A DNA stretch of 64,000 nt, taken from assembly GCF_020921035.1 (NCBI RefSeq), contig NC_063152.1, positions 11,546,001 through 11,610,000 of the forward strand. Direction: 5' to 3'. Under the pieces are notes generated by a model that worked only from the letters and a program-made list of their open reading frames with translations, ran no database searches and was not told the DNA's origin. Shown one piece after another: positions 1 to 64,000 of the stretch. Origin of the DNA: Rhodamnia argentea (lineage: Eukaryota; Streptophyta; Magnoliopsida; Myrtales; Myrtaceae). Position 1 is the first letter of the stretch; every line of letters begins with the position of its first letter. The position numbers were made by a program, and so were the translations under genes.

Positions 1-523
1 AGTGCACATGCTTTAAACATATGACAACGAAAATCAAATAAGAATTTTCACATTTTTCCAATTAAGATTGCAATCACACGCAATTCGGCGTGCGCAAGAA
101 TTCTAGTCATTTAATTTGTGGTCACATGATGGGTATCTTTAGAATATGAGTTTTTTTTCCCTCCAAAGTTCAGTCTAATCCTTAATCGAAGAGTTACACT
201 AAAATGATCATCGACATCAAATTACTAGGTAAAACTCGTACAAAATCGAGCTGCGTCACACTGGTCATGCGGGTTTTAGCCATTTAATAAATAGATAGAT
301 AAATGGAAAAGAGAGGGATATATTTGGTGGTATGCATCTCAGACAAAGGGAATTGTAGGAAAAACAAGAAAATTGATACGTATTGAGGAATTAATACGGT
401 ATTCACCTCATAACTTAGTGGCTACACTGTAGCCTCCTTACAAGTACCACACTATAAGTAGGAAAGAAGCAAGTCGGTCATCTAATGATGCTCGTACTCC
501 GTCTATATTATGTTTTGATTATC
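1..523. other. 3' flank of A1, no gene seen
   Basis: AT-rich sequence downstream of A1 (on the minus strand), matching 18360-18903, 39850-40373 and 58160-58683. It contains a short ATAG microsatellite near 290. No RNA gene or convincing ORF is visible. The 3' UTR and poly(A) site of A1 should lie here but cannot be delimited. Confidence 0.6.
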
Positions 524-1724
524 TCAGGCCACTGGATAAGAAGCTTGCGACGCGAGTCCGCACATTCCTTTCGAGCTATCAACACCTCTTTGAATCCTCA
601 TGTAGCCCTCTTCGCCCCAAGTCTGCCCCCACGAGTTGCGGATCTTCCAGAACTCGGTTCCGTCCTCGCTCGTCCCGTACCCCACCACGACCACCGCGTG
701 GTCCAGCTCCTCGCCGCAGTCGCCATTGAACACGCCACCGCTGTAGCTCTTGAACTCCTGCCCACCCGCCGCGATTCCGACCGAGATCGGCTGCTGCGCA
801 ACTGCCTTCAGGAGCTCCTCCTCACCGGGCTGCACATCGTTGAACTCTTTGATCTGCGCCGCCTGTTGAGCCGCTTTCGACGAGTCGCAGGTCCCGTCCG
901 TCCCTTGGTACGGGTAGGTATCCTCGGACGCAATTCCTCGGTTATCGATGATGTAGTTGAAAGCATTGTCTGGAAGACCACCCTCGCAGCCACTGGCTTC
1001 GGTATCGCAGTCGATCAGCTGTTGCTCGGAGAGCACTGGCAAATTACCGCTTTTGATCTGCGTGATTCCTTCTACTGCTGCGACTGCTGAGAACGCCCAA
1101 CAAGATCCTGCACTCATAAAATTTTGTTTGTCGACATTGTAAGTATGAAGAATCGCATTATTTTCGTTACCGTTGTTATCAGACTTCTCAACTCAAGATA
1201 GCTAGGCTCCTAAACTTATTGCTCAATAGTAAGTCAAAAATGATCTCCCAATTGGAAGCATGCAAGATGTTTAGACACTGACCACAATGGCCTTGGTCCT
1301 TGATCTGATTCACGGCGCCTTTCTCCACCCAGTCGATGCTATCAGGAACATCCCCAATCGGATATTGGTGGCTCAACGACCCCGTTCTGGTGGACTTGGG
1401 TTGCTTAGATGCCAAGTATCCCGTGTGGCTCCGAATGAACTCGTCGTTGGTCAAGTCCGAGAATTGATTGATGCCTACCTTGAAAGTCCGATTCCCGGAT
1501 GCAGTGAAATCTTTGATGAACTGCAAGTTCCTCTCGAAAATCTCCCGACGTCTCTCCTTCTCCTCTGGGTCCTTGTAGGTCCGACCGTATTGGGCCATCC
1601 ATTGGTCGTGCTGCTCGGCAACGGTGGATCCATGCAACGTGCGGACTGACATGACATGACATGCCCAAGTGCTGAGAATGAGAGCAAGGGAGATGATGAA
1701 TTCACTCTTGAGAGGAAAAGCCAT
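524..1724 (-). CDS. Papain-like cysteine protease A1 (SAG12/SAG39-like), intact
   Basis: Two exons: 1283-1724 (ATG at 1724) and 524-1107, with a 175-bp phase-1 intron. The product is 341 aa. Residues 1 to about 27 are a signal peptide (MAFPLKSEF, then a hydrophobic core). The I29 prodomain holds an ERFNIN-type run (E55, R59, F63, N66, I70) and GxNxFxD at 84-90, with a glycosylation sequon at N78. The mature peptidase should begin near VPDSIDW (126). Catalytic C150 (GSCWAFS), H284 (LDHAV) and N305 (NSWG) are present, with oxyanion Q144. Cysteine spacing predicts papain-type pairs C147-C188, C181-C221 and C278-C330. The splice is chosen so that TGT-G joins GA-TCT-TGC/T to restore CGSCW. The donor is GTCAGT, weaker than GTGAGT or GTAAGT in the other copies. 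There is no KDEL, so a secreted or vacuolar endopeptidase is expected. A role in senescence or protein turnover is inferred from the family. Confidence 0.92.
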
Positions 1725-1805
1725 TGCCCAATTGTAAGCAGGATGTTGTGTTCCTCAGTGGAAAAACTCAGGAAGTGGATGACGAGATACCTGAACTGGA
1801 CATGA

Positions 1806-1815
1806 ATATATATAC
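1806..1815 (-). promoter_or_regulatory. TATA box of A1
   Basis: The minus strand reads TATATATATTC about 85 bp upstream of the A1 start codon. This is a normal distance for a plant core promoter with a short leader, and the motif is kept in all four A copies. Confidence 0.7.
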
Positions 1816-2052
1816 AGAGTCTTGCTTGGGATAGCCGTCCTCTATGAGCCATGCAAAAAGTCTTACGTGGATTGTAACGTGGAAAATTTGGTTCCATGAT
1901 GGGCGGAGATACGAGTGCCGAAGCCATGCATGTCTGAACATGCGAAACTTCAGGGACAGCCGTGGAGGGCACGAGTGCTTTATTAGATTGCCTCAATCAA
2001 CTCACAACATGTCAGTCTTCTCCTCCATTAAGGATCTCTCCTAGCTCTTAAG

Positions 2053-2400
2053 CATTAAGATTCCGCGCACAAATCACAACGAAATCAAGAGTAAAAACAA
2101 GAAAAACAAAAATCGAGGCACTTGATTTATTCCGATTCACTCTTTAATTAGGACTACACCATGTAGAGAATTATACTATAATTAGCATATTCCACTTCTC
2201 TATTACAATTCTCAATTATAAAAGAAATTGATTATATATAAGCAGTAGCTACTCCTGGTCCCAAACCCGAACTACTAATAACTATATGCTCAAAACTTTA
2301 AAAGTCATATGATGTCCAGGGGGCGCTGCCTCCTACAACCCCGCCGGAACGGCTCTCCCATTCTTTCCTGTCGATTAGGAATATGAACCACATCCCAACA
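2053..2400 (-). mobile_element. Solo-LTR-like insertion upstream of A1
   Basis: On the minus strand this begins TGTTGGGATGTGG at 2400 and runs toward A1. It has a GC-rich GGCAGCGCCCC stretch, a TATATATAA box (near 2231-2240) and a segment with GTAGTCCTAATT and GTGAATCGG. This layout resembles the solo LTR inside C1, which has GTAGCCCTAATT and GTGAACCCGG. In units 2-4 the two edges are flanked by the 5-bp repeat CTGAA (minus strand); here the copies have drifted (TTGAA and CTTAA). The far end reads AATG rather than the expected CA. The G-box position at 2119-2124 is mutated to CACTTG in this copy. Confidence 0.65.
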
Positions 2401-2833
2401 TTCAATGGGATTTATGTAGGCAAATCGTGTCTAACCTTTTTTTTTTATTTATAAATTTCTGCCCTTTTAAACACTCCAACTCTCCATTTCTCCTTTGCCA
2501 GAGTCTTGAAAATGAGGGCCATCGTGATGTATTATGCACTATCTTTCGAGACTTGCTTTATCATATGGAAACAAATGATTTCTAACAACTCTAGTGCGGT
2601 TTCCACCTTTCTTGTTTCAGTGTAGTCGACTAAATCAAGACAATATCTCCTCACCTAAGTGTCTATATGGGTTGAGCTCGGGTCAAGTCCAATATGGGCG
2701 GCCCATGTCCAAAGCCCAATCTATACATATATTACGGGCATTAATACGTAGTACGCCGTATAACTAAGTGGCTAGACAGTAACCTCTTACAAGCACACAA
2801 CCATAGCAAAAAACACACGAAAAAGGATACCCT
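2401..2833. other. Spacer between A1 upstream LTR and B1
   Basis: AT-rich, non-coding sequence with a T-run near 2440. It is collinear in all four units. No gene or RNA signal is seen. Confidence 0.5.
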
Positions 2834-3275
2834 TAAGCAAATTGGATAAGAAGCTTTTGATGCGACTTCGCACATTCCTTCAGAACTATCATGGCCTCTT
2901 TGCATCCTCATGTACCCGCCTTGACCCCATGTCTCGCCCCACGAGTTCCTGTTCTTCCAGAACTCGGTCCCATCCTCGCTCGTCCCATACCCGACCACGA
3001 CGATCGTGTGGTCCCAACTTCTCATCACAATCCCCGTTGAACACGCCACCGCTATAGCTCTGGAAGTCCTAGCTGCTTGCCGCGATTATGACCGAGATCG
3101 GCTACTGCGCAGTTGCCTTCATGAGCTTGTCCTCACTGGGCGGGACATTAGTGAAATCCTTGATCTGCTCCGTGGGTTTTGCTGCTTTTGTCGTGTCGCA
3201 GTCCTGTCCATTTCTTCATATGCATAGCTATCCTCGAACGCTATTCCTTGCTTTTGGATAATGTGTAGGCCACCA
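2834..3275 (-). pseudogene. Cysteine protease pseudogene B1 (exon-2 remnant)
   Basis: Matches the C-terminal two thirds of the papain-like exon 2. Recognisable are a GIA-ED-YAYEE stretch, [18 protein letters not shown] (catalytic His region), NSWGETWG (catalytic Asn region) and an ASKASYPI ending. Two stop codons interrupt the frame around the ISVIIAASS segment, and an extra C near 3015 shifts the frame before DHTI. A further one-base insertion removes the normal stop. Homology ends at about 3275, so the exon part with catalytic Cys and all of exon 1 are missing and copia-associated sequence follows. Confidence 0.85.
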
Positions 3276-4286
3276 AAATGGCACATCCCAGGAACTTCAT
3301 AACTAGAATATGAAACACATTATGATAGAAGAAAAGAGATTTGCGCATCTAACTTAGAATCCATCAATCTTGATGTGGAATGCTGATGATTCGAAACTCA
3401 AATACTTCTCCTCTGTTCCCCTTGTTGGAACACTTGCTAAATGGAAATACCGCTCACAAATGAGTGTGTTCTTCTTTATGTGAGATAATTTGTGCATCTT
3501 ATGGTTAGAGTAGGAATTTAAGCCTTTTTTTATAAAGTTTTTAGCCATAAAACCTCTTATCACGTGTGGGAACCAACTCGGCCCACACTAGTCAACCAGA
3601 TATTGAAGTAATGAAGAATCTGTTTATCTTATCTTAATAGACCAACCCCATTAAACAGCAAATTTCAATTTCAATTAACTTACCTCACATCAGAAAAATT
3701 CTTACATTTTCCTACTTTGGCTATATTAATTGAAATTATACTATTTGCGTGTACCTTTATGTTAGTCTAGAGATTATTCTTAATAGTCAATCCGATCCCA
3801 TGAAGTTTCGGATAGCGAATCATGGTGGTAATTGCATCAATAGACACAAAGCCTTCCATGGTCCCAAATGCCTTTTTAGCTTTATTTATATGGATTCAAT
3901 AGGGTAGTATGGCAAATGAATAACATCTCACAAAAAAGTGACACTTCATGTGTTATCTCATTTGTCGATCATATTGTCTTTTCTTAAGTGTCACGAAACC
4001 CGATGTGCCACCAAAGAAATTTTTTATGGCTCCCATGAAGCCACATGTGTTTAACTTCACTTTATTTATAACCAGACATATTCATAAGGCTAATAACTAG
4101 ATGCCCTTAGCCTTCACTCAATATTTACACACTGCGTTGAGATTTTCACTATATATATCCAACTTAATAACAATGCATTCACAAATGCTTTATTGAATGC
4201 AAAAGAGTTGATACATATAAAAATATTACAAAATACAACAAACATGGATGTCAACTTTATTAGAGCAAATAACTAAACAGCTTCCA
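3276..4286 (-). mobile_element. Non-coding end of copia element, probable 3' LTR (unit 1)
   Basis: This lies between the RNase H stop of the copia remnant and the broken edge of B1. The minus strand carries AT-rich LTR-like sequence including a TTTATAAAAAA box near 3525. No ORF is supported. Exact LTR ends were not found, so the LTR assignment is inferred from position and composition. Confidence 0.45.
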
Positions 4287-6500
4287 CTAAACAACAACAT
4301 CCCTTGATGTTCCTAAGCCTATGCTAATCACATGTTGTTTAAATGCACAAGGGCAAATGCCTTTAGTTAATGGATATGCAACCATATCACCTGTGAAAAT
4401 ATGCTTTACTATAATGTGGCCATTTATAATAGTCTCCTTTATAGTCAAAAACTTAACCGCCAAATTCGTAAACCCCTTAAGACTTCTATTATTATTGATA
4501 AACAATACTGCAAAGTTATTGTCACATTACAACTGTGTAGGTCTATTCGGAAGGTCAAATATGGTCATCTCCTTCGTGAGATTCTGGACCCAAATAACCT
4601 GAGTAGAGGCTGTAAAGTATGCTATAAACTCTGCGTGCATGATAGATGATGATACAGATTTACGCTTCTCGCTTTTCCATGATATTGCATCTCTAGCTAA
4701 CACAAAGATGTATCATGTTATTGACTTCAAGTAATCTTGATAGCCAGCAAGGTCTACATCTGAATACCCTATTAGCTACATGTCTTGAATATATTTGTAA
4801 ATTAGCATATAGTCATTTGTCCTCTTTAAGTACCTTAAAACCTTGTTGGAAGCAATCTAGTGGTCATGTCCTGAATTTGACTAATGTTTGCCTAGAAGTC
4901 CTGCTGCAAAAGCAATATCAAGTCTAAAACAAAGTTGAGCATACATAATACTTCCAAGTGCATTAGTATAAGGTACATTCTTCATTGGGGCTTTTTCAAC
5001 ATCTAAATGAGGACACTGTGACAAACTTAGTTTATCACCCTTAGTGATAGGAGAAATTCTTGGCTTACAATCCTACATACCGAATCTTTCCAAAATACGA
5101 TTAATATATGTCATCTGAGATAAACCCAACACATGGCAAGAATAATCCCTATGGATCTCAATACAAAGGACTAAAGAAGCTTCACCAATGTCCTTCATGT
5201 CAAAATTCTTTAATAACATCCGCTTGGTCTCATGCAATAATCCATGATCACTACTCGCAAGCAAGATATCATCTACATAAAGTATGAGAAAAATAAATTT
5301 TCTCCCATTGGCCTTGCAGTATATACATTGATTTATTTTGTTCTCAACAAAATTGAATGAAGTGGTAACACTATGAAACTTCAAGTACCATTATTTGGAA
5401 GCCTGCTTGAGACCATAAACTGCATTTTTTGGTCTACACACAAGTTTATCCTTTCTTGCAAAACTTTTTGGTTGCACCATATTAGACTTCCTTATCAAAG
5501 TTTCCATTCGGAAAGATAGTTTTAACATCCATCTAGTGTAACTCCAAGTTAAATTAAACTTCTAATATCATGACCACTCCGAAACATTCTTTATAAGAAA
5601 CTAGGAAAAAACTAGCTTCATAGTCTACTCATTCTTTGTAAGTGAAACTCTTGGCTATCAGTTTGGTTTTAAACTTCACAAGCTTTTCTTTGGAGGCTCT
5701 TTTATTCTCGTACAACCATTTGCAGCTGATGGGCTTATAACATCCAAACAATTTAACAAGTTTCCAAACACCATTATGTTTCATAAAGTGCATCTCATCT
5801 TTCATTGCATCTAGCTACGGATCTAACTAAGGACAAGAAATAGCATCTGCATAAGTCACTAGAACAACCACACAACCGATATTGTAGTCATACTCTCCCA
5901 TATAGACTATATAGTATGGTGATATAGCCGATCATCTCTCCATGATGGATCTCCCGAGTAGAGCAACAATAACCTCATCCGACACCTAAGAGGCTTGAAG
6001 AACTTCATCGGGAGCTGTCTCACCAACATGATTCTAGATCTCAATAGGTTCAATCTATGGTGTGGGAGGAGACATTATCCTTTGTATAGGGAGTAAAAAA
6101 GATACGGTAGTACCCACCATACTATTATCCTCAATGGTGTATGAGCAGTTATCTTTTTTCGGCCACATCAAACTTTAGAAATTTCGTTGTCTATGATTCC
6201 ATGATTCTTGATCCTCCATTAAGATTATGAAAATGACATCCCTTTGAATGATTTGGGTAAGATACGAAATAATGCCTAGTGATTTTGGACTCCAATTTAC
6301 TCAAAGTTGGATTATATAACTTCACTTCTCCAGGACATCTGAAACCTTAAGATAGTTCAAGCTAGATTTACATCCAGTTCATAACTCAAAAGGAATCAAT
6401 GAAACAACTATGGTAGGTACACGATTTTAGAATATACATCTTCAAAGCTTTAGCCCAATGAAAAATAAGTAAATTAGTCCTACTAATCATACTCTTCACC
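4287..6500 (-). mobile_element. Degenerate Ty1/copia pol remnant (unit 1)
   Basis: Read leftward from about 6500, the minus strand gives a linker seen in copia polyproteins (EVKLYNPTLSKL), the start of the reverse transcriptase (CKW-YENKRASKEKLVKFK), the RT active-site motif YVDDILL (near 5270) and FDMKD-GEAS. It ends with an RNase H tail (HIFTGDMVAYPLTKG at about 4330-4380). Many stops and frameshifts rule out a functional polyprotein. Gag, protease and most of the integrase are absent. Confidence 0.88.
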
Positions 6501-8165
6501 ACCGGTCACGCTCCCTTGCCGGCGATCGTCAAGTTTGACAGCCACATTCCCATATCATTTCAATTCCTTGAGGTCATCCTTGGTAAAACCTAATTCATGG
6601 CAGGTTTGAGGTTTGGTGCAATTTATGTGGTGATTTGATTTTGTTCCATAGTTTCAAATGCATGTTATTTAGAAGTAAGACCTTAAATTATATCATTATA
6701 TTTTGATTATCTCCTTGCATTAATTAAGGCAATGTTTGGGCGTTGGACCGTTGATCCTAAAGTTGGATCCTTAATATTGTCTCTTGAGTGCTGTTATGCT
6801 TGAATGATTAAAATTTAATTACATTAAAGTTATATGTCATTGACTTATATTGGTTGATTTGCATAAGACATATATTTGGGTGTATTATAAGATTTATTAG
6901 GTATCACATTGCACACTTAGAACTTCGGGTGCTTCACAATTCATATTTAGAACAATGGATGTTCATTTTAGAATTCATATTAGGATAGCCTATACTTTTC
7001 ATAGAATTCATGTAGGCACATAATTAGTTAGTCCCATCACATGCGGATCGCATATTACACGTCATTTAGTGAGTCACATTATTTAATGGTAATGTTTTAA
7101 TAAAATCTCATGTAGATAGATTAATAATTGCATCTCATGCATTATTCACATTGAATATAGTCTACATATTGTTAAAAAAAAACACCAAAAAGAAATTAGC
7201 ATTGTATCACCTCGTCACCACTTTTTAAATAAAAGGCGATAAGACATGTTTAGTGAACTGCGGTTTAATTCTTTAATATTTAATAACGTTTTTGTATGTA
7301 TTAATTGAAGTTATGTACATGATTTAAATTAACCATAGATCATGTTTATAGAGAGTTTTAATAAAAAGCCGTATTGTCATGATTAGTTGTCCTTGTATAA
7401 TTACATTTAGGAGTCATAATTAGGACATTCATATATCACACCATTGTCTGTTCTTATAGTCAAAATCTGTAGAATCACTATTGCATTGGATGGTGGTGAA
7501 CCTTTGCTTTTGTTTGCTTAGTGCATCCAAGTTCTTTAATCTTTTCGAGTAATTTAGTTCTTGCTTTCAATTTTTGAGTATTACCATTCCTAATAATGTA
7601 CCCGCATAATGACCCGACATGTTAGTGGTTAAGGATTAAAATTGATAGAGATTGCTTGCAAAACATTTTCAAAATAAAAGGAAAATGTATCGAAATGACA
7701 ATAGATTTATCTTGTGTAGTCCGTAGTCTATAGTAGTAAAATGTACACTCGCATTTTTTACTTGAGTATCTAATCGACTCAGAATCGATAAGTGGCAACT
7801 CCTAAATAAATTGAACTGCATGTTAGAAATGGTTTGATTGAAACTCGAAGTTGCAATTGGTATGGCTTTGAGAGAGTCTGCGCTAGGCAACGACACTATC
7901 TCTTTGATGAGTAACTGTTCGTACCCGCCTAGCCATGAATTAGATCTCCCTTGGTAGTTCACCTTGAGGAAGGTTGCGAAGTCGAGTTGCCTACTCCTCA
8001 AACGTAGTCACGGACGACATGTCGTAGGTACTAGACGCACCATCCGATGCACAAGCATCCAAGATAAGTGTCAAGTATAAGGAGAGTTTTTGCAAGCCAT
8101 TTGAATTTCAATGAAGAGGTATGTTTTTGTCGCGGAGAACAAGGGATGCATTAGCTGTGTGTATG
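6501..8165. other. AT-rich spacer without recognisable gene (unit 1)
   Basis: Collinear with 28531-29830 in unit 2 and 46171-47857 in unit 3. A short plus-strand open stretch (around 6500-6650, FTTGHAPLPAIVKFD) and a 110-codon minus ORF (7669-8001) exist. Neither resembles a known protein, and both differ among units with many amino-acid changes. It is probably transposon-derived or plain intergenic DNA. Confidence 0.5.
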
Positions 8166-8990
8166 GAAGTGATTGTGAAATTGATTGATTGGAGCAAATT
8201 GACCGCAAAGAAAGTTGGTGATGACCGAGGTCAATGCTTATTGTTTTCTCTACGAGTGCGTGTTGAACATATTGTCCAAAAGTCAAAAAAAAAAAAAAAA
8301 AAAGAAAAGGTACGTTGATGGTGCCTTGATCTTTCTCCGGCTTCGATTAGGGTTTGTTCACACCTAGGAAAAGATGTTTCCGTGACCATTTCTTGGGTAA
8401 ACGGAACTGTATTGGTTTGAAAATGTTTCTAATTATAGAACTAGAGTGGTCCGAAAATGTCTCTAATTATATTATACTTTTCTACTGTTCAATGCCTTTA
8501 TTGACCTAAACTGATAAATTCAGTTAATTTGAATTAATGGAAAGATAACATCGAGCATTTTTATTTAATCTAGGAACTAGATTGATTAGATATCAAAAGT
8601 TCAGGGATGATATTGCTTGTTGAGCCAAAATGTAGAGTTCATTTGTGCAATTATCTCTTTATAGAAGTGAACGTGAAATTGATAGATTGGAGCAACTTGA
8701 CCGCAAAGAATGTTGGTGATGACTATGGTCAATGTTCATTGTTTACTCTAGGAGTGCGCGTTGCACATGTGGTCCAAAAGCTAAACGAGAAAGAGGTACG
8801 TCAATGGTTCCTTGATCTTTCTCTGGCTTCAATTAGAGCTTGTTCACACTTAGGAAAAGTAACACGTGTCAGAATTCAAGGAAAATTCTTGTAAAGCTAG
8901 ATAGAACAAGATTGGTCTGAAAATATCTCTAATTATATTCTATTTTTTCTTGTTGCACTTTTCTACGATTTAAATGCGTTTATTGGCTGA
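8166..8990 (+). repeat. Diverged tandem pair of ~330-bp repeats (unit 1)
   Basis: Copy 1 (8166-8506) and copy 2 (8664-8990) are direct repeats. Both start GAAGTGA-CGTGAAATTGAT and share GGAGCAA-TTGACCGCAAAG, CTTGATCTTTCTC, a TTGTTCACAC segment and a TCTCTAATTATATT segment. Each has a short plus-strand open frame around KLIDWS-LTAK. The poly(A) run after copy 1 (about 8285-8305) varies among units. The function is unknown. Confidence 0.7.
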
Positions 8991-9835
8991 TAAAAGCAAG
9001 CAAAAGTAACGCGTGTAAGAATTCAAGGAAGATAGATGTGTGTGTGTGAAAGAGAGAGAGAGCATGTGTTTTAGGTGTGGAACCGACTTTTATTTTGAAC
9101 CTTCGAGTTTTTTTTTAAATTGTTTATTTTAAAAATTTGATAGAAAAGTCATGAAGTAATATTTTTTTTCGCTTAAAATAAGCCAAAACACATGATAAAT
9201 TGTAGACTAATTGATACCTACCGTGTTTCGCCCGAGTGAAATGTTTCTGCAAAAACTTAATGAGAATACCAGTTAGCAAATAATTAAGTAAAAGCACCAT
9301 ATGCGCACGGGTCACCATTGGGCCTATGGCGTGCATCTGAGTCACCGTTGACATGGAATCTCTTACCATGTATCAATCTCTGATTAGTCCACGTTTCAAT
9401 GGCGTGACGCACTTGTCCCATGCGTCTTGTCATCGTCGGACATGGCACTCCCAAGTCGGATTGTCACCTGCGACAGGCAATGTGCTTATGTGATAGGTCT
9501 TTATTTAATATGAGATTGACAACATGTCGTGGATCGCAACAGATTAATAATAAATAATAAAAAATTATCGTGAAGTTCACTCTTTCAAAAATTTGTGACT
9601 CGCGACATGTTATTTTCACAGTCATCAAAATACTATCATACTAGCAAAGTCCACTTTATGAAATCACACCTCAAATCTTAAGAACCAAAAATTGCTCTAC
9701 GTAATGCTCGTGTATCCGTGCCGGTCGAAAGTGCCATCACGCACTCGGAATAACACTCGTAAGCCCACCACCCCACAAAACAACCCCCACCCCAGTCTTT
9801 TAAGTAAGCATTTTCCTATTTTGATTATTGTGATA

Positions 9836-9870
<35 letters not shown>

Positions 9871-10096
9871 AGGATTTTGTCAACGTAACAATTGTGTGTA
9901 TATATATGATTAATTAGGATTTTATAGCGTAACAGTCTTTTGGGTGACTGAGAAAGTAACAATATATTGTGGGGCACAAATTCAAAAACGAGTAGGTCAT
10001 ACAAATTTTTTTAATTTTTTATGGCATTGAACATGTTGTAAATCTAACGGTGGGTTAACGATAGTCACGTAACCATTTCTCTTGTGATTATTATCC
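8991..10096. other. Intergenic region between repeat pair and C1
   Basis: Contains short TG and GA runs near 9040-9060 and a (TA)n tract at 9839-9867. A ~720-bp stretch found in units 2 and 3 is missing here: the join is at about 9278, where AAAAGC meets ACCATATG. A ~280-bp stretch (9706-9987) is present only here. No gene is recognised. Confidence 0.55.
9839..9867. repeat. (TA)n microsatellite
   Basis: Uninterrupted TA dinucleotide run of about 14 units, found only in unit 1. Confidence 0.95.
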
Positions 10097-11671
10097 TCAA
10101 GCAATTGGATAAGAAGCTTTCGATGCGAGTCCACACAACCCTTTAGAACTACCACCGCCTCTCCGAATCTTCATGTAACCGCCTTCACCCCATGCCTCGC
10201 CCCACGGGTTCCTCATCTTCCAGAACTCGGTTCCGTCGTCGCTTGTCCCGTACCTCGAACATGAAGACGGCGTGGTCCAGCTGCGACCTGCAATCCCCAT
10301 TGAACACGCCGAGCCTATAGCTCTGGAACTCCCGCCCGCTCGCCGCGATGACAACCACGACGGGCTACGTCAAGACCGCCTACATGAGCTTGCCCTCACC
10401 GGGCAGCACGTCCGCGAATCCCTTGATCCGCTCCGCGTGTTCTGCTGCTTTCATTGCGTTGCAGGCCCTGTCGAGCTCATGGTACGCATAGTTATCCTCG
10501 GACGCGATTCCTCGGTTTCGGATAATGTACCTGAAAGCGTTGTCCGGGTAGCCTCCTCTGCACCCGTCGCTTGTGGTGTCACGATCTCTCAGTTGTTGCT
10601 CGGAGAGCACTCGCAGTTTGCCTCTTGTGATCGCTACAGTTCCTTCCACTGATGCTACGACTGAGAATGCCCAACAGGATCTAAAGAAAACTGTAATACG
10701 TAGGTTCTAAGTCACACACATATGCTTAAATTTCCGAAAAGTATATATATTTCGTTAAATACCTACTTGTTCACTATATGAAAGAAAAGGTACGACACAT
10801 TCACAACATTTGTACTTACCACACCTGCCTTGATACTTAATCATGTTTACGGCGCCTTTCTCTACCCAGTCGATGTCGTCGAGAACACCTCCAGCCAGAT
10901 TTTGGTGGCTAAACCACATCGTTTCGGCGGGCTCTGGTCTCTTAGGTGTAACATATCCTGTATGGCTTCGGACGAACTCCTTGTTGGTCAAGTCCGAGAA
11001 TCGGTTGAAACCTGACTCTTGAAGGGATTTATCGAAACCGAATCAGACGATCACACGGAGAATCAAGAAAAATTGGAATGACGCACGAGATTACCCGGGT
11101 TCACCCCAAAATTAGGGCTACGTCCTGCAAAGAGATTTTACTATATTTTTTCGGTTTACAGCCAATTCGCACTTACATAATGATAAAACCAAGCAAAATA
11201 TATATGCCCCAAAAGCGGAACCCCCGTCGGGAGGCGCTGCCCCCGGACCCCCACCCGCCGACCGGGCAGCGGGACACCCGTGTTGGGGGCGCTGCCCCAG
11301 AACCCCCGCATCCCCCGCGCAGGGGTCACATGTCTTTGGGTAATACTTCAGTTTCCCTAAGCTCACGTGGGCATACCCGGTGTGAGAAACAAGAGTCCCC
11401 GAAGTATTCGCCAACTCCAACAACTCTTAAGTACAACCCCCGGACTTGTTGAAGTCTGCAATGAACTGCAAATTCTCGGAGAAAATCACCTGGCGTTTCG
11501 CCTTCTCCCGAGAGGGCCCTCGTAGGTCCGAACTTATTCAGCCATCCATCGCTCGTGCCGCTCGGCAATGGAGGGCTCATGCAACGCGCGGACCGACGTC
11601 GCATGCCCCGCCCAAGCGCCAAGAATTAGAGCAAGGGAGATGCTGATTTCACTCTTGATCGAGAAAGCTGT
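10097..11671 (-). pseudogene. Cysteine protease pseudogene C1, split by a solo LTR
   Basis: Exon 2 is 10097-10680 and exon 1 runs from 10820 to about 11671. SCWAFS, a GGYPDNAF segment and an ASKASYPIA ending are visible. Lesions shared with C2 and C3 are: the start ATG position is ACA (ATA in C3), a frameshift after TYKGP, a TAG before PVVVV where A has a Gln, and an acceptor reading TAG-ATCC that lacks the G needed to keep CGSCW in frame. Lesions private to C1 are a TAA after WMAE, an extra T near 10255 shifting the catalytic-His region, NSWG changed to NPWG, and the LTR insertion at 11020-11422. Confidence 0.9.
11020..11422 (-). mobile_element. Solo LTR (copia-type) inserted in C1
   Basis: A 403-bp insertion with TG...CA termini (minus strand TGTTGGAG ... 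CCCTTCA) and a perfect 5-bp target duplication, ACTCT on the plus strand at 11015-11019 and 11423-11427. C2 and C3 keep the uninterrupted site with one ACTCT. The inside has GC-rich GGCAGCGCC blocks, a TATATATATTT box and a GGACGTAGCCCTAATT segment typical of the downstream part of plant copia LTRs. No internal coding region remains, hence solo. Confidence 0.88.
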
Positions 11672-12343
11672 CGCGTGAACACTTTCTTCTGTGAATGTGT
11701 TTTCTTCCTCTCCTGAGTGTGATATTTTGAAGTGGATGCGATGAGATAGCTGCACTAGAGATGTATATTTCTAGGCCGCTTCATAATCAGGTCATACCAA
11801 AAAAAAAAAAAAATTGCTTTAATTTTAAGGTATAAAATTTATTCCCCAGTTCACATTCTCTGCGGAAATATGAATCACAAGCTATGCATGTCCGAACACT
11901 TTGAGAGATATCGTGTACATATGCCACATGATATATGCATTACTAACAGCATCGAATTTTTCATCACGCCAATGTGAAGTGAAATTTACGTTTCGCACGG
12001 ACTCTCTCAAACCCTACGAATCACAACTCAATTTCTCAAACATTATGAATTTAGGTGAAACTAGAACCGTCACTAACCTACTCTAAGCTGGTTAGAAGTC
12101 AAGTAAAGTAGGGGATTCTGCTTTAAGTTTTCGAACCAGAAATTTTAAATTCGAGGACTTAGTAATGTCGGTTTTAGCTAATGTCTACTGCTGGCAGCGC
12201 TTTTCTTTTTGGAAAACATTCTTTCACGTAATCTTTTATTTACTTATTTTTATCTCTAAACATGTAAAACTAAAGTGGTCATGCAAGAATGTTCAAACAA
12301 TAAAATCAAGCAATAGTATAATAGTCTTTGGATGACCGTGAGT
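11672..12343. other. 5' flank of C1
   Basis: The upstream side of C1 on the minus strand. It includes a poly(A) run near 11800 and AT-rich sequence collinear with 33143-33814 and 51465-52104. No gene is supported. Confidence 0.5.
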
Positions 12344-12525
12344 AGGGGTGTCAAAACCAAGCCCAAAAACCGAACCGAATCTAGAACCGAACCGAAGCGA
12401 ACCGAAAATTTTGCACATTTCGGTTCGGTTCGATTTAGAGTTTGGATAATGAAAAATAACCATTCTTTATTTTTTAGTTCAGATTATTTTGGTTTGGTTT
12501 GTTCAATTAACTGAACCGCGGATCG
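12344..12525. repeat. AACCGAACCG / CGGTTCGGTT repeat tract (unit 1)
   Basis: Begins with TAGGGGTGTCAAAACC and continues with irregular AACCGAA repeats. Their inverted form (TTCGGTTCGG) follows about 60 bp later, so the tract can fold back. Such tracts occur in plant DNA transposon ends; no partner terminus is seen here. Confidence 0.6.
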
Positions 12526-12595
12526 AAATATCTTCTTTCTTTTTAATATTAGCCATTTGGAAAAAATAATCATATTTTTTTATCCCAACGACAAT

Positions 12596-13718
12596 GGCTG
12601 TGTTTGGAAAGACTCTTAGGGAAAGCCTTTGGAAAAATGCAAATACCTTTGGTGTGAAGGGATTTGGTGAAATGCAAAAGTTGTTTGGTAAACTGTAATT
12701 AAAAAGTGCCTTCAAATGAAAGTTTGGGAAAATGTTGTTTGATAAACATAAATTCGCAAATACCTTTAGCTGAGTATTTTAATATCTTTTTATGATTTTT
12801 GTATAATTTTTGTTTTTTCTTTTTCTTTTTCTTTCCCTTCCCCAACCCTTCCCCACTTGAAAATTGTCGTCAACCACAAGAACAAACCCTCGAGATTTGA
12901 CCATCATCCTCACTCGAAACAATACTATTCACGTTGTGGGTCACCCCTTCCATCGCTCTGTTTTTCTTTGATTGACTCTGTTCTTCTTGCGACGTCACTC
13001 TCCATCTCGGTTCTACTACTTTGGGTGACGGAAGGAAGTTTGGAACAGGGGAGAGACAGAGCTTGACACTAACCAAGACGTTAGGGAGAGATTGGTTGAA
13101 TCGGTCGGCAGGTCTAAGGGGTGACGCATATGGTGACCAGATCTGGGCTTGCAAGGGCTCGACCTCACTCGGCCATGGGAGGGCTCGACCTCTCCGTCGA
13201 CGGGTGAGGCAGCGACGGCGAGGTCGAGCCCTCACAAGCCTAGATCTGGTGAGGCGGGGCGAATTGGGATCGTGGGGAGGAGGGGACAGTTGTCGTGGCG
13301 AAGGGCGTGGAAAGGTGGCTCAATGCTAGCGGTGCCTGCGGCGGCGGCATTTGGCAGCAGCATCCTAGACTGCGCTTACGGCGGTGGCATTCAGCAGCAA
13401 CCTTCTGGTGGGGCCGAAGGCGAAGGGAGCAGTGGGAGAGGGGAAGACAAATTATGAATAGTGAGGGTAAATGTGGAATTATGAAGACTGAGTAAGGGTA
13501 ATATTGAGAATTCAAAAAATTCACTAATCCTTGATACTGTTGTCTGCCGAGAATGCTGGAAGCTCAAGGTAGCCTTGAAGCTGCCTTGGGCTTTCAGCCT
13601 TTTGAAGGCTCACTTTGAGCCAAGGATGTTTTCAAAAAATTTGCCAAACACCAAAAACTTTGCCCTAGGAGCTTTGGACACTCACAGCCCATTGGGAAAG
13701 TGGTTCCCAAATGCAACC
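12596..13718. mobile_element. Non-autonomous inverted-repeat DNA transposon, PIF/Harbinger-like (unit 1)
   Basis: Ends are GGCTGTGTTTGG on the left and the complement of GGTTGCATTTGG on the right; in units 2 and 3 the two ends agree better (GGCTACGTTTGG and GGCTGCGTTTGG). Both sides are flanked by AAT, fitting a 3-bp target duplication. The GC-rich middle contains an inverted repeat (about 13140-13170 against 13218-13247) around the AGATCT and GGGCTCGACCTC words. No transposase is present. The family call rests on the termini and flank size only. Confidence 0.6.
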
Positions 13719-14340
13719 AATATCATCTATCTTGCTCGCGGTCCCATTCCTAGAGTCATGATGACCTTGGGAGTGATGTCTGATTTCCAGAGCGACTAGT
13801 CGCCGAGGTCGGAGTCCGACAATGCTGTCTCGTCGGCCTCGCCAGAGAGGCAGATCATCGTCGTGAACCAGCTCCCCTTGTGAGCCCATCAGGACAAGCA
13901 GACCGGGAAGTGGAGGTTCGAGTGGGACTCGAATAGCCTGGTGGTGTTGCAGCTCAAGGACGGGCTGAGACCCGATGCCATCTCGACGGCCTCGCCGGAG
14001 CAGCGGATCTTCGTCGCGAACCAGCTCCTCGTGCGAGCCCATCAGGAGAAGCAGACTGGGAAGTACAGGTTCGAGTGGGACCTGGACAGCCTGGCGGTGT
14101 TGTAGCTCAAGGACAGGCTGAGACCCTTAGTCGTGGTCATGTACATTAGCTCTTTGAAGGCTGACATTAACGTCAGCGATCAGGAGGAGGTCTCGCAGTT
14201 CCCGTTCAAGTCGTTCCGGTGCGTGCCGATGTTCTTGCCTCTAGATATGCAGAACCAGTTCTACCATGGCTATTGCAAGCACTATCTCTGGCCTCTGTTT
14301 CACTGCACGTTGCCCACGTTGCCGAGCCAAGATGCAACAG
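13719..14340 (+). pseudogene. Class II trehalose-phosphate synthase-like fragment (unit 1)
   Basis: Plus-strand translation resembles the N-terminal part of plant class II TPS proteins (GT20 domain): IPRVMMTLGVMSD, a Ser/Asp-rich linker, QIIVVNQLPL, FEWD-NSLVVLQLKDGL, then [32 protein letters not shown] and [10 protein letters not shown]. An exact 153-bp (51-codon) tandem duplication covers the NQLPL-to-LKDGL stretch (offset 13891 to 14044). Stops occur after DFQSD, after NQLPL and in the second copy at LAVL. It begins directly at the transposon edge and ends in an A-rich run, so it is a captured or retroposed fragment. Confidence 0.82.
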
Positions 14341-14416
14341 TGACGCCAAATTTGAAACAAAAAAGGAAAAGAAAAAAAAGGAAAAATAGAAAGGAATACC
14401 AAAAAACCGAATCGAT

Positions 14417-15910
14417 GGTTTCCTCCATTTGTCGGGCAGTTAATCAGCTGTTGCTCGGACAAGTTGGGTAGTACACCGGTTGTTATCGCGGTGATCGATT
14501 CCACAGCATCGGCTGTTGAGAATGACCAGCAAGATCCTATACGAGGATTAAAACAAGGATTGCAACGATGGTTATAGCTTGTGTATGTATCTATGAAGAT
14601 GGAATAAATACCGGACTAAAGTTATAGTGTATAACTCAGAATCACTAGGATTGAAGTTACATTAAAAAATATTTCTCATGTACTAGGCGCGGAGGGTGCC
14701 ATAGAAATGCGATTCAATTCGCAGCGTGCGATGATGTGGTTTGAACTTTAATGTTTGATGACCTATTTTGAATAGGTATATAGTTTAGTTTTATAGAGAC
14801 CAACCAAGACTCACTAGCTTACATGACAAGATAATGAAATTGGTACAAATTCTTCAACTAATAGGCCCATTGAATTGCACAGTTTCGAACCACTTAAGTA
14901 CGTTTGTTTCTTGAAAAACATTTCCCTAAAAACAGTTGCTTTTAATGTTTGAAGTAGTTAATCAATGAAAGACGTTTTCATTATCAACGACGAATTTATG
15001 GCTAACTCTCTTTATTGACAATGGAATTAATTTTCTTTCAATTATTTTTGTAAGAGATATAAATAATAATTATATACAAATATGTTTCAAAGCATTTATT
15101 TTTCTCTAAATAAACACACTCTCGGAGATAAATGTAAATGTGTTGACGAAATACTATTTTAGGACCCGTCTCTTATCGCCATATGCTATAGAATTTGCTT
15201 CTTCAATGATTAAATTGCTTTTCCGGGTTTAGGTAATACATGTCTGTTCAATATTTTCAAGCCTTATAAAGAATATTCAGTGCATTCATATGATTTTTTT
15301 TTTTTGCAAACAAAATCACAAGACAAGAAAAATATTGGGTTAAGAACACGAGAATATTATATTGTTTCGCTTGCTTTGGAATGAAAAAAATAAATAAATC
15401 ACAAGACAAGAAAATAAAGTGCCTATTCGCAATAATATAGTATGATTCTATTACTTTCTTACCACATGTACCCTGGAATTTTATGCTGCCAACAACTCCC
15501 CGATCAACCCAGTTTACGCTATTCGGGACTTGGGTCACATTTTGGTACTTGAAAGTATTCACTGCTGATGAATTCGAGCTCTTCGACCTAGGCCGGAACC
15601 CGGTGTACCTCGCGATGACCTCGCCCATGGTCAAATCCGAAAATTGGTTTAGACCCACTTTGTAGCTTCGTTTAGTCGCTTCGTGGTTGAAGTCTTCGAT
15701 GAAGCGCAAGGTCTCTAGAAAGATCCCGTACCGCTTCGCCTTCTCGAGATTATCTGTGTAGTTCCGTCCATGGCGGGCCATCCACTGCTCGAACTCCGCC
15801 TCCACGAGTGTGGAATTCGAGGATGCCGCGGCCAAAATCTGAGCCCCTAAACATACCGATGCTGCCAACATGTATACCTTAATTTGTCTCTCGATCCATA
15901 AAGCCATCAT
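14417..15910 (-). pseudogene. Cysteine protease D1: intact prodomain exon, truncated catalytic exon
   Basis: Exon 1 (15463-15910) is fully open. It has MMALW, a hydrophobic signal segment, FEQWMARHGRNY, an I29 prodomain with FLETLRFIEDFN and GLNQFSDLT, and ends at FQGTCG with donor GTAAGA. The predicted exon 2 starts at 14536 with GSCWSFS, so catalytic Cys is present, and runs through LSEQQLINC. It then leaves homology around 14417, where A-rich sequence and the TPS-like fragment follow. His and Asn are absent. If the 926-bp intron is retained, a 217-aa prodomain-only protein results. Confidence 0.85.
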
Positions 15911-15999
15911 CGAATGCTGAAGCGTTTATCAAGGATGCATTGATGGATGGCTAGTGTGCTTTCGGGGAAATGTGGAGAAACATGGGCAAGCCATGTCTA

Positions 16000-16006
16000 A
16001 TTTATA
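16000..16006 (-). promoter_or_regulatory. TATA box of D1
   Basis: The minus strand reads CTATAAAT about 92 bp upstream of the D1 ATG. It is preserved in D2 (37497-37504) and D3. Confidence 0.6.
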
Positions 16007-16010
16007 GAAC

Positions 16011-16369
16011 ATCAGGATCAGATTAATTAATCAGGGGACTCAGCTAATGATCCGGTCATATTCATTTTCTCCCTCGTTTAGCAAGAGAATTCGTAATTGG
16101 CACGTGTTACTCAACGTACGATGAAAAAATGCAAATAAGGTATTTCTCAATAAAAAGGGAATGGGAAAAATTCACCATATCTTCCCTAGCATATTATCTA
16201 AGAGATACACCAAATATTATGGTGACCAAATAACATGAAATCATCCGACCAAAAAGAAAAAAACAATAACATGAAATTAAATCCTCCTAAGTAATTAGAA
16301 GAGATACGCCAATTGATATGCTATCTAAAAAAAGAAAGAAAGGAAGTAACTATTCCCAATATACTCCTC
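16011..16369. other. Upstream region of D1, possible LTR remnant
   Basis: AT-rich non-coding DNA. Because it follows the end of a copia RNase H remnant read on the minus strand, part of it may be LTR sequence. No boundaries are visible. Confidence 0.35.
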
Positions 16370-16640
16370 CTCAAGTTGGTGCATATCCCAACTTGCTAAC
16401 AAGAAACATAAACCAGCTTGACCCAACGTATTGTAAAGATGCCCGACAGTTGAAGTCTAGTGGGTACGTGCTCAATTCTTAACTTCTTCTGGCCTTACGG
16501 GGTTGCATATGTTTCCGAATATAGTGACAATCAATCTCGATGTGCTTTGTTCGTTCATGAAATACTATATTGGGTTCGCCGTCGATCATTGACTCTCTGA
16601 CCCAACCTTGTGGCTGTGCCTTTTGTCCTTGAAGACAATA
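16370..16640 (-). mobile_element. Second copia remnant, RNase H end (unit 1)
   Basis: The minus strand gives VFHERTKHIEIDCHYI, the RNase H C-terminal signature of Ty1/copia elements. It is followed after a gap by KLGYAPT-GGV, near the usual polyprotein end. This family differs from the pol remnant at 4287-6500. Stops are present and nothing else of the element is recognisable. Confidence 0.8.
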
Positions 16641-17365
16641 ATTTATGTAGTAGAAAAATAACCACTTAATTGTCCATATGATACTGTTACGTAAATTGTA
16701 CCTGCTTTAAATTTTGATTTCACAATATGTAATTGATATTTTTCGTACTTTTAGCACAAACTTAACGCATCGATTCTTTTTTCCATAAGTGAGTCATTAA
16801 TTTTACACAAATCTGGTAAGGTTCGTACTCTATGCCCACCCATGCAGTAGTTACAAATATTTATAGCTTCTCCATGAATTAAGCAAACTCAATAGCCACT
16901 TCCACCTCAAATTTGTGTAAGCAAATTCAGGGAAATCCATGCATATGGTTAAAAATACCCCCTGATCATGCGCAACTATAAATGGACAAAATTTTATTTT
17001 ACGATACATGGGAAGAAACTCAATGAATCTTTTACCTTTTAAATATGAATTCAATATAATTTTCAAGTATCCCACAAATCTCTCATTCCTTTGCGACAAT
17101 ATACATCATATTAAAAGAACGCGATCAAAATATTTACATGCTATTTTGTCTAATGATACTAAAAATGTAGACGCGGTTCAAGATTTAGATGCGGAGGAAT
17201 GAATCCAATCATTTTCATATTGTGAAAGCTCCTCAGAAACTAATAACAATAACAATAATTATTATTATAACAAAAACAATAGTAAAAATGATAATAAAGC
17301 ACGACTTAGAAAGGGCAAGACTCATAAAGACAAGGGGAAAATATGAAAACGGAAGCTAAGAAAAG
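16641..17365. other. Unidentified AT-rich region with conserved short ORFs
   Basis: Holds a minus ORF (16851-17099, 82 codons) kept in shorter form in units 2 and 3, and a plus-strand Asn-rich open stretch near 17230-17330 (repeats of AAT/AAC followed by Lys/Arg-rich codons). Neither matches a family I recognise. Confidence 0.4.
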
Positions 17366-18248
17366 TAGAGCTGTCAAATGAGTGGATCGGATCGAAAACG
17401 GTCCGACCTGTATTGATCAATTTAACCTGTTTTAACTCATTTTCATGTTTTACAAATCTAGTGTCCCATACTCTACCCAATCCATATTACTAAAATGCTT
17501 TCACATTTAATCCAATTTAAGAAAATTTGTTTCTTATAAATTATTGATTTTTTTTTATTATTCTATTTCTTTCTCCATTTTTTCTTTTCTCTTTCTTTTT
17601 TCTTTCTGCATCCTTCGTCCACCTATCGTTGGGCCTTGGCGATGATCGGCAGTCCCGACAACCAGCCGTAGATGAGGCCAATCCCAGCAAGCCTCGAGGC
17701 TTGCTTGAGATCGGTGAGCCTAGGGCTCCCCAGATTCCGATGAGCCTCGAGGCTCGCTGAATTTCAATGACCTCGAGCTCACCCGAGGCCGGCGAGCACA
17801 AGCTCGGGGCTCGCTAGATCTCGGCAACCTCGAGCTCACTAGATCCCAATGAGCTTAGAGGCTTGTCCAATTTCGACGACCTTGAGCTCGCCCGATATTG
17901 GCAACCTTGAGGCTTGCCCGATCTAGGCACGCACGAGCATGCCGGATCTCGGCAAGCGCAGCAATGGTATGAGGAAAAAGGAAAAAAATGGAAAAAAATA
18001 AAAAGAAAAAGAAAATAATAAATTATTAAAAATGCACTTTAAAAAAATATTGAAAAAATCTAATTATGACTCGTTAAGATAGTTATCTTAGCTAACCAAT
18101 TTATGACCTACTTAAAGCCCATTTATGGCTCATTATGTTTTTAAGTAACCAATTTATCACCCATTTAATTTATTTTTAAAATATAATATAGCCCATTTAT
18201 GACCCAACACTAGTAAATATGAGTTCTAGACCCATTTTGCCACCTCTA
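17366..18248. mobile_element. hAT-like non-autonomous inverted-repeat element (unit 1)
   Basis: The left end is TAGAGCTGTCAAATG and the right end is the complement of TAGAGGTGGCAAAATGG, an imperfect terminal inverted repeat of the TAGnGnTGnCAAA type. The interior is GC-rich around 17630-17960 with repeated CTCGAGGCTCG-like words, and there is no coding capacity. No 8-bp target duplication is evident, so the family call is tentative. Confidence 0.55.
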
Positions 18249-18646
18249 GATATATCTAAACAATCAAAATATGTATGCTTGATTTTAGTATTATGTTCCA
18301 TCATGTAATGTTGATCATCTATACGTTTCATTTGAAGAACATACAATCTCCTAATTGAAAGTGCACATGCTTTAAACATATGACAACGAAAATCAAATAA
18401 GAATTTTCACATTTTTCCAATTAAGATTGCAATCACACGGAATTCGGCATGTGCAAGAATTCTAGTCATTTAATTTGTGAACACATGATGGGTATCTTTA
18501 GAATATGAGTTTTTTTCCCCTCCAAAGTTCAGTGCAATCCTCAATCGAAGAGTTACACTAAAATGATTATCGACATCAAATTACTAGGTAAAATTCGTAC
18601 AAAATCGAGCTGTGTCATGCTGGTCATGCGGGTTTTAGCCACTTTT

Positions 18647-18681
<35 letters not shown>
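18647..18681. repeat. (ATAG)n microsatellite, expanded in unit 2
   Basis: About 8.5 ATAG repeats here, against 2-3 at the same place in units 1, 3 and 4 (near 290, 40137 and 58447). Confidence 0.95.
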
Positions 18682-18682
<1 letters not shown>

Positions 18683-18903
18683 ATGGAAAAGAGAGGGATA
18701 TATTTGGTGGTATGCATCTCAGACAAAGGGAATTGTAGGAAAAACAAGAAAATTGATACGTATTGAGGAATTAATACGGTATTCTCCTCATAACTTAGTG
18801 GCTACACAGTAGCCTCCTTACAAGTACCACACTATAAGTAGGAAAGAAGCAAGTCGGTCATCTCATTATGCTCGTACTCCGTCTATATTATGTTTTGATT
18901 ATC

Positions 18904-20104
18904 TCAGGCCACTGGATAAGAAGCTTGCGACGCGAGTCCGCACATTCCTTTCGAGCTATCAACACCTCTTTGAATCCTCATGTAGCCCTCTTCGCCCCAA
19001 GTCTGCCCCCATGAGTTGCGGATCTTCCAGAACTTGGTTCCGTCCTCGCTCGTCCCGTACCCGACCATGACCACCGCGTGGTCCAGCTCCTCGCCGCAGT
19101 CGCCATTGAACACGCCACCGCTGTAGCTCTGGAACTCCTGCCCACCCGCTGCGATTCCGACCGAGACCGGCTGCTGCGCAACTGCCTTCAGGAGCTCCTC
19201 CTCACCGGGCTGCACATCGTTGAACTCTTTGATCTGCGCCGCCTGTTGAGCCGCTTTCGACGAGTCGCAGGTCCCGTCCGTCCCTTGGTACGGGTAGGTA
19301 TCCTCGGACGCAATTCCTCGGTTATGGATGATGTAGTTGAAAGCATTGTCTGGAAGACCACCCTCGCAGCCACTGGCTTCGGTATCGCAGTCGATCAGCT
19401 GTTGCTCGGAGAGCACTGGCAAATTACCGCTTTTGATCTGCGTGATTCCTTCTACTGCTGCGACTGCTGAGAATGCCCAACAAGATCCTGCACTCATAAA
19501 ATTTTGTTTGTCGACATTGTAAGTATGAAGAATCGCATTATTTTCGTTACCGTTGTTATCAGACTTCTCAACTCAAGATAGCTAGGCTCCTAAACTTATT
19601 GTTCAATAGTAAGTCAAAAATGATCTCCCAATTGGAAGCATGCAAGATGTTTAGACACTCACCACATTGGCCTTGGTCCTTGATCTGATTCACGGCGCCT
19701 TTCTCCACCCAGTCGATGCTATCAGGAACATCCCCAGTCGGATATTGGTGGCTCAACGACCCCGTTCTGGTGGACTTGGGTTGCTTAGATGCCAAGTATC
19801 CCGTGTGGCTCCGAACGAACTCGTCATTGGTCAAGTCCGAGAATTGATTGATGCCTACCTTGAAAGTCCGATTCCCGGATGCAGTGAAATCTTTGATGAA
19901 CTGCAAGTTCCTCTCGAAAATCTCCCGACGTCTCTCCTTCTCCTCTGGGTCCTTGTAGGTCCGACCATATTGGGCCATCCATTGCTCGTGCTGCTAGGCA
20001 ACGGTGGATCCATGCAACGTGCGGACTGACATGACATGCCATGCCCAAGTGCTGAGAATGAGAGCAAGGGAGATTATGAATTCACTCTTGAGAGGAAAAG
20101 CCAT
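18904..20104 (-). pseudogene. Papain-like cysteine protease A2, nonsense-disrupted
   Basis: Same two-exon structure as A1: 19663-20104 and 18904-19487, with a strong donor GTGAGT. Codon 37 (Glu GAG in the other copies) is TAG at 19994-19996, giving a 36-residue product that is essentially the signal peptide. Everything downstream stays open with catalytic Cys, His and Asn intact, so this lesion looks recent. The next in-frame ATG (19978, MAQYGRTY) would give a product without signal peptide and with a shortened prodomain. A sequencing error or allelic variant should be considered. Confidence 0.88.
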
Positions 20105-20185
20105 CGCCCAATTGTAAGCAGGATGTTGTGTTCCTCGGTGGGAAAACTCAGGAAGTGGATGACGAGATACCTGAACTGGACATGA

Positions 20186-20195
20186 ATATATATAC
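20186..20195 (-). promoter_or_regulatory. TATA box of A2
   Basis: Same TATATATATTC element about 85 bp upstream of the A2 ATG position. Confidence 0.65.
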
Positions 20196-20432
20196 AGAGT
20201 CTTGCTTGTGATAACTGTCCTCTATGAGCCATGCAAAAAGTCTTACGTGGATTGTAATGTGGAAAATTTGGTTCCATAATGGGCGGAGATACGAGCGCCG
20301 AAGCCATGCATGTCTGAACCTGCGAAACTTCAGGGACAGCCGTGGAGGGCACGAGTGCTTTATCAGATTGCCTCAATCAACTCATAACATGTCAGTCTTC
20401 TCCTCCATTAAGCATCTCTCCTAGCTCTTCAG

Positions 20433-20780
20433 CATTAAGATTCCGCGCACAAATCACAACGAAATCAAGAGTAAAAACGAGAAAAATAAAAATCGAGGCA
20501 CGTGATTTATTCCGATTCACCCTTTAACTAGGACTACGTCCTCTAGAGAATTACACTATAATTAACATATTTCACTTCTCTATTACAATTCTCAATTATA
20601 AGAGAAATTGATTATATATAAGCAGTAGCTACTCCTGGTCCCAAACCCGAACTACCAATAACTAGACGCTCAAAACTTTAAAAGTCATATGATGTCCAAG
20701 GGGCGCTGCCTCCTACAACCCTGCCGGAACGGCTGTCCCGTTCTTTCCTGTTGACTAGGAATATGAACCACATCCCAACA
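20433..20780 (-). mobile_element. Solo-LTR-like insertion upstream of A2
   Basis: 348 bp, the same element as at 2053-2400. The minus strand starts TGTTGGGATGTGG at 20780. Flanking 5-bp repeats are TTCAG (plus strand) at 20428-20432 and 20781-20785, both exact. The GC-rich block and TATATATAA box are retained. Confidence 0.68.
20499..20504. promoter_or_regulatory. G-box CACGTG upstream of A2
   Basis: Palindromic CACGTG about 395 bp upstream of the A2 ATG, inside the LTR-like insertion. A3 has it too (41969-41974). A1 and A4 have CACTTG instead. G-boxes bind plant bZIP and bHLH factors; activity here is not shown. Confidence 0.5.
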
Positions 20781-21223
20781 TTCAGTGGGATTTATGTAGG
20801 CAAATCGTATCCAACTTTTTTTTTTTTTTTTTTAATTTCTGCCGTTTTAAGCACTCCAACTCTCCATTTCTCCTTTTGCAAGAGTCTTGAAAATGAGGGC
20901 CATCGTGATGTATTATGCTCTATCTTTCGAGACTTGCTTTATCATATGGAAACAAATGATTTCTAACAACTCTAGTGCGGTTTCCACCTTTCTTGTTTCA
21001 GTGTAGGCGACTAAATCTAGACAATATCTTCTCACCTAAGTGCCTAAATGGGTTGAGCTCGGGCCAAGCCCATTATGGGCGGTCCATGTCCAAAGCCCAA
21101 TCTATATATATATAAATGTATTTTACGGGCATTAATTCGTAGTACGCCTTATAATTAAGTGGCTAGACAGTAACCTCTTACAAGCACACGACCATAGCAA
21201 AAAACACATGAAAAAGGATACCC

Positions 21224-21665
21224 TCAAGCAATTCGATAAGAAGCTTTCGATGCGACTTCGCACATTCCTTCAGAACTATCATGGCCTCTTTGCATCCTCA
21301 TGTACCCGCCTTCACCCCATGTCTTGCCCCACTAGTTCCTGTTCTTCCAGAACTCGGTCCCATCCTCGCTCGTCCCATACCCAACTACGACGATCGTGTG
21401 GTCCAACTTCTCATCACAATCCCAGTTGAACACGCCACCGCTATAGCTCTAGAACTCCTAGCTGCTCGCCGCGATTATGACCGAGATCGGCTACTGCGCA
21501 ATTGCCTTCATGAGCTTGTCCTCACTGGGCGGGACATTAGTGAAATCCTTGATCTTCTCCGCGGGTTCTGCTGCTTTTGTCGTGTCGCAGTCCTGTCCAT
21601 TTCTTCGTATGCATAGCTATCCTCGAAGGCTATTCCTCGCTTTTGGATAATGTGTAGGCCACCAA
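21224..21665 (-). pseudogene. Cysteine protease pseudogene B2 (exon-2 remnant)
   Basis: Same remnant as B1. The frame is continuous through DEKLDHTIVVVGYG, and a normal stop follows SYRIA. The catalytic NSWG reads N-stop-WG (TCG to TAG, within ACTAGTTCC on the plus strand), a lesion shared with B4 but not with B1 or B3. A stop where A has Gln-Gln-Pro and one after AASS also remain. The 5' part is missing as in B1. Confidence 0.85.
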
Positions 21666-22687
21666 AATGGCACATCCCAGGAACTTCATAACTAGAATAT
21701 GAAACACATTATGATAGAAGAAAAGAGATTCGCGCATCTAACTTAGAATCCATCAATCTTGATGCAGAACGGTGATGATTTGAAACTCAAATGCTTCCCC
21801 TCTGTTCCCCTTGCTGGAACACTTGCTAAATGAAAATACCGCTCACAAATGAGTGCGTTCTTCTTTATGTGAGATAATTTGTGCATCATATGGTTAGAGG
21901 AGGAATTTAAGCCTTTTTTATAAAGTTTTCAGCCATAAAACCTCTCATCACGTGTGGGACCCAACTCGGCCCACACTAGTCAACCAGATATTGAACTAAT
22001 GAAGAATCTGTATATCTTATCTTAATAGACCAACCCTATTAAATAGTAAATTTCAATTTCAATTAATTTACCTCACATCAGAAAAATTCTTACATTTTCC
22101 TACTTGGGCTATATTAATTGAAATTATACTATTTGTGTGTACCATTATGTTAGTCTAGAGATTATTCTTAATAGTCAATCGGATCCCATGAAGTTTCAAA
22201 TAGCGAATCATGGCGGTAATTGCATCAATAGACACAGAGCCTTCCATGGTCCCAAATGCCTTTTTAACTTTATATATATGGATTCAATAGGGTAGTATGG
22301 CAAATGAATAATATCTCACAAAAAAGTGACACTTTATGTGTTATCTCATTTGTCGGTCATATTCTCTTTTCTTAAGTGTCACAAAACCCGATGTGCAACC
22401 AAAGAAATTTCTTATGACTCCCATCAAGCCACATATGTCTTATCTTTATGTTTAACTTCGCTTTATTTACAACCATACATATTCATAAGGCTAATAACTA
22501 GATGCCCTTAGCCTTTACTCAATATTTACACATTGCGTTGAGATTTTCACTATATATATCCAACTTAATAACAATGCATTCACAAATGCTTTATTGAATG
22601 CAAAAGAGTTGATACATATAAAAATATTACAGAATGCAACAAACATGGATGTCAACTTTATTAGAGCAAATAACTAAACAGCTTCCA
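21666..22687 (-). mobile_element. Non-coding end of copia element (unit 2)
   Basis: Collinear with 3276-4286: AT-rich probable 3' LTR region of the minus-strand copia remnant. No ORF is supported and LTR edges are not determined. Confidence 0.42.
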
Positions 22688-24767
22688 CTAAACAACAATA
22701 TCCCATGATGTTCCTAAGCCTATGCTAATCACATGTCGTTTAAATGCACAAGGGCGAATGCCTTTAGTTAATGGATATGCAACCATATCATATGTGAAAA
22801 TATGCTCTACTACAATGTCGCCATTTATAATAATCTCCTTTATAGTAAAAAACTTAACCGTCAAATACTTAAACCCCTTAAGACTTCTATTTTTATTGAT
22901 AAACAACACCGCAAAGTTATTGTCACATTACAACTGTGTAGGTCCATTCGGAAGGTCAAATATGGTCATCTCCTTCATGAGATTCTGGACCCAAATAGCC
23001 CGAGTAGAGGCCGTAAAGTATGCTATAAACTCTGCGTGCATGATAGATGATGATACAGATTTTTGTTTCTCGCTTTTCCATGATATTGCATCTCTCGCTA
23101 ACATAAAGATGTATCATGTTATTGACCTCAAGTAATCTTGATAGCCAGCAAGGTCTACATTTGAATACCCTATTAGCTACATGTCTTGAATATATTTGTA
23201 AATTGGCATATAGTCATTTGTCCTCTTTAAGTACCTTAAAACCTTCTTGGAAGCAATCTAGTGGTCATGTCCTCAATTTGACTAATGTTTGCCTAGAAGT
23301 CCTGCTGTAAAAGCAATATCAAGCCTAAAACAAAGTTGAGCAAACATAATACTTCCAAGTGCATTAGTATAAGATATATTCTTCATTTGGGCTTTCTCAA
23401 CATCTAAATAAGGACACTGTGACAAACTTAGTTTATCACCCTTAGTGATAGGAGCAATTCTTGGCTTACAATCCTACATACTGAATCTTTCCAAAATACG
23501 ATTAATATATGTCATATGAGATAAACCCAACACATGGCAAGAATAATCCATATGGATCTCAATACTAAGGACTAAAGAAGCTTCACCAAGGTCCTTCATG
23601 TCAAATTCTTTAATAACATCCGCTTTGTCTCATGCAGAAATCCATGATCACTACCCGCAAGTAAGGTATCATCTATATAAAGTATGAGAAAAATAAATTT
23701 TCTCCCATTGGCCTTGCAGTATATACATTGATTTATTTTGTTCTCAACAAAATTGAATGAAGTGGTAACACTATGAAACTTCAAGTACCATTAGTTGGAA
23801 CCCCGCTTGAGACCATAAACTGCATTTTTTGGTCTACACACAAGTTTATCCTTTGTTGCAAAACTTTTTGGTTGCACCATATTAGACTTCCTTATCAAGG
23901 TTTCCATTCGGAAAGGTAGTTTTAACATCTATCTAGTGTAACTCCAAGTCAAAGTAAACTACTAATATCATGACCACTCCGAAACATTCTTTAGAAGAAA
24001 TTAGGAAAAAACTAGCTTCATAGTCTACTCATTCTCTGTAAGTGAAACTCTTGGCTACCAGTTTAGCTTTAAACTTCACAATTTTTCTTTAGAGGCTCTT
24101 TTATTCTTGTACACCCATTTGCATCCGATGGGCTTACGACATCCAAACAATTCAACAAATTCCCAAACACCATTATGTTTCATAAAGTGCATCTCATCTT
24201 TCATTGCATCTAGCTATAGATCTAACTAAGGACAAGAAATAGCATCTGCATAAGTCACTAGAACAGCCACACAACTGATATTGTAGTCATACTTTCCCAT
24301 ATAGACTATATAGTATGGTGATATAGCTGATCATCTCTCTATGATGGATCTCCCGAGTAGAGCGACAATAACCTCATCCGACACCTAAGAGGCTTGAAGA
24401 ACTTCATCGGGAGCTGTCTCACCAACATGATCCTAGATCTCAATAGGTTCAATCTGTGGTGTGGGAGGAGTCATTATCCTCTGTATAGGGAGTAAAAAAG
24501 ATACGGTAGTACCCATCATACTATTATCCTCAATGGTGTATGAGTAGTTATCTTTTTTCGGCCACATCAAACTCCGGAACTTCGTTGTCTATGATTCCAT
24601 GATTCTTGATCCTCCATTAGGATTATGATAATGACACCCCTTTGAATGATCTAGGTAAGATACGAAATAATACCTAGTGATTTTGGAGTCCAATTTACTC
24701 AAAGTTGGATTATATAACTTCACTTCTGCAGGACATCCCAAACCTTAAGATAGTTCAAGCTAGATTT

Positions 24768-27700
24768 TGTTGACACCTAAATTTTGATTTTTAACAAATC
24801 ATTTACTTAAGCATAAAATGAGAATTAGTCATAATTCTCACAAAAATAATTTCTCATGCATTGCATATTTAATTTTTGTCAATCATGTCAGAGGTGAGTC
24901 ATTGAGCTTAATTTCAACATGGGGCCGGACCAAACTCAAGTTGCAATTTTCGCTTATGGCTAGAGGGAGTGCCGAATTTTTGTGAGCTAATTGGACTCAT
25001 TTTCAAGCTTAATCTAGTCCATTTGAGCTTAATTAATAAGGCTTGTAGTTTGATCTCCATTATTTGAAATGAGCCCACAAGAGCCCAAATTCAGCCAAGC
25101 CCATTGCACATATTAATTAGCCTAAACTTGAAATAAATGCCAAGTTGGAAAATGTTAGATAATTGAGCAATTTGATTTGAATATATCTCTCGGGCTCTAA
25201 ATTAGGAAAATAACAGATTTTGTTCTTAAAGAAAACCCTAAATCTAAGCCTATATAAGCATAACTTTGCTCACAATTTTGGGGGGGACTTCATTCAAAGC
25301 ACGGCCATTGGTGGAGGAGACCACACATGGTCACATTAGGGGGATTCGTTCACACATATAGAAGGACGAAGGGGCACTCTCCTTCTCTGGCGATTGTTCA
25401 CAATCCTCCATGGATGCTCCTCCCACCACCCTACCAATGGAATCCATCATGAAGACACAAGTAGTCTCATAGAAGAACGCACGCTTGTCTCTTAGTTTTG
25501 CGTACACACCCACAAGCGGAAGCTCACATCTCCCGGCCAAGCAACGACAAGTGTGGAAGAGTCCGGAGGCAACACCGTCATCCTTTATCCAACGCTCAAG
25601 TTTCCTTGGTGTGGTGCCCATCAAACGAACCCGAAACTCCGAGCATCATCAATCGAGCCTTGCGCTACCACGGAGACTGCAATTCTTGTATTCAAAGGAG
25701 ACTTGGGCATACATTGGTCAATTTTCTCTACCAAGACATCACTTTGACGAAAAGGAACATGATAAAAATTTGTTCTTTCCTTTAGTTATTTGCCAATGTG
25801 TTTGAGTGGTAATGTCCGAGTTTTCTTAGTTGCTGCAGGTTTGTTTACTATGTCTCTCTCGATGCCAACCTCCTTGATGCGGACATCGGTCCCTCGAGCG
25901 TAGTCGGACAAGATTCTGCCGAAATCGTCGCGAGCCGCTGCTCCCTCGAGGTGCGCCAAAGAGTCCTAGTCATGACACATCCGTAGCCGACACAATATCC
26001 CTCTTCACCCAAATCAAGCAGCATCTCCAATAATGCTACGACGACAATTGAGAGCATTTAGAGAAAGATGGAGGTTCCATCGTGGCAAAACTTACGTTGG
26101 AGTTTCTGTGGTTCTCAATTTGAATACTCTCTCTCACCGCAAGCTTGGCCAAGGATGACCACAAGCCAAGTAGTCACTCCCACTGAGACAATCAATGACA
26201 TGGGGAGTTCTTAATTCTCTATAAAATTCTGACTTTTTTTTTAATTTCTTTCTCCGATCGTTATGCATGAGAGAGTTGTGTCATCCTCACATGAGCACGT
26301 GACAATAAAAGAGGTAAAGTAGAGAGAGTGATACATGAGAAAGCAAGAAAGTCCGAGAACACTTGAGCTATCCGAAGCCATCATCCATGGCTCCACGCTC
26401 ACCGCTCCAAGAAGTCCACCGACTTCTTGTTGTTTTTGGGTTTTAAGTTCTTGTATTTGCAGATCTTCTTTAATCTCATAAAGCCACTGTTCCATACAAG
26501 TCTACTCTCCCATACATGATCGGACGTTTCTCGTTGTTCCAGTCGGGCCTAGCTCAATCCGCCGCATCATCATCACGAAACCGCCAAGCTCAATTCGCCG
26601 CTGTCCAGCCCTGTTTCAGCTGCAAATCAGCCTCGATTAGATGGTAATTTGGCTCCATTTTGATCAATATTCAGCATCCAACATGATTACTCCTTCGCAT
26701 TAGATTTTTTCTTTTTTGGTCCAACCTTCGCATTAGATTACTTCGCTGTTTTGAGCTCAAATCTGGCTCAAGAGGGACTTTTTTTGAGTGGATTTCCAGC
26801 GACTGTGCAAGTGCAGAATTTTGCTTAGAAAAGGTAATTTTTTCTCGACTTTTGATTGCTAATCTATGCTTGTTTGATTGGTAACATGCATATATGTTCA
26901 TGTGTATCGATGAATGTATGTTGATTTGTGATCAAAGTCGGAACAATTAAACTTTTTCTATAAAACTTCACTAAGAACCGAAAATTGGGATGTGTTGCAT
27001 ATAAAAAATCCTGATTCACTTGGTTGATGAACTAAATCGAACTTTGTATATACTCTTGAGAATAGATTAAATTTTGATTGGAAAAAAAATCTTTTCTCAA
27101 AACAATGAATTGTTCGATTTTTGAGATCAAATTGAATGACTGGATAAAGATTGAATTTTCGGTAAAATTTGATGGCAATTCTCGGCATACACTCTCTCTT
27201 GGCCGAATTATACATGTGGATGAGCTTTATCGTGATAATTATCTCTTGCTCTTGAATCGGTTGAAATTGTTTTATCCTTTGGTTATTTGATGTCATCTCT
27301 ATGTTGCGGATGGACTTTGCTTTAGATAATTATCCCTTACTATTGAGTTGGTTGAGTTGCATTATCCTCTAGCTATTCGACATTGTCTTCATGTTATGGA
27401 TATGGTTCGATGGAGGGATAATATTTGATTTTTTTTAAGATAAGGTTTGATCGGATTGAATGTTTATTTAAATTTTTTTTTAGAATTATCTGAAACAATC
27501 TTCCAACCTTAAAGATAAATTTCTCAAAAAATGAATTACATTTTGGATGAGGAAAGGTGGACCGTCACTCAACAATTTTGGCCACCCCTCTTTGAATTTT
27601 CGAAATTTCCACTTAATTGACTCACTTTTTATTTTATTTTTGTCCTGATTGATTTGTTATAAAATTTGCACATCTTTAAACAAACATGTCCATAATATAT

Positions 27701-28397
27701 GCTCCCCATGTACCTAGACTCATCGGAAAATATAAATCACACGCCTTGTCCGTGATCTTGTGGAATGTGGTGATGATTTAGTATAGAAATTTGTGTTACG
27801 CCCTTTGGCAAAATGGATGTTGTTTTTCTATACACATATCCGCATATTGGCTCGAATCCACGAGAATGTAGTGGATAAAATCTCGTTCTAGCCCATATCT
27901 TTGGGAATGAGAGGATTTTCGAAAAAAAATGAAAATTAAAAGGTATATTATGGGCATTTTTGTTTATTTTTGTTCAGATTTGTGATTGCTTTTGAATGTT
28001 TTCTTTTATTACCGAAAATACCAAAAAATCATCCTCCGGCGCTTAATATATGGTCTTCATGTCACATTTTTTTCAATTAATCAAAATCATTCAACTCACA
28101 TTGATCAATCAAAAGAGGCTTTTTCATGAAGTTGGTACCGAAAGGGTCTTAATTTTTCAATTAGCGTAACCAAGTCCCCGGACTCATTTTCTCTGGTTCG
28201 TAGAGATAAAATAGTTCTTCCTTTATTTTATATAGGTTTCTAATCAATCTACTGTAAATGATTAGTGACGACTCCAATTAAATATTTTCTCATGAATAAA
28301 CCTAAGTTGCGATTCGGTAGGACTTGGGAGGGTCCGAATTAGGTTAGTTGATTTAATTAACCTAATAATCCATTAGCCCGATTTTTAGGTCGCGACA
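24768..28397 (+). mobile_element. Large LTR-type insertion, probably solo LTR (unit 2 only)
   Basis: A 3,630-bp insertion with termini TGTTGACACC ... GGTCGCGACA (TG...CA, imperfect inverted ends). It has an exact 5-bp target duplication GATTT at 24763-24767 and 28398-28402. The uninterrupted site is present in units 1 and 3. A TATATAAG box at 25251-25258 fits a plus-oriented LTR promoter. No gag, pol or second LTR is visible, so a long solo LTR (Ty3/gypsy Tat/Ogre-like by its ends) is most likely; a coding-free LARD-type element is the alternative. Confidence 0.82.
25251..25258 (+). promoter_or_regulatory. Probable LTR promoter TATA box
   Basis: TATATAAG about 480 bp inside the left end of the 3.6-kb LTR-type insertion, a plausible U3 position for a plus-oriented LTR. 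Confidence 0.5.
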
Positions 28398-28530
28398 GAT
28401 TTACATCCAATTCATAACTCAAAAGAAATCAATGAAATAGCTTTGGTAGGTACACGATTTTAGATTATACATCTTCAAAGCTTTAGCCCAATGAAAAATA
28501 AGTAAATTAGTCCTACTAATCATACTCTTC

Positions 28531-30086
28531 ACCACCGGTCACGCTCCCTTCTTGGCGCTCATCAAGTTTGACAGCCACATTCCCATATCATTTCAATTCC
28601 TTGAGGTCATCCTTGGTAAAACCTAATTCATGGCAGGTTTGAGGTTTAGTGCAATTTATGTGGTGATTTGATTTTGTTCCATATTTTCAAATGCATGTTA
28701 TTTAGAAGTAAGACCTTAAATTATATCATTATATTTTGATTATCTCCTTGCATTAATTAAGGCAATGTTTGGGCGTCGGACCGTTGATCCTAAAGTTGGA
28801 TCTTTAATATTGTCTCTTGAGTGCTGTTATGCTTGATTGATTAAAGTTTAATTACATTAAAGTTACATGTCATTGACTTATATTGGTTGATTTGCATAAG
28901 ACACATATTTGGGTGCAGTATAAGATTTATTAATCGTCACCTATGTATCACATTGCACACTTAGAACTTCGGGTGCTTCACAATTCATATTTAGAACAAT
29001 GGATATTCATTTTAGAATTCATATTAGGGTAGCCTATACTTTTCATAGAATTCATCTAGGCATATAATTAGCTAGTCCCATCACAAGCAAATCGCATATT
29101 GCACGTCATTTAGTGAGCCACATTTTTTAATGGTAATGTTTTAATAAAATCTCATGTAGATAGATTAATAATTGCATCTCATGCATTATTCACGTAGAAT
29201 ATAGTTTACATATCGACAAAAAAAAAAAAAAACACCAAAAAGAAATTAGCATTGTATCACCTCGTCATCACTTTTTAAATAAAAGGCGATAAGACATGTT
29301 TAGTGAACTGCGGTTTAATTCTTTGATATTTAATAACGTTTCTGTATGTATTAATGGAAGTTCTATACATGATTTAAATTAACCATAGATCATGTTTATA
29401 GAGAGTTTTAATAAAAAAGCCCTATTGTCGTGATTAGTTGTCCTTGCATAATTACATTTAGGAGTCATAATTAGGACATTCATTTATCATATCATTGTCT
29501 GTTCTTATAGTCAAAATTTGCGGAATCCCTATTGCATTGGATTGTGGCGAAGCTTTGCTTTTGCTTGCTTAGTGCACCCAAGTTCTTTAATCTTTTCGAG
29601 TAATTTAGTCACTGCTTTCAATTTTTAAGTATTACCATTCCAATTTGTGTACCCGCATAATGACCTCGCATGTTAGTGGTTAAGGGTTAAAATTGATAGA
29701 GATCGCTTGCAAAACATTTCCAAAATAAAAAGAAAATGTACCGAAATGACAATAGATTTATCTTGTGTAATATGTGGTCTGTAGTAGTAAAATGTACACT
29801 CGCATTTTTTACTTGAGTATTTAATTGACTCGTATTAGTTTGAAAATGTTTCTAATTATAGAACTGGAGTGGTCCGAAAATGTCTCTAATTATATTCTAC
29901 TTTTCTACTGTTCAATGTCTTTATTGACCTAAACCGACAAATTCAGTTAATTTGAATTAATGGAAAGTTAACATCGAACATTTTCATTTAATCTATGGAT
30001 TAGATTGATTAGATATCAAAAGTTCGGGGATGACATTGCTTGTTGAGTCAAAATGTATGGTTCATTTGTGCAATTATCTCTTTATA
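28531..30086. other. AT-rich spacer without recognisable gene (unit 2)
   Basis: Collinear with 6501-8663 of unit 1 but shorter. Near 29830 about 620 bp are missing, joining GACTCG directly to TATTAGTTTG. That deletion removes the 110-codon minus ORF region and the first tandem repeat. No gene is supported. Confidence 0.5.
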
Positions 30087-30400
30087 GAAGTGAACGTGAA
30101 ATTGATAGATTGGAGCAACTTGACCGCAAAAAAAGTTGGTGATGACCATGGTCAATGATCATTGTTTACTCTAGGAGTGCGCGTTGCACATGTGGTCCAA
30201 AAGCCAAACAAGAAAAAGGTACGTCAATGGTTCTTTGATCTTTCTCTGGCTTCAATTAGGGCTTGTTCACACTTAGGAAAGTAACGCGTGTCAGAATTCA
30301 AGGAAAATTCTTCTAAAGCTAGATAGAACTAGATTGGTCTGAAAATATCTCTAATTATATTCTACTTTTTCTTCGTGCACTTTTCTACGATTTCAATGCG
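30087..30400 (+). repeat. Single remaining copy of the ~330-bp repeat (unit 2)
   Basis: Corresponds to copy 2 (8664-8990) of unit 1. Copy 1 is deleted in this unit. Confidence 0.65.
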
Positions 30401-31976
30401 TGTCAGAATGCAAGCAAAAGTAACGCGTGTGTCAGAATTCAAGGAAGATAGATGTGTGTATGTGTGTGTGAAAGAGAGAGAGAGTATGTGTTTTAGGTGT
30501 GGAACCGACTTTTATTTTTAACCTTCGAGTTTTTTTTTTAAAATTGTTTATTTTAAAATTTTGATAGAAAAGTCATGAAGCAATTTTTTTTTTCACTTAA
30601 AATAAGCCAAAACACATGATAATTGAAGACTAATTAGATACCTACAGTGTTTCGCCTGAGTGAAATGATTCCGCAAAAACTTAATGATAATACCGGTTAG
30701 CAAATAATTAAGTAAAAGCGACCGGTTATCAAACAATCACTGAGTATTAATGAATAAGTAAGTTATTGAGATGAAGTTGATAAACTTGGTTTAAACGATC
30801 TGGATTAGACACAGAAAAAGGTGACGAGTCTATTCTAAGTCAATCATCTCCCTGTCAAGCAAAGACCATGTTAGCATACTAAGTCCATAGAGCTTATGAG
30901 ACAAGTTTGGACATTATTGGGAGATAAACACACAGGATTTTTTTATTTTGTCGAAAGAAAGTCTTTACTCATAAAGTAGAATAATATTCGAAAGGTATAT
31001 GGAAGATTTCAAATCTAGCAAATCTCAAATAACTACGAAACAAAGCAAATACAAGAAAACATATAATAAAGCACACTCTGTAGTTAAAAATATGCTCTCG
31101 TTGCTTAAGAACAGATCTGTCACTATAAACGTTTCGCGGTTGATCATCAAACTCAGTGATAAGCACACGCTAAGGTCTCTCACACCATTTACAACGGCTT
31201 GCGGTGCGTTTCTAGGTTCAACGTTTTCATATTATCATCGCTGAGTAGTAATACCAACATTAATATGTTATTGACATAACATAAATTTTCCGATTTTTAC
31301 AACATAAACAAAATGTATTTGAATTTTTACAAGAAGTGAACACAAAAATAAACCACCCCAACAATTTTTATAAATCACGACGACTTTGTAGAAATTTTTT
31401 GGATCCAAAACAATGTGGAAGAATATGAACCAGCACCATATGCGCACAGGTCACCATTGGGCCTATGGCGTGCATCCGTGTCACCATTGACACGGAATCT
31501 CTTACCATGTGTCAACCTCTGATTAGTCCATGTTTCAATGGTGTGACGCACTTGTCCCATGTGTCTTGTCATCGTCGGACATGGCACTCCCAAGTCGGAT
31601 TGTCACCTGCGACAGGCAATGTGCTTATGTGATAGGTCTTTATTTAATATGAGATTGACAACATGTCGTGGATCGCAACAAATTAATAATAAATAATCAA
31701 AAATTATCGTGAAGTTCATTCTTTCAAAAATTTGTGACTCGCAACATATTGTTATTCTCATAGTCACCAAAATACTGTTATACTAGCAAAGTCCACTTTA
31801 CGAAATCACACCTCAAATCCTAAGAACCAAAAATTGCTCTACGTAATGCTAGAACGAGTAGATCATACAATAGTTTTTAATTATTTATTTTTTATTTTTT
31901 GTGGCACTGAACATGTTGTAAATATAACAGTGGGTTACCGATTGTCACATAACTATTTCTCTTGTGATTATTATCC
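30401..31976. other. Intergenic region upstream of C2 with ~720-bp segment missing from unit 1
   Basis: The segment about 30716-31437 is present here and at 49031-49750 but absent from unit 1. Short ORFs on both strands (60-80 codons) overlap and diverge among copies. No gene is recognised. Confidence 0.5.
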
Positions 31977-33142
31977 TCAAGCAATTGGATAAGAAGCTTT
32001 CGATGCGCGTCTGCACAACCCTTTAGAACTACCACCGCCTCTCCGAATCTTCATGTAATCGCCTTCACCCCATGCCTCGCCCCGCGAGTTCCTCATCTTC
32101 CGGAACTCGGTTCCATCCTCGCTTGTCCCGTACCCCAGCATGAAGACGGCGTGGTCCAGCTGCGACCTGCAATCCCCATTGAACACGCCGAGCCTATAGC
32201 TCTGGAACTCCCGCCCGCTCGCCGCGATGACAACCACGACGGGCTACCGCAAGACCGCCTTCACGAGCTCGCCCTCGATGGGCAGCCCGTCCGCGAATCC
32301 CTTGATCCGCGCTGCGTGTTCTGCTGCTTTCATTGCGTTGCAGGTCCTGTCAAGCTCATGGTACGCATAGTTATCCTTGGACGCAATTCCTCGGTTTCGG
32401 ATAATGTACCTGAAAGCGTTGTCAGGGTAGCCTCCTCTGCACCCGTCGCTTGTGGTGTCACGATCTCTCATTTGTTGCTCGGAGTCCACCCGCAGTTTGC
32501 CGCTTGTGATTGCCACAATTCCTTCCACTGATGCTACGACTGATAATGCCCAGTAGGATCTGAAGAAAACTGTAATACATAGGTTCTAAGTCACACACAT
32601 ATGCTTAAATTTTCGAAAAGTATATATATTCCGTTAAATACCTACTTGTTCACTATATGAAAGAAAAGGTCCGACACATTCACAACATTTGTACTTACCA
32701 CACCTGCCTTGATACTTAATATTGTTTACGGCGCCTTTCTCTACCCTGTCGATGTCGTCAGGAACACCTCCAGCTAGATTTTGGTGGCTGAACCACATCG
32801 TTTCGGCGGGCTCTGGCCTCTTAGGTGTAACATATCCCGTATGGCTTCGGACAAACTCCTTGTTGGTCAAGTCCGAGAATCGGTTGAAACCTGACTCTTA
32901 AGTACGACCCCCGAACTTGTTAAAGTCTGCAATGAACTACAAGTTCTCGGAGAAAATTACCTGGCGTTTCGCCTTCTCCCGAGTGGGCCCTTGTAGGTCC
33001 GAACATATTCAGTCATCCATTGCTCGTGCCGCTCGGCAATGGAGGGCTCATGCAACGCGCGGACCGACGTCGTATGCCCCGCCCAAGCGCCAAGAATTAG
33101 AGCAAGGGAGATGCTGATTTCACTCTTGACCGAGAAAGCTGT
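31977..33142 (-). pseudogene. Cysteine protease pseudogene C2
   Basis: Exon 2 is 31977-32559 and exon 1 runs from about 32712 to 33142. It carries the shared C lesions: no start ATG, frameshift after TYKGP, TAA in the prodomain before ESGFNRFSDLT, TAG before PVVVV, and an acceptor one base short. Private changes hit the active site: the catalytic Cys codon is TAC (SYWALS) and NSWG is NSRG. An extra TAG stands where C1 and C3 read LQFIADF. The C1 solo-LTR site is empty here. Confidence 0.9.
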
Positions 33143-33814
33143 CGCGTGAACACTTTCTTGTGTGAATGTGTTTTCTTCCTCTTCTGAGTGTGATATTTTG
33201 AAGTGGATGTGATGAGATAGCTGCACTAGAGATGTATATTTCTAGGCCGCTTCATAATTAGGTCATACCATAAAAAAAAAATTGCTTTAATTTTAAGGTA
33301 TAAAATTTATTCCCAAGTTCACATTCTCTGCGGAAATATGAATCACAAGCTATGCATGTCCAAACACTTTGAGAGAAATCGTGTACGTATGTCACATGAT
33401 ATATGCATTACTAACCGCATCGAATTTTTCATCATGCCATTGTGAAGTGAAATCTACGTTTCGCACGGACTCTCTCAAACCCTACGAATCACAACTCGAT
33501 TTCTCAAACATTATGAATTTAAGTGAAACTAGAACTGTCACTAACCTACTCTAAGCTGGTTGGAAGTCAAGTACAGTAGGGGATTACGCTTTAAGTTTTC
33601 GAACCAGAAATTTTAAATTCGAGGACTTAGTAATGTCGGTTTTAGCTAATGTCTACTATTGGCAGCACTTTTCTTTTTGGAAAACATTCTTTCACGTAAT
33701 CTTTTATTTACTTATTTTTATCTCTAAACATGTAAAACTAAAGTGGTCGTGCAAAACTGCTCAAACAATAAAATCAAGCAATAGCATGATAGTCTTTGGA
33801 TGATTGTGAGTAGG
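33143..33814. other. 5' flank of C2
   Basis: Collinear with 11672-12343. AT-rich with a poly(A) run near 33270; no gene seen. Confidence 0.45.
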
Positions 33815-34012
33815 GGTGTCAAAACCGAACCGAAAAACCAAACCGAATCGCTAACCGAACCGAACTGAATCGAAAATTTTGCACATTTCGGTTCGGTTCG
33901 ATTTTGAGTTTGGATAATGAAAAATTACCATATTTATTTTTTAGTTCGGATTATTTTGGATTGGTTTGGTTCGGTTCGATTAATCGAACCGCGAACCGAA
34001 ATATCTTCTTTC
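33815..34012. repeat. AACCGAACCG fold-back tract (unit 2)
   Basis: Same TAGGGGTGTCAAAACCGAACCG start and inverted CGGTTCGGTT repeats as in unit 1. Confidence 0.6.
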
Positions 34013-34068
34013 TTTTTAATATTAGCTATTTGGAAAAAATAATCATATTTTTTTATCCCGACAACAAT

Positions 34069-35233
34069 GGCTACGTTTGGAAAGACTCTTAGGGAAAGCC
34101 GTTGGAAAAATGCAAATACCTTTGGTGCGAAGGGATTTGGTGAAATGCAAAAGTTGTTTGGTAAACTTTAATTAAAAAGTGCCTTCAAACGAAAGTTTGA
34201 GAAAATGTTGTTTGATAAACATAAATTCGTAAATGCCTTTAGCCGAGTATTTTAATATCTTTTTATGATTTTTGTATAATTTTTATTTTTTCTTTTTCTT
34301 TTTCTTTTTTTTTCCCTTCCCCAACCCTTCCCCACTTGAAAATTGTCGTCAACCACAAGAACAAAGCCTCGAGATTTGACCATCATCCTCACTCGAAACA
34401 ATACTATTCACGTTGTGGGTCACCCCTTCCATCCCTCTGTTTTTCTTCGATTGACTCTGTTCTTCTTACGACGTCACTCTCCATCTCGGTTCTACTACTT
34501 TGGGTGATGGAAGGAAGTCTGGAACAGGGGAGAGATAGAGCTTGACACTAACCAAGACGTTAGAGAGAGATTGGTTGAATCGGTTGGCAGGTCGAGGGGA
34601 TGACGTATATGGGGCCCAGATCTGGGTTGCGAGGGCTCAACCTCGCTCGGCAATGGGGGGGCTCGACCTCTCCATCGCCAGGCGAGGCAGCAACGACGAG
34701 GTCGAGCCCTCGCAAGCCCAGATCTAGTGAGGCGGGGTGAATTGGGATCGTGGGGAGGAGGGGAGAATTGTGGTGGCGAAGGGCGTGGAAAGGTGGCTCA
34801 ATGCCAGCGGTGCTTGCGGCGGCGGCGTTCGGCAGCAGCATCCTAGATAGCGCTTACAACGGTGGCGTTTGACAGCAGCATCCTGGACGGCGCTTGCGGC
34901 AGCGTTTGGCAGCAACCTTCCGGCGGGGCTGAAGGCAAAGGGAGCAGTGGGAGAGGGAAAGATAAATTATGAACAATGAGGGTAAACGTGGAATTATGAA
35001 GACTGTGTAAGGGTAATATTGAGAATTCAAAAAAATCACTAATCCTTGGTATTGTTGTCTCTCGAGAATGCTGAAAGCTCAAGGTGGCCTTGAAGCTGCC
35101 TTGGGCTTTCAGCCTTTTGAAGGCTCACTTTGAGCCAAGGATGTTTTCAAAAAATTTGCCAAACACCAAAAATTTCGCCCTAGGAACTTTGGACACTCAA
35201 AACCCATTGGGAAAGTGGTTCCCAAACGCAGCC
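34069..35233. mobile_element. PIF/Harbinger-like non-autonomous element (unit 2)
   Basis: Ends GGCTACGTTTGG and the complement of GGCTGCGTTTGG, flanked by AAT on both sides. The GC-rich middle has the same AGATCT/GGGCTCGACCTC inverted repeat and repeated GGCGG/GCAGCAGCATCCT words. No transposase. Confidence 0.6.
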
Positions 35234-35850
35234 AATTTCTTCTTTCTTGCTCGCGGGCCCATTCCTAGAGTCATGATGACCTTGGGAGTGATGTCCGATT
35301 TCGAGAGCGACCGGTCGCCGAGGTCGGAGTCCGACAACGCCATCTCGTCGGCCTCGCCAGAGAGGCAAATTATCGTCGTGAGCCAGCTCCCCTTGCGAGC
35401 CCATCAGGACAAGCAAACCGGGAAGTGGAGGTTCGAGTGGGACCCGAACAGCCTGGTGGTGTTGCAGCTCAAGGACAGGTTGAGACCCGATGCCATCTCG
35501 ATGGCCTCACCGGAGTAGCGGATCTTCGTCGCGAACCAGCTCCTTGTGCGAGCCCATTAGAGAGAAGTAGACCGGGAAGTAGAGGTTCGAGTGGGACCCG
35601 GACAGCCTGGCGGTGTTGTAGCTCAAGGACAGGCTGGGACCCTTAGCCGTGGTCATGTACGTCGGCTCTCTGAAGGCTGACATTGACGTCACCGATCAAG
35701 AGGAGGTCTCGCAGTTCCCATTCAAGTCGTTCCGGTGCGTGCCGACATTCTTGCCTCTAGATATGCAAAACCAGTTCTACCATGGCTTTTGCAAGCACTA
35801 TCTCTGGCCTCTGTTTCACTGCATGTTGCCCATGTCGCCGAGCCAAGATG
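35234..35850 (+). pseudogene. Class II trehalose-phosphate synthase-like fragment (unit 2)
   Basis: Same fragment as 13719-14340, with the first half open (MTLGVMSDFESD, QIIVVSQLPLRAH, FEWDPNSLVVLQLKD). The second copy of the 51-codon duplication has a stop at its start and a frameshift near the RAH position. The C-terminal part ([24 protein letters not shown]) is retained. Confidence 0.8.
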
Positions 35851-35924
35851 CAACAGTGACGCCAAATTTGAAACAAAAAGGAAAAAAGAAAAATAGAAAG
35901 GAAAACCGAAAAACCGAACCGATG

Positions 35925-37407
35925 GTTTCCTCCATTTGTCGCGCAATTAATCAGCTGTTGCTTGGACAACTCGGGTAGTACAGGTTGTTATCGCGGTTAT
36001 CGATTCCACAGCATCAGCTACTGAGAATGACCAGCAAGATCCTATGCGAGGATTAAGACAAGGATTGCAACGATGGTTATAGCTGGTGTATGTATCTATG
36101 AAGATGGAATAAATACCGGACTGAAGTTATAGTGTATAACTCAGAATCACATGGATTGAAGTTACATTACAAAATATTTCTCATGTACTAGGCGCGGAGG
36201 GTGCCATAGAAATGCGATTCAATTCGCAGCATGTAATGATGTGGTTTGAACTTTAATGTTTGATGGCCTATTTTGAATAGGTATATAGTTTAGTTTTATG
36301 GAGACGAACCAAGACCCACTAGCTAACATGACAAGATAATGAACTTGGTACAAATTCTTCAACTAATAGGTCCATTGAATTGCACAGTTTCGAACCACTT
36401 AAGTACGTTTGTTTCTTGGAAAATATTTCCCTAAAAACAGTCCTTTTAATGTTTGAAGTAGTTAATTAATGAAAGACGTTTTCATTATCAACTACGAATT
36501 TATGGCTAAATCTCTTTATTGACAATGGAATTAATTTTCGTTCAATCATTTTTGTGTGTGATATAATTAACAAATATATACAAATATTTTTCAAAGCATT
36601 TATTTTTCTCTAAATAAACACTCTCAGAGATAAATTTAAATGTGTTGACGAAATACTATTTTAGAACCTATCTCTTATCACCATATGCTATAGAATTTAC
36701 TCCTTCAATGATTAAATTGCTTTTCCGGGTTTAGGTAATACATGTCTATTCAATGTTTTCAAGGCTTATAAAGAATATTCAGTGCATTCATATGAATTTT
36801 TTTTTTGCAAACAAAATCACAAGACAAGAAAATATTGGGTTAATGACATGGGAATATTATGTTGTTTCGCTTGCTTTGGAATGAAAAAAAAAAATCACAA
36901 GACAAGAAAATAAAGTTCCTATTCACAATAATATAGTATGATTCTATTACTTTCTTACCACATGTACCCTGGAATTTTATGCCACCAACAACTCCCCGAT
37001 CAACCCAGTTTACGCTATCTAGGACTTGGGTCACATTTTGGTACTTGAAAGTATTCGTCGCTGATGAATTCGAGGTCTTCGACCTAGGCCACAACCCGGT
37101 GTACCTCGTGATGACCTCGTCCGTGGTCAAATCCGAAAATTGGTTCGGACCCACTTTGTAGCTCTGGTTAGCCGCTTCATGGTTGAAGTCCTCAATGAAG
37201 CGCAAGGTCTCCAGAAAGATCCCCGCACTGCTTCGCCTTCTCGAGATTATCTGTGTAGCTCCGTCCATGGCGGGCCATCCACTGTTCGAACTCCGTCTCC
37301 GCCAGTGTGGAATTCGGGGGCGCCGCGGCCAAAGTCTGAGCTCCTAAACATACCGATGCTATCAACATGTAGACCTAAGTTTGCCCATCGAGCCATAAAG
37401 CCATCAT
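35925..37407 (-). pseudogene. Cysteine protease pseudogene D2
   Basis: Exon 1 is 36959-37407 and the exon-2 remnant is about 35925-36041 (GSCWSFS region to LINCATNGG). A one-base insertion (CCCC near 37222) shifts the frame before GIFLETLRF and is shared with D3. A private in-frame stop follows LDGQT near residue 10. The catalytic exon is truncated next to the TPS-like fragment, as in D1. Confidence 0.85.
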
Positions 37408-37849
37408 CGAATGCTGAAGCGTTTATCAAGGATGGATTGATGGATGGCTCGTGTGCTTTTGGGGAAATGTGGGGAAACATGAGCAAGCCATGTCTAATTT
37501 ATAGAACATCAGGATCAGATTAATTAATCAGGGGACTCGGCTAATGATCCGGTCATATTCATTTTCTCCCTCGTTTAGCAAGAGAATTCGTAATTGGCAC
37601 GTGTTACTCAACGTACGATGTAAAAATGTAAATAAGGTATTTCTCAACAAAAAGGGAATGGGAAAAATTCACCATATCTTCCCTAGCATATTATCTAAGA
37701 GATACACCAAATATTATGCTGACCAAATAACATGAAATCATCCGACCAAAAAAAAAAACAATAACATGAAATTAAATCCTCCTAAGTAATTAGAAGAGAT
37801 ACGCCAATTGATATGCTATCTAAAAAAAGAAAGAAACGAAGTAACTATT
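37408..37849. other. Upstream region of D2
   Basis: Contains the conserved TATA box (37497-37504) and AT-rich DNA matching 15911-16369. No gene. Confidence 0.45.
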
Positions 37850-38145
37850 CCCAATATACTCCTCCTCAAGTTGGTGCATATCCCAACTTGCTAACAAGAA
37901 ACATAATCCGGCTTGACCCAACGTATTGTAAAGATGTCTGACAGTTGAAGTCTAGTGGGTACGTGCTCAGTTCTTAACTTCTTATGGCCTTTCGGGCTGC
38001 ATATGTTTTTGAATAAAGTGACAATCAATCTCGATGTGTTTTGTTCGTTCATGAAATACTATACCGGGTTAGCCGTCGATCATCGACTCTCCGACCCAAC
38101 CTTGTGGCTATGCCTTTTGTCCTTGAAGACAATAATTTATGTAGT
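37850..38145 (-). mobile_element. Second copia remnant, RNase H end (unit 2)
   Basis: Copy of 16370-16640. The minus-strand HERTKHIEIDCHF-like signature is retained within a disrupted frame. Confidence 0.75.
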
Positions 38146-38883
38146 AGAAAGATAACCACTTAATTGTCCATATGATACTGTTATGTAAATTGTACCTGTT
38201 TTCAGTTTTGACTTCACAATATGTAATCAATATTTCTCGTACTTTTAGCGCAAACTTGACGCGTCGATTCTTTTTTCCATAAGTGAAAACAAGTCATTAA
38301 TTTTACACAAATCTGGTAAGATTCTTACTCTATGCCCACCCATGCAATGGTTACAAATATTTACAGCTTCTCCATGAATTAAGCAAACTCAATAGCCACT
38401 TCCACCTCAAATTTGTGTAAGCAAATTCAGGGAAATCCATGCATATGGTTAAAAATACCCCATGATCATGCGCAACTATAAATGGACAAAATCTTATTTT
38501 ACGATAGACAACGGGGATCGGGATAAATGGGAAGAAACTCAATGAATCTTTTACCTTTTAAATGTGCATTCACTATAATTTTCAAGTATCCCACAAATCT
38601 CTCATTCCGTTGCGACAATATACATCATATTAAAAGAACGGGATCAAAATATTTACATGCTATTTTGTCTAATGATACTAAAAATGTAGACGCGGTTCAA
38701 GATTAGATGCGGAGGAATGAATCCAATCATTTTCATATTGTGAAAGCTCCTCAGAAACTAATAACAACAACAATTATTATTATTATAACAACAGCAATAG
38801 TAAAAATGATAATAAAGCACGACTTAGAAAGGGCAAGTCTCAGAAAGACAAGGGGAAAATATGAAAACGGAAGCTAAGAAAAG
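38146..38883. other. Unidentified AT-rich region (unit 2)
   Basis: Matches 16641-17365. It has the shortened minus ORF (38351-38542) and the AAC/AAT-rich tract near 38760-38800. No recognised gene. Confidence 0.4.
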
Positions 38884-39738
38884 TAGAGCTGTCAAATGAG
38901 TGGGTCGGATCGAAAACGGTCCGGCCCGTATTGACCAATTTAACTCATTTTAACTCATTTTCATGTTATGCAAATCTAGTGGCCTATACCCTACCCAATC
39001 CATATTTGCTAAAATACTTTCACATTTAATTCAATTTAAGAAAATTTGTTTCTTATAAATTATTGATTTTTTTTATTATTCTATTTCTTTTTCCAATTTT
39101 CCATTTTTTTCTTTTCCTTCGTCTACCGATTGCTGGGCCTTGGTGACGATCGGCAGCCCAACAACCGGTTGCAGATGAGGCCAATCCCAGCGAGCCTCGA
39201 GGGTCGGCGAGCTCAAGGCTTGCCAGATTCCACGAGCCTCGAGGCTCGCCCAATTTCGGTGACCTCCAACTCACCCGAGGCCGCCGAGCACAAGCTCGGG
39301 GCTCGCTAGATCCCGGCAACCTCGAGCTCACCGGATCCCGGCGAGCTTAGAGGCTTGCCCAATTTCGACGACCATGAGCTCGCCCGATGCTGGCAACCTT
39401 GAGGTTTGCCCGATCTAGGCACGCACGAGCTTGCCGGATCTCAAAAAGCGCAGCAATGGTACGAGGAAAAAGGAAAAAATGGAAAAAAATAAGAAAAGGA
39501 AAACAATAAATTATTAAAAATTCAATTTAAAAAAAAAATATTCAAAAAATCTAATTATGACTCGTTAATATAATTATCTTAACTAACCAATTTATGACCT
39601 ACTTAAAGCCCATTTATGACCCATTAAGTTTTTAAGTAACCTATTTATCACCCACTTAATTTGTTTTTAAAATATAGTACAACCCATTTATGACCCACCA
39701 CTTTAAATATGGGTTCTAGACCCATTTTGCCATCTCTA
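38884..39738. mobile_element. hAT-like non-autonomous element (unit 2)
   Basis: TAGAGCTGTCAAATG on the left and the complement of TAGAGATGGCAAAATGG on the right, with the same GC-rich core. No coding capacity. Confidence 0.55.
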
Positions 39739-39849
39739 GATATATCTAAGCAATCAAAACACGAATGCCTGATTTTAGTATTATGTTCCATCGTGTAATG
39801 TAGATTATCTATACGTTTCATTTGAAGAACATACAGGCTCCTAATTGAA

Positions 39850-40373
39850 CGTGCATGTGATTTAAACATATGACAACGAAAATCAAATAAGAATTTTCAC
39901 ATTTTTCCAATTAAGATTGCAATCACACGCAATTCGGCATGCGCGAGAATTCTAGTCATTTAATTTGTGAACACATGATGGGTATCTTTAGAATATGAGT
40001 TTTTTTTCCCTCCAAAGTTCAGTGTAATCCTCAATCGAAGAGTTACACTAAAATGATCATCCACATCAAATTACTAGGTAAAACTCGTATAAAATCGAGC
40101 TGCGTCACGCTGGTCATGCGGGTTTTAGCCGGTTTTATAGATAGATAGATAAATGGAAAAGAGAGGGATATATTTGGTGGTATGCATCTCAGACAAAGGG
40201 AATTGTAGGAAAAACAAGAAAATTGATACGTATTGAGGAATTAATACGGTATTCTCCTCATAACTTAGTGGCTACATAGTAGCCTCCTTACAAGTACCAC
40301 ACTATAAGTAGGAAAGAAGCAAGTCGGTCATCTCATGATGCTCGTACTCCGTCTATATCATGTTTTGATTATC
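39850..40373. other. 3' flank of A3
   Basis: Matches 1-523, including the three-unit ATAG repeat near 40137. No gene seen. Confidence 0.5.
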
Positions 40374-41574
40374 TCAGGCCACTGGATAAGAAGCTTGCGA
40401 CGCGAGTCCGCACATTCCTTTCGAGCTATCAACACCTCTTTGAATCCTCATGTAGCCCTCTTCGCCCCAAGTCTGCCCCCACGAGTTGCGGATCTTCCAG
40501 AACTTGGTTCCGTCCTCGCTCGTCCCGTACCCGACCACGACCACCGCATGGTCCAGCTCCTCGCCGCAGTCGCCATTGAACACGCCACCGGTGTAGCTCT
40601 GGAACTCCTGCCCACCTGCCGCGATTCCAACCGAGACCGGCTGCTGCGCAACTGCCTTCAGGAGCTCCTCCTCACCGGGCTGCACATCGTTGAACTCTTT
40701 GATCTGCGCCGCCTGTTGAGCCGCTTTCGACGAGTCGCAGGTCCCGTCCGTCCCTTGGTACGGGTAGGTATCCTCGGACGCAATTCCTCGGTTATGGATG
40801 ATGTAGTTGAAAGCATTGTCTGGAAGACCACCCTCGCAGCCACTGGCTTCGGTATCGCAGTCGATCAGCTGTTGCTCGGAGAGCACTGGCAAATTACCGC
40901 TTTTGATCTGCGTGATTCCTTCTACTGCTGCGACTGCTGAGAATGCCCAACAAGATCCTGCACTCATAAAATTTTGTTTGTCGACATTGTAAGTATGAAG
41001 AATCGCATTATTTTCGTTACCGTTGTTATCAGACTTCTCAACTCAAGATAGCTAGGCTCCTAAACTTATTGCTCAATAGTAAGTCAAAAATGATCTCCCA
41101 ATTGGAAGCATGCAAGATGTTTAGACACTCACCACATTGGCCTTGGTCCTTGATCTGATTCACGGCGCCTTTCTCCACCCAGTCGATGCTATCAGGAACA
41201 TCCCCAGTCGGATATTGGTGGCTCAACGACCCCGTTCTGGTGGACTTGGGTTGCTTAGATGCCAAGTATCCCGTGTGGCTCCGAACGAACTCGTCGTTGG
41301 TCAAGTCCGAGAATTGATTGATGCCTACCTTGAAAGTCCGATTCCCGGATGCAGTGAAATCTTTGATGAACTGCAAGTTCCTCTCGAAAATCTCCCGACG
41401 TCTCTCCTTCTCCTCTGGGTTCTTGTAGGTCCGACCGTATTGGGTCATCCATTGCTCGTGCTGCTCGGCAACGGTGGATCCATGCAACGTGCGGACTGAC
41501 ATGACATGCCATGCCCAAGTGCTGAGAATGAGAGCAAGGGAGATTATGAATTCACTCTTGAGAGGAAAAGCCAT
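40374..41574 (-). CDS. Papain-like cysteine protease A3 (SAG12/SAG39-like), intact
   Basis: Exons 41133-41574 (ATG at 41574) and 40374-40957 give 341 aa with a consensus donor GTGAGT. Signal peptide, I29 prodomain (ERFNIN-type and GINQFSD), QGQCGSCWAFS, LDHAV and NSWG are all present. It differs from A1 at a few sites: Trp for Cys in the signal region, T43 and N52 in the prodomain, V96, Q267, T270 and K299. The frame is also open upstream to 41706, but that extension would cross the TATA box, so the ATG shared with A1 and A2 is chosen. With a good donor and a G-box upstream, this is the best candidate for an active copy. Confidence 0.93.
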
Positions 41575-41655
41575 CGCCCAATTGTAAGCAGGATGTTGTG
41601 TTCCTCGGTGGAAAAACTCAGGAAGTGGATGACGAGATACCTGAACTGGACATGA

Positions 41656-41665
41656 ATATATATAC
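41656..41665 (-). promoter_or_regulatory. TATA box of A3
   Basis: TATATATATTC on the minus strand, about 85 bp upstream of the ATG. Confidence 0.7.
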
Positions 41666-41902
41666 AGAGTCTTGCTTGTGATTGCCGTCCACCATGAGCC
41701 ATGCAAAAAGTCTTACGTGGATTGTAATGTGGAAAATTTGGTTCCATAATGGGCGGGGATACGAGCGCCGAAGCCATGCATGTCTGAACATGCGAAACTT
41801 CAGGGACAGCCGTGGAGGGCACGAGTGCTTTATCAGATTGCCTCAATCAACTCATAACATGTCAGTCTTCTCCTCCATTAAGCATCTCTCCTAGCTCTTC
41901 AG

Positions 41903-42250
41903 CATTAAGATTCCGCGCACAAATCACGACGAAATCAAGAGTAAAAACGAGAAAAACAAAAATCGAGGCACGTGATTTATTCCGATTCACCCTTTAATTA
42001 GGACTACATCCTGTAGAGAATTATGCTATAATTATCATATTTCATTTCTCTATTATAATTCTCAATTATTAGAGAGATTGATTATATATAAGCAGTAGCT
42101 ACTCCTGGTTCCAAATCCGAACTACCAATAACTATACGCTCAAAACTTTAAAAGTCATATGGTGTCCAGAGGGTGCTGCCTCCTACAACCCCGCCGGAAC
42201 GGCTCTCCCGTTCTTTCCTGTCGACTAGGAATATGATCCACATCCCAACA
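41903..42250 (-). mobile_element. Solo-LTR-like insertion upstream of A3
   Basis: 348 bp with exact TTCAG (plus strand) repeats at 41898-41902 and 42251-42255. The minus strand begins TGTTGGGATGTGG and runs toward A3. It contains the G-box at 41969-41974 in its downstream part. Confidence 0.68.
41969..41974. promoter_or_regulatory. G-box CACGTG upstream of A3
   Basis: Same position in the LTR-like insertion as in A2, about 395 bp upstream of the ATG; mutated to CACTTG in A1 and A4. Confidence 0.5.
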
Positions 42251-42561
42251 TTCAGTGGGATTTATGTAGGCAAATCGTGTCCAACTTTTTTTTTTTTTCT
42301 GCCGTTTTAAGCACTCCAACTCTCCATTCCTCCTTTTGCAAGAGTCTTGAAAATGAGGGCCATCGTGATGTATTATGCACTATCTTTCGAGACTTGCTTT
42401 ATCATATGGAAACAAATGATTTCTAACAACTCTAGTGCGGTTTCCACCTTTCTTGTTTCAGTGTAGTCGACTAAATCTAGACAATATCTTCTCACCTAAG
42501 TGCCTAAATGGGTTGAGCTCGGGTCAAGCCCATTATGGGCAGCCCATGTCCAAAGCCCAAT

Positions 42562-42598
42562 CTATATATATATATATATATATATATAGATATATATT
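42562..42598. repeat. (TA)n microsatellite
   Basis: Long TA run with one GA interruption, expanded compared with units 1, 2 and 4. Confidence 0.9.
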
Positions 42599-42624
42599 TT
42601 ACGGGCATTAATACGTAGTACGCC

Positions 42625-43030
42625 TTATAAGAAGCTTTTGATGTGACTCCGCACATTCCTTCAGAACTATCATGGCCTTAACCCCATGTCTCGCCCCACG
42701 AGTTCCTGATCTTCCAGAACTCGGTCCCATCCTCGCTCGTCCCATACCCGACCATGACGGTCGTGTGGTCCAACTTCTCATCACAATCCCCGTTGACCAT
42801 GCCACCGCTATACCTCTGGAACTCCTAACTGCTCGCCGCAATTATGACTGAGATCGGCTACTGCGCAATTGCCTTCATGAGCTTGTCCTCACTGGGCGGG
42901 ACATTAGTGAGATCCTTGATCTGCTCTGCGGGTTCTGCTGCTTTTGTCGCGTCGCAGTCCTGTCCATTTCTTGGAATGCATAACTATCCTCGGACGCTAT
43001 TCCTTGCTTTTGGATAATGTGTAGGCCACC
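42625..43030 (-). pseudogene. Cysteine protease pseudogene B3 (exon-2 remnant)
   Basis: Shorter than the other B copies. A ~55-bp deletion removes the bases just 3' of the coding end, and a further ~24-bp gap lies after NSWGETWG. NSWG itself is intact, unlike B2 and B4. Stops remain in the ISVIIAASS region. The left half of exon 2 and exon 1 are absent. Confidence 0.82.
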
Positions 43031-44079
43031 AAAATGGCACATCCCAGGAACTTCATTACTAGAATATGAAACACATTATGATAGAAGAAAAGAGATTCCC
43101 GCATCTAACTTAGAATCCATCAATCTTGATGCGGAACGGTGATGATTCGAAACTCAAATGCTTCCCCTCTGTTCCCCTCATTGGAACACTTGCTAAATGA
43201 AAATATCGCTCACAAATGAGTGCATTCTTCTTTATGTGAGATAATTTGTGCATCATATGGTTAGAGGAGGAACTTAAGCCTTTTTTATAAAATTTTCAGC
43301 CATAAAACCTCTCATCACGTGTGGGACCCAACCGAGCCCACACTAGTCAACCAGATATTGAACTAATGAAGAATCTGTATATCTTATCGTAATAGACCAA
43401 CCCCATTAAACGGTAAATTTCAATTTCAATTAATTTACCTCACATCAGAAAAATTCTTACATTTTCCTACTTTGGCAATATTAATTGAACTATACTATTT
43501 GTGTGGACCTTTATGTTAGTCTAGAGATTATTCTCGGTAGTTAATCCGATCCCATGAAGTTTCAAATAGTGAATCATGGTGGTAATTGCATCAATGCCTT
43601 TTTAACTTTATTTACATGGATTCAATAGGGTAGTATGACAAATGAATAACATATCACAAAAAGGTGATACTTTATGTGTTATCTCATTTGTCGATCATAT
43701 TGTCTTTTCTTAAGTATCATGAAACCCGATGTGCCACCAAAGAAATTTCTTATGGCTCCCATGAAGTCACATATGTCTTATCTTTATGTTTAACTTCACT
43801 TTATTTATAACCATACATATTCATAAGGCTAATAACTAGATGCCCTTAGCCTTTACTCAATATTTACACATTGCGTTGAGATTTTCACTATATATATGTT
43901 ATATTTTTTACAGTGATATAAGGTTATTTTGGACCATTCACTTTGTTTTAGGGTTTCTTAGATGGGGCTATAAAAAAAGATATCTTGAATAGCATATTAT
44001 AACATTTGCTTTTACTTCTGCCCCGAAACCCTTTTGTTTTTCACTTCTTATTGTCGGATCTTTCGATCTTTGATTGAAT
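43031..44079 (-). mobile_element. Non-coding end of copia element, partly replaced (unit 3)
   Basis: Collinear with 3276-4160 up to about 43898. After that, 43899-44079 is unrelated sequence (including GGGGCTATAAAAAAAG) in place of the RNase H tail and following bases of the other units. Confidence 0.45.
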
Positions 44080-46170
44080 ATGCTCTACTATAATGTCACT
44101 ATTTATAATAATCTCCTTTACAGTCAAAAACTTAATTGCCAAATACTTAGACCCCTTAAGACTTCTATTATTATTGATAAACAACACTGCAAAGTTATTG
44201 TCACATTACAACCGTGTAGGTCTATTCAAAAGGTCAAATATGGTCAACTCCTTCATGAGATTCTAGACCCAAATAGCCTGAGTAGAGGCTGTAAAGTATG
44301 CTATAAACTCTGCATGCATGATAGAGGATGATACTGATTTCTATTTCTCGTTTTTCCATGATATTGCATCTCTCGCTAACACAAAGATGTATCATGTTAT
44401 TGACCTCAAGTAATCTTGACAGGCAACAAGGTCTACATCTGAATACCCTATTAGCTACATGTCTTGAATATATTTGTAAATTAGCATATAGTCATTTGTC
44501 CTCTTTAAGTACCTTAAAACCTTCTTGGAAGCAATCTAGTGGTCTTGTCATGAATTTGACTCATGTTTGCCTAGAAGTCCTGCTCCAAAAGCAATATAAA
44601 GTCTGAAACAAAGTTGAGCATACATAATACTACCAAGTTCATTAGTATAAGGTATATTCTTCATTCGGGCTTTCTCAACAGCTAAATGAGGACACTGTAA
44701 CAAACTTAGTTTATCACCCTTAGTGATGGGAGTAATTCTTGGCTTACAATCCTACATACTAAATCTTTCAAAAATACGATTAATATATGTCATATGAGAT
44801 AAATCCAACACATGGCAAGAATAATCTCTATGGATCTCAATACCAAGGACGAAAGAAGCTTCACCAAGGTCCTTCATGTCAAAATTCTTTAATAACATCC
44901 GCTTTGTCCATTGCAGTAATCCATGATCACTACTCGCAAACAAAATATCATCTACATAAAGTATGAGAAAAATAAATTTTCTCCCATTGGTCTTGTAGTA
45001 TATACATTGATTTATTTTGTTCTCAACAAAATTGAATGAAGTGATAACACTATGAAACTTCAAGTACTATTATTTGGAAGCTTGCTTGAGACCATAAACT
45101 GCATTTTTTGGTTTACACACAAGTTTATCCTTTGTTGCAAATCTTTTTGGTTGCACCATGTTAGACTTCCTTATCAAGGTTTCCATTCAAAAATATAGTT
45201 TTAACATCCATCTAGTGTAACTCCAAGTCAAAGTAAACTACTAATATTATGACCACTCCGAAACATTCTTTAGAAGAAACTAGGGAAAAAATAGCTTCAT
45301 AGTCTACTTATTCTCCGTAAGTGAAACTCTTGGCTACTAGTTTGGCTTTAAATTTCACAATCTTTTCTTTGGAGGCTCTTTTATTCTTGTACACCCATTT
45401 GCAGCCGATGGGCTTATGACATTCAAACAATTCAACAAGTTCCCAAACACCATTATGTTTCATAAAGTGCATCTCACCTTTCATTGCATCTAGCTACGGA
45501 TCTAACTAAGGACAAGAAATAGCATCTGCATAAGTCACTAGAACAACCACACAACCGATGTTGTAGTCATACTCTCCCATATAGACTATATAGTATGGTG
45601 ATATGGCTGATCATCTCTCCATGATGGATCTCCCGAGTAAGGCGGCAATAACCTCATCCGACACTTAAGAGACTTGAAGAACTTCATCAGGAGCTATCTC
45701 ACCAACATGATCCTAGATCTCAATAGGTTCAATCTGTGGTGTGGGAGGAGTCATTATCCTCTGTATAGGGAGTAAAAAAGATACGGTAGTACCCACCATA
45801 CTATTATCCTCAATGGTGTATGAGCAGTTACTTTTTTTTCGGCCACATCAAACTCCAAAAACTTCATTGTCTGTGATTTCATGATTGTTGATCCTCCATT
45901 AAGATTATGAATATGATACCCCTGTGAATGATTTGGGTAAGATATGAAATAATGCATAGTGATTTTGGAGTCCAATTTACTCAAAGTTGGATTATATAAC
46001 TTCACTTCTGCAAGATATCCCAAACCTTAAGATAGTTCAAGCTAAATTTACATCCAGTTCATAACTCAAAAGGAATCAATGAAACAACTTTGGCAGGTAC
46101 ACGATTTTAGAATATACATCTTCAAAGCTTTAGCCCACAGAAAAATAAGTAAATTAGTCCTACTAATCAT
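44080..46170 (-). mobile_element. Degenerate Ty1/copia pol remnant (unit 3)
   Basis: RT motif YVDDILFAS and FDMKDLGEASFVLGIEIH (44752-45063, minus) and the upstream linker EVKLYNPTLSKLDSK with YPNHSQGYHIHN (45754-46023) are the best-preserved copia coding pieces in the window. Stops break the frame between them, and the C-terminal RNase H tail is lost. Confidence 0.88.
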
Positions 46171-47857
46171 ACTCTTCACCACCGGTCACGCTCCCTTGTC
46201 GGCGATCATCAAGTTTGATAGGTACATTCCCATATCATTTCAATTCCTTGAGGCCATGCTTGGAAAAACCTAATTCATGGCAGGTTTGAGGTTTGGTGCA
46301 ATTTATGTGGTGAGTTGATTTTATTCCATAGTTTCAAATGCATGTTATTTAGAAGTAAGACCTTAAATTATATCATTATATTTTGATTATCTCCTTGCAT
46401 TAATTAAGGTAATGTTTGGGCGCCGGATTGTTGATCCTACAGTTGGATCCTTAATGTTGTCTCTTGAGTGCTGTTATGCTTGATTGATTAAAGTTTAATT
46501 ACATTAAAGTTATATGTCATTGACTTATATTGGTTGATTTGCATAAGACATATATTTGGGTGCATTATAAGATTTATTAATCGTCACCTATGTATCACAT
46601 TGCACACTTAGAACTTCGGGTGCTTCACAATTCATATTTAGAACAATGGATGTTCATTTTAGAATTCATATTAGGATAGCCTATACTTTTCATAGATTTC
46701 ATCTAGGCATATAATTAGTTAGTCCCATCACATGCATATCGCATATTGCACGTCATTTAGTGAGCCACATTATTTAATGGTGATGTTTTAATAAAATCTC
46801 ATGTAGATAGATTAATAATTGCATCTCATGCATTATTCACGTTGAATATAGTTTACAAATCGTAAAAATAAACACCAAAAAGAAATTAGCATTGTATCAC
46901 TTCATCACCACTTTTTAAATAAAAGGCGATAAGACATGTTCAGTGAACTACGGTTTAATTCTTTGATATTTAATAACGTTTCTATAAGTATTAATTGAAG
47001 TTATGTACATGATTTAAATTAACCATAGATCATGTTTATAGAAAGTTTTAATAAAAAGCCCTATTGTCGTGATTAGTTGTCCTTGCATAATTACATTTAG
47101 GAGTCATAATTAGGACATTCATATATCATATCATTGTCTGTTCTTAGAGTCAAAATTTGCAGAATCCCTATTGCATTGGATGGTGGTGAACCTTTGCTTT
47201 TGCTTGCTTAGTGCACCCAGGTTCTTTAATCTTTTCGAGTAATTTAGTTACTGCTTTCAATTTTTGAGTATTACCATTCCTAATAATGTACCCACATAAT
47301 GACCTAACATGTTAGTGGTTAAGGATTAAAATTGATAGAGATCGCTTGCAAAACATTTTCAAAATAAAAAGAAAATGTACCGAAATGACAATAGATTTAT
47401 GTTGTGTAGTCTGTGGTCTATAGCAGTAAAATGTACACCCACATTTTTTACTTGAGTATCTAATCGACTTGTAATCGATAAGTGGCAACTCCTAAATAAA
47501 TTGAACTGCGGGTTAGAAACGGTTTGATTGAAACCTGAAGTTACAATTGGTGTGGCCTTGAGAAAGTCTGCGCTAGGCAATGACACTATCTCTTTGATGA
47601 GTAATTGTTCATACCCGCCTAGCCATGAATTAGATTTCCCTTGGTAGTTCACCTCGAGGAAGGTTGCGAAGTCGAGTTGCCTACTCCTCAAACGTAGTCA
47701 CGGATGACATGTCGTAGGTACTAGACGCACCATCCGATGCATAAGCATCCAAGAAAAGTGTCAACCATAAGGAGAGAGTTTTTGCAAGCCATTTGAATTT
47801 CAATGAAGAGGTATGTTTTTGCTGCGGAGAACGAGGGATGCATTAGCTGTGTGTATG
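46171..47857. other. AT-rich spacer without recognisable gene (unit 3)
   Basis: Matches 6501-8165. The 110-codon minus ORF (47359-47691) is open but has many replacement differences from its unit 1 counterpart. Confidence 0.5.
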
Positions 47858-48690
47858 GAAGTGATTGTGAAATTGATTGATTGGAGCAAATTGACCGCAA
47901 AGAAACTTGGTGATGACCGTGGTCAATGCTTATTGTTTCCTCTACGAGTGCGTGTTGAACATATTGTCCAAAAGTCAAAAAAGAAAAGAAAAAAAAGAAA
48001 AGAAAAGAAAAGGTACGTTGGTGGTGCCTTCATCTTTCTCTGGCTTCGATTAGGGTTTGTTCACACTTAGGAAAAGAAGTTTTTGTGACCATTTACTGGG
48101 TAAACAGAACTATATTGGTTTGAAAATGTTTCTAATTATAGAACTAGAGTGGTCCGAAAATGTCTCTAATTATATTCTACTTTTCTACTGTTCAATGCCT
48201 TTATTGACCTAAACCGATAAATTCAGTTAATTTGACTTAATGGAAAGATAACATTGAACATTTTTATTTAATCTAGGAACTAGATTGATCAAATATTAAA
48301 AGTTCGGGGATGACATTGCTTGTTGAGCCAAAATGTAGAGTTCATTTGTGCAATTATCTCTTTATAGAAGTGAACGTGAAATTGATAGATTGGAGCAACT
48401 TGACCGCAAAGAATCTTGGTGATGACCATGGTCAATGTTCATTGTTTACTCTAGGAGTGCGCGTTGCACATGTGGTCCAAAAGCTAAAAAAGGAAAAGGC
48501 ACGTCAATGGTTCCTTGATCTTTCTCTAGCTTCAATTAGGGCTTGTTCACACTTAGGAAAAGTAACGCGTGTCAGAATTCAAGGAAAATTCTTCTAAAGC
48601 TAGATAGAACTAGATTGGTCTGAAAATATCTCTAATTATATTCTACTTTTTCTTCTTGCACTTTTCTACGATTTCAATGCGTTTATTGGC
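47858..48690 (+). repeat. Diverged tandem pair of ~330-bp repeats (unit 3)
   Basis: Copy 1 (47858-48208) and copy 2 (48367-48690), same arrangement as unit 1. The A/G-rich run after copy 1 (about 47976-48012) differs from the pure A run in unit 1. Confidence 0.68.
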
Positions 48691-50298
48691 TAATAAAAGC
48701 AAGCAAAAGTAACGCGTGTGTCAGAATTCAAGGAAGATAGATGTGTGTGTGTGTGTGTGAAAGAGAGAGAGAGTATGTGTTTTAGGTGTGGAACCGACTT
48801 TTATTTTTAACCTTCGAGTTTTTTTTTAAAATTGTTTATTTTATCAATTTGATAGAAAAGTCATGCAGTAATTTTTTTTTCGCTTAAAATAAGCCAAAAC
48901 ACATGATAAATTGTAACCTTACCAAAAAACACATGATAAATTGTAGACTAATTAGATACCTACCGTGTTTCGCCCGAGTGAAATGATTCCGCAAAAACTT
49001 AATGAGAATACCAGATAGCAAATAATTAAGTAAAAGCGACTGGTTATCGAACAATCACTTAGTATTAATGAATAAGTAATTTATTAAGATGAAGTTGATA
49101 AACTTGGTTTAAATGATCGGGATTAGACACAGAAAAAGGTGACGAGTCTATTCTAAGTCAATCATCTCCCTATCAAGCAAAGACCATGTTAGCATACTAA
49201 GTCCATAGAGCTTATGAGACAAGTTTGGACATTATTGGGAGATAAACACAAAAGATTTTTTTATTTTGTCGAAAGAAATTTTTTATTCATTAAGTAGAAT
49301 AATATTCGAAAGGTATATAGAAGGATTTCAAATCTAGCAAATCCCAAATAACTACAAAACACAGAAAATACAAGAAAACATATAACAAAGCACTTTCTAT
49401 AGTTAAAAATATGCTCTCGTTGCTTAAGAACAGATCTGTCACCATAAACGTTTTGTGGTTGATCATCAAATTCAATGATAAGCACATGCTGAGGTCTCTC
49501 ACACCATTTACAATGGCTTGCAATGCGCTTTTAGGTTCGACGTTTTCATATTACCATCGCCGAGCAAGAGCACCAACATCGGTATGTTATTGACATAACA
49601 CAAAATTTTTGATTTTTACTACATAAACAAAATGTATTTGAATTTTTACAAGCAGTGAACACAAAAATAAACCACCCCAACAATGTTTATAAATCACGAC
49701 GACTTAGTAGAAATTTTTAGGATCCAAAACAATGTGGAAGAATATGAACCAGCACCACATGCGCACAGGTCACCATTGGGCCTACGGCGTGCATCCGACT
49801 CACCGTTGACACGGAATCTCTTACCATGTGTCAATCTCTGATTAGTCCACGTTTCAATAGCGTGACGCACTTGTCCCATGTGTCTTGTCATCGTCGGACA
49901 TGGCACTCCCAAGTCAGATTGTCACCTGTGACAGGCAATGTGCTTAATTATGTGATAGGTCTTTATTTAATAAGAGATTGACAGCATTTCGTGTATCATA
50001 AAAAATTAATAATAAATAATAATAAATTATCATGAAGTTCACTCTTTCAAAAATTTGTGACGCACGACATGTTGTTATTTTCATAGTCACCAAAATACTG
50101 TTATACTAGCAAAGTCCACTTTACGAAATCACACCTCAAATCCTAAGAACCAAAAATTGCTCTACGTAATGCTAGAACGAGTAGATCATACAATAGTTTT
50201 TAATTATTTATTTTTATTTTTTGTGGCACTGAACATGTTGTAAATATAACAGTGGGTTACCGATTGTCACATAACTATTTCTCTTATGATTATTATCC
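48691..50298. other. Intergenic region upstream of C3
   Basis: Contains a TG/GA microsatellite near 48740-48775, a local ~30-bp duplication near 48890-48950 (AAAACACATGATAAATTGTA twice) and the ~720-bp segment missing from unit 1. No gene recognised. Confidence 0.5.
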
Positions 50299-51464
50299 TC
50301 AAGCAATTGGATAAGAAGCTTTCGATGTGCGTCCGCACAACCCTTTAGAACTACCACCGCTTCTCCGAATCTTCATGTAATCGCCTTCACCCCATGCCTC
50401 GCCCCACGAGTTCCTCATCTTCCAGAACTCGGTTCCATCCTCGCTTGTCCCGTACCCGAACATGAAGACGGCGTGGTCCAGCTGCGACCTGCAATCCCCA
50501 TTGAACACGCTGAGCCTATAGCTTTGGAACTCCCGCCCGCTCGCCGTGATGACAACCACGACGGGCTACCGCAAGACCGCCTTCACGAGCTCGCCCTCGA
50601 CGGGCAGCCCGTCCGCGAATCCCTTGATCTGCGCCGCGTGTTCTGCTGCTTTCATTGCGTTGCAGGTCCTGTCGAGCTCATGGTACGCATAGTTATCCTC
50701 GGACGCCATTCCTCGGTTTCGGATAATGTACCTGAAAGCGTTGTCCGGGTAGCCTCCTCTGCACCCGTCGCTTGTGGTGTCACGATCTCTCAGTTGTTGC
50801 TCGGAGAGCACCCGCAGTTTGCCGCTTGTGATTGCCACAATTCCTTCCACTGATGCTACGACTGAGAATGCCCAGCAGGATCTAAAGAAAATTGTAATAC
50901 ATAGGTTCTAAGTCACACACATATGCTTAAATTTCCGAAAAGTACATATATTCCGTTAAATACCTACTTGTTCACTATATGAAAGAAAAGGTCCGACACA
51001 TTCACAACATTTGTACTTACCACACCTGCCTTGATACTTAATATTGTTTACGGCGCCTTTCTCTACCCAGTCGATGTCGTCGGGAACACCTCCAGCCAGA
51101 TTTTGGTGGCTGAACCACATCGTTTCGGCGGGCTCTGACCTCTTAGGTGTAACATATCCCGTATGGCTTCGGACAAACTCCTTGTTGGTCAAGTCCGAGA
51201 ATCGGTTGAAACCTGACTCTTAAGTACGACCCCCGAACTTGTTGAAGTCTGCAATGAACTGCAAGTTCTCGGAGAAAATCACCTGGCGTTTCGCCTTCTC
51301 CCGAGTGGGCCCTTGTACGTCCGAACATATTCAGCCATCCATTGCTCGTGCCGCTTGGCAATGGAGGGCTCATGCAACGCGCGGACCGACGTCGCATGCC
51401 CCGCCCAAGCGCCAAGAATTAGAGCAAGGGAGATGCTGATTTCACTCTTGACCGAGAAAGCTAT
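50299..51464 (-). pseudogene. Cysteine protease pseudogene C3
   Basis: Exon 2 spans 50299 to about 50881 and exon 1 about 51022-51464. It is the least damaged C copy: SCWAFS, LDHAVFMFGYG and NSWG are all intact. It still has the shared lesions: start position ATA, frameshift after TYKGP, TAA before ESGFNRFSDLT, TAG before PVVVV and the one-base-short acceptor. The C1 solo-LTR site is empty. Confidence 0.9.
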
Positions 51465-52104
51465 CGCGTGAACACTTTCTTGTGTGAATGTGTTTTCTTC
51501 CTCTTCTGAGTGTGATATTTTGAAGTGGATGTGATGAGATAGCTGCACTAGAGATGTATATTTCTAGGCCGCTTCATAATTAGGTCATACCATAAAAAAA
51601 AAATTGCTTTAATTTTAAGGTATAAAATTTATTCCCAAGTTCACATTCTCTGCGGATATATGAATCACAAGCTATGCATGTCCAAACACTTTGAGAGATA
51701 TCGTGTACGTATGTCACATGATATATGCATTACTAACTGCATCAAATTTTTCATCATGCCATTGTGAAGTGAAATTTACGTTTCGCACGGACTCTCTCAA
51801 ACCCTACGAATCACAACTTGATTTCTCAAACATTATGAATTTAAGTGAAACTAGAACTGTGAAGTCAAGTATAACAGGGGATTCTGCTTTAAGTTTTCGA
51901 ACCAGAAATTTTAAATTCGAGGACTTAGTAATGTCGGTTTTAGCTAATGTCTACTATTGGCAGCTCTTTTCTTTTTGGAAAACATTCTTTCACGTAATCT
52001 TTTATTTACTTATTTTTATCTCTAAACATGTAAAACTAAAGTGGTCGTGCAAAACTGCTCAAACAATAAAATCAAGCAATAGCATGATAGTCTTTGGATG
52101 ATTG
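51465..52104. other. 5' flank of C3
   Basis: Collinear with 11672-12343 apart from small deletions. No gene supported. Confidence 0.45.
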
Positions 52105-52315
52105 TGAGTAGGGGTGTCAAAACCAAACCGAAAAACCAAACCGAATCGCTAACCGAACAGAACCGAATCGAAAATTTTGCACATTTCGGTTCGGTTGGAT
52201 TTTGAGTTTGGATAATGAAAAATAACCATTCTTTATTTTTTAGTTCAGATTATTTTGGATTGGTTTGGTTTGGTTCGGTTCGATTAACTGAACCGCGAAC
52301 CGAAATATCTTCTTT
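52105..52315. repeat. AACCGAACCG fold-back tract (unit 3)
   Basis: Starts TAGGGGTGTCAAAACC; direct and inverted AACCGAA words as in the other units. Confidence 0.6.
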
Positions 52316-52372
52316 CTTTTTAATATTAGCTATTTGGAAAAAATAATCATATTTTTTTATCCCAACAACAAT

Positions 52373-53530
52373 GGCTACGTTTGGAAAGACTCTTAGGGAA
52401 AGCCTTTGGAAAAATGCAAATACCTTTGGTGTGAAGGGATTTGGTGAAATGCAAAAGTTGTTTGGTAAACTTTAATTAAAAAGTGCCTTCAAACGAAAGT
52501 TTGGGAAAATGTTGTTTGATAAACATAAATTCGCAAATGCCTTTAGCCGAGTATTTTAATATCTTTTTATGATTTTTGTATAATTTTTTATTTTTTTTTT
52601 TTTTCTTCCCTTCCCCAACCCTTCCCCACTTGAAAATTGTCGTCAACCACAAGAACAAAGCCTCGAGATTTGACCATCATCCTCACTTGAAACAATATTA
52701 TTCACGTTGTGGGTCACCCCTTCCATCCCTCTGTTTTTCTTCGATTGACTCTGTTCTTCTTGTGACGTCACTCTCCATCTCGGTTCTACTACTTTGGGTG
52801 ATGGAAGGAAGTCTGGAACAGGGGAGAGATAGAGCTTGACACTAACCAAGACGTTAGAGAGAGATTGGTTGAATCGGTTGGCAGGTCGAGGGGGTGACGT
52901 ATACGGGGCCCAGATCTGGGCTTGCGAGGGCTCAACCTCGCTCGGCAATGGGGGGGCTCGACCTCTCCATCTCCAGGCGAGGCAGCAACGACGAGGTCGA
53001 GCCCTCGCAAGCCCAGATCTGGTGAGACGGGGCGAATTGGGATCGTGGGGAGGAGGGGACAGTTGTTGCGGCAAAGGGCGTGGAAAAGTGGCTCAATGCC
53101 AGCGGTGCCTACGGCGGCGACGTTCAACAGCAGCATCCTAGACATCGCTTGCGGCGGTGGCATTCGACAGCAGCATCCTGGACGGCGCTTGCGGCGGCGG
53201 TGTTTGGCAGCAACCTTCCGGCGGGACTGAAGGCGAAGGGAGCAGTGGGAGAGGGGAAAAGAAGTTATGAACAATGAGGGTAAACGTGGAATTATGAAGA
53301 CTGAGTAAGGGTAATATTGAGAATTCAAAAAAAACACTAATCCTTGGTATTGTTGTTTGTCGAGAATGCTGAAAGCTCAAGGTGGCCTTGAAGCTGCCTT
53401 GGACTTTCAGCCTTTTGAAGGCTCACTTTGAGCCAAGGATGTTTTCAAAAAATTTGCCAAACACCAAAAATTTCGCCTAGGAGCTTTGGACACTCAAAAC
53501 CCATTGGGAAAGTGGTTCCCAAACGCAGCC
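52373..53530. mobile_element. PIF/Harbinger-like non-autonomous element (unit 3)
   Basis: Ends GGCTACGTTTGG and the complement of GGCTGCGTTTGG, AAT on both flanks, GC-rich middle with inverted repeat. Open frames inside (up to 182 codons) are low-complexity and not conserved among units. Confidence 0.6.
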
Positions 53531-54140
53531 AATATCTTCTTTCTTGCTCGCGGGCCCATTCCTAGAGTCATGATGACCTTGGGAGTGATGTCCGATTTCG
53601 AGAGCGACCGGTCGCCGAGGTTGGAGTCCGACAACGCCGTCTCGTCGGCCTCGCCAGAGAGGCAAATCATCGTCGTGAACCAGCTCCCCTTGCGAGCCCA
53701 TCAGGACAAGCAGACCGGGAAGTGGAGGTTCGAGTGGGACCCGAACAGCCTGGTGGTGTTGCAGCTCAAGGACGGGTTGAGACCCGATGCCATCTCGATG
53801 GCCTTGCTGGAGTAGCGGATCTTCGTCGTGAACCAGCTCCTCGTGCGAGCCCATCAGGAGAAGCAGACCGGGAAGTAGAGGTTCGAGTGGGACCCGGACA
53901 GCCTGGCGGTGTTGTAGCTCAAGGACAGGCTGAGACCCTTAGCCGTGGTCATGTACGTCGGCTCTCTGAAGGCTGACATTGACGTCGCCGATCAAGAGGA
54001 GGTCTCGCAATTCCCATTCAAGTCGTTCCGGTGCGTGCCGACATTCTTGCCTCTAGATATGCAGAACCAGTTCTACCATGGCTTTTGCAAGCATCGTCTC
54101 TGGCCTCTGTTTCACTGCATGTTGCCCATGTCGTGGAGCC
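53531..54140 (+). pseudogene. Class II trehalose-phosphate synthase-like fragment (unit 3)
   Basis: First half is open through LKDGLRPDAISMA. The second copy of the 51-codon duplication has a stop after LLE and others at the GK-stop and VL-stop positions. The C-terminal piece includes [19 protein letters not shown]. Confidence 0.8.
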
Positions 54141-54221
54141 AAGATGCAACAGTGATGCCAAATTTGAAACAAAAAAGAAAAGAAAAAAATAGAAAGGAAA
54201 ACCGAAAAACCGAACCGATGG

Positions 54222-55705
54222 TTTCCTCCATTTGTTGCGCAATTAATTAACTGTTGCTCGGACAAGTCGGGTAGTACACCGGTTGTTATCGCGGTTATCG
54301 ATTCCACAGCATCAGCTACTGAGAATGACCAGCAAGATCCTATATGAGGATTAAAACGAGGATTGCAACGATGGCTATAGCTGGTGTATGTATCTATGAA
54401 GATGGAATAAATACCGGACTGAAGTTATAGTGTATAACTCAGAATCACAAGGATTGAAGTTACATTACAAAATATTTCTCACGTACTAGGCGTGGAGGGT
54501 GCCATAGAAATGCGATTCAATTCGCAGCATGTAATGATGTGATTTGAACTTTAATGTTTGATGGCCTATTTTGAATAGGTATATAGTTCAGTTTTATGGA
54601 GACGAACCAAGACTCACTAGCTAACATGACAAGATAATGAACTTGGTACAAATTCTTCAACTAATAGGTCCATTGAATTGCACAGTTTCGAACCACTTAA
54701 GTACGTTTGTTTCTTGGAAAACATTTCCCTAAAAACAGTCCTTTTAATGTTTGAAGTAGTTAATCAATGAAAGACGTTTGCTTTATCAACTACGAATTTA
54801 TGGCTAAATCTCTTTATTGACAATGGAATTAATTTTTGTTCAATCATTTTTGTGTGTGATATAAGTAATAAATATATAAAAATATTTTTCAAAGCATTTA
54901 TTTTTCTCTAAATAAACACTCTTAGAGATAAATGTAAATGTGTTGACGAAATACTATTTTAGAACATGTCTCTTATCACCATATGCGATAGAATTTGCTC
55001 CTTCAATGATTAAATTGCTTTTCTGGGTTTAGGTAATACATGTCTGTTCAATGTTTTCAAGGCTTATAAAGAATATTCAGTGCATTCATATGAATTTTTT
55101 TTTTGCAAACAAAATCACAAGACAAGAAAATATTGGGTTAAGGACATGGGAATATTATGTTGTTTCGCTTGCTTTGGAATGAAAAAAAAAAATCACAAGA
55201 CAAGAAAATAAAGTTCCTATTCACAATAATATAGTATGATTTTGTTACTTTCTTACCACATGTACCCTGGAATTTTATGCTGCCAACAACTCCCCGATCA
55301 ACCCGGTTTATGCTATCCAGGACTTGGGTCACATTTTGGTACTTGAAAGTATTCATCGCTGATGAATTCGAGCTCTTCGACCTAGGCCGGAACCCGGTGT
55401 ACCTCGTGATGACCTCGTCCATGGTCAAATCCGAAAATTGGTTCAGACCCACTTTGTAGCTCTGGTTAGCCGCTTTGTGGTTGAAGTCTTCGATGAAGCG
55501 CAAGGTCTCCAGAAAGATCCCCGTACTGCTTCGCCTTCTCGAGATTATTTGTGTAGCTCCGTCCATGGCGGGCCATCCACTGCTCGAACTCCGCCTCCGC
55601 CAGTGTGGAATTCGGGGGCGCCGCGGCCAAAGTCTGAGCTCCTAAACATACCGATGCTATCAACATGTAGACCTTAATTTGCCTATCCAGCCATAAAGCC
55701 ATCAT
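54222..55705 (-). pseudogene. Cysteine protease pseudogene D3
   Basis: Exon 1 is 55257-55705 (ATG 55705) and the exon-2 remnant is about 54222-54339. It shares the one-base CCCC insertion (near 55522) with D2, shifting the frame after LEKAKQYG, but lacks the early stop of D2. The catalytic exon ends after LINCATNGG. Confidence 0.85.
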
Positions 55706-56149
55706 CGAATGCTGAAGCGTTTATCAAGGATGGATTGATGAATGGCTAGTGTGCTTTTGGGGAAATGTGGGGAAACATGAGCAAGCCATGTCTAATTTAT
55801 AGAACATCAGGATCAGATTAATTAATCAGGGGACTCGGCTAATGATCCGGTCATATTCATTTTCTCCCTCGTTTAGCAAGAGAATTCGTAATTGGCACGT
55901 GTTACTCAACGTACGATGTAAAAATGTAAATAAGGTATTTCTCAACAAAAAGGGAATGGGAAAAATTCACCATATCTTCCCTAGCATATTATCTAAGAGA
56001 TACACCAAATATTATGCTGACCAAATAACATGAAATCATCCGACCAAAAAAAAAAAAACAATAACATGAAATTAAATCCTCCTAAGTAATTAGAAGAGAT
56101 ACGCCAATTGATATGCTATCTAAAAAAAGAAAGAAAGGATGTAACTATT
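55706..56149. other. Upstream region of D3
   Basis: TATA motif near 55795-55802 and AT-rich DNA matching 15911-16369. No gene. Confidence 0.45.
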
Positions 56150-56445
56150 CCCAATATACTCCTCCTCAAGTTGGTGCATATCCCAACTTGCTAACAAGAA
56201 ACATAAACCGGCTTGACCCAACGTATTGTAAAGATGCCTGACAGTTGAAGTCTAGTGGGTACGTGCTCAGTTCTTAACTTCGTATGGCCTTTCGGGCTGC
56301 ATATGTTTCTGAATAAAGTGATAATCAATCTCGATGTGTTTTGTTTGTTCATGAAATACTATACCGGGTTAGCCGTCGATCATCGACTCTTTGACCCAAC
56401 CTTGTGGCTGTGCCTTTTGTCCTTGAAGACAATAATTTATGTAGT
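56150..56445 (-). mobile_element. Second copia remnant, RNase H end (unit 3)
   Basis: Copy of 16370-16640 with the same RNase H tail signature on the minus strand. Confidence 0.75.
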
Positions 56446-57183
56446 AGAAAGATAACCACTTAATTGTCCATATGATACTGTTATGTAAATTGTACCTGTT
56501 TTCAGTTTTGACTTCACAATATGTCATCAATATTTCTTGTACTTTTAGCGCAAACTTGACGCGTCGATTCTTTTTTCCATAAGTGAAAACAAGTCATTAA
56601 TTTTACACAAATCTGGTAAGATTCTTACTCTACGCCCACCCATGCAATGGTTACAAATATTTACAGCTTCTCCATGAATTAAGCAAACTCAATAACCACT
56701 TCCACCTCAAATTTGTGTAAGCAAATTCAGGGAAATCCATGCATATGGTTAAAAATACCCCCTGATCATGCGCAACTATAAATGGACAAAATCTTATTTT
56801 ACGATAGACAACGAGGATCGGGATAAATGGGAAGAAACTCAATGAATCTTTTACCTTTTAAATGTGCATTCAATATAATTTTCAAGTATCCCACAAATCT
56901 CTCATTCCTTTGCGACAATATACATCATATTAAAAGAACGCGATCAAAATATTTACATGCTATTTTGTCTAATGATACTAAAAATGTAGACGCGGTTCAA
57001 GATTAGATGCGGAGGAATGAATCCAATCATTTTCATATTGTGAAAGCTCCTCAGAAACTAATAACAACAACAATTATTATTATTATAACAACAACAATAG
57101 TAAAAATGATAATAAAGCACGACTTAGAAAGGGCAAGTCTCAGAAAGACAAGGGGAAAATATGAAAACGGAAGCTAAGAAAAG
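56446..57183. other. Unidentified AT-rich region (unit 3)
   Basis: Matches 16641-17365; minus ORF 56651-56842 and AAC/AAT-rich tract. No recognised gene. Confidence 0.4.
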
Positions 57184-58048
57184 TAGAGCTGTCAAATGAG
57201 TAGGTCGGATCGAAAACGGTCCGGCCTGTATTGACCAATTTAACTCGTTTTAACTCATTTTCATGTTATACAAATCTAGTGGCCCATACCCTACCTAATC
57301 CATATTTGCTAAAATACTTTCACATTTAATCCAATTTAAGAAAATTTGTTTCTTATAAATTATTGAATTTTTTTATTATTCTATTTCTTTTTCCATTTTT
57401 CCATTTTTTTCTTTTCCTTCGTCTACCGATTGCTGGGCCTTGGTGACGATCGGCAACCCGACAACCAGCTGCAGATGAGGCCAATCCCAGCGAGCCTCGT
57501 GGCTCGGCTGAGGTCGGCGAGCTCAAGGCTTGCCAGATTCCACGAGCCTCGAGGCTCGCCCAATTTCAGTGACCTCCAATTCACCCGAGGCCAGCAAGCA
57601 CATGCTCGGGGCTCGCTAGATCCCGGCAACCTCGAGCTCACCGGATCCCAGCGAGCTTAGAGGCTTGCCCAATTTCGGCGACCATGAGCTCGCCCGATAC
57701 CGGCAACCTTGAGGTTTGCCCGATCTAGGCACGCACGAGCTTGCCAAATCTCAGCAAGCGCAGCAATGGTACGAGGAAAATGGAAAAAATGGAAAAAAAA
57801 ATAAGAAAAAGAAAATAATAAATTATTAAAAATTCAATTTTAAAAAAATATTCAAAAAATCTAATTATGACTCGTTAAGATAATTATCTTAACTAACCAA
57901 TTTATGACCTACTTAAAGCCCATTTATGAACCATTATGTTTTTAAGTAACCTATTTATCACCCACTTAATTTGTTTTTAAAATATAGTACAACCCATTTA
58001 TAACCCACCACTTTAAATATGGGTTCTAGACCCATTTTGCCATCTCTA
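57184..58048. mobile_element. hAT-like non-autonomous element (unit 3)
   Basis: Same imperfect terminal repeats (TAGAGCTGTCAAATG and complement of TAGAGATGGCAAAATGG) and GC-rich core. Confidence 0.55.
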
Positions 58049-58159
58049 GATATATCTAAGCAATCAAGACACGAGTGCCTGATTTTAGTATTATGTTCCA
58101 TCGTGTAATGTTGATTATCTATACGTTTCATTTGAAGAACATACAGTCTCCTAATTGAA

Positions 58160-58683
58160 AGTGCATGTGATTTAAACATATGACAACGAAAATCAAATAA
58201 GAATTTTCACATTTTTCCAATTAAGATTGCAATCACACGCAATTCGGCATGCGCGAGAATTCTAGTCATTTAATTTGTGAACACATGATGGGTATCTTTA
58301 GAATATGAGTTTTTTTTCCCTCCAAAGTTCAGTGTAATCCTCAATCGAAGAGTTACACTAAAATGATCATCCACATCAAATTACTAGGTAAAACTCGTAC
58401 AAAATCGAGCTGCGTCACGCTGGTTATGCGGGTTTTAGCTGCTTTTATAGATAGATAGATAAATGGAAAAGAGAGTGATATATTTGGTGGTATGCATCTC
58501 AGACAAAGGGAATTGTAGGAAAAACAAGAAAATTGATACGTATTGAGGAATTAATACGGTATTCTCCTCATAACTTAGTGGCTACACAGTAGCCTCCTTA
58601 CAAGTACCACACTATAAGTAGGAAAGAAGCAAGTCGGTCATCTCATGATGCTCGTACTCCGTCTATATTATGTTTTGATTATC
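58160..58683. other. 3' flank of A4
   Basis: Matches 1-523; no gene seen. Confidence 0.5.
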
Positions 58684-59880
58684 TCAGGCCACTGGATAAG
58701 AAGCTTGCGACGCGAGTCCGCACATTCCTTTCGAGCTATCAACACCTCTTTGAATCCTCATGTAGCCCTCTTCGCCCCAAGTCTGCCCCCACGAGTTGCG
58801 GATCTTCCAGAACTTGGTTCCGTCCTCGCTCGTCCCGTACCCGACCACGACCACCGCGTGGTCCAGCTCCTCGCCGCAGTCGCCATTGAACACGCCACCG
58901 CTGTAGCTCTGGAACTCCTGCCCACCCGCCGCGATTCCGACCGAGACCGGCTGCTGCGCAACTGCCTTCAGGAGCTCCTCCTCACCGGGCTGCACATCGT
59001 TGAACTCTTTGATCTGCGCCACCTGTTGAGCCGCTTTCGACGAGTCGCAGGTCCCGCCCGTCCCTTGGTACGGGTAGGTATCCTCGGACGCAATTCCTCG
59101 GTTATGCATGATGTAGTTGAAAGCATTGTCCGGAAGACCACCCTCGCAGCCACTGGCTTCGGTATCGCAGTCGATCAGCTGTTGCTCGGAGAGCACTGGC
59201 AAATTACCGCTTTTGATCTGCGTGATTCCTTCTACTGCTGCGACTGCTGAGAATGCCCAACAAGATCCTGCACTCATAAAATTTTGTTTGTCGACATTGT
59301 AAGGATTAAGAATCGCATTATTTTCGTTACCGTTGTTATCAGACTTCTCAACTCAAGATAGCTAGGCTCCTAAACTTATTGCTCAATAGTAAGTAAAAAA
59401 TGATCTCCCAATTGGAAGCATGCAAGATGTTTAGACACTTACCACATTGGCCTTGGTCCTTGATCTGATTCACGGCGCCTTTCTCCACCCAGTCGATGCT
59501 ATCAGGAACATCCCCAGTCGGATATTGGTGGCTCAACGACCCCGTTCTGGTGGACTTGGGTTGCTTAGATGCCAAGTATCCCGTGTGGCTCCGAATGAAC
59601 TCGTCGTTGGTCAAGTCCGAGAATTGATTGATGCCTACCTTGAAAGTCCGATTCCCGGATGCAGTGAAATCTTTGATGAACTGCAAGTTCCTCTCGAAAA
59701 TCTCCCGACGTCTCTCCTTCTCCTCTGGGTCCTTGTAGGTCCGACCGTATTGGGCCATCCATTGCTCATGCTGCTCGGCAACGGTGGATCCAACGTGCGG
59801 ACCGACATGACATGCCATGCCCAAGTGCTGAGAATGAGAGCAAGGGAGATTATGAATTCACTCTTGAGAGGAAACGCCAT
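58684..59880 (-). pseudogene. Papain-like cysteine protease A4, frameshifted after the signal peptide
   Basis: Exons are 59443-59880 and 58684-59267, donor GTAAGT. Compared with A1, four bases are missing near 59791 (GGATCCAACG instead of GGATCCATGCAACG). The frame starting at MAFPLKSEF shifts after SVRTL and ends at 59635. The downstream protease frame is open from an alternative ATG at 59824 (MGMACHVGPHV), giving prodomain and peptidase with Cys, His and Asn but no signal peptide. Either a pseudogene or a copy with a relocalised product; the first is more likely. Confidence 0.87.
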
Positions 59881-59956
59881 TGCCCAATTGTAAGCAGGAT
59901 GTTGTTCCTCTGGAAAAACTCAGGAAGTGGATGACGAGATACCTGAACTGGACATG

Positions 59957-59966
59957 AATATATATA
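59957..59966 (-). promoter_or_regulatory. TATA box of A4
   Basis: TATATATATTC is retained on the minus strand, but a ~45-bp deletion lies just upstream (around 59977) compared with A1-A3. Confidence 0.6.
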
Positions 59967-60161
59967 CAGTCTTGCTTGGACTGTAACGTGGAAAATTTGG
60001 TTCCATAATGGGCGGAGATACGAGTGCCGAAGCCATGCATGTCTGAACATGCGAAACTTCAGGGACAGCCGTGGAGGGCACGAGTGCTTTATTAGATTGC
60101 CTCAATCAACTCACAACATGTCAGTCTTCTCCTCCATTAAGCATCTCTCCTAGCTCTTCAG

Positions 60162-60510
60162 CAATAAGATTCCGCGCACAAATCATAACGAAATCAAGAG
60201 TAAATACAAGAAAAACAAAAATCGAGGCACTTGATTTATTGTGATTCACCCTTTAATTAGAACTACATCCTGTAGAGAATTACACTATAATTAGCATATT
60301 CCACTTCTCTATTACAATTCTCAATTATAAGATAAATTGATTATATATAAGCAATAACTACTTCTAGTCCCAAACCCAAACTACCAATAACTATACGCTC
60401 AAAACTTTCAAAGTCATATGGTGTCCAGCGGGGCGCTGCCTCCTACAACCCCGCCGGAACGGCTCTCCCGTTCTTTCCTGTCGACTAGGAATATGATCCA
60501 CATCCCAACA
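60162..60510 (-). mobile_element. Solo-LTR-like insertion upstream of A4
   Basis: 349 bp with exact TTCAG (plus strand) flanks at 60157-60161 and 60511-60515. The G-box position is CACTTG (60228-60233), as in A1. Confidence 0.66.
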
Positions 60511-60953
60511 TTCAGTGGGATTTATGTAGGCAAATCGTGTCCAATTTTTTTTTTTTTTCTGCCGTTTTAAGCACTCCAACTCTCCATTCCTCCTTTTGCA
60601 AGAGTCTTGAAAATGAGGGCCATCGTGATGTATTATGCACTATCTTTCGAGACTTGCTTTATCATATGGAAACAAATGATTTCTAACAACTCTAGTGCGG
60701 TTTCCACCTTTCTTGTTTCAGTGTAGTCGACTAAATCTAGACAATATCTTCTCACCTAAGTGCCTAAATGGGTTGAGCTCGGGCCAAGCCCATTATGGGC
60801 AGCCCATGTCCAAAGCCCAATCTATATATATATATATATATATAAATGTATTTTACGGGCATTAATACGTAGTACGCCTTATAATTAAGTGGCTAGACAG
60901 TAACCTCTTGCAAGCACACAACCATAGCAAAAAACACATGAAAAAGGATAACC

Positions 60954-61395
60954 TTAAGCAATTCGATAAGAAGCTTTCGATGCGACTTCGCACATTCCTT
61001 CAGAACTATCATGGCCTCTTTGCATCCTCATGTACCCGCCTTCACCCCATGTCTTGCCCCACTAGTTCCTGTTCTTCCAGAACTCGGTCCCATCCTCGCT
61101 CGTCCCATACCCAACTACGACGATCGTGTGGTCCAACTTCTCATCACAATCCTAGTTGAACACGCCACCGCTATAGCTCTAGAACTCCTAGCTGCTCGCC
61201 GCGATTATGACCGAGATCGGCTACTGCGCAATTGCCTTCATGAGCTTGTCCTCACTGGGCGGGACATTAGTGAAATCCTTGATCTTCTCCGCGGGTTCTG
61301 CTGCTTTTGTCGTGTCGCAGTCCTGTCCATTTCTTCGTATGCATAGCTATCCTCGAACGCTATTCCTCGCTTTTGGATAATGTGTAGGCCACCAA
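60954..61395 (-). pseudogene. Cysteine protease pseudogene B4 (exon-2 remnant)
   Basis: Nearly the same as B2, including the N-stop-WG lesion in the NSWG motif and the SYRIA ending. An additional stop arises at the GGVFNGDC start (CCTAGTTGAAC on the plus strand). The 5' half is missing. Confidence 0.85.
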
Positions 61396-62417
61396 AATGG
61401 CACATCCCAGGAACTTCATAACTAGAATATGAAACACATTATGATAGAAGAAAAGAGATTCGCGCATCTAACTTAGAATCCATCAATCTTGATGCAGAAC
61501 GGTGATGATTTGAAACTCAAATGCTTCCCCTCTGTTCCCCTTGCTGGAACACTTGCTAAATGAAAATACCGCTCACAAATGAGTGCGTTCTTCTTTATGT
61601 GAGATAATTTGTGCATCATATGGTTAGAGGAGGAATTTAAGCCTTTTTTATAAAGTTTTCAGCCATAAAACCTCTCATCACGTGTGGGACCCAACTCGGC
61701 CCACACTAGTCAACCGGATATTGAACTAATGAAGAATCTGTACATCTTATCTTAATAGACCAACCCCATTAAATAGTAAATTTCAATTTCAATTAATTTA
61801 CCTCACATCAGAAAAATTCTTACATTTTCCTACTTTGGCTATATTAATTGAAATTATACTATTTGTGTGTACCTTTATGTTAGTCTAGAGATTATTCTTA
61901 ATAGTCAATCGGATCGCATGAAGTTTCAAATAGCGAATCATGGCGGTAATTGCATCAATAGACACAGAGCCTTCCATGGTCCCAAATGCCTTTTTAACTT
62001 TATATATATGGATTCAATAGGGTAGTATGGCAAATGAATAATATCTCACAAAAAAGTGACACTTTATGTGTTATCTCATTTGTCAGTCATATTCTCTTTT
62101 TTTAAGTGTCACGAAACCTGATGTGCCACCAAAGAAATTTCTTATGGCTCTCATGAAGCCACTTATGTCTTATCTTTATGTTTAACTTCACTTTATTTAC
62201 AACCATACATATTCATAAGGCTAATAACTAGATGCCCTTAGCCTTTACTCAATATTTACACATTGCGTTGAGATTTTCACTATATATATCCAACTTAATA
62301 ACAATGCATTCACAAATGCTTTATTGAATGCAAAAGAGTTGATACATATAAAAATATTACAGAATGCAACAAACATAGATGTCAACTTTATTAGAGCAAA
62401 TAACTAAATAGCTTCCA
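61396..62417 (-). mobile_element. Non-coding end of copia element (unit 4)
   Basis: Collinear with 21666-22687; probable 3' LTR region, edges not determined. Confidence 0.42.
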
Positions 62418-64000
62418 CTAAACAACAATATCCCATGATGTTCCTAAGCCTATGCTAATCACATGTCGTTTAAATGCACAAGGGTGAAGGCCTTTAGTTA
62501 ATGGATATGCAACCATATCATATGTGAAAATATGCTCTACTACAATGTCGCCATTTATAATAGTCTCCTTTATAGTCAAAAACTTAACCACCAAATACTT
62601 AAACCCCTTAAGACTTCTATTATTATTGATAAAATGCAAAGTTATTGTCACATTACAACTGTGTAGGTCCATTCGGAAGGTCAAATATGGTCATCTCCTT
62701 CATGAGATTCTAGACCCAAAAAGCCTGAGTAGAGGCTGTAAAATATGCTATAAACTCTGCGTGCATGATAGATGATGATACTGATTTCTGTTTCTTGCTT
62801 TTCCATGATATTGCATCTCTCGCTAACATAAAGATGTATCATGTTATTGACCTCAAGTAATCTTGATAGCTAGCAAGGTCTACATTTGAATACCCTATTA
62901 GCTACATGTCTTGAATATATTTGTAAATTGGCATATAGTCATTTGTCCTCTTTAAGTACCTTAAAACCTTCTTGGAAGCAATCTAGTGGTCATGTCCTAA
63001 ATTTGACTAATGTTTGCCTAGAAGTCTTGCTGCAAAAGCAATATCAAGTCTAAAACAAAGTTGAGCATACATAATACTTCCAAGTGCATTAGTATAAGGT
63101 ATATTATTCATTTGGGCTTTCTCAACATCTAAATGAGGACACTGTGACAAACCTAGTTTATCACCCTTAGTGATAGGAACAATTCTTGGCTTACAATCCT
63201 ACATACTGAATCTTTCCAAAATACGATTAATATATGTCATCTGAGATAAACCCAGCACATGGCAAGAATAATCCTTATGGATCTCAATACTAAGGACTAA
63301 AGAAGCTTCACCAAGGTCCTTCATGTCAAATTCTTTAATAACATCCGCTTTGTCTCATGTAGTAATCCATTATCACTACTCGCAAGCAAGATATCATCTA
63401 CATAAAGTATGAGAAAAATAAATTTTCTCCCATTGGCCTTGCAGTATATACATTGATTTATTTTGTTCTCAACAAAATTGAATGAAGTGGTAACACTATG
63501 AAACTTCAAGTACCACTATTTGGAAGCCTGGTTGAGACCATAAACCGCATTTTTTGGTCTACACACAAGTTTATCCTTTGTTGCAAAACTTTTTGGTTGC
63601 ACCATATTAGACTTCCTTATCAAGGTTTCCATTCAGAAAGGTAGTTTTGACATCCATCTAGTGTAACTCCAAGTCAAAGTAAACTACTAATATCATGACC
63701 ACTCCGAAACATTCTTTAGAAGAAATTAGGAAAAAACTAGCTTCATAGTCTACTCATTCTCTGTAAGTGAAACTGTTGGCTACCGGTTTGGCTTTAAACT
63801 TCACAATCTTTCTTTGGAGGCACTTTTATTCTTGTATACCCATTTGCATCTGATGGGCTTATGACATCTAAACAATTCAACAAATTCCCAAACACCATTA
63901 TGTTTCATAAAGTGCATCTCATCTTTCATTGCATCTAGCTATAGATCTAACTAAGGACAAGAAATAGCATCTGCATAAGTCACTAGAACAGCCACACAAC
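62418..64000 (-). mobile_element. Degenerate Ty1/copia pol remnant (unit 4, cut by window end)
   Basis: RNase H tail (HIFTYDMVAYPLTKG, near 62460-62530) and RT motif YVDDILLASS (near 63390) on the minus strand. Stops and small deletions (for example near 62633) are present. The element continues past the window. Confidence 0.86.

Follow-up and report, generated by a model that had tools for sequence, protein, structure and literature searches.

Each of four papain-type cysteine protease genes in a tandem array (A1-A4) is preceded by a sequence resembling a long terminal repeat (LTR) that points toward the gene, which raises the question of whether the element was recruited to drive A or was carried along when the locus was copied. 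We consider it very probable that an old solo LTR was copied with the surrounding unit and is now unconstrained, and that A would have its own proximal promoter.

The tandem units and the LTR before each A gene

The window, that is the whole stretch of 64,000 nucleotides analysed here (contig C3:11546001-11610000), was examined together with the genome from which it comes (346.7 Mb, 74 contigs). It consists of four tandem units (1-18359, 18360-39850, 39851-58159 and 58160 to the end) of 18-21 kb each, with boundaries that we set from a self-comparison of the window, in which the units align over many kilobases. They carry papain-type protease genes and gene fragments (Pfam Peptidase_C1 and Inhibitor_I29), and the best-scoring solved relatives of the protease are plant papain-type proteases. 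A further C-type match lies approximately 30 kb past the window (G000:C3:11639878-11640317, L014), so the array extends further. Unit 1 also holds a pair of direct repeats, each about 200 bp long (8162-8373 and 8660-8859), approximately 81% alike and 498 bp apart, and Rfam returned no matches at gathering score. The four A genes are as follows.

524..1724, minus strand: A1, intact papain-type cysteine protease gene (341 aa; one 175-bp intron)
18904..20104, minus strand: A2, nonsense codon at residue 37
40374..41574, minus strand: A3, intact (341 aa)
58684..59880, minus strand: A4, frameshifted by a 4-bp deletion in exon 1

Copies of types B and C carry stops in their tblastn matches, and D is visible in pieces. 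The statement in an earlier, sequence-only reading that A is the only locus type with surviving copies holds in that intact copies were seen in A alone among A, B and C, but just two of the four A genes (A1 and A3) are intact and A2 and A4 are broken despite the LTR. The LTR copies and their flanking target repeats lie at the following positions.

2053..2400, minus strand: solo Copia-type LTR before A1 (348 bp; TGTTGGGATG...CTTAATG)
2048..2052, minus strand: decayed target repeat CTTAA, 3' side of the A1 LTR
2401..2405, minus strand: decayed target repeat TTGAA, 5' side of the A1 LTR
20433..20780, minus strand: solo LTR before A2 (348 bp; CTGAA at 20428-20432 and 20781-20785)
41903..42250, minus strand: solo LTR before A3 (348 bp; CTGAA at 41898-41902 and 42251-42255)
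60162..60510, minus strand: solo LTR before A4 (349 bp; CTGAA at 60157-60161 and 60511-60515)

The earlier description of an LTR-like sequence of about 350 bp upstream of A1-A4 and directed toward the gene is thus confirmed, with 348-349 bp per copy and 328 bp separating it from the ATG, except in A4, where the distance is 281 bp. The TG start, TATA stretch and GC-rich block described for it are all present. All four copies begin with TGTTGGGATG and so with TG, whilst the end reads CTTAATG in units 1-3 and CTTATTG in unit 4, with CA in none of the four. Target repeats of CTGAA had been called exact in units 2-4, and they are exact on both sides in these three of the four units and decayed in unit 1, where the pair reads TTGAA/CTTAA; an exact 5-mer repeat at LTR-like spacing occurs at 0.18% of window positions, or at 2.8% when ±10 bp of slack is allowed (20,000 sampled positions). 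No internal retrotransposon sequence adjoins the A LTR. Decayed pieces of a Copia reverse transcriptase (5073-5390 and 5629-5814, minus strand; RVT_2 match E 4e-21, the second piece at 5e-6 falling below the curated cut-off; 2/5 pieces scanned) are found in unit-shared DNA apart from it.

Family identity and the unusual terminus

A genome search with the A LTR gave 41 matches from the 40 of 538 candidates that were scored, comprising the four in the window (93-100% identity), 36 distinct places elsewhere and one second piece (38 bp, 92%). Whether similar LTRs occur elsewhere in the genome had been set as a check on the original call, and they do, at no fewer than 36 places outside the window (contigs C1-C11; 69-78% identity to the A LTR), counts that are lower bounds and include many matches spanning only part of the 348 bp. 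Twenty-four of the 36 were read with their flanks. CA stands at the plainly aligned 3' position in 12 of these 24, and a short end search recognised an end in 22, of which 17 finish in CA (10 as TCCTAACA), a proportion biased by the choice of seven accepted end patterns, four of them ending in CA, after the aligned ends had been seen, the unadjusted figure being 12/24. The two relatives whose end was unrecognisable (L030 and L033) were left out of the count of flanking repeats. Flanking 5-mers match at four or five positions in 11 of the 22 relatives compared with 17 of 462 mismatched pairs (3.7%; binomial P 8e-11); exact repeats number four among the relatives, one of them TTTTT, and two among the 462 controls. 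In one of the 24 relatives (L035) TGGTATCAGAGCC begins 2 bp past ...TCCTAACA, which we take to be a primer binding site of the tRNA-iMet (tRNA-Met) type, as for Copia elements.

A second LTR in the window provides a further comparison.

11020..11422, minus strand: solo LTR inside C1 (TG...CA; AGAGT at 11015-11019 and 11423-11427)
32894..32898, minus strand: empty site, single AGAGT, in C2
51216..51220, minus strand: empty site, single AGAGT, in C3

The resemblance of a segment of the A LTR to this element, suggested from the sequence at the outset, was borne out, the downstream half of the A LTR being homologous to the C1 LTR (nhmmer E 1.4e-8) with local scores of 69-81 that exceed every shuffle (maxima 33-38 in 300 dinucleotide shuffles per copy). 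Since C2 and C3 retain empty sites, the C1 LTR is a separate insertion that postdates the duplication; the A LTR is the older of the two. Unit 2 also contains a 3630-bp insertion (24768-28397; TGTTGACACC...GTCGCGACA) with GATTT on each side, at whose place unit 1 has a single GATTT and unit 3 AATTT, the window stopping short of it in unit 4. No long terminal direct repeats were found inside this insertion, and it might be a solo LTR of large size.

The A LTR can be classed as a solo LTR from an old Copia-type family, the choice of Copia over Gypsy being based on its short length, the 5-bp repeat, the primer site of a relative and resemblance to the C1 LTR (LTRs alone being compared). It shares with plant Ty1/Copia solo LTRs the TG start, the TATA stretch, the 5-bp target repeats and the dispersed relatives, for the most part with CA ends and in one case with a primer site of the tRNA-Met type, and it departs from them in its own AATG end and in the age and divergence of its relatives (69-78%).

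The AATG terminus had been taken to weaken the LTR call. The non-CA end is real, but the relatives ease that doubt: with CA at most of their recognisable ends, AATG most plausibly derives from CA by decay, and because three copies share AATG and the fourth is one base off, the change would have preceded the duplication. Non-TGCA LTR families of the TGTT and AACA types, in which a whole family shares the unusual terminus, are described for Rosaceae (PMC5659011), and as presented there they resemble the A LTR in combining a non-CA terminus with a target repeat. Here, by contrast, CA closes 17 of the 22 ends recognised among relatives, and AATG would represent decay of one insertion before the duplication. 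A TG...TG terminus as a trait of this family was rejected on the CA endings of most relatives (17/22; 12/24 unadjusted).

A probable single insertion followed by duplication

The LTR and both of its flanks sit at the same base in all four units. As the surrounding unit was duplicated as a whole, the four copies are not independent of one another, and one insertion followed by segmental duplication of the whole unit suffices to place an LTR before every A gene. The placement before the four A genes is, as far as these alignments tell, inheritance from one insertion. Four independent insertions at one hotspot would account for the fourfold presence and for that alone, and would have had to agree in base position, target repeat and non-CA terminus and to share kilobases of homologous flank, a coincidence so improbable as to be negligible; independent insertion before each gene was accordingly rejected on the duplication of the whole unit.

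A Copia-type LTR retrotransposon would thus have entered the upstream region of the ancestral A once, at a distance of approximately 330 bp and before the tandem duplication, duplicating CTGAA at the target. The solo LTR presumably arose when the element's two LTRs recombined, and the unit of 18-21 kb, LTR included, would then have been duplicated to give the four A-bearing copies. The LTR would now be decaying like unconstrained DNA, having no regulatory effect, and any transcription of A would start from the gene's own proximal TATA promoter.

Searches of the same genome with A exon 1 plus promoter and with the distal flank found no empty site for the A LTR. The former returned four close matches, the rest being C-type at 73-77% together with one 62-bp match on contig C9, and revealed no fifth A gene; the latter was found only beside the four LTRs, save for one 45-bp match on contig C7. 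Nor was an empty site seen in the paralogue C, where homology to A gives out approximately 215 bp upstream of the ATG and does not extend as far as the LTR (beyond this point the comparison is with C2 only).

Promoter homology, constraint and any influence of the LTR on A

LTR insertions reportedly drive neighbouring plant genes in blood orange (Ruby), apple (MdMYB1) and grape (VvMYBA1), where expression is said to follow the insertion. The A LTR is likewise upstream of its gene and in the same direction. It differs from these cases in that A has its own TATA stretch, the LTR looks unconstrained and the locus is known here from sequence alone. A literature search found no paper joining solo LTR, tandem duplication, cysteine protease and Copia, and none on a solo LTR with blood orange Ruby. 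Two features of the interval between LTR and gene bear on the comparison.

1725..2052, minus strand: A1 LTR-to-ATG region (the approximately 215 bp nearest the ATG homologous to the region upstream of C)
1807..1814, minus strand: A1 proximal TATA stretch, 90 bp before the ATG

The proximal TATATATA is present in all four copies at -90 (-86 in A4). Compared with the 700 bp upstream of C, the LTR-to-ATG region of A scores 67-95 where shuffle maxima are 34-47, with 0/200 shuffles reaching the observed score in each of 12 comparisons, and 138 of 191 bases are identical in the A2/C2 alignment. The homology is one of the region, the TATA box itself aside, C2 reading AAATATA instead of TATATATA at the aligned place. 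Scores against the DNA upstream of C2 were at chance level for the LTR (in all four copies), for the distal flank and for the part past -215, and a profile of the A LTR found no match upstream of C1-C3. Between 59880 and 60162 the A4 upstream region has a 43-bp alignment gap directly upstream of the proximal TATA, in a gene that is also frameshifted.

Divergence was averaged over the six unit pairs. It reaches 7.1% in the LTR compared with 4.0% in the proximal promoter, 3.7% in the distal flank, 5.0% in each of two stretches beyond it, 1.5% in exons and 1.8% in the intron. The A gene including its intron differs by 1.5-1.8% between units, with a rough synonymous divergence of 2.4-3.3%, against 5.5-5.6% for the whole unit (units 1/2 and 1/3) and 4.1% for the part shared with unit 4. 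Between units, the gene with its intron (524-1724 and copies) diverges two to three times less than the unit does overall, and this low divergence points to gene conversion focused on A, whether or not selection also acted. Because such conversion would make the LTR look fast beside the gene, we used unit-wide windows as the yardstick. Among 348-bp windows of the unit the divergence of the LTR stands at percentiles 0.67 (units 1/2), 0.72 (units 1/3) and 0.95 (units 1/4), a negative outcome for conservation of the LTR relative to neutral sequence. Its longest invariant run, 21 bp, was reached in 4736 of 5000 shuffles, and no conserved block was found inside it across the four copies. All four copies keep the TATA stretch of the LTR unchanged, which counts against an unconstrained reading. 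As far as four copies can tell, in a region that itself shows signs of gene conversion, the LTR appears to be without sign of constraint, changing at or above the usual rate of the unit. Unit 4 is mosaic in this neighbourhood: in 2401-4158 and its copies it is close to unit 3 just past the LTR (2/321 differ) and to unit 2 at 2843-3264 (2/421), whereas its LTR differs from those of units 2 and 3 by 28/348, the change lying near the LTR edge.

These observations bear directly on the proposal that A owes its survival to promoter or enhancer sequence from the LTR. Co-option of the LTR as a promoter or enhancer keeping A1 and A3 alive fits its orientation, its position 328 bp from the ATG, its unchanged TATA stretch in all four copies and the restriction of intact copies to A when B and C matches carry stops. 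Yet A2 and A4 are defective despite carrying the LTR, the promoter nearest the ATG has its homologue in the paralogue C, where no such LTR lies upstream, and the LTR diverges at the background rate or faster. An unspliced leader beginning 31 bp past the LTR TATA would moreover be 438-485 nt long and contain 11-15 upstream ATGs. We regard co-option as very unlikely. With one insertion plus duplication explaining the placement, a C-homologous promoter, no sign of constraint on the LTR, and A2 and A4 dead in its presence, the LTR as driver of A is not supported by these comparisons, though an enhancer or a silencing/epigenetic effect on A is possible.

The LTR might instead act as a methylated element that dampens or modulates A, a reading that assumes the same origin of the LTR, so that confidence in it overlaps that in an inherited solo LTR. 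C>T/G>A singletons number 24 at 135 G+C sites of the LTR against 105 at 1236 control sites (remaining non-coding positions within 1725-5876; p 0.0015, four units), other changes being equal between the two (p 0.78), and such an excess fits cytosine deamination in methylated DNA. With three units only, however, it lies at just the 86th percentile of 176 windows, and methylation of the LTR need not touch the gene. We consider this modulation unlikely. That a methylated LTR would make A switchable or dampened, its capture in a duplicating unit having spread one epigenetic control element to four copies, seems to us decidedly improbable.

The preferred reading is that the A LTR is an ordinary, old Copia-type solo LTR which, to judge from the shared flanks, was multiplied by segmental duplication. 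Repeated association of an element with a gene within a tandem array is weak evidence of co-option, as a single insertion followed by duplication yields a perfect association. Together the A LTR in its four copies, the younger C1 LTR and the 3.6-kb insertion in unit 2 form a small natural series that orders insertions relative to duplications.
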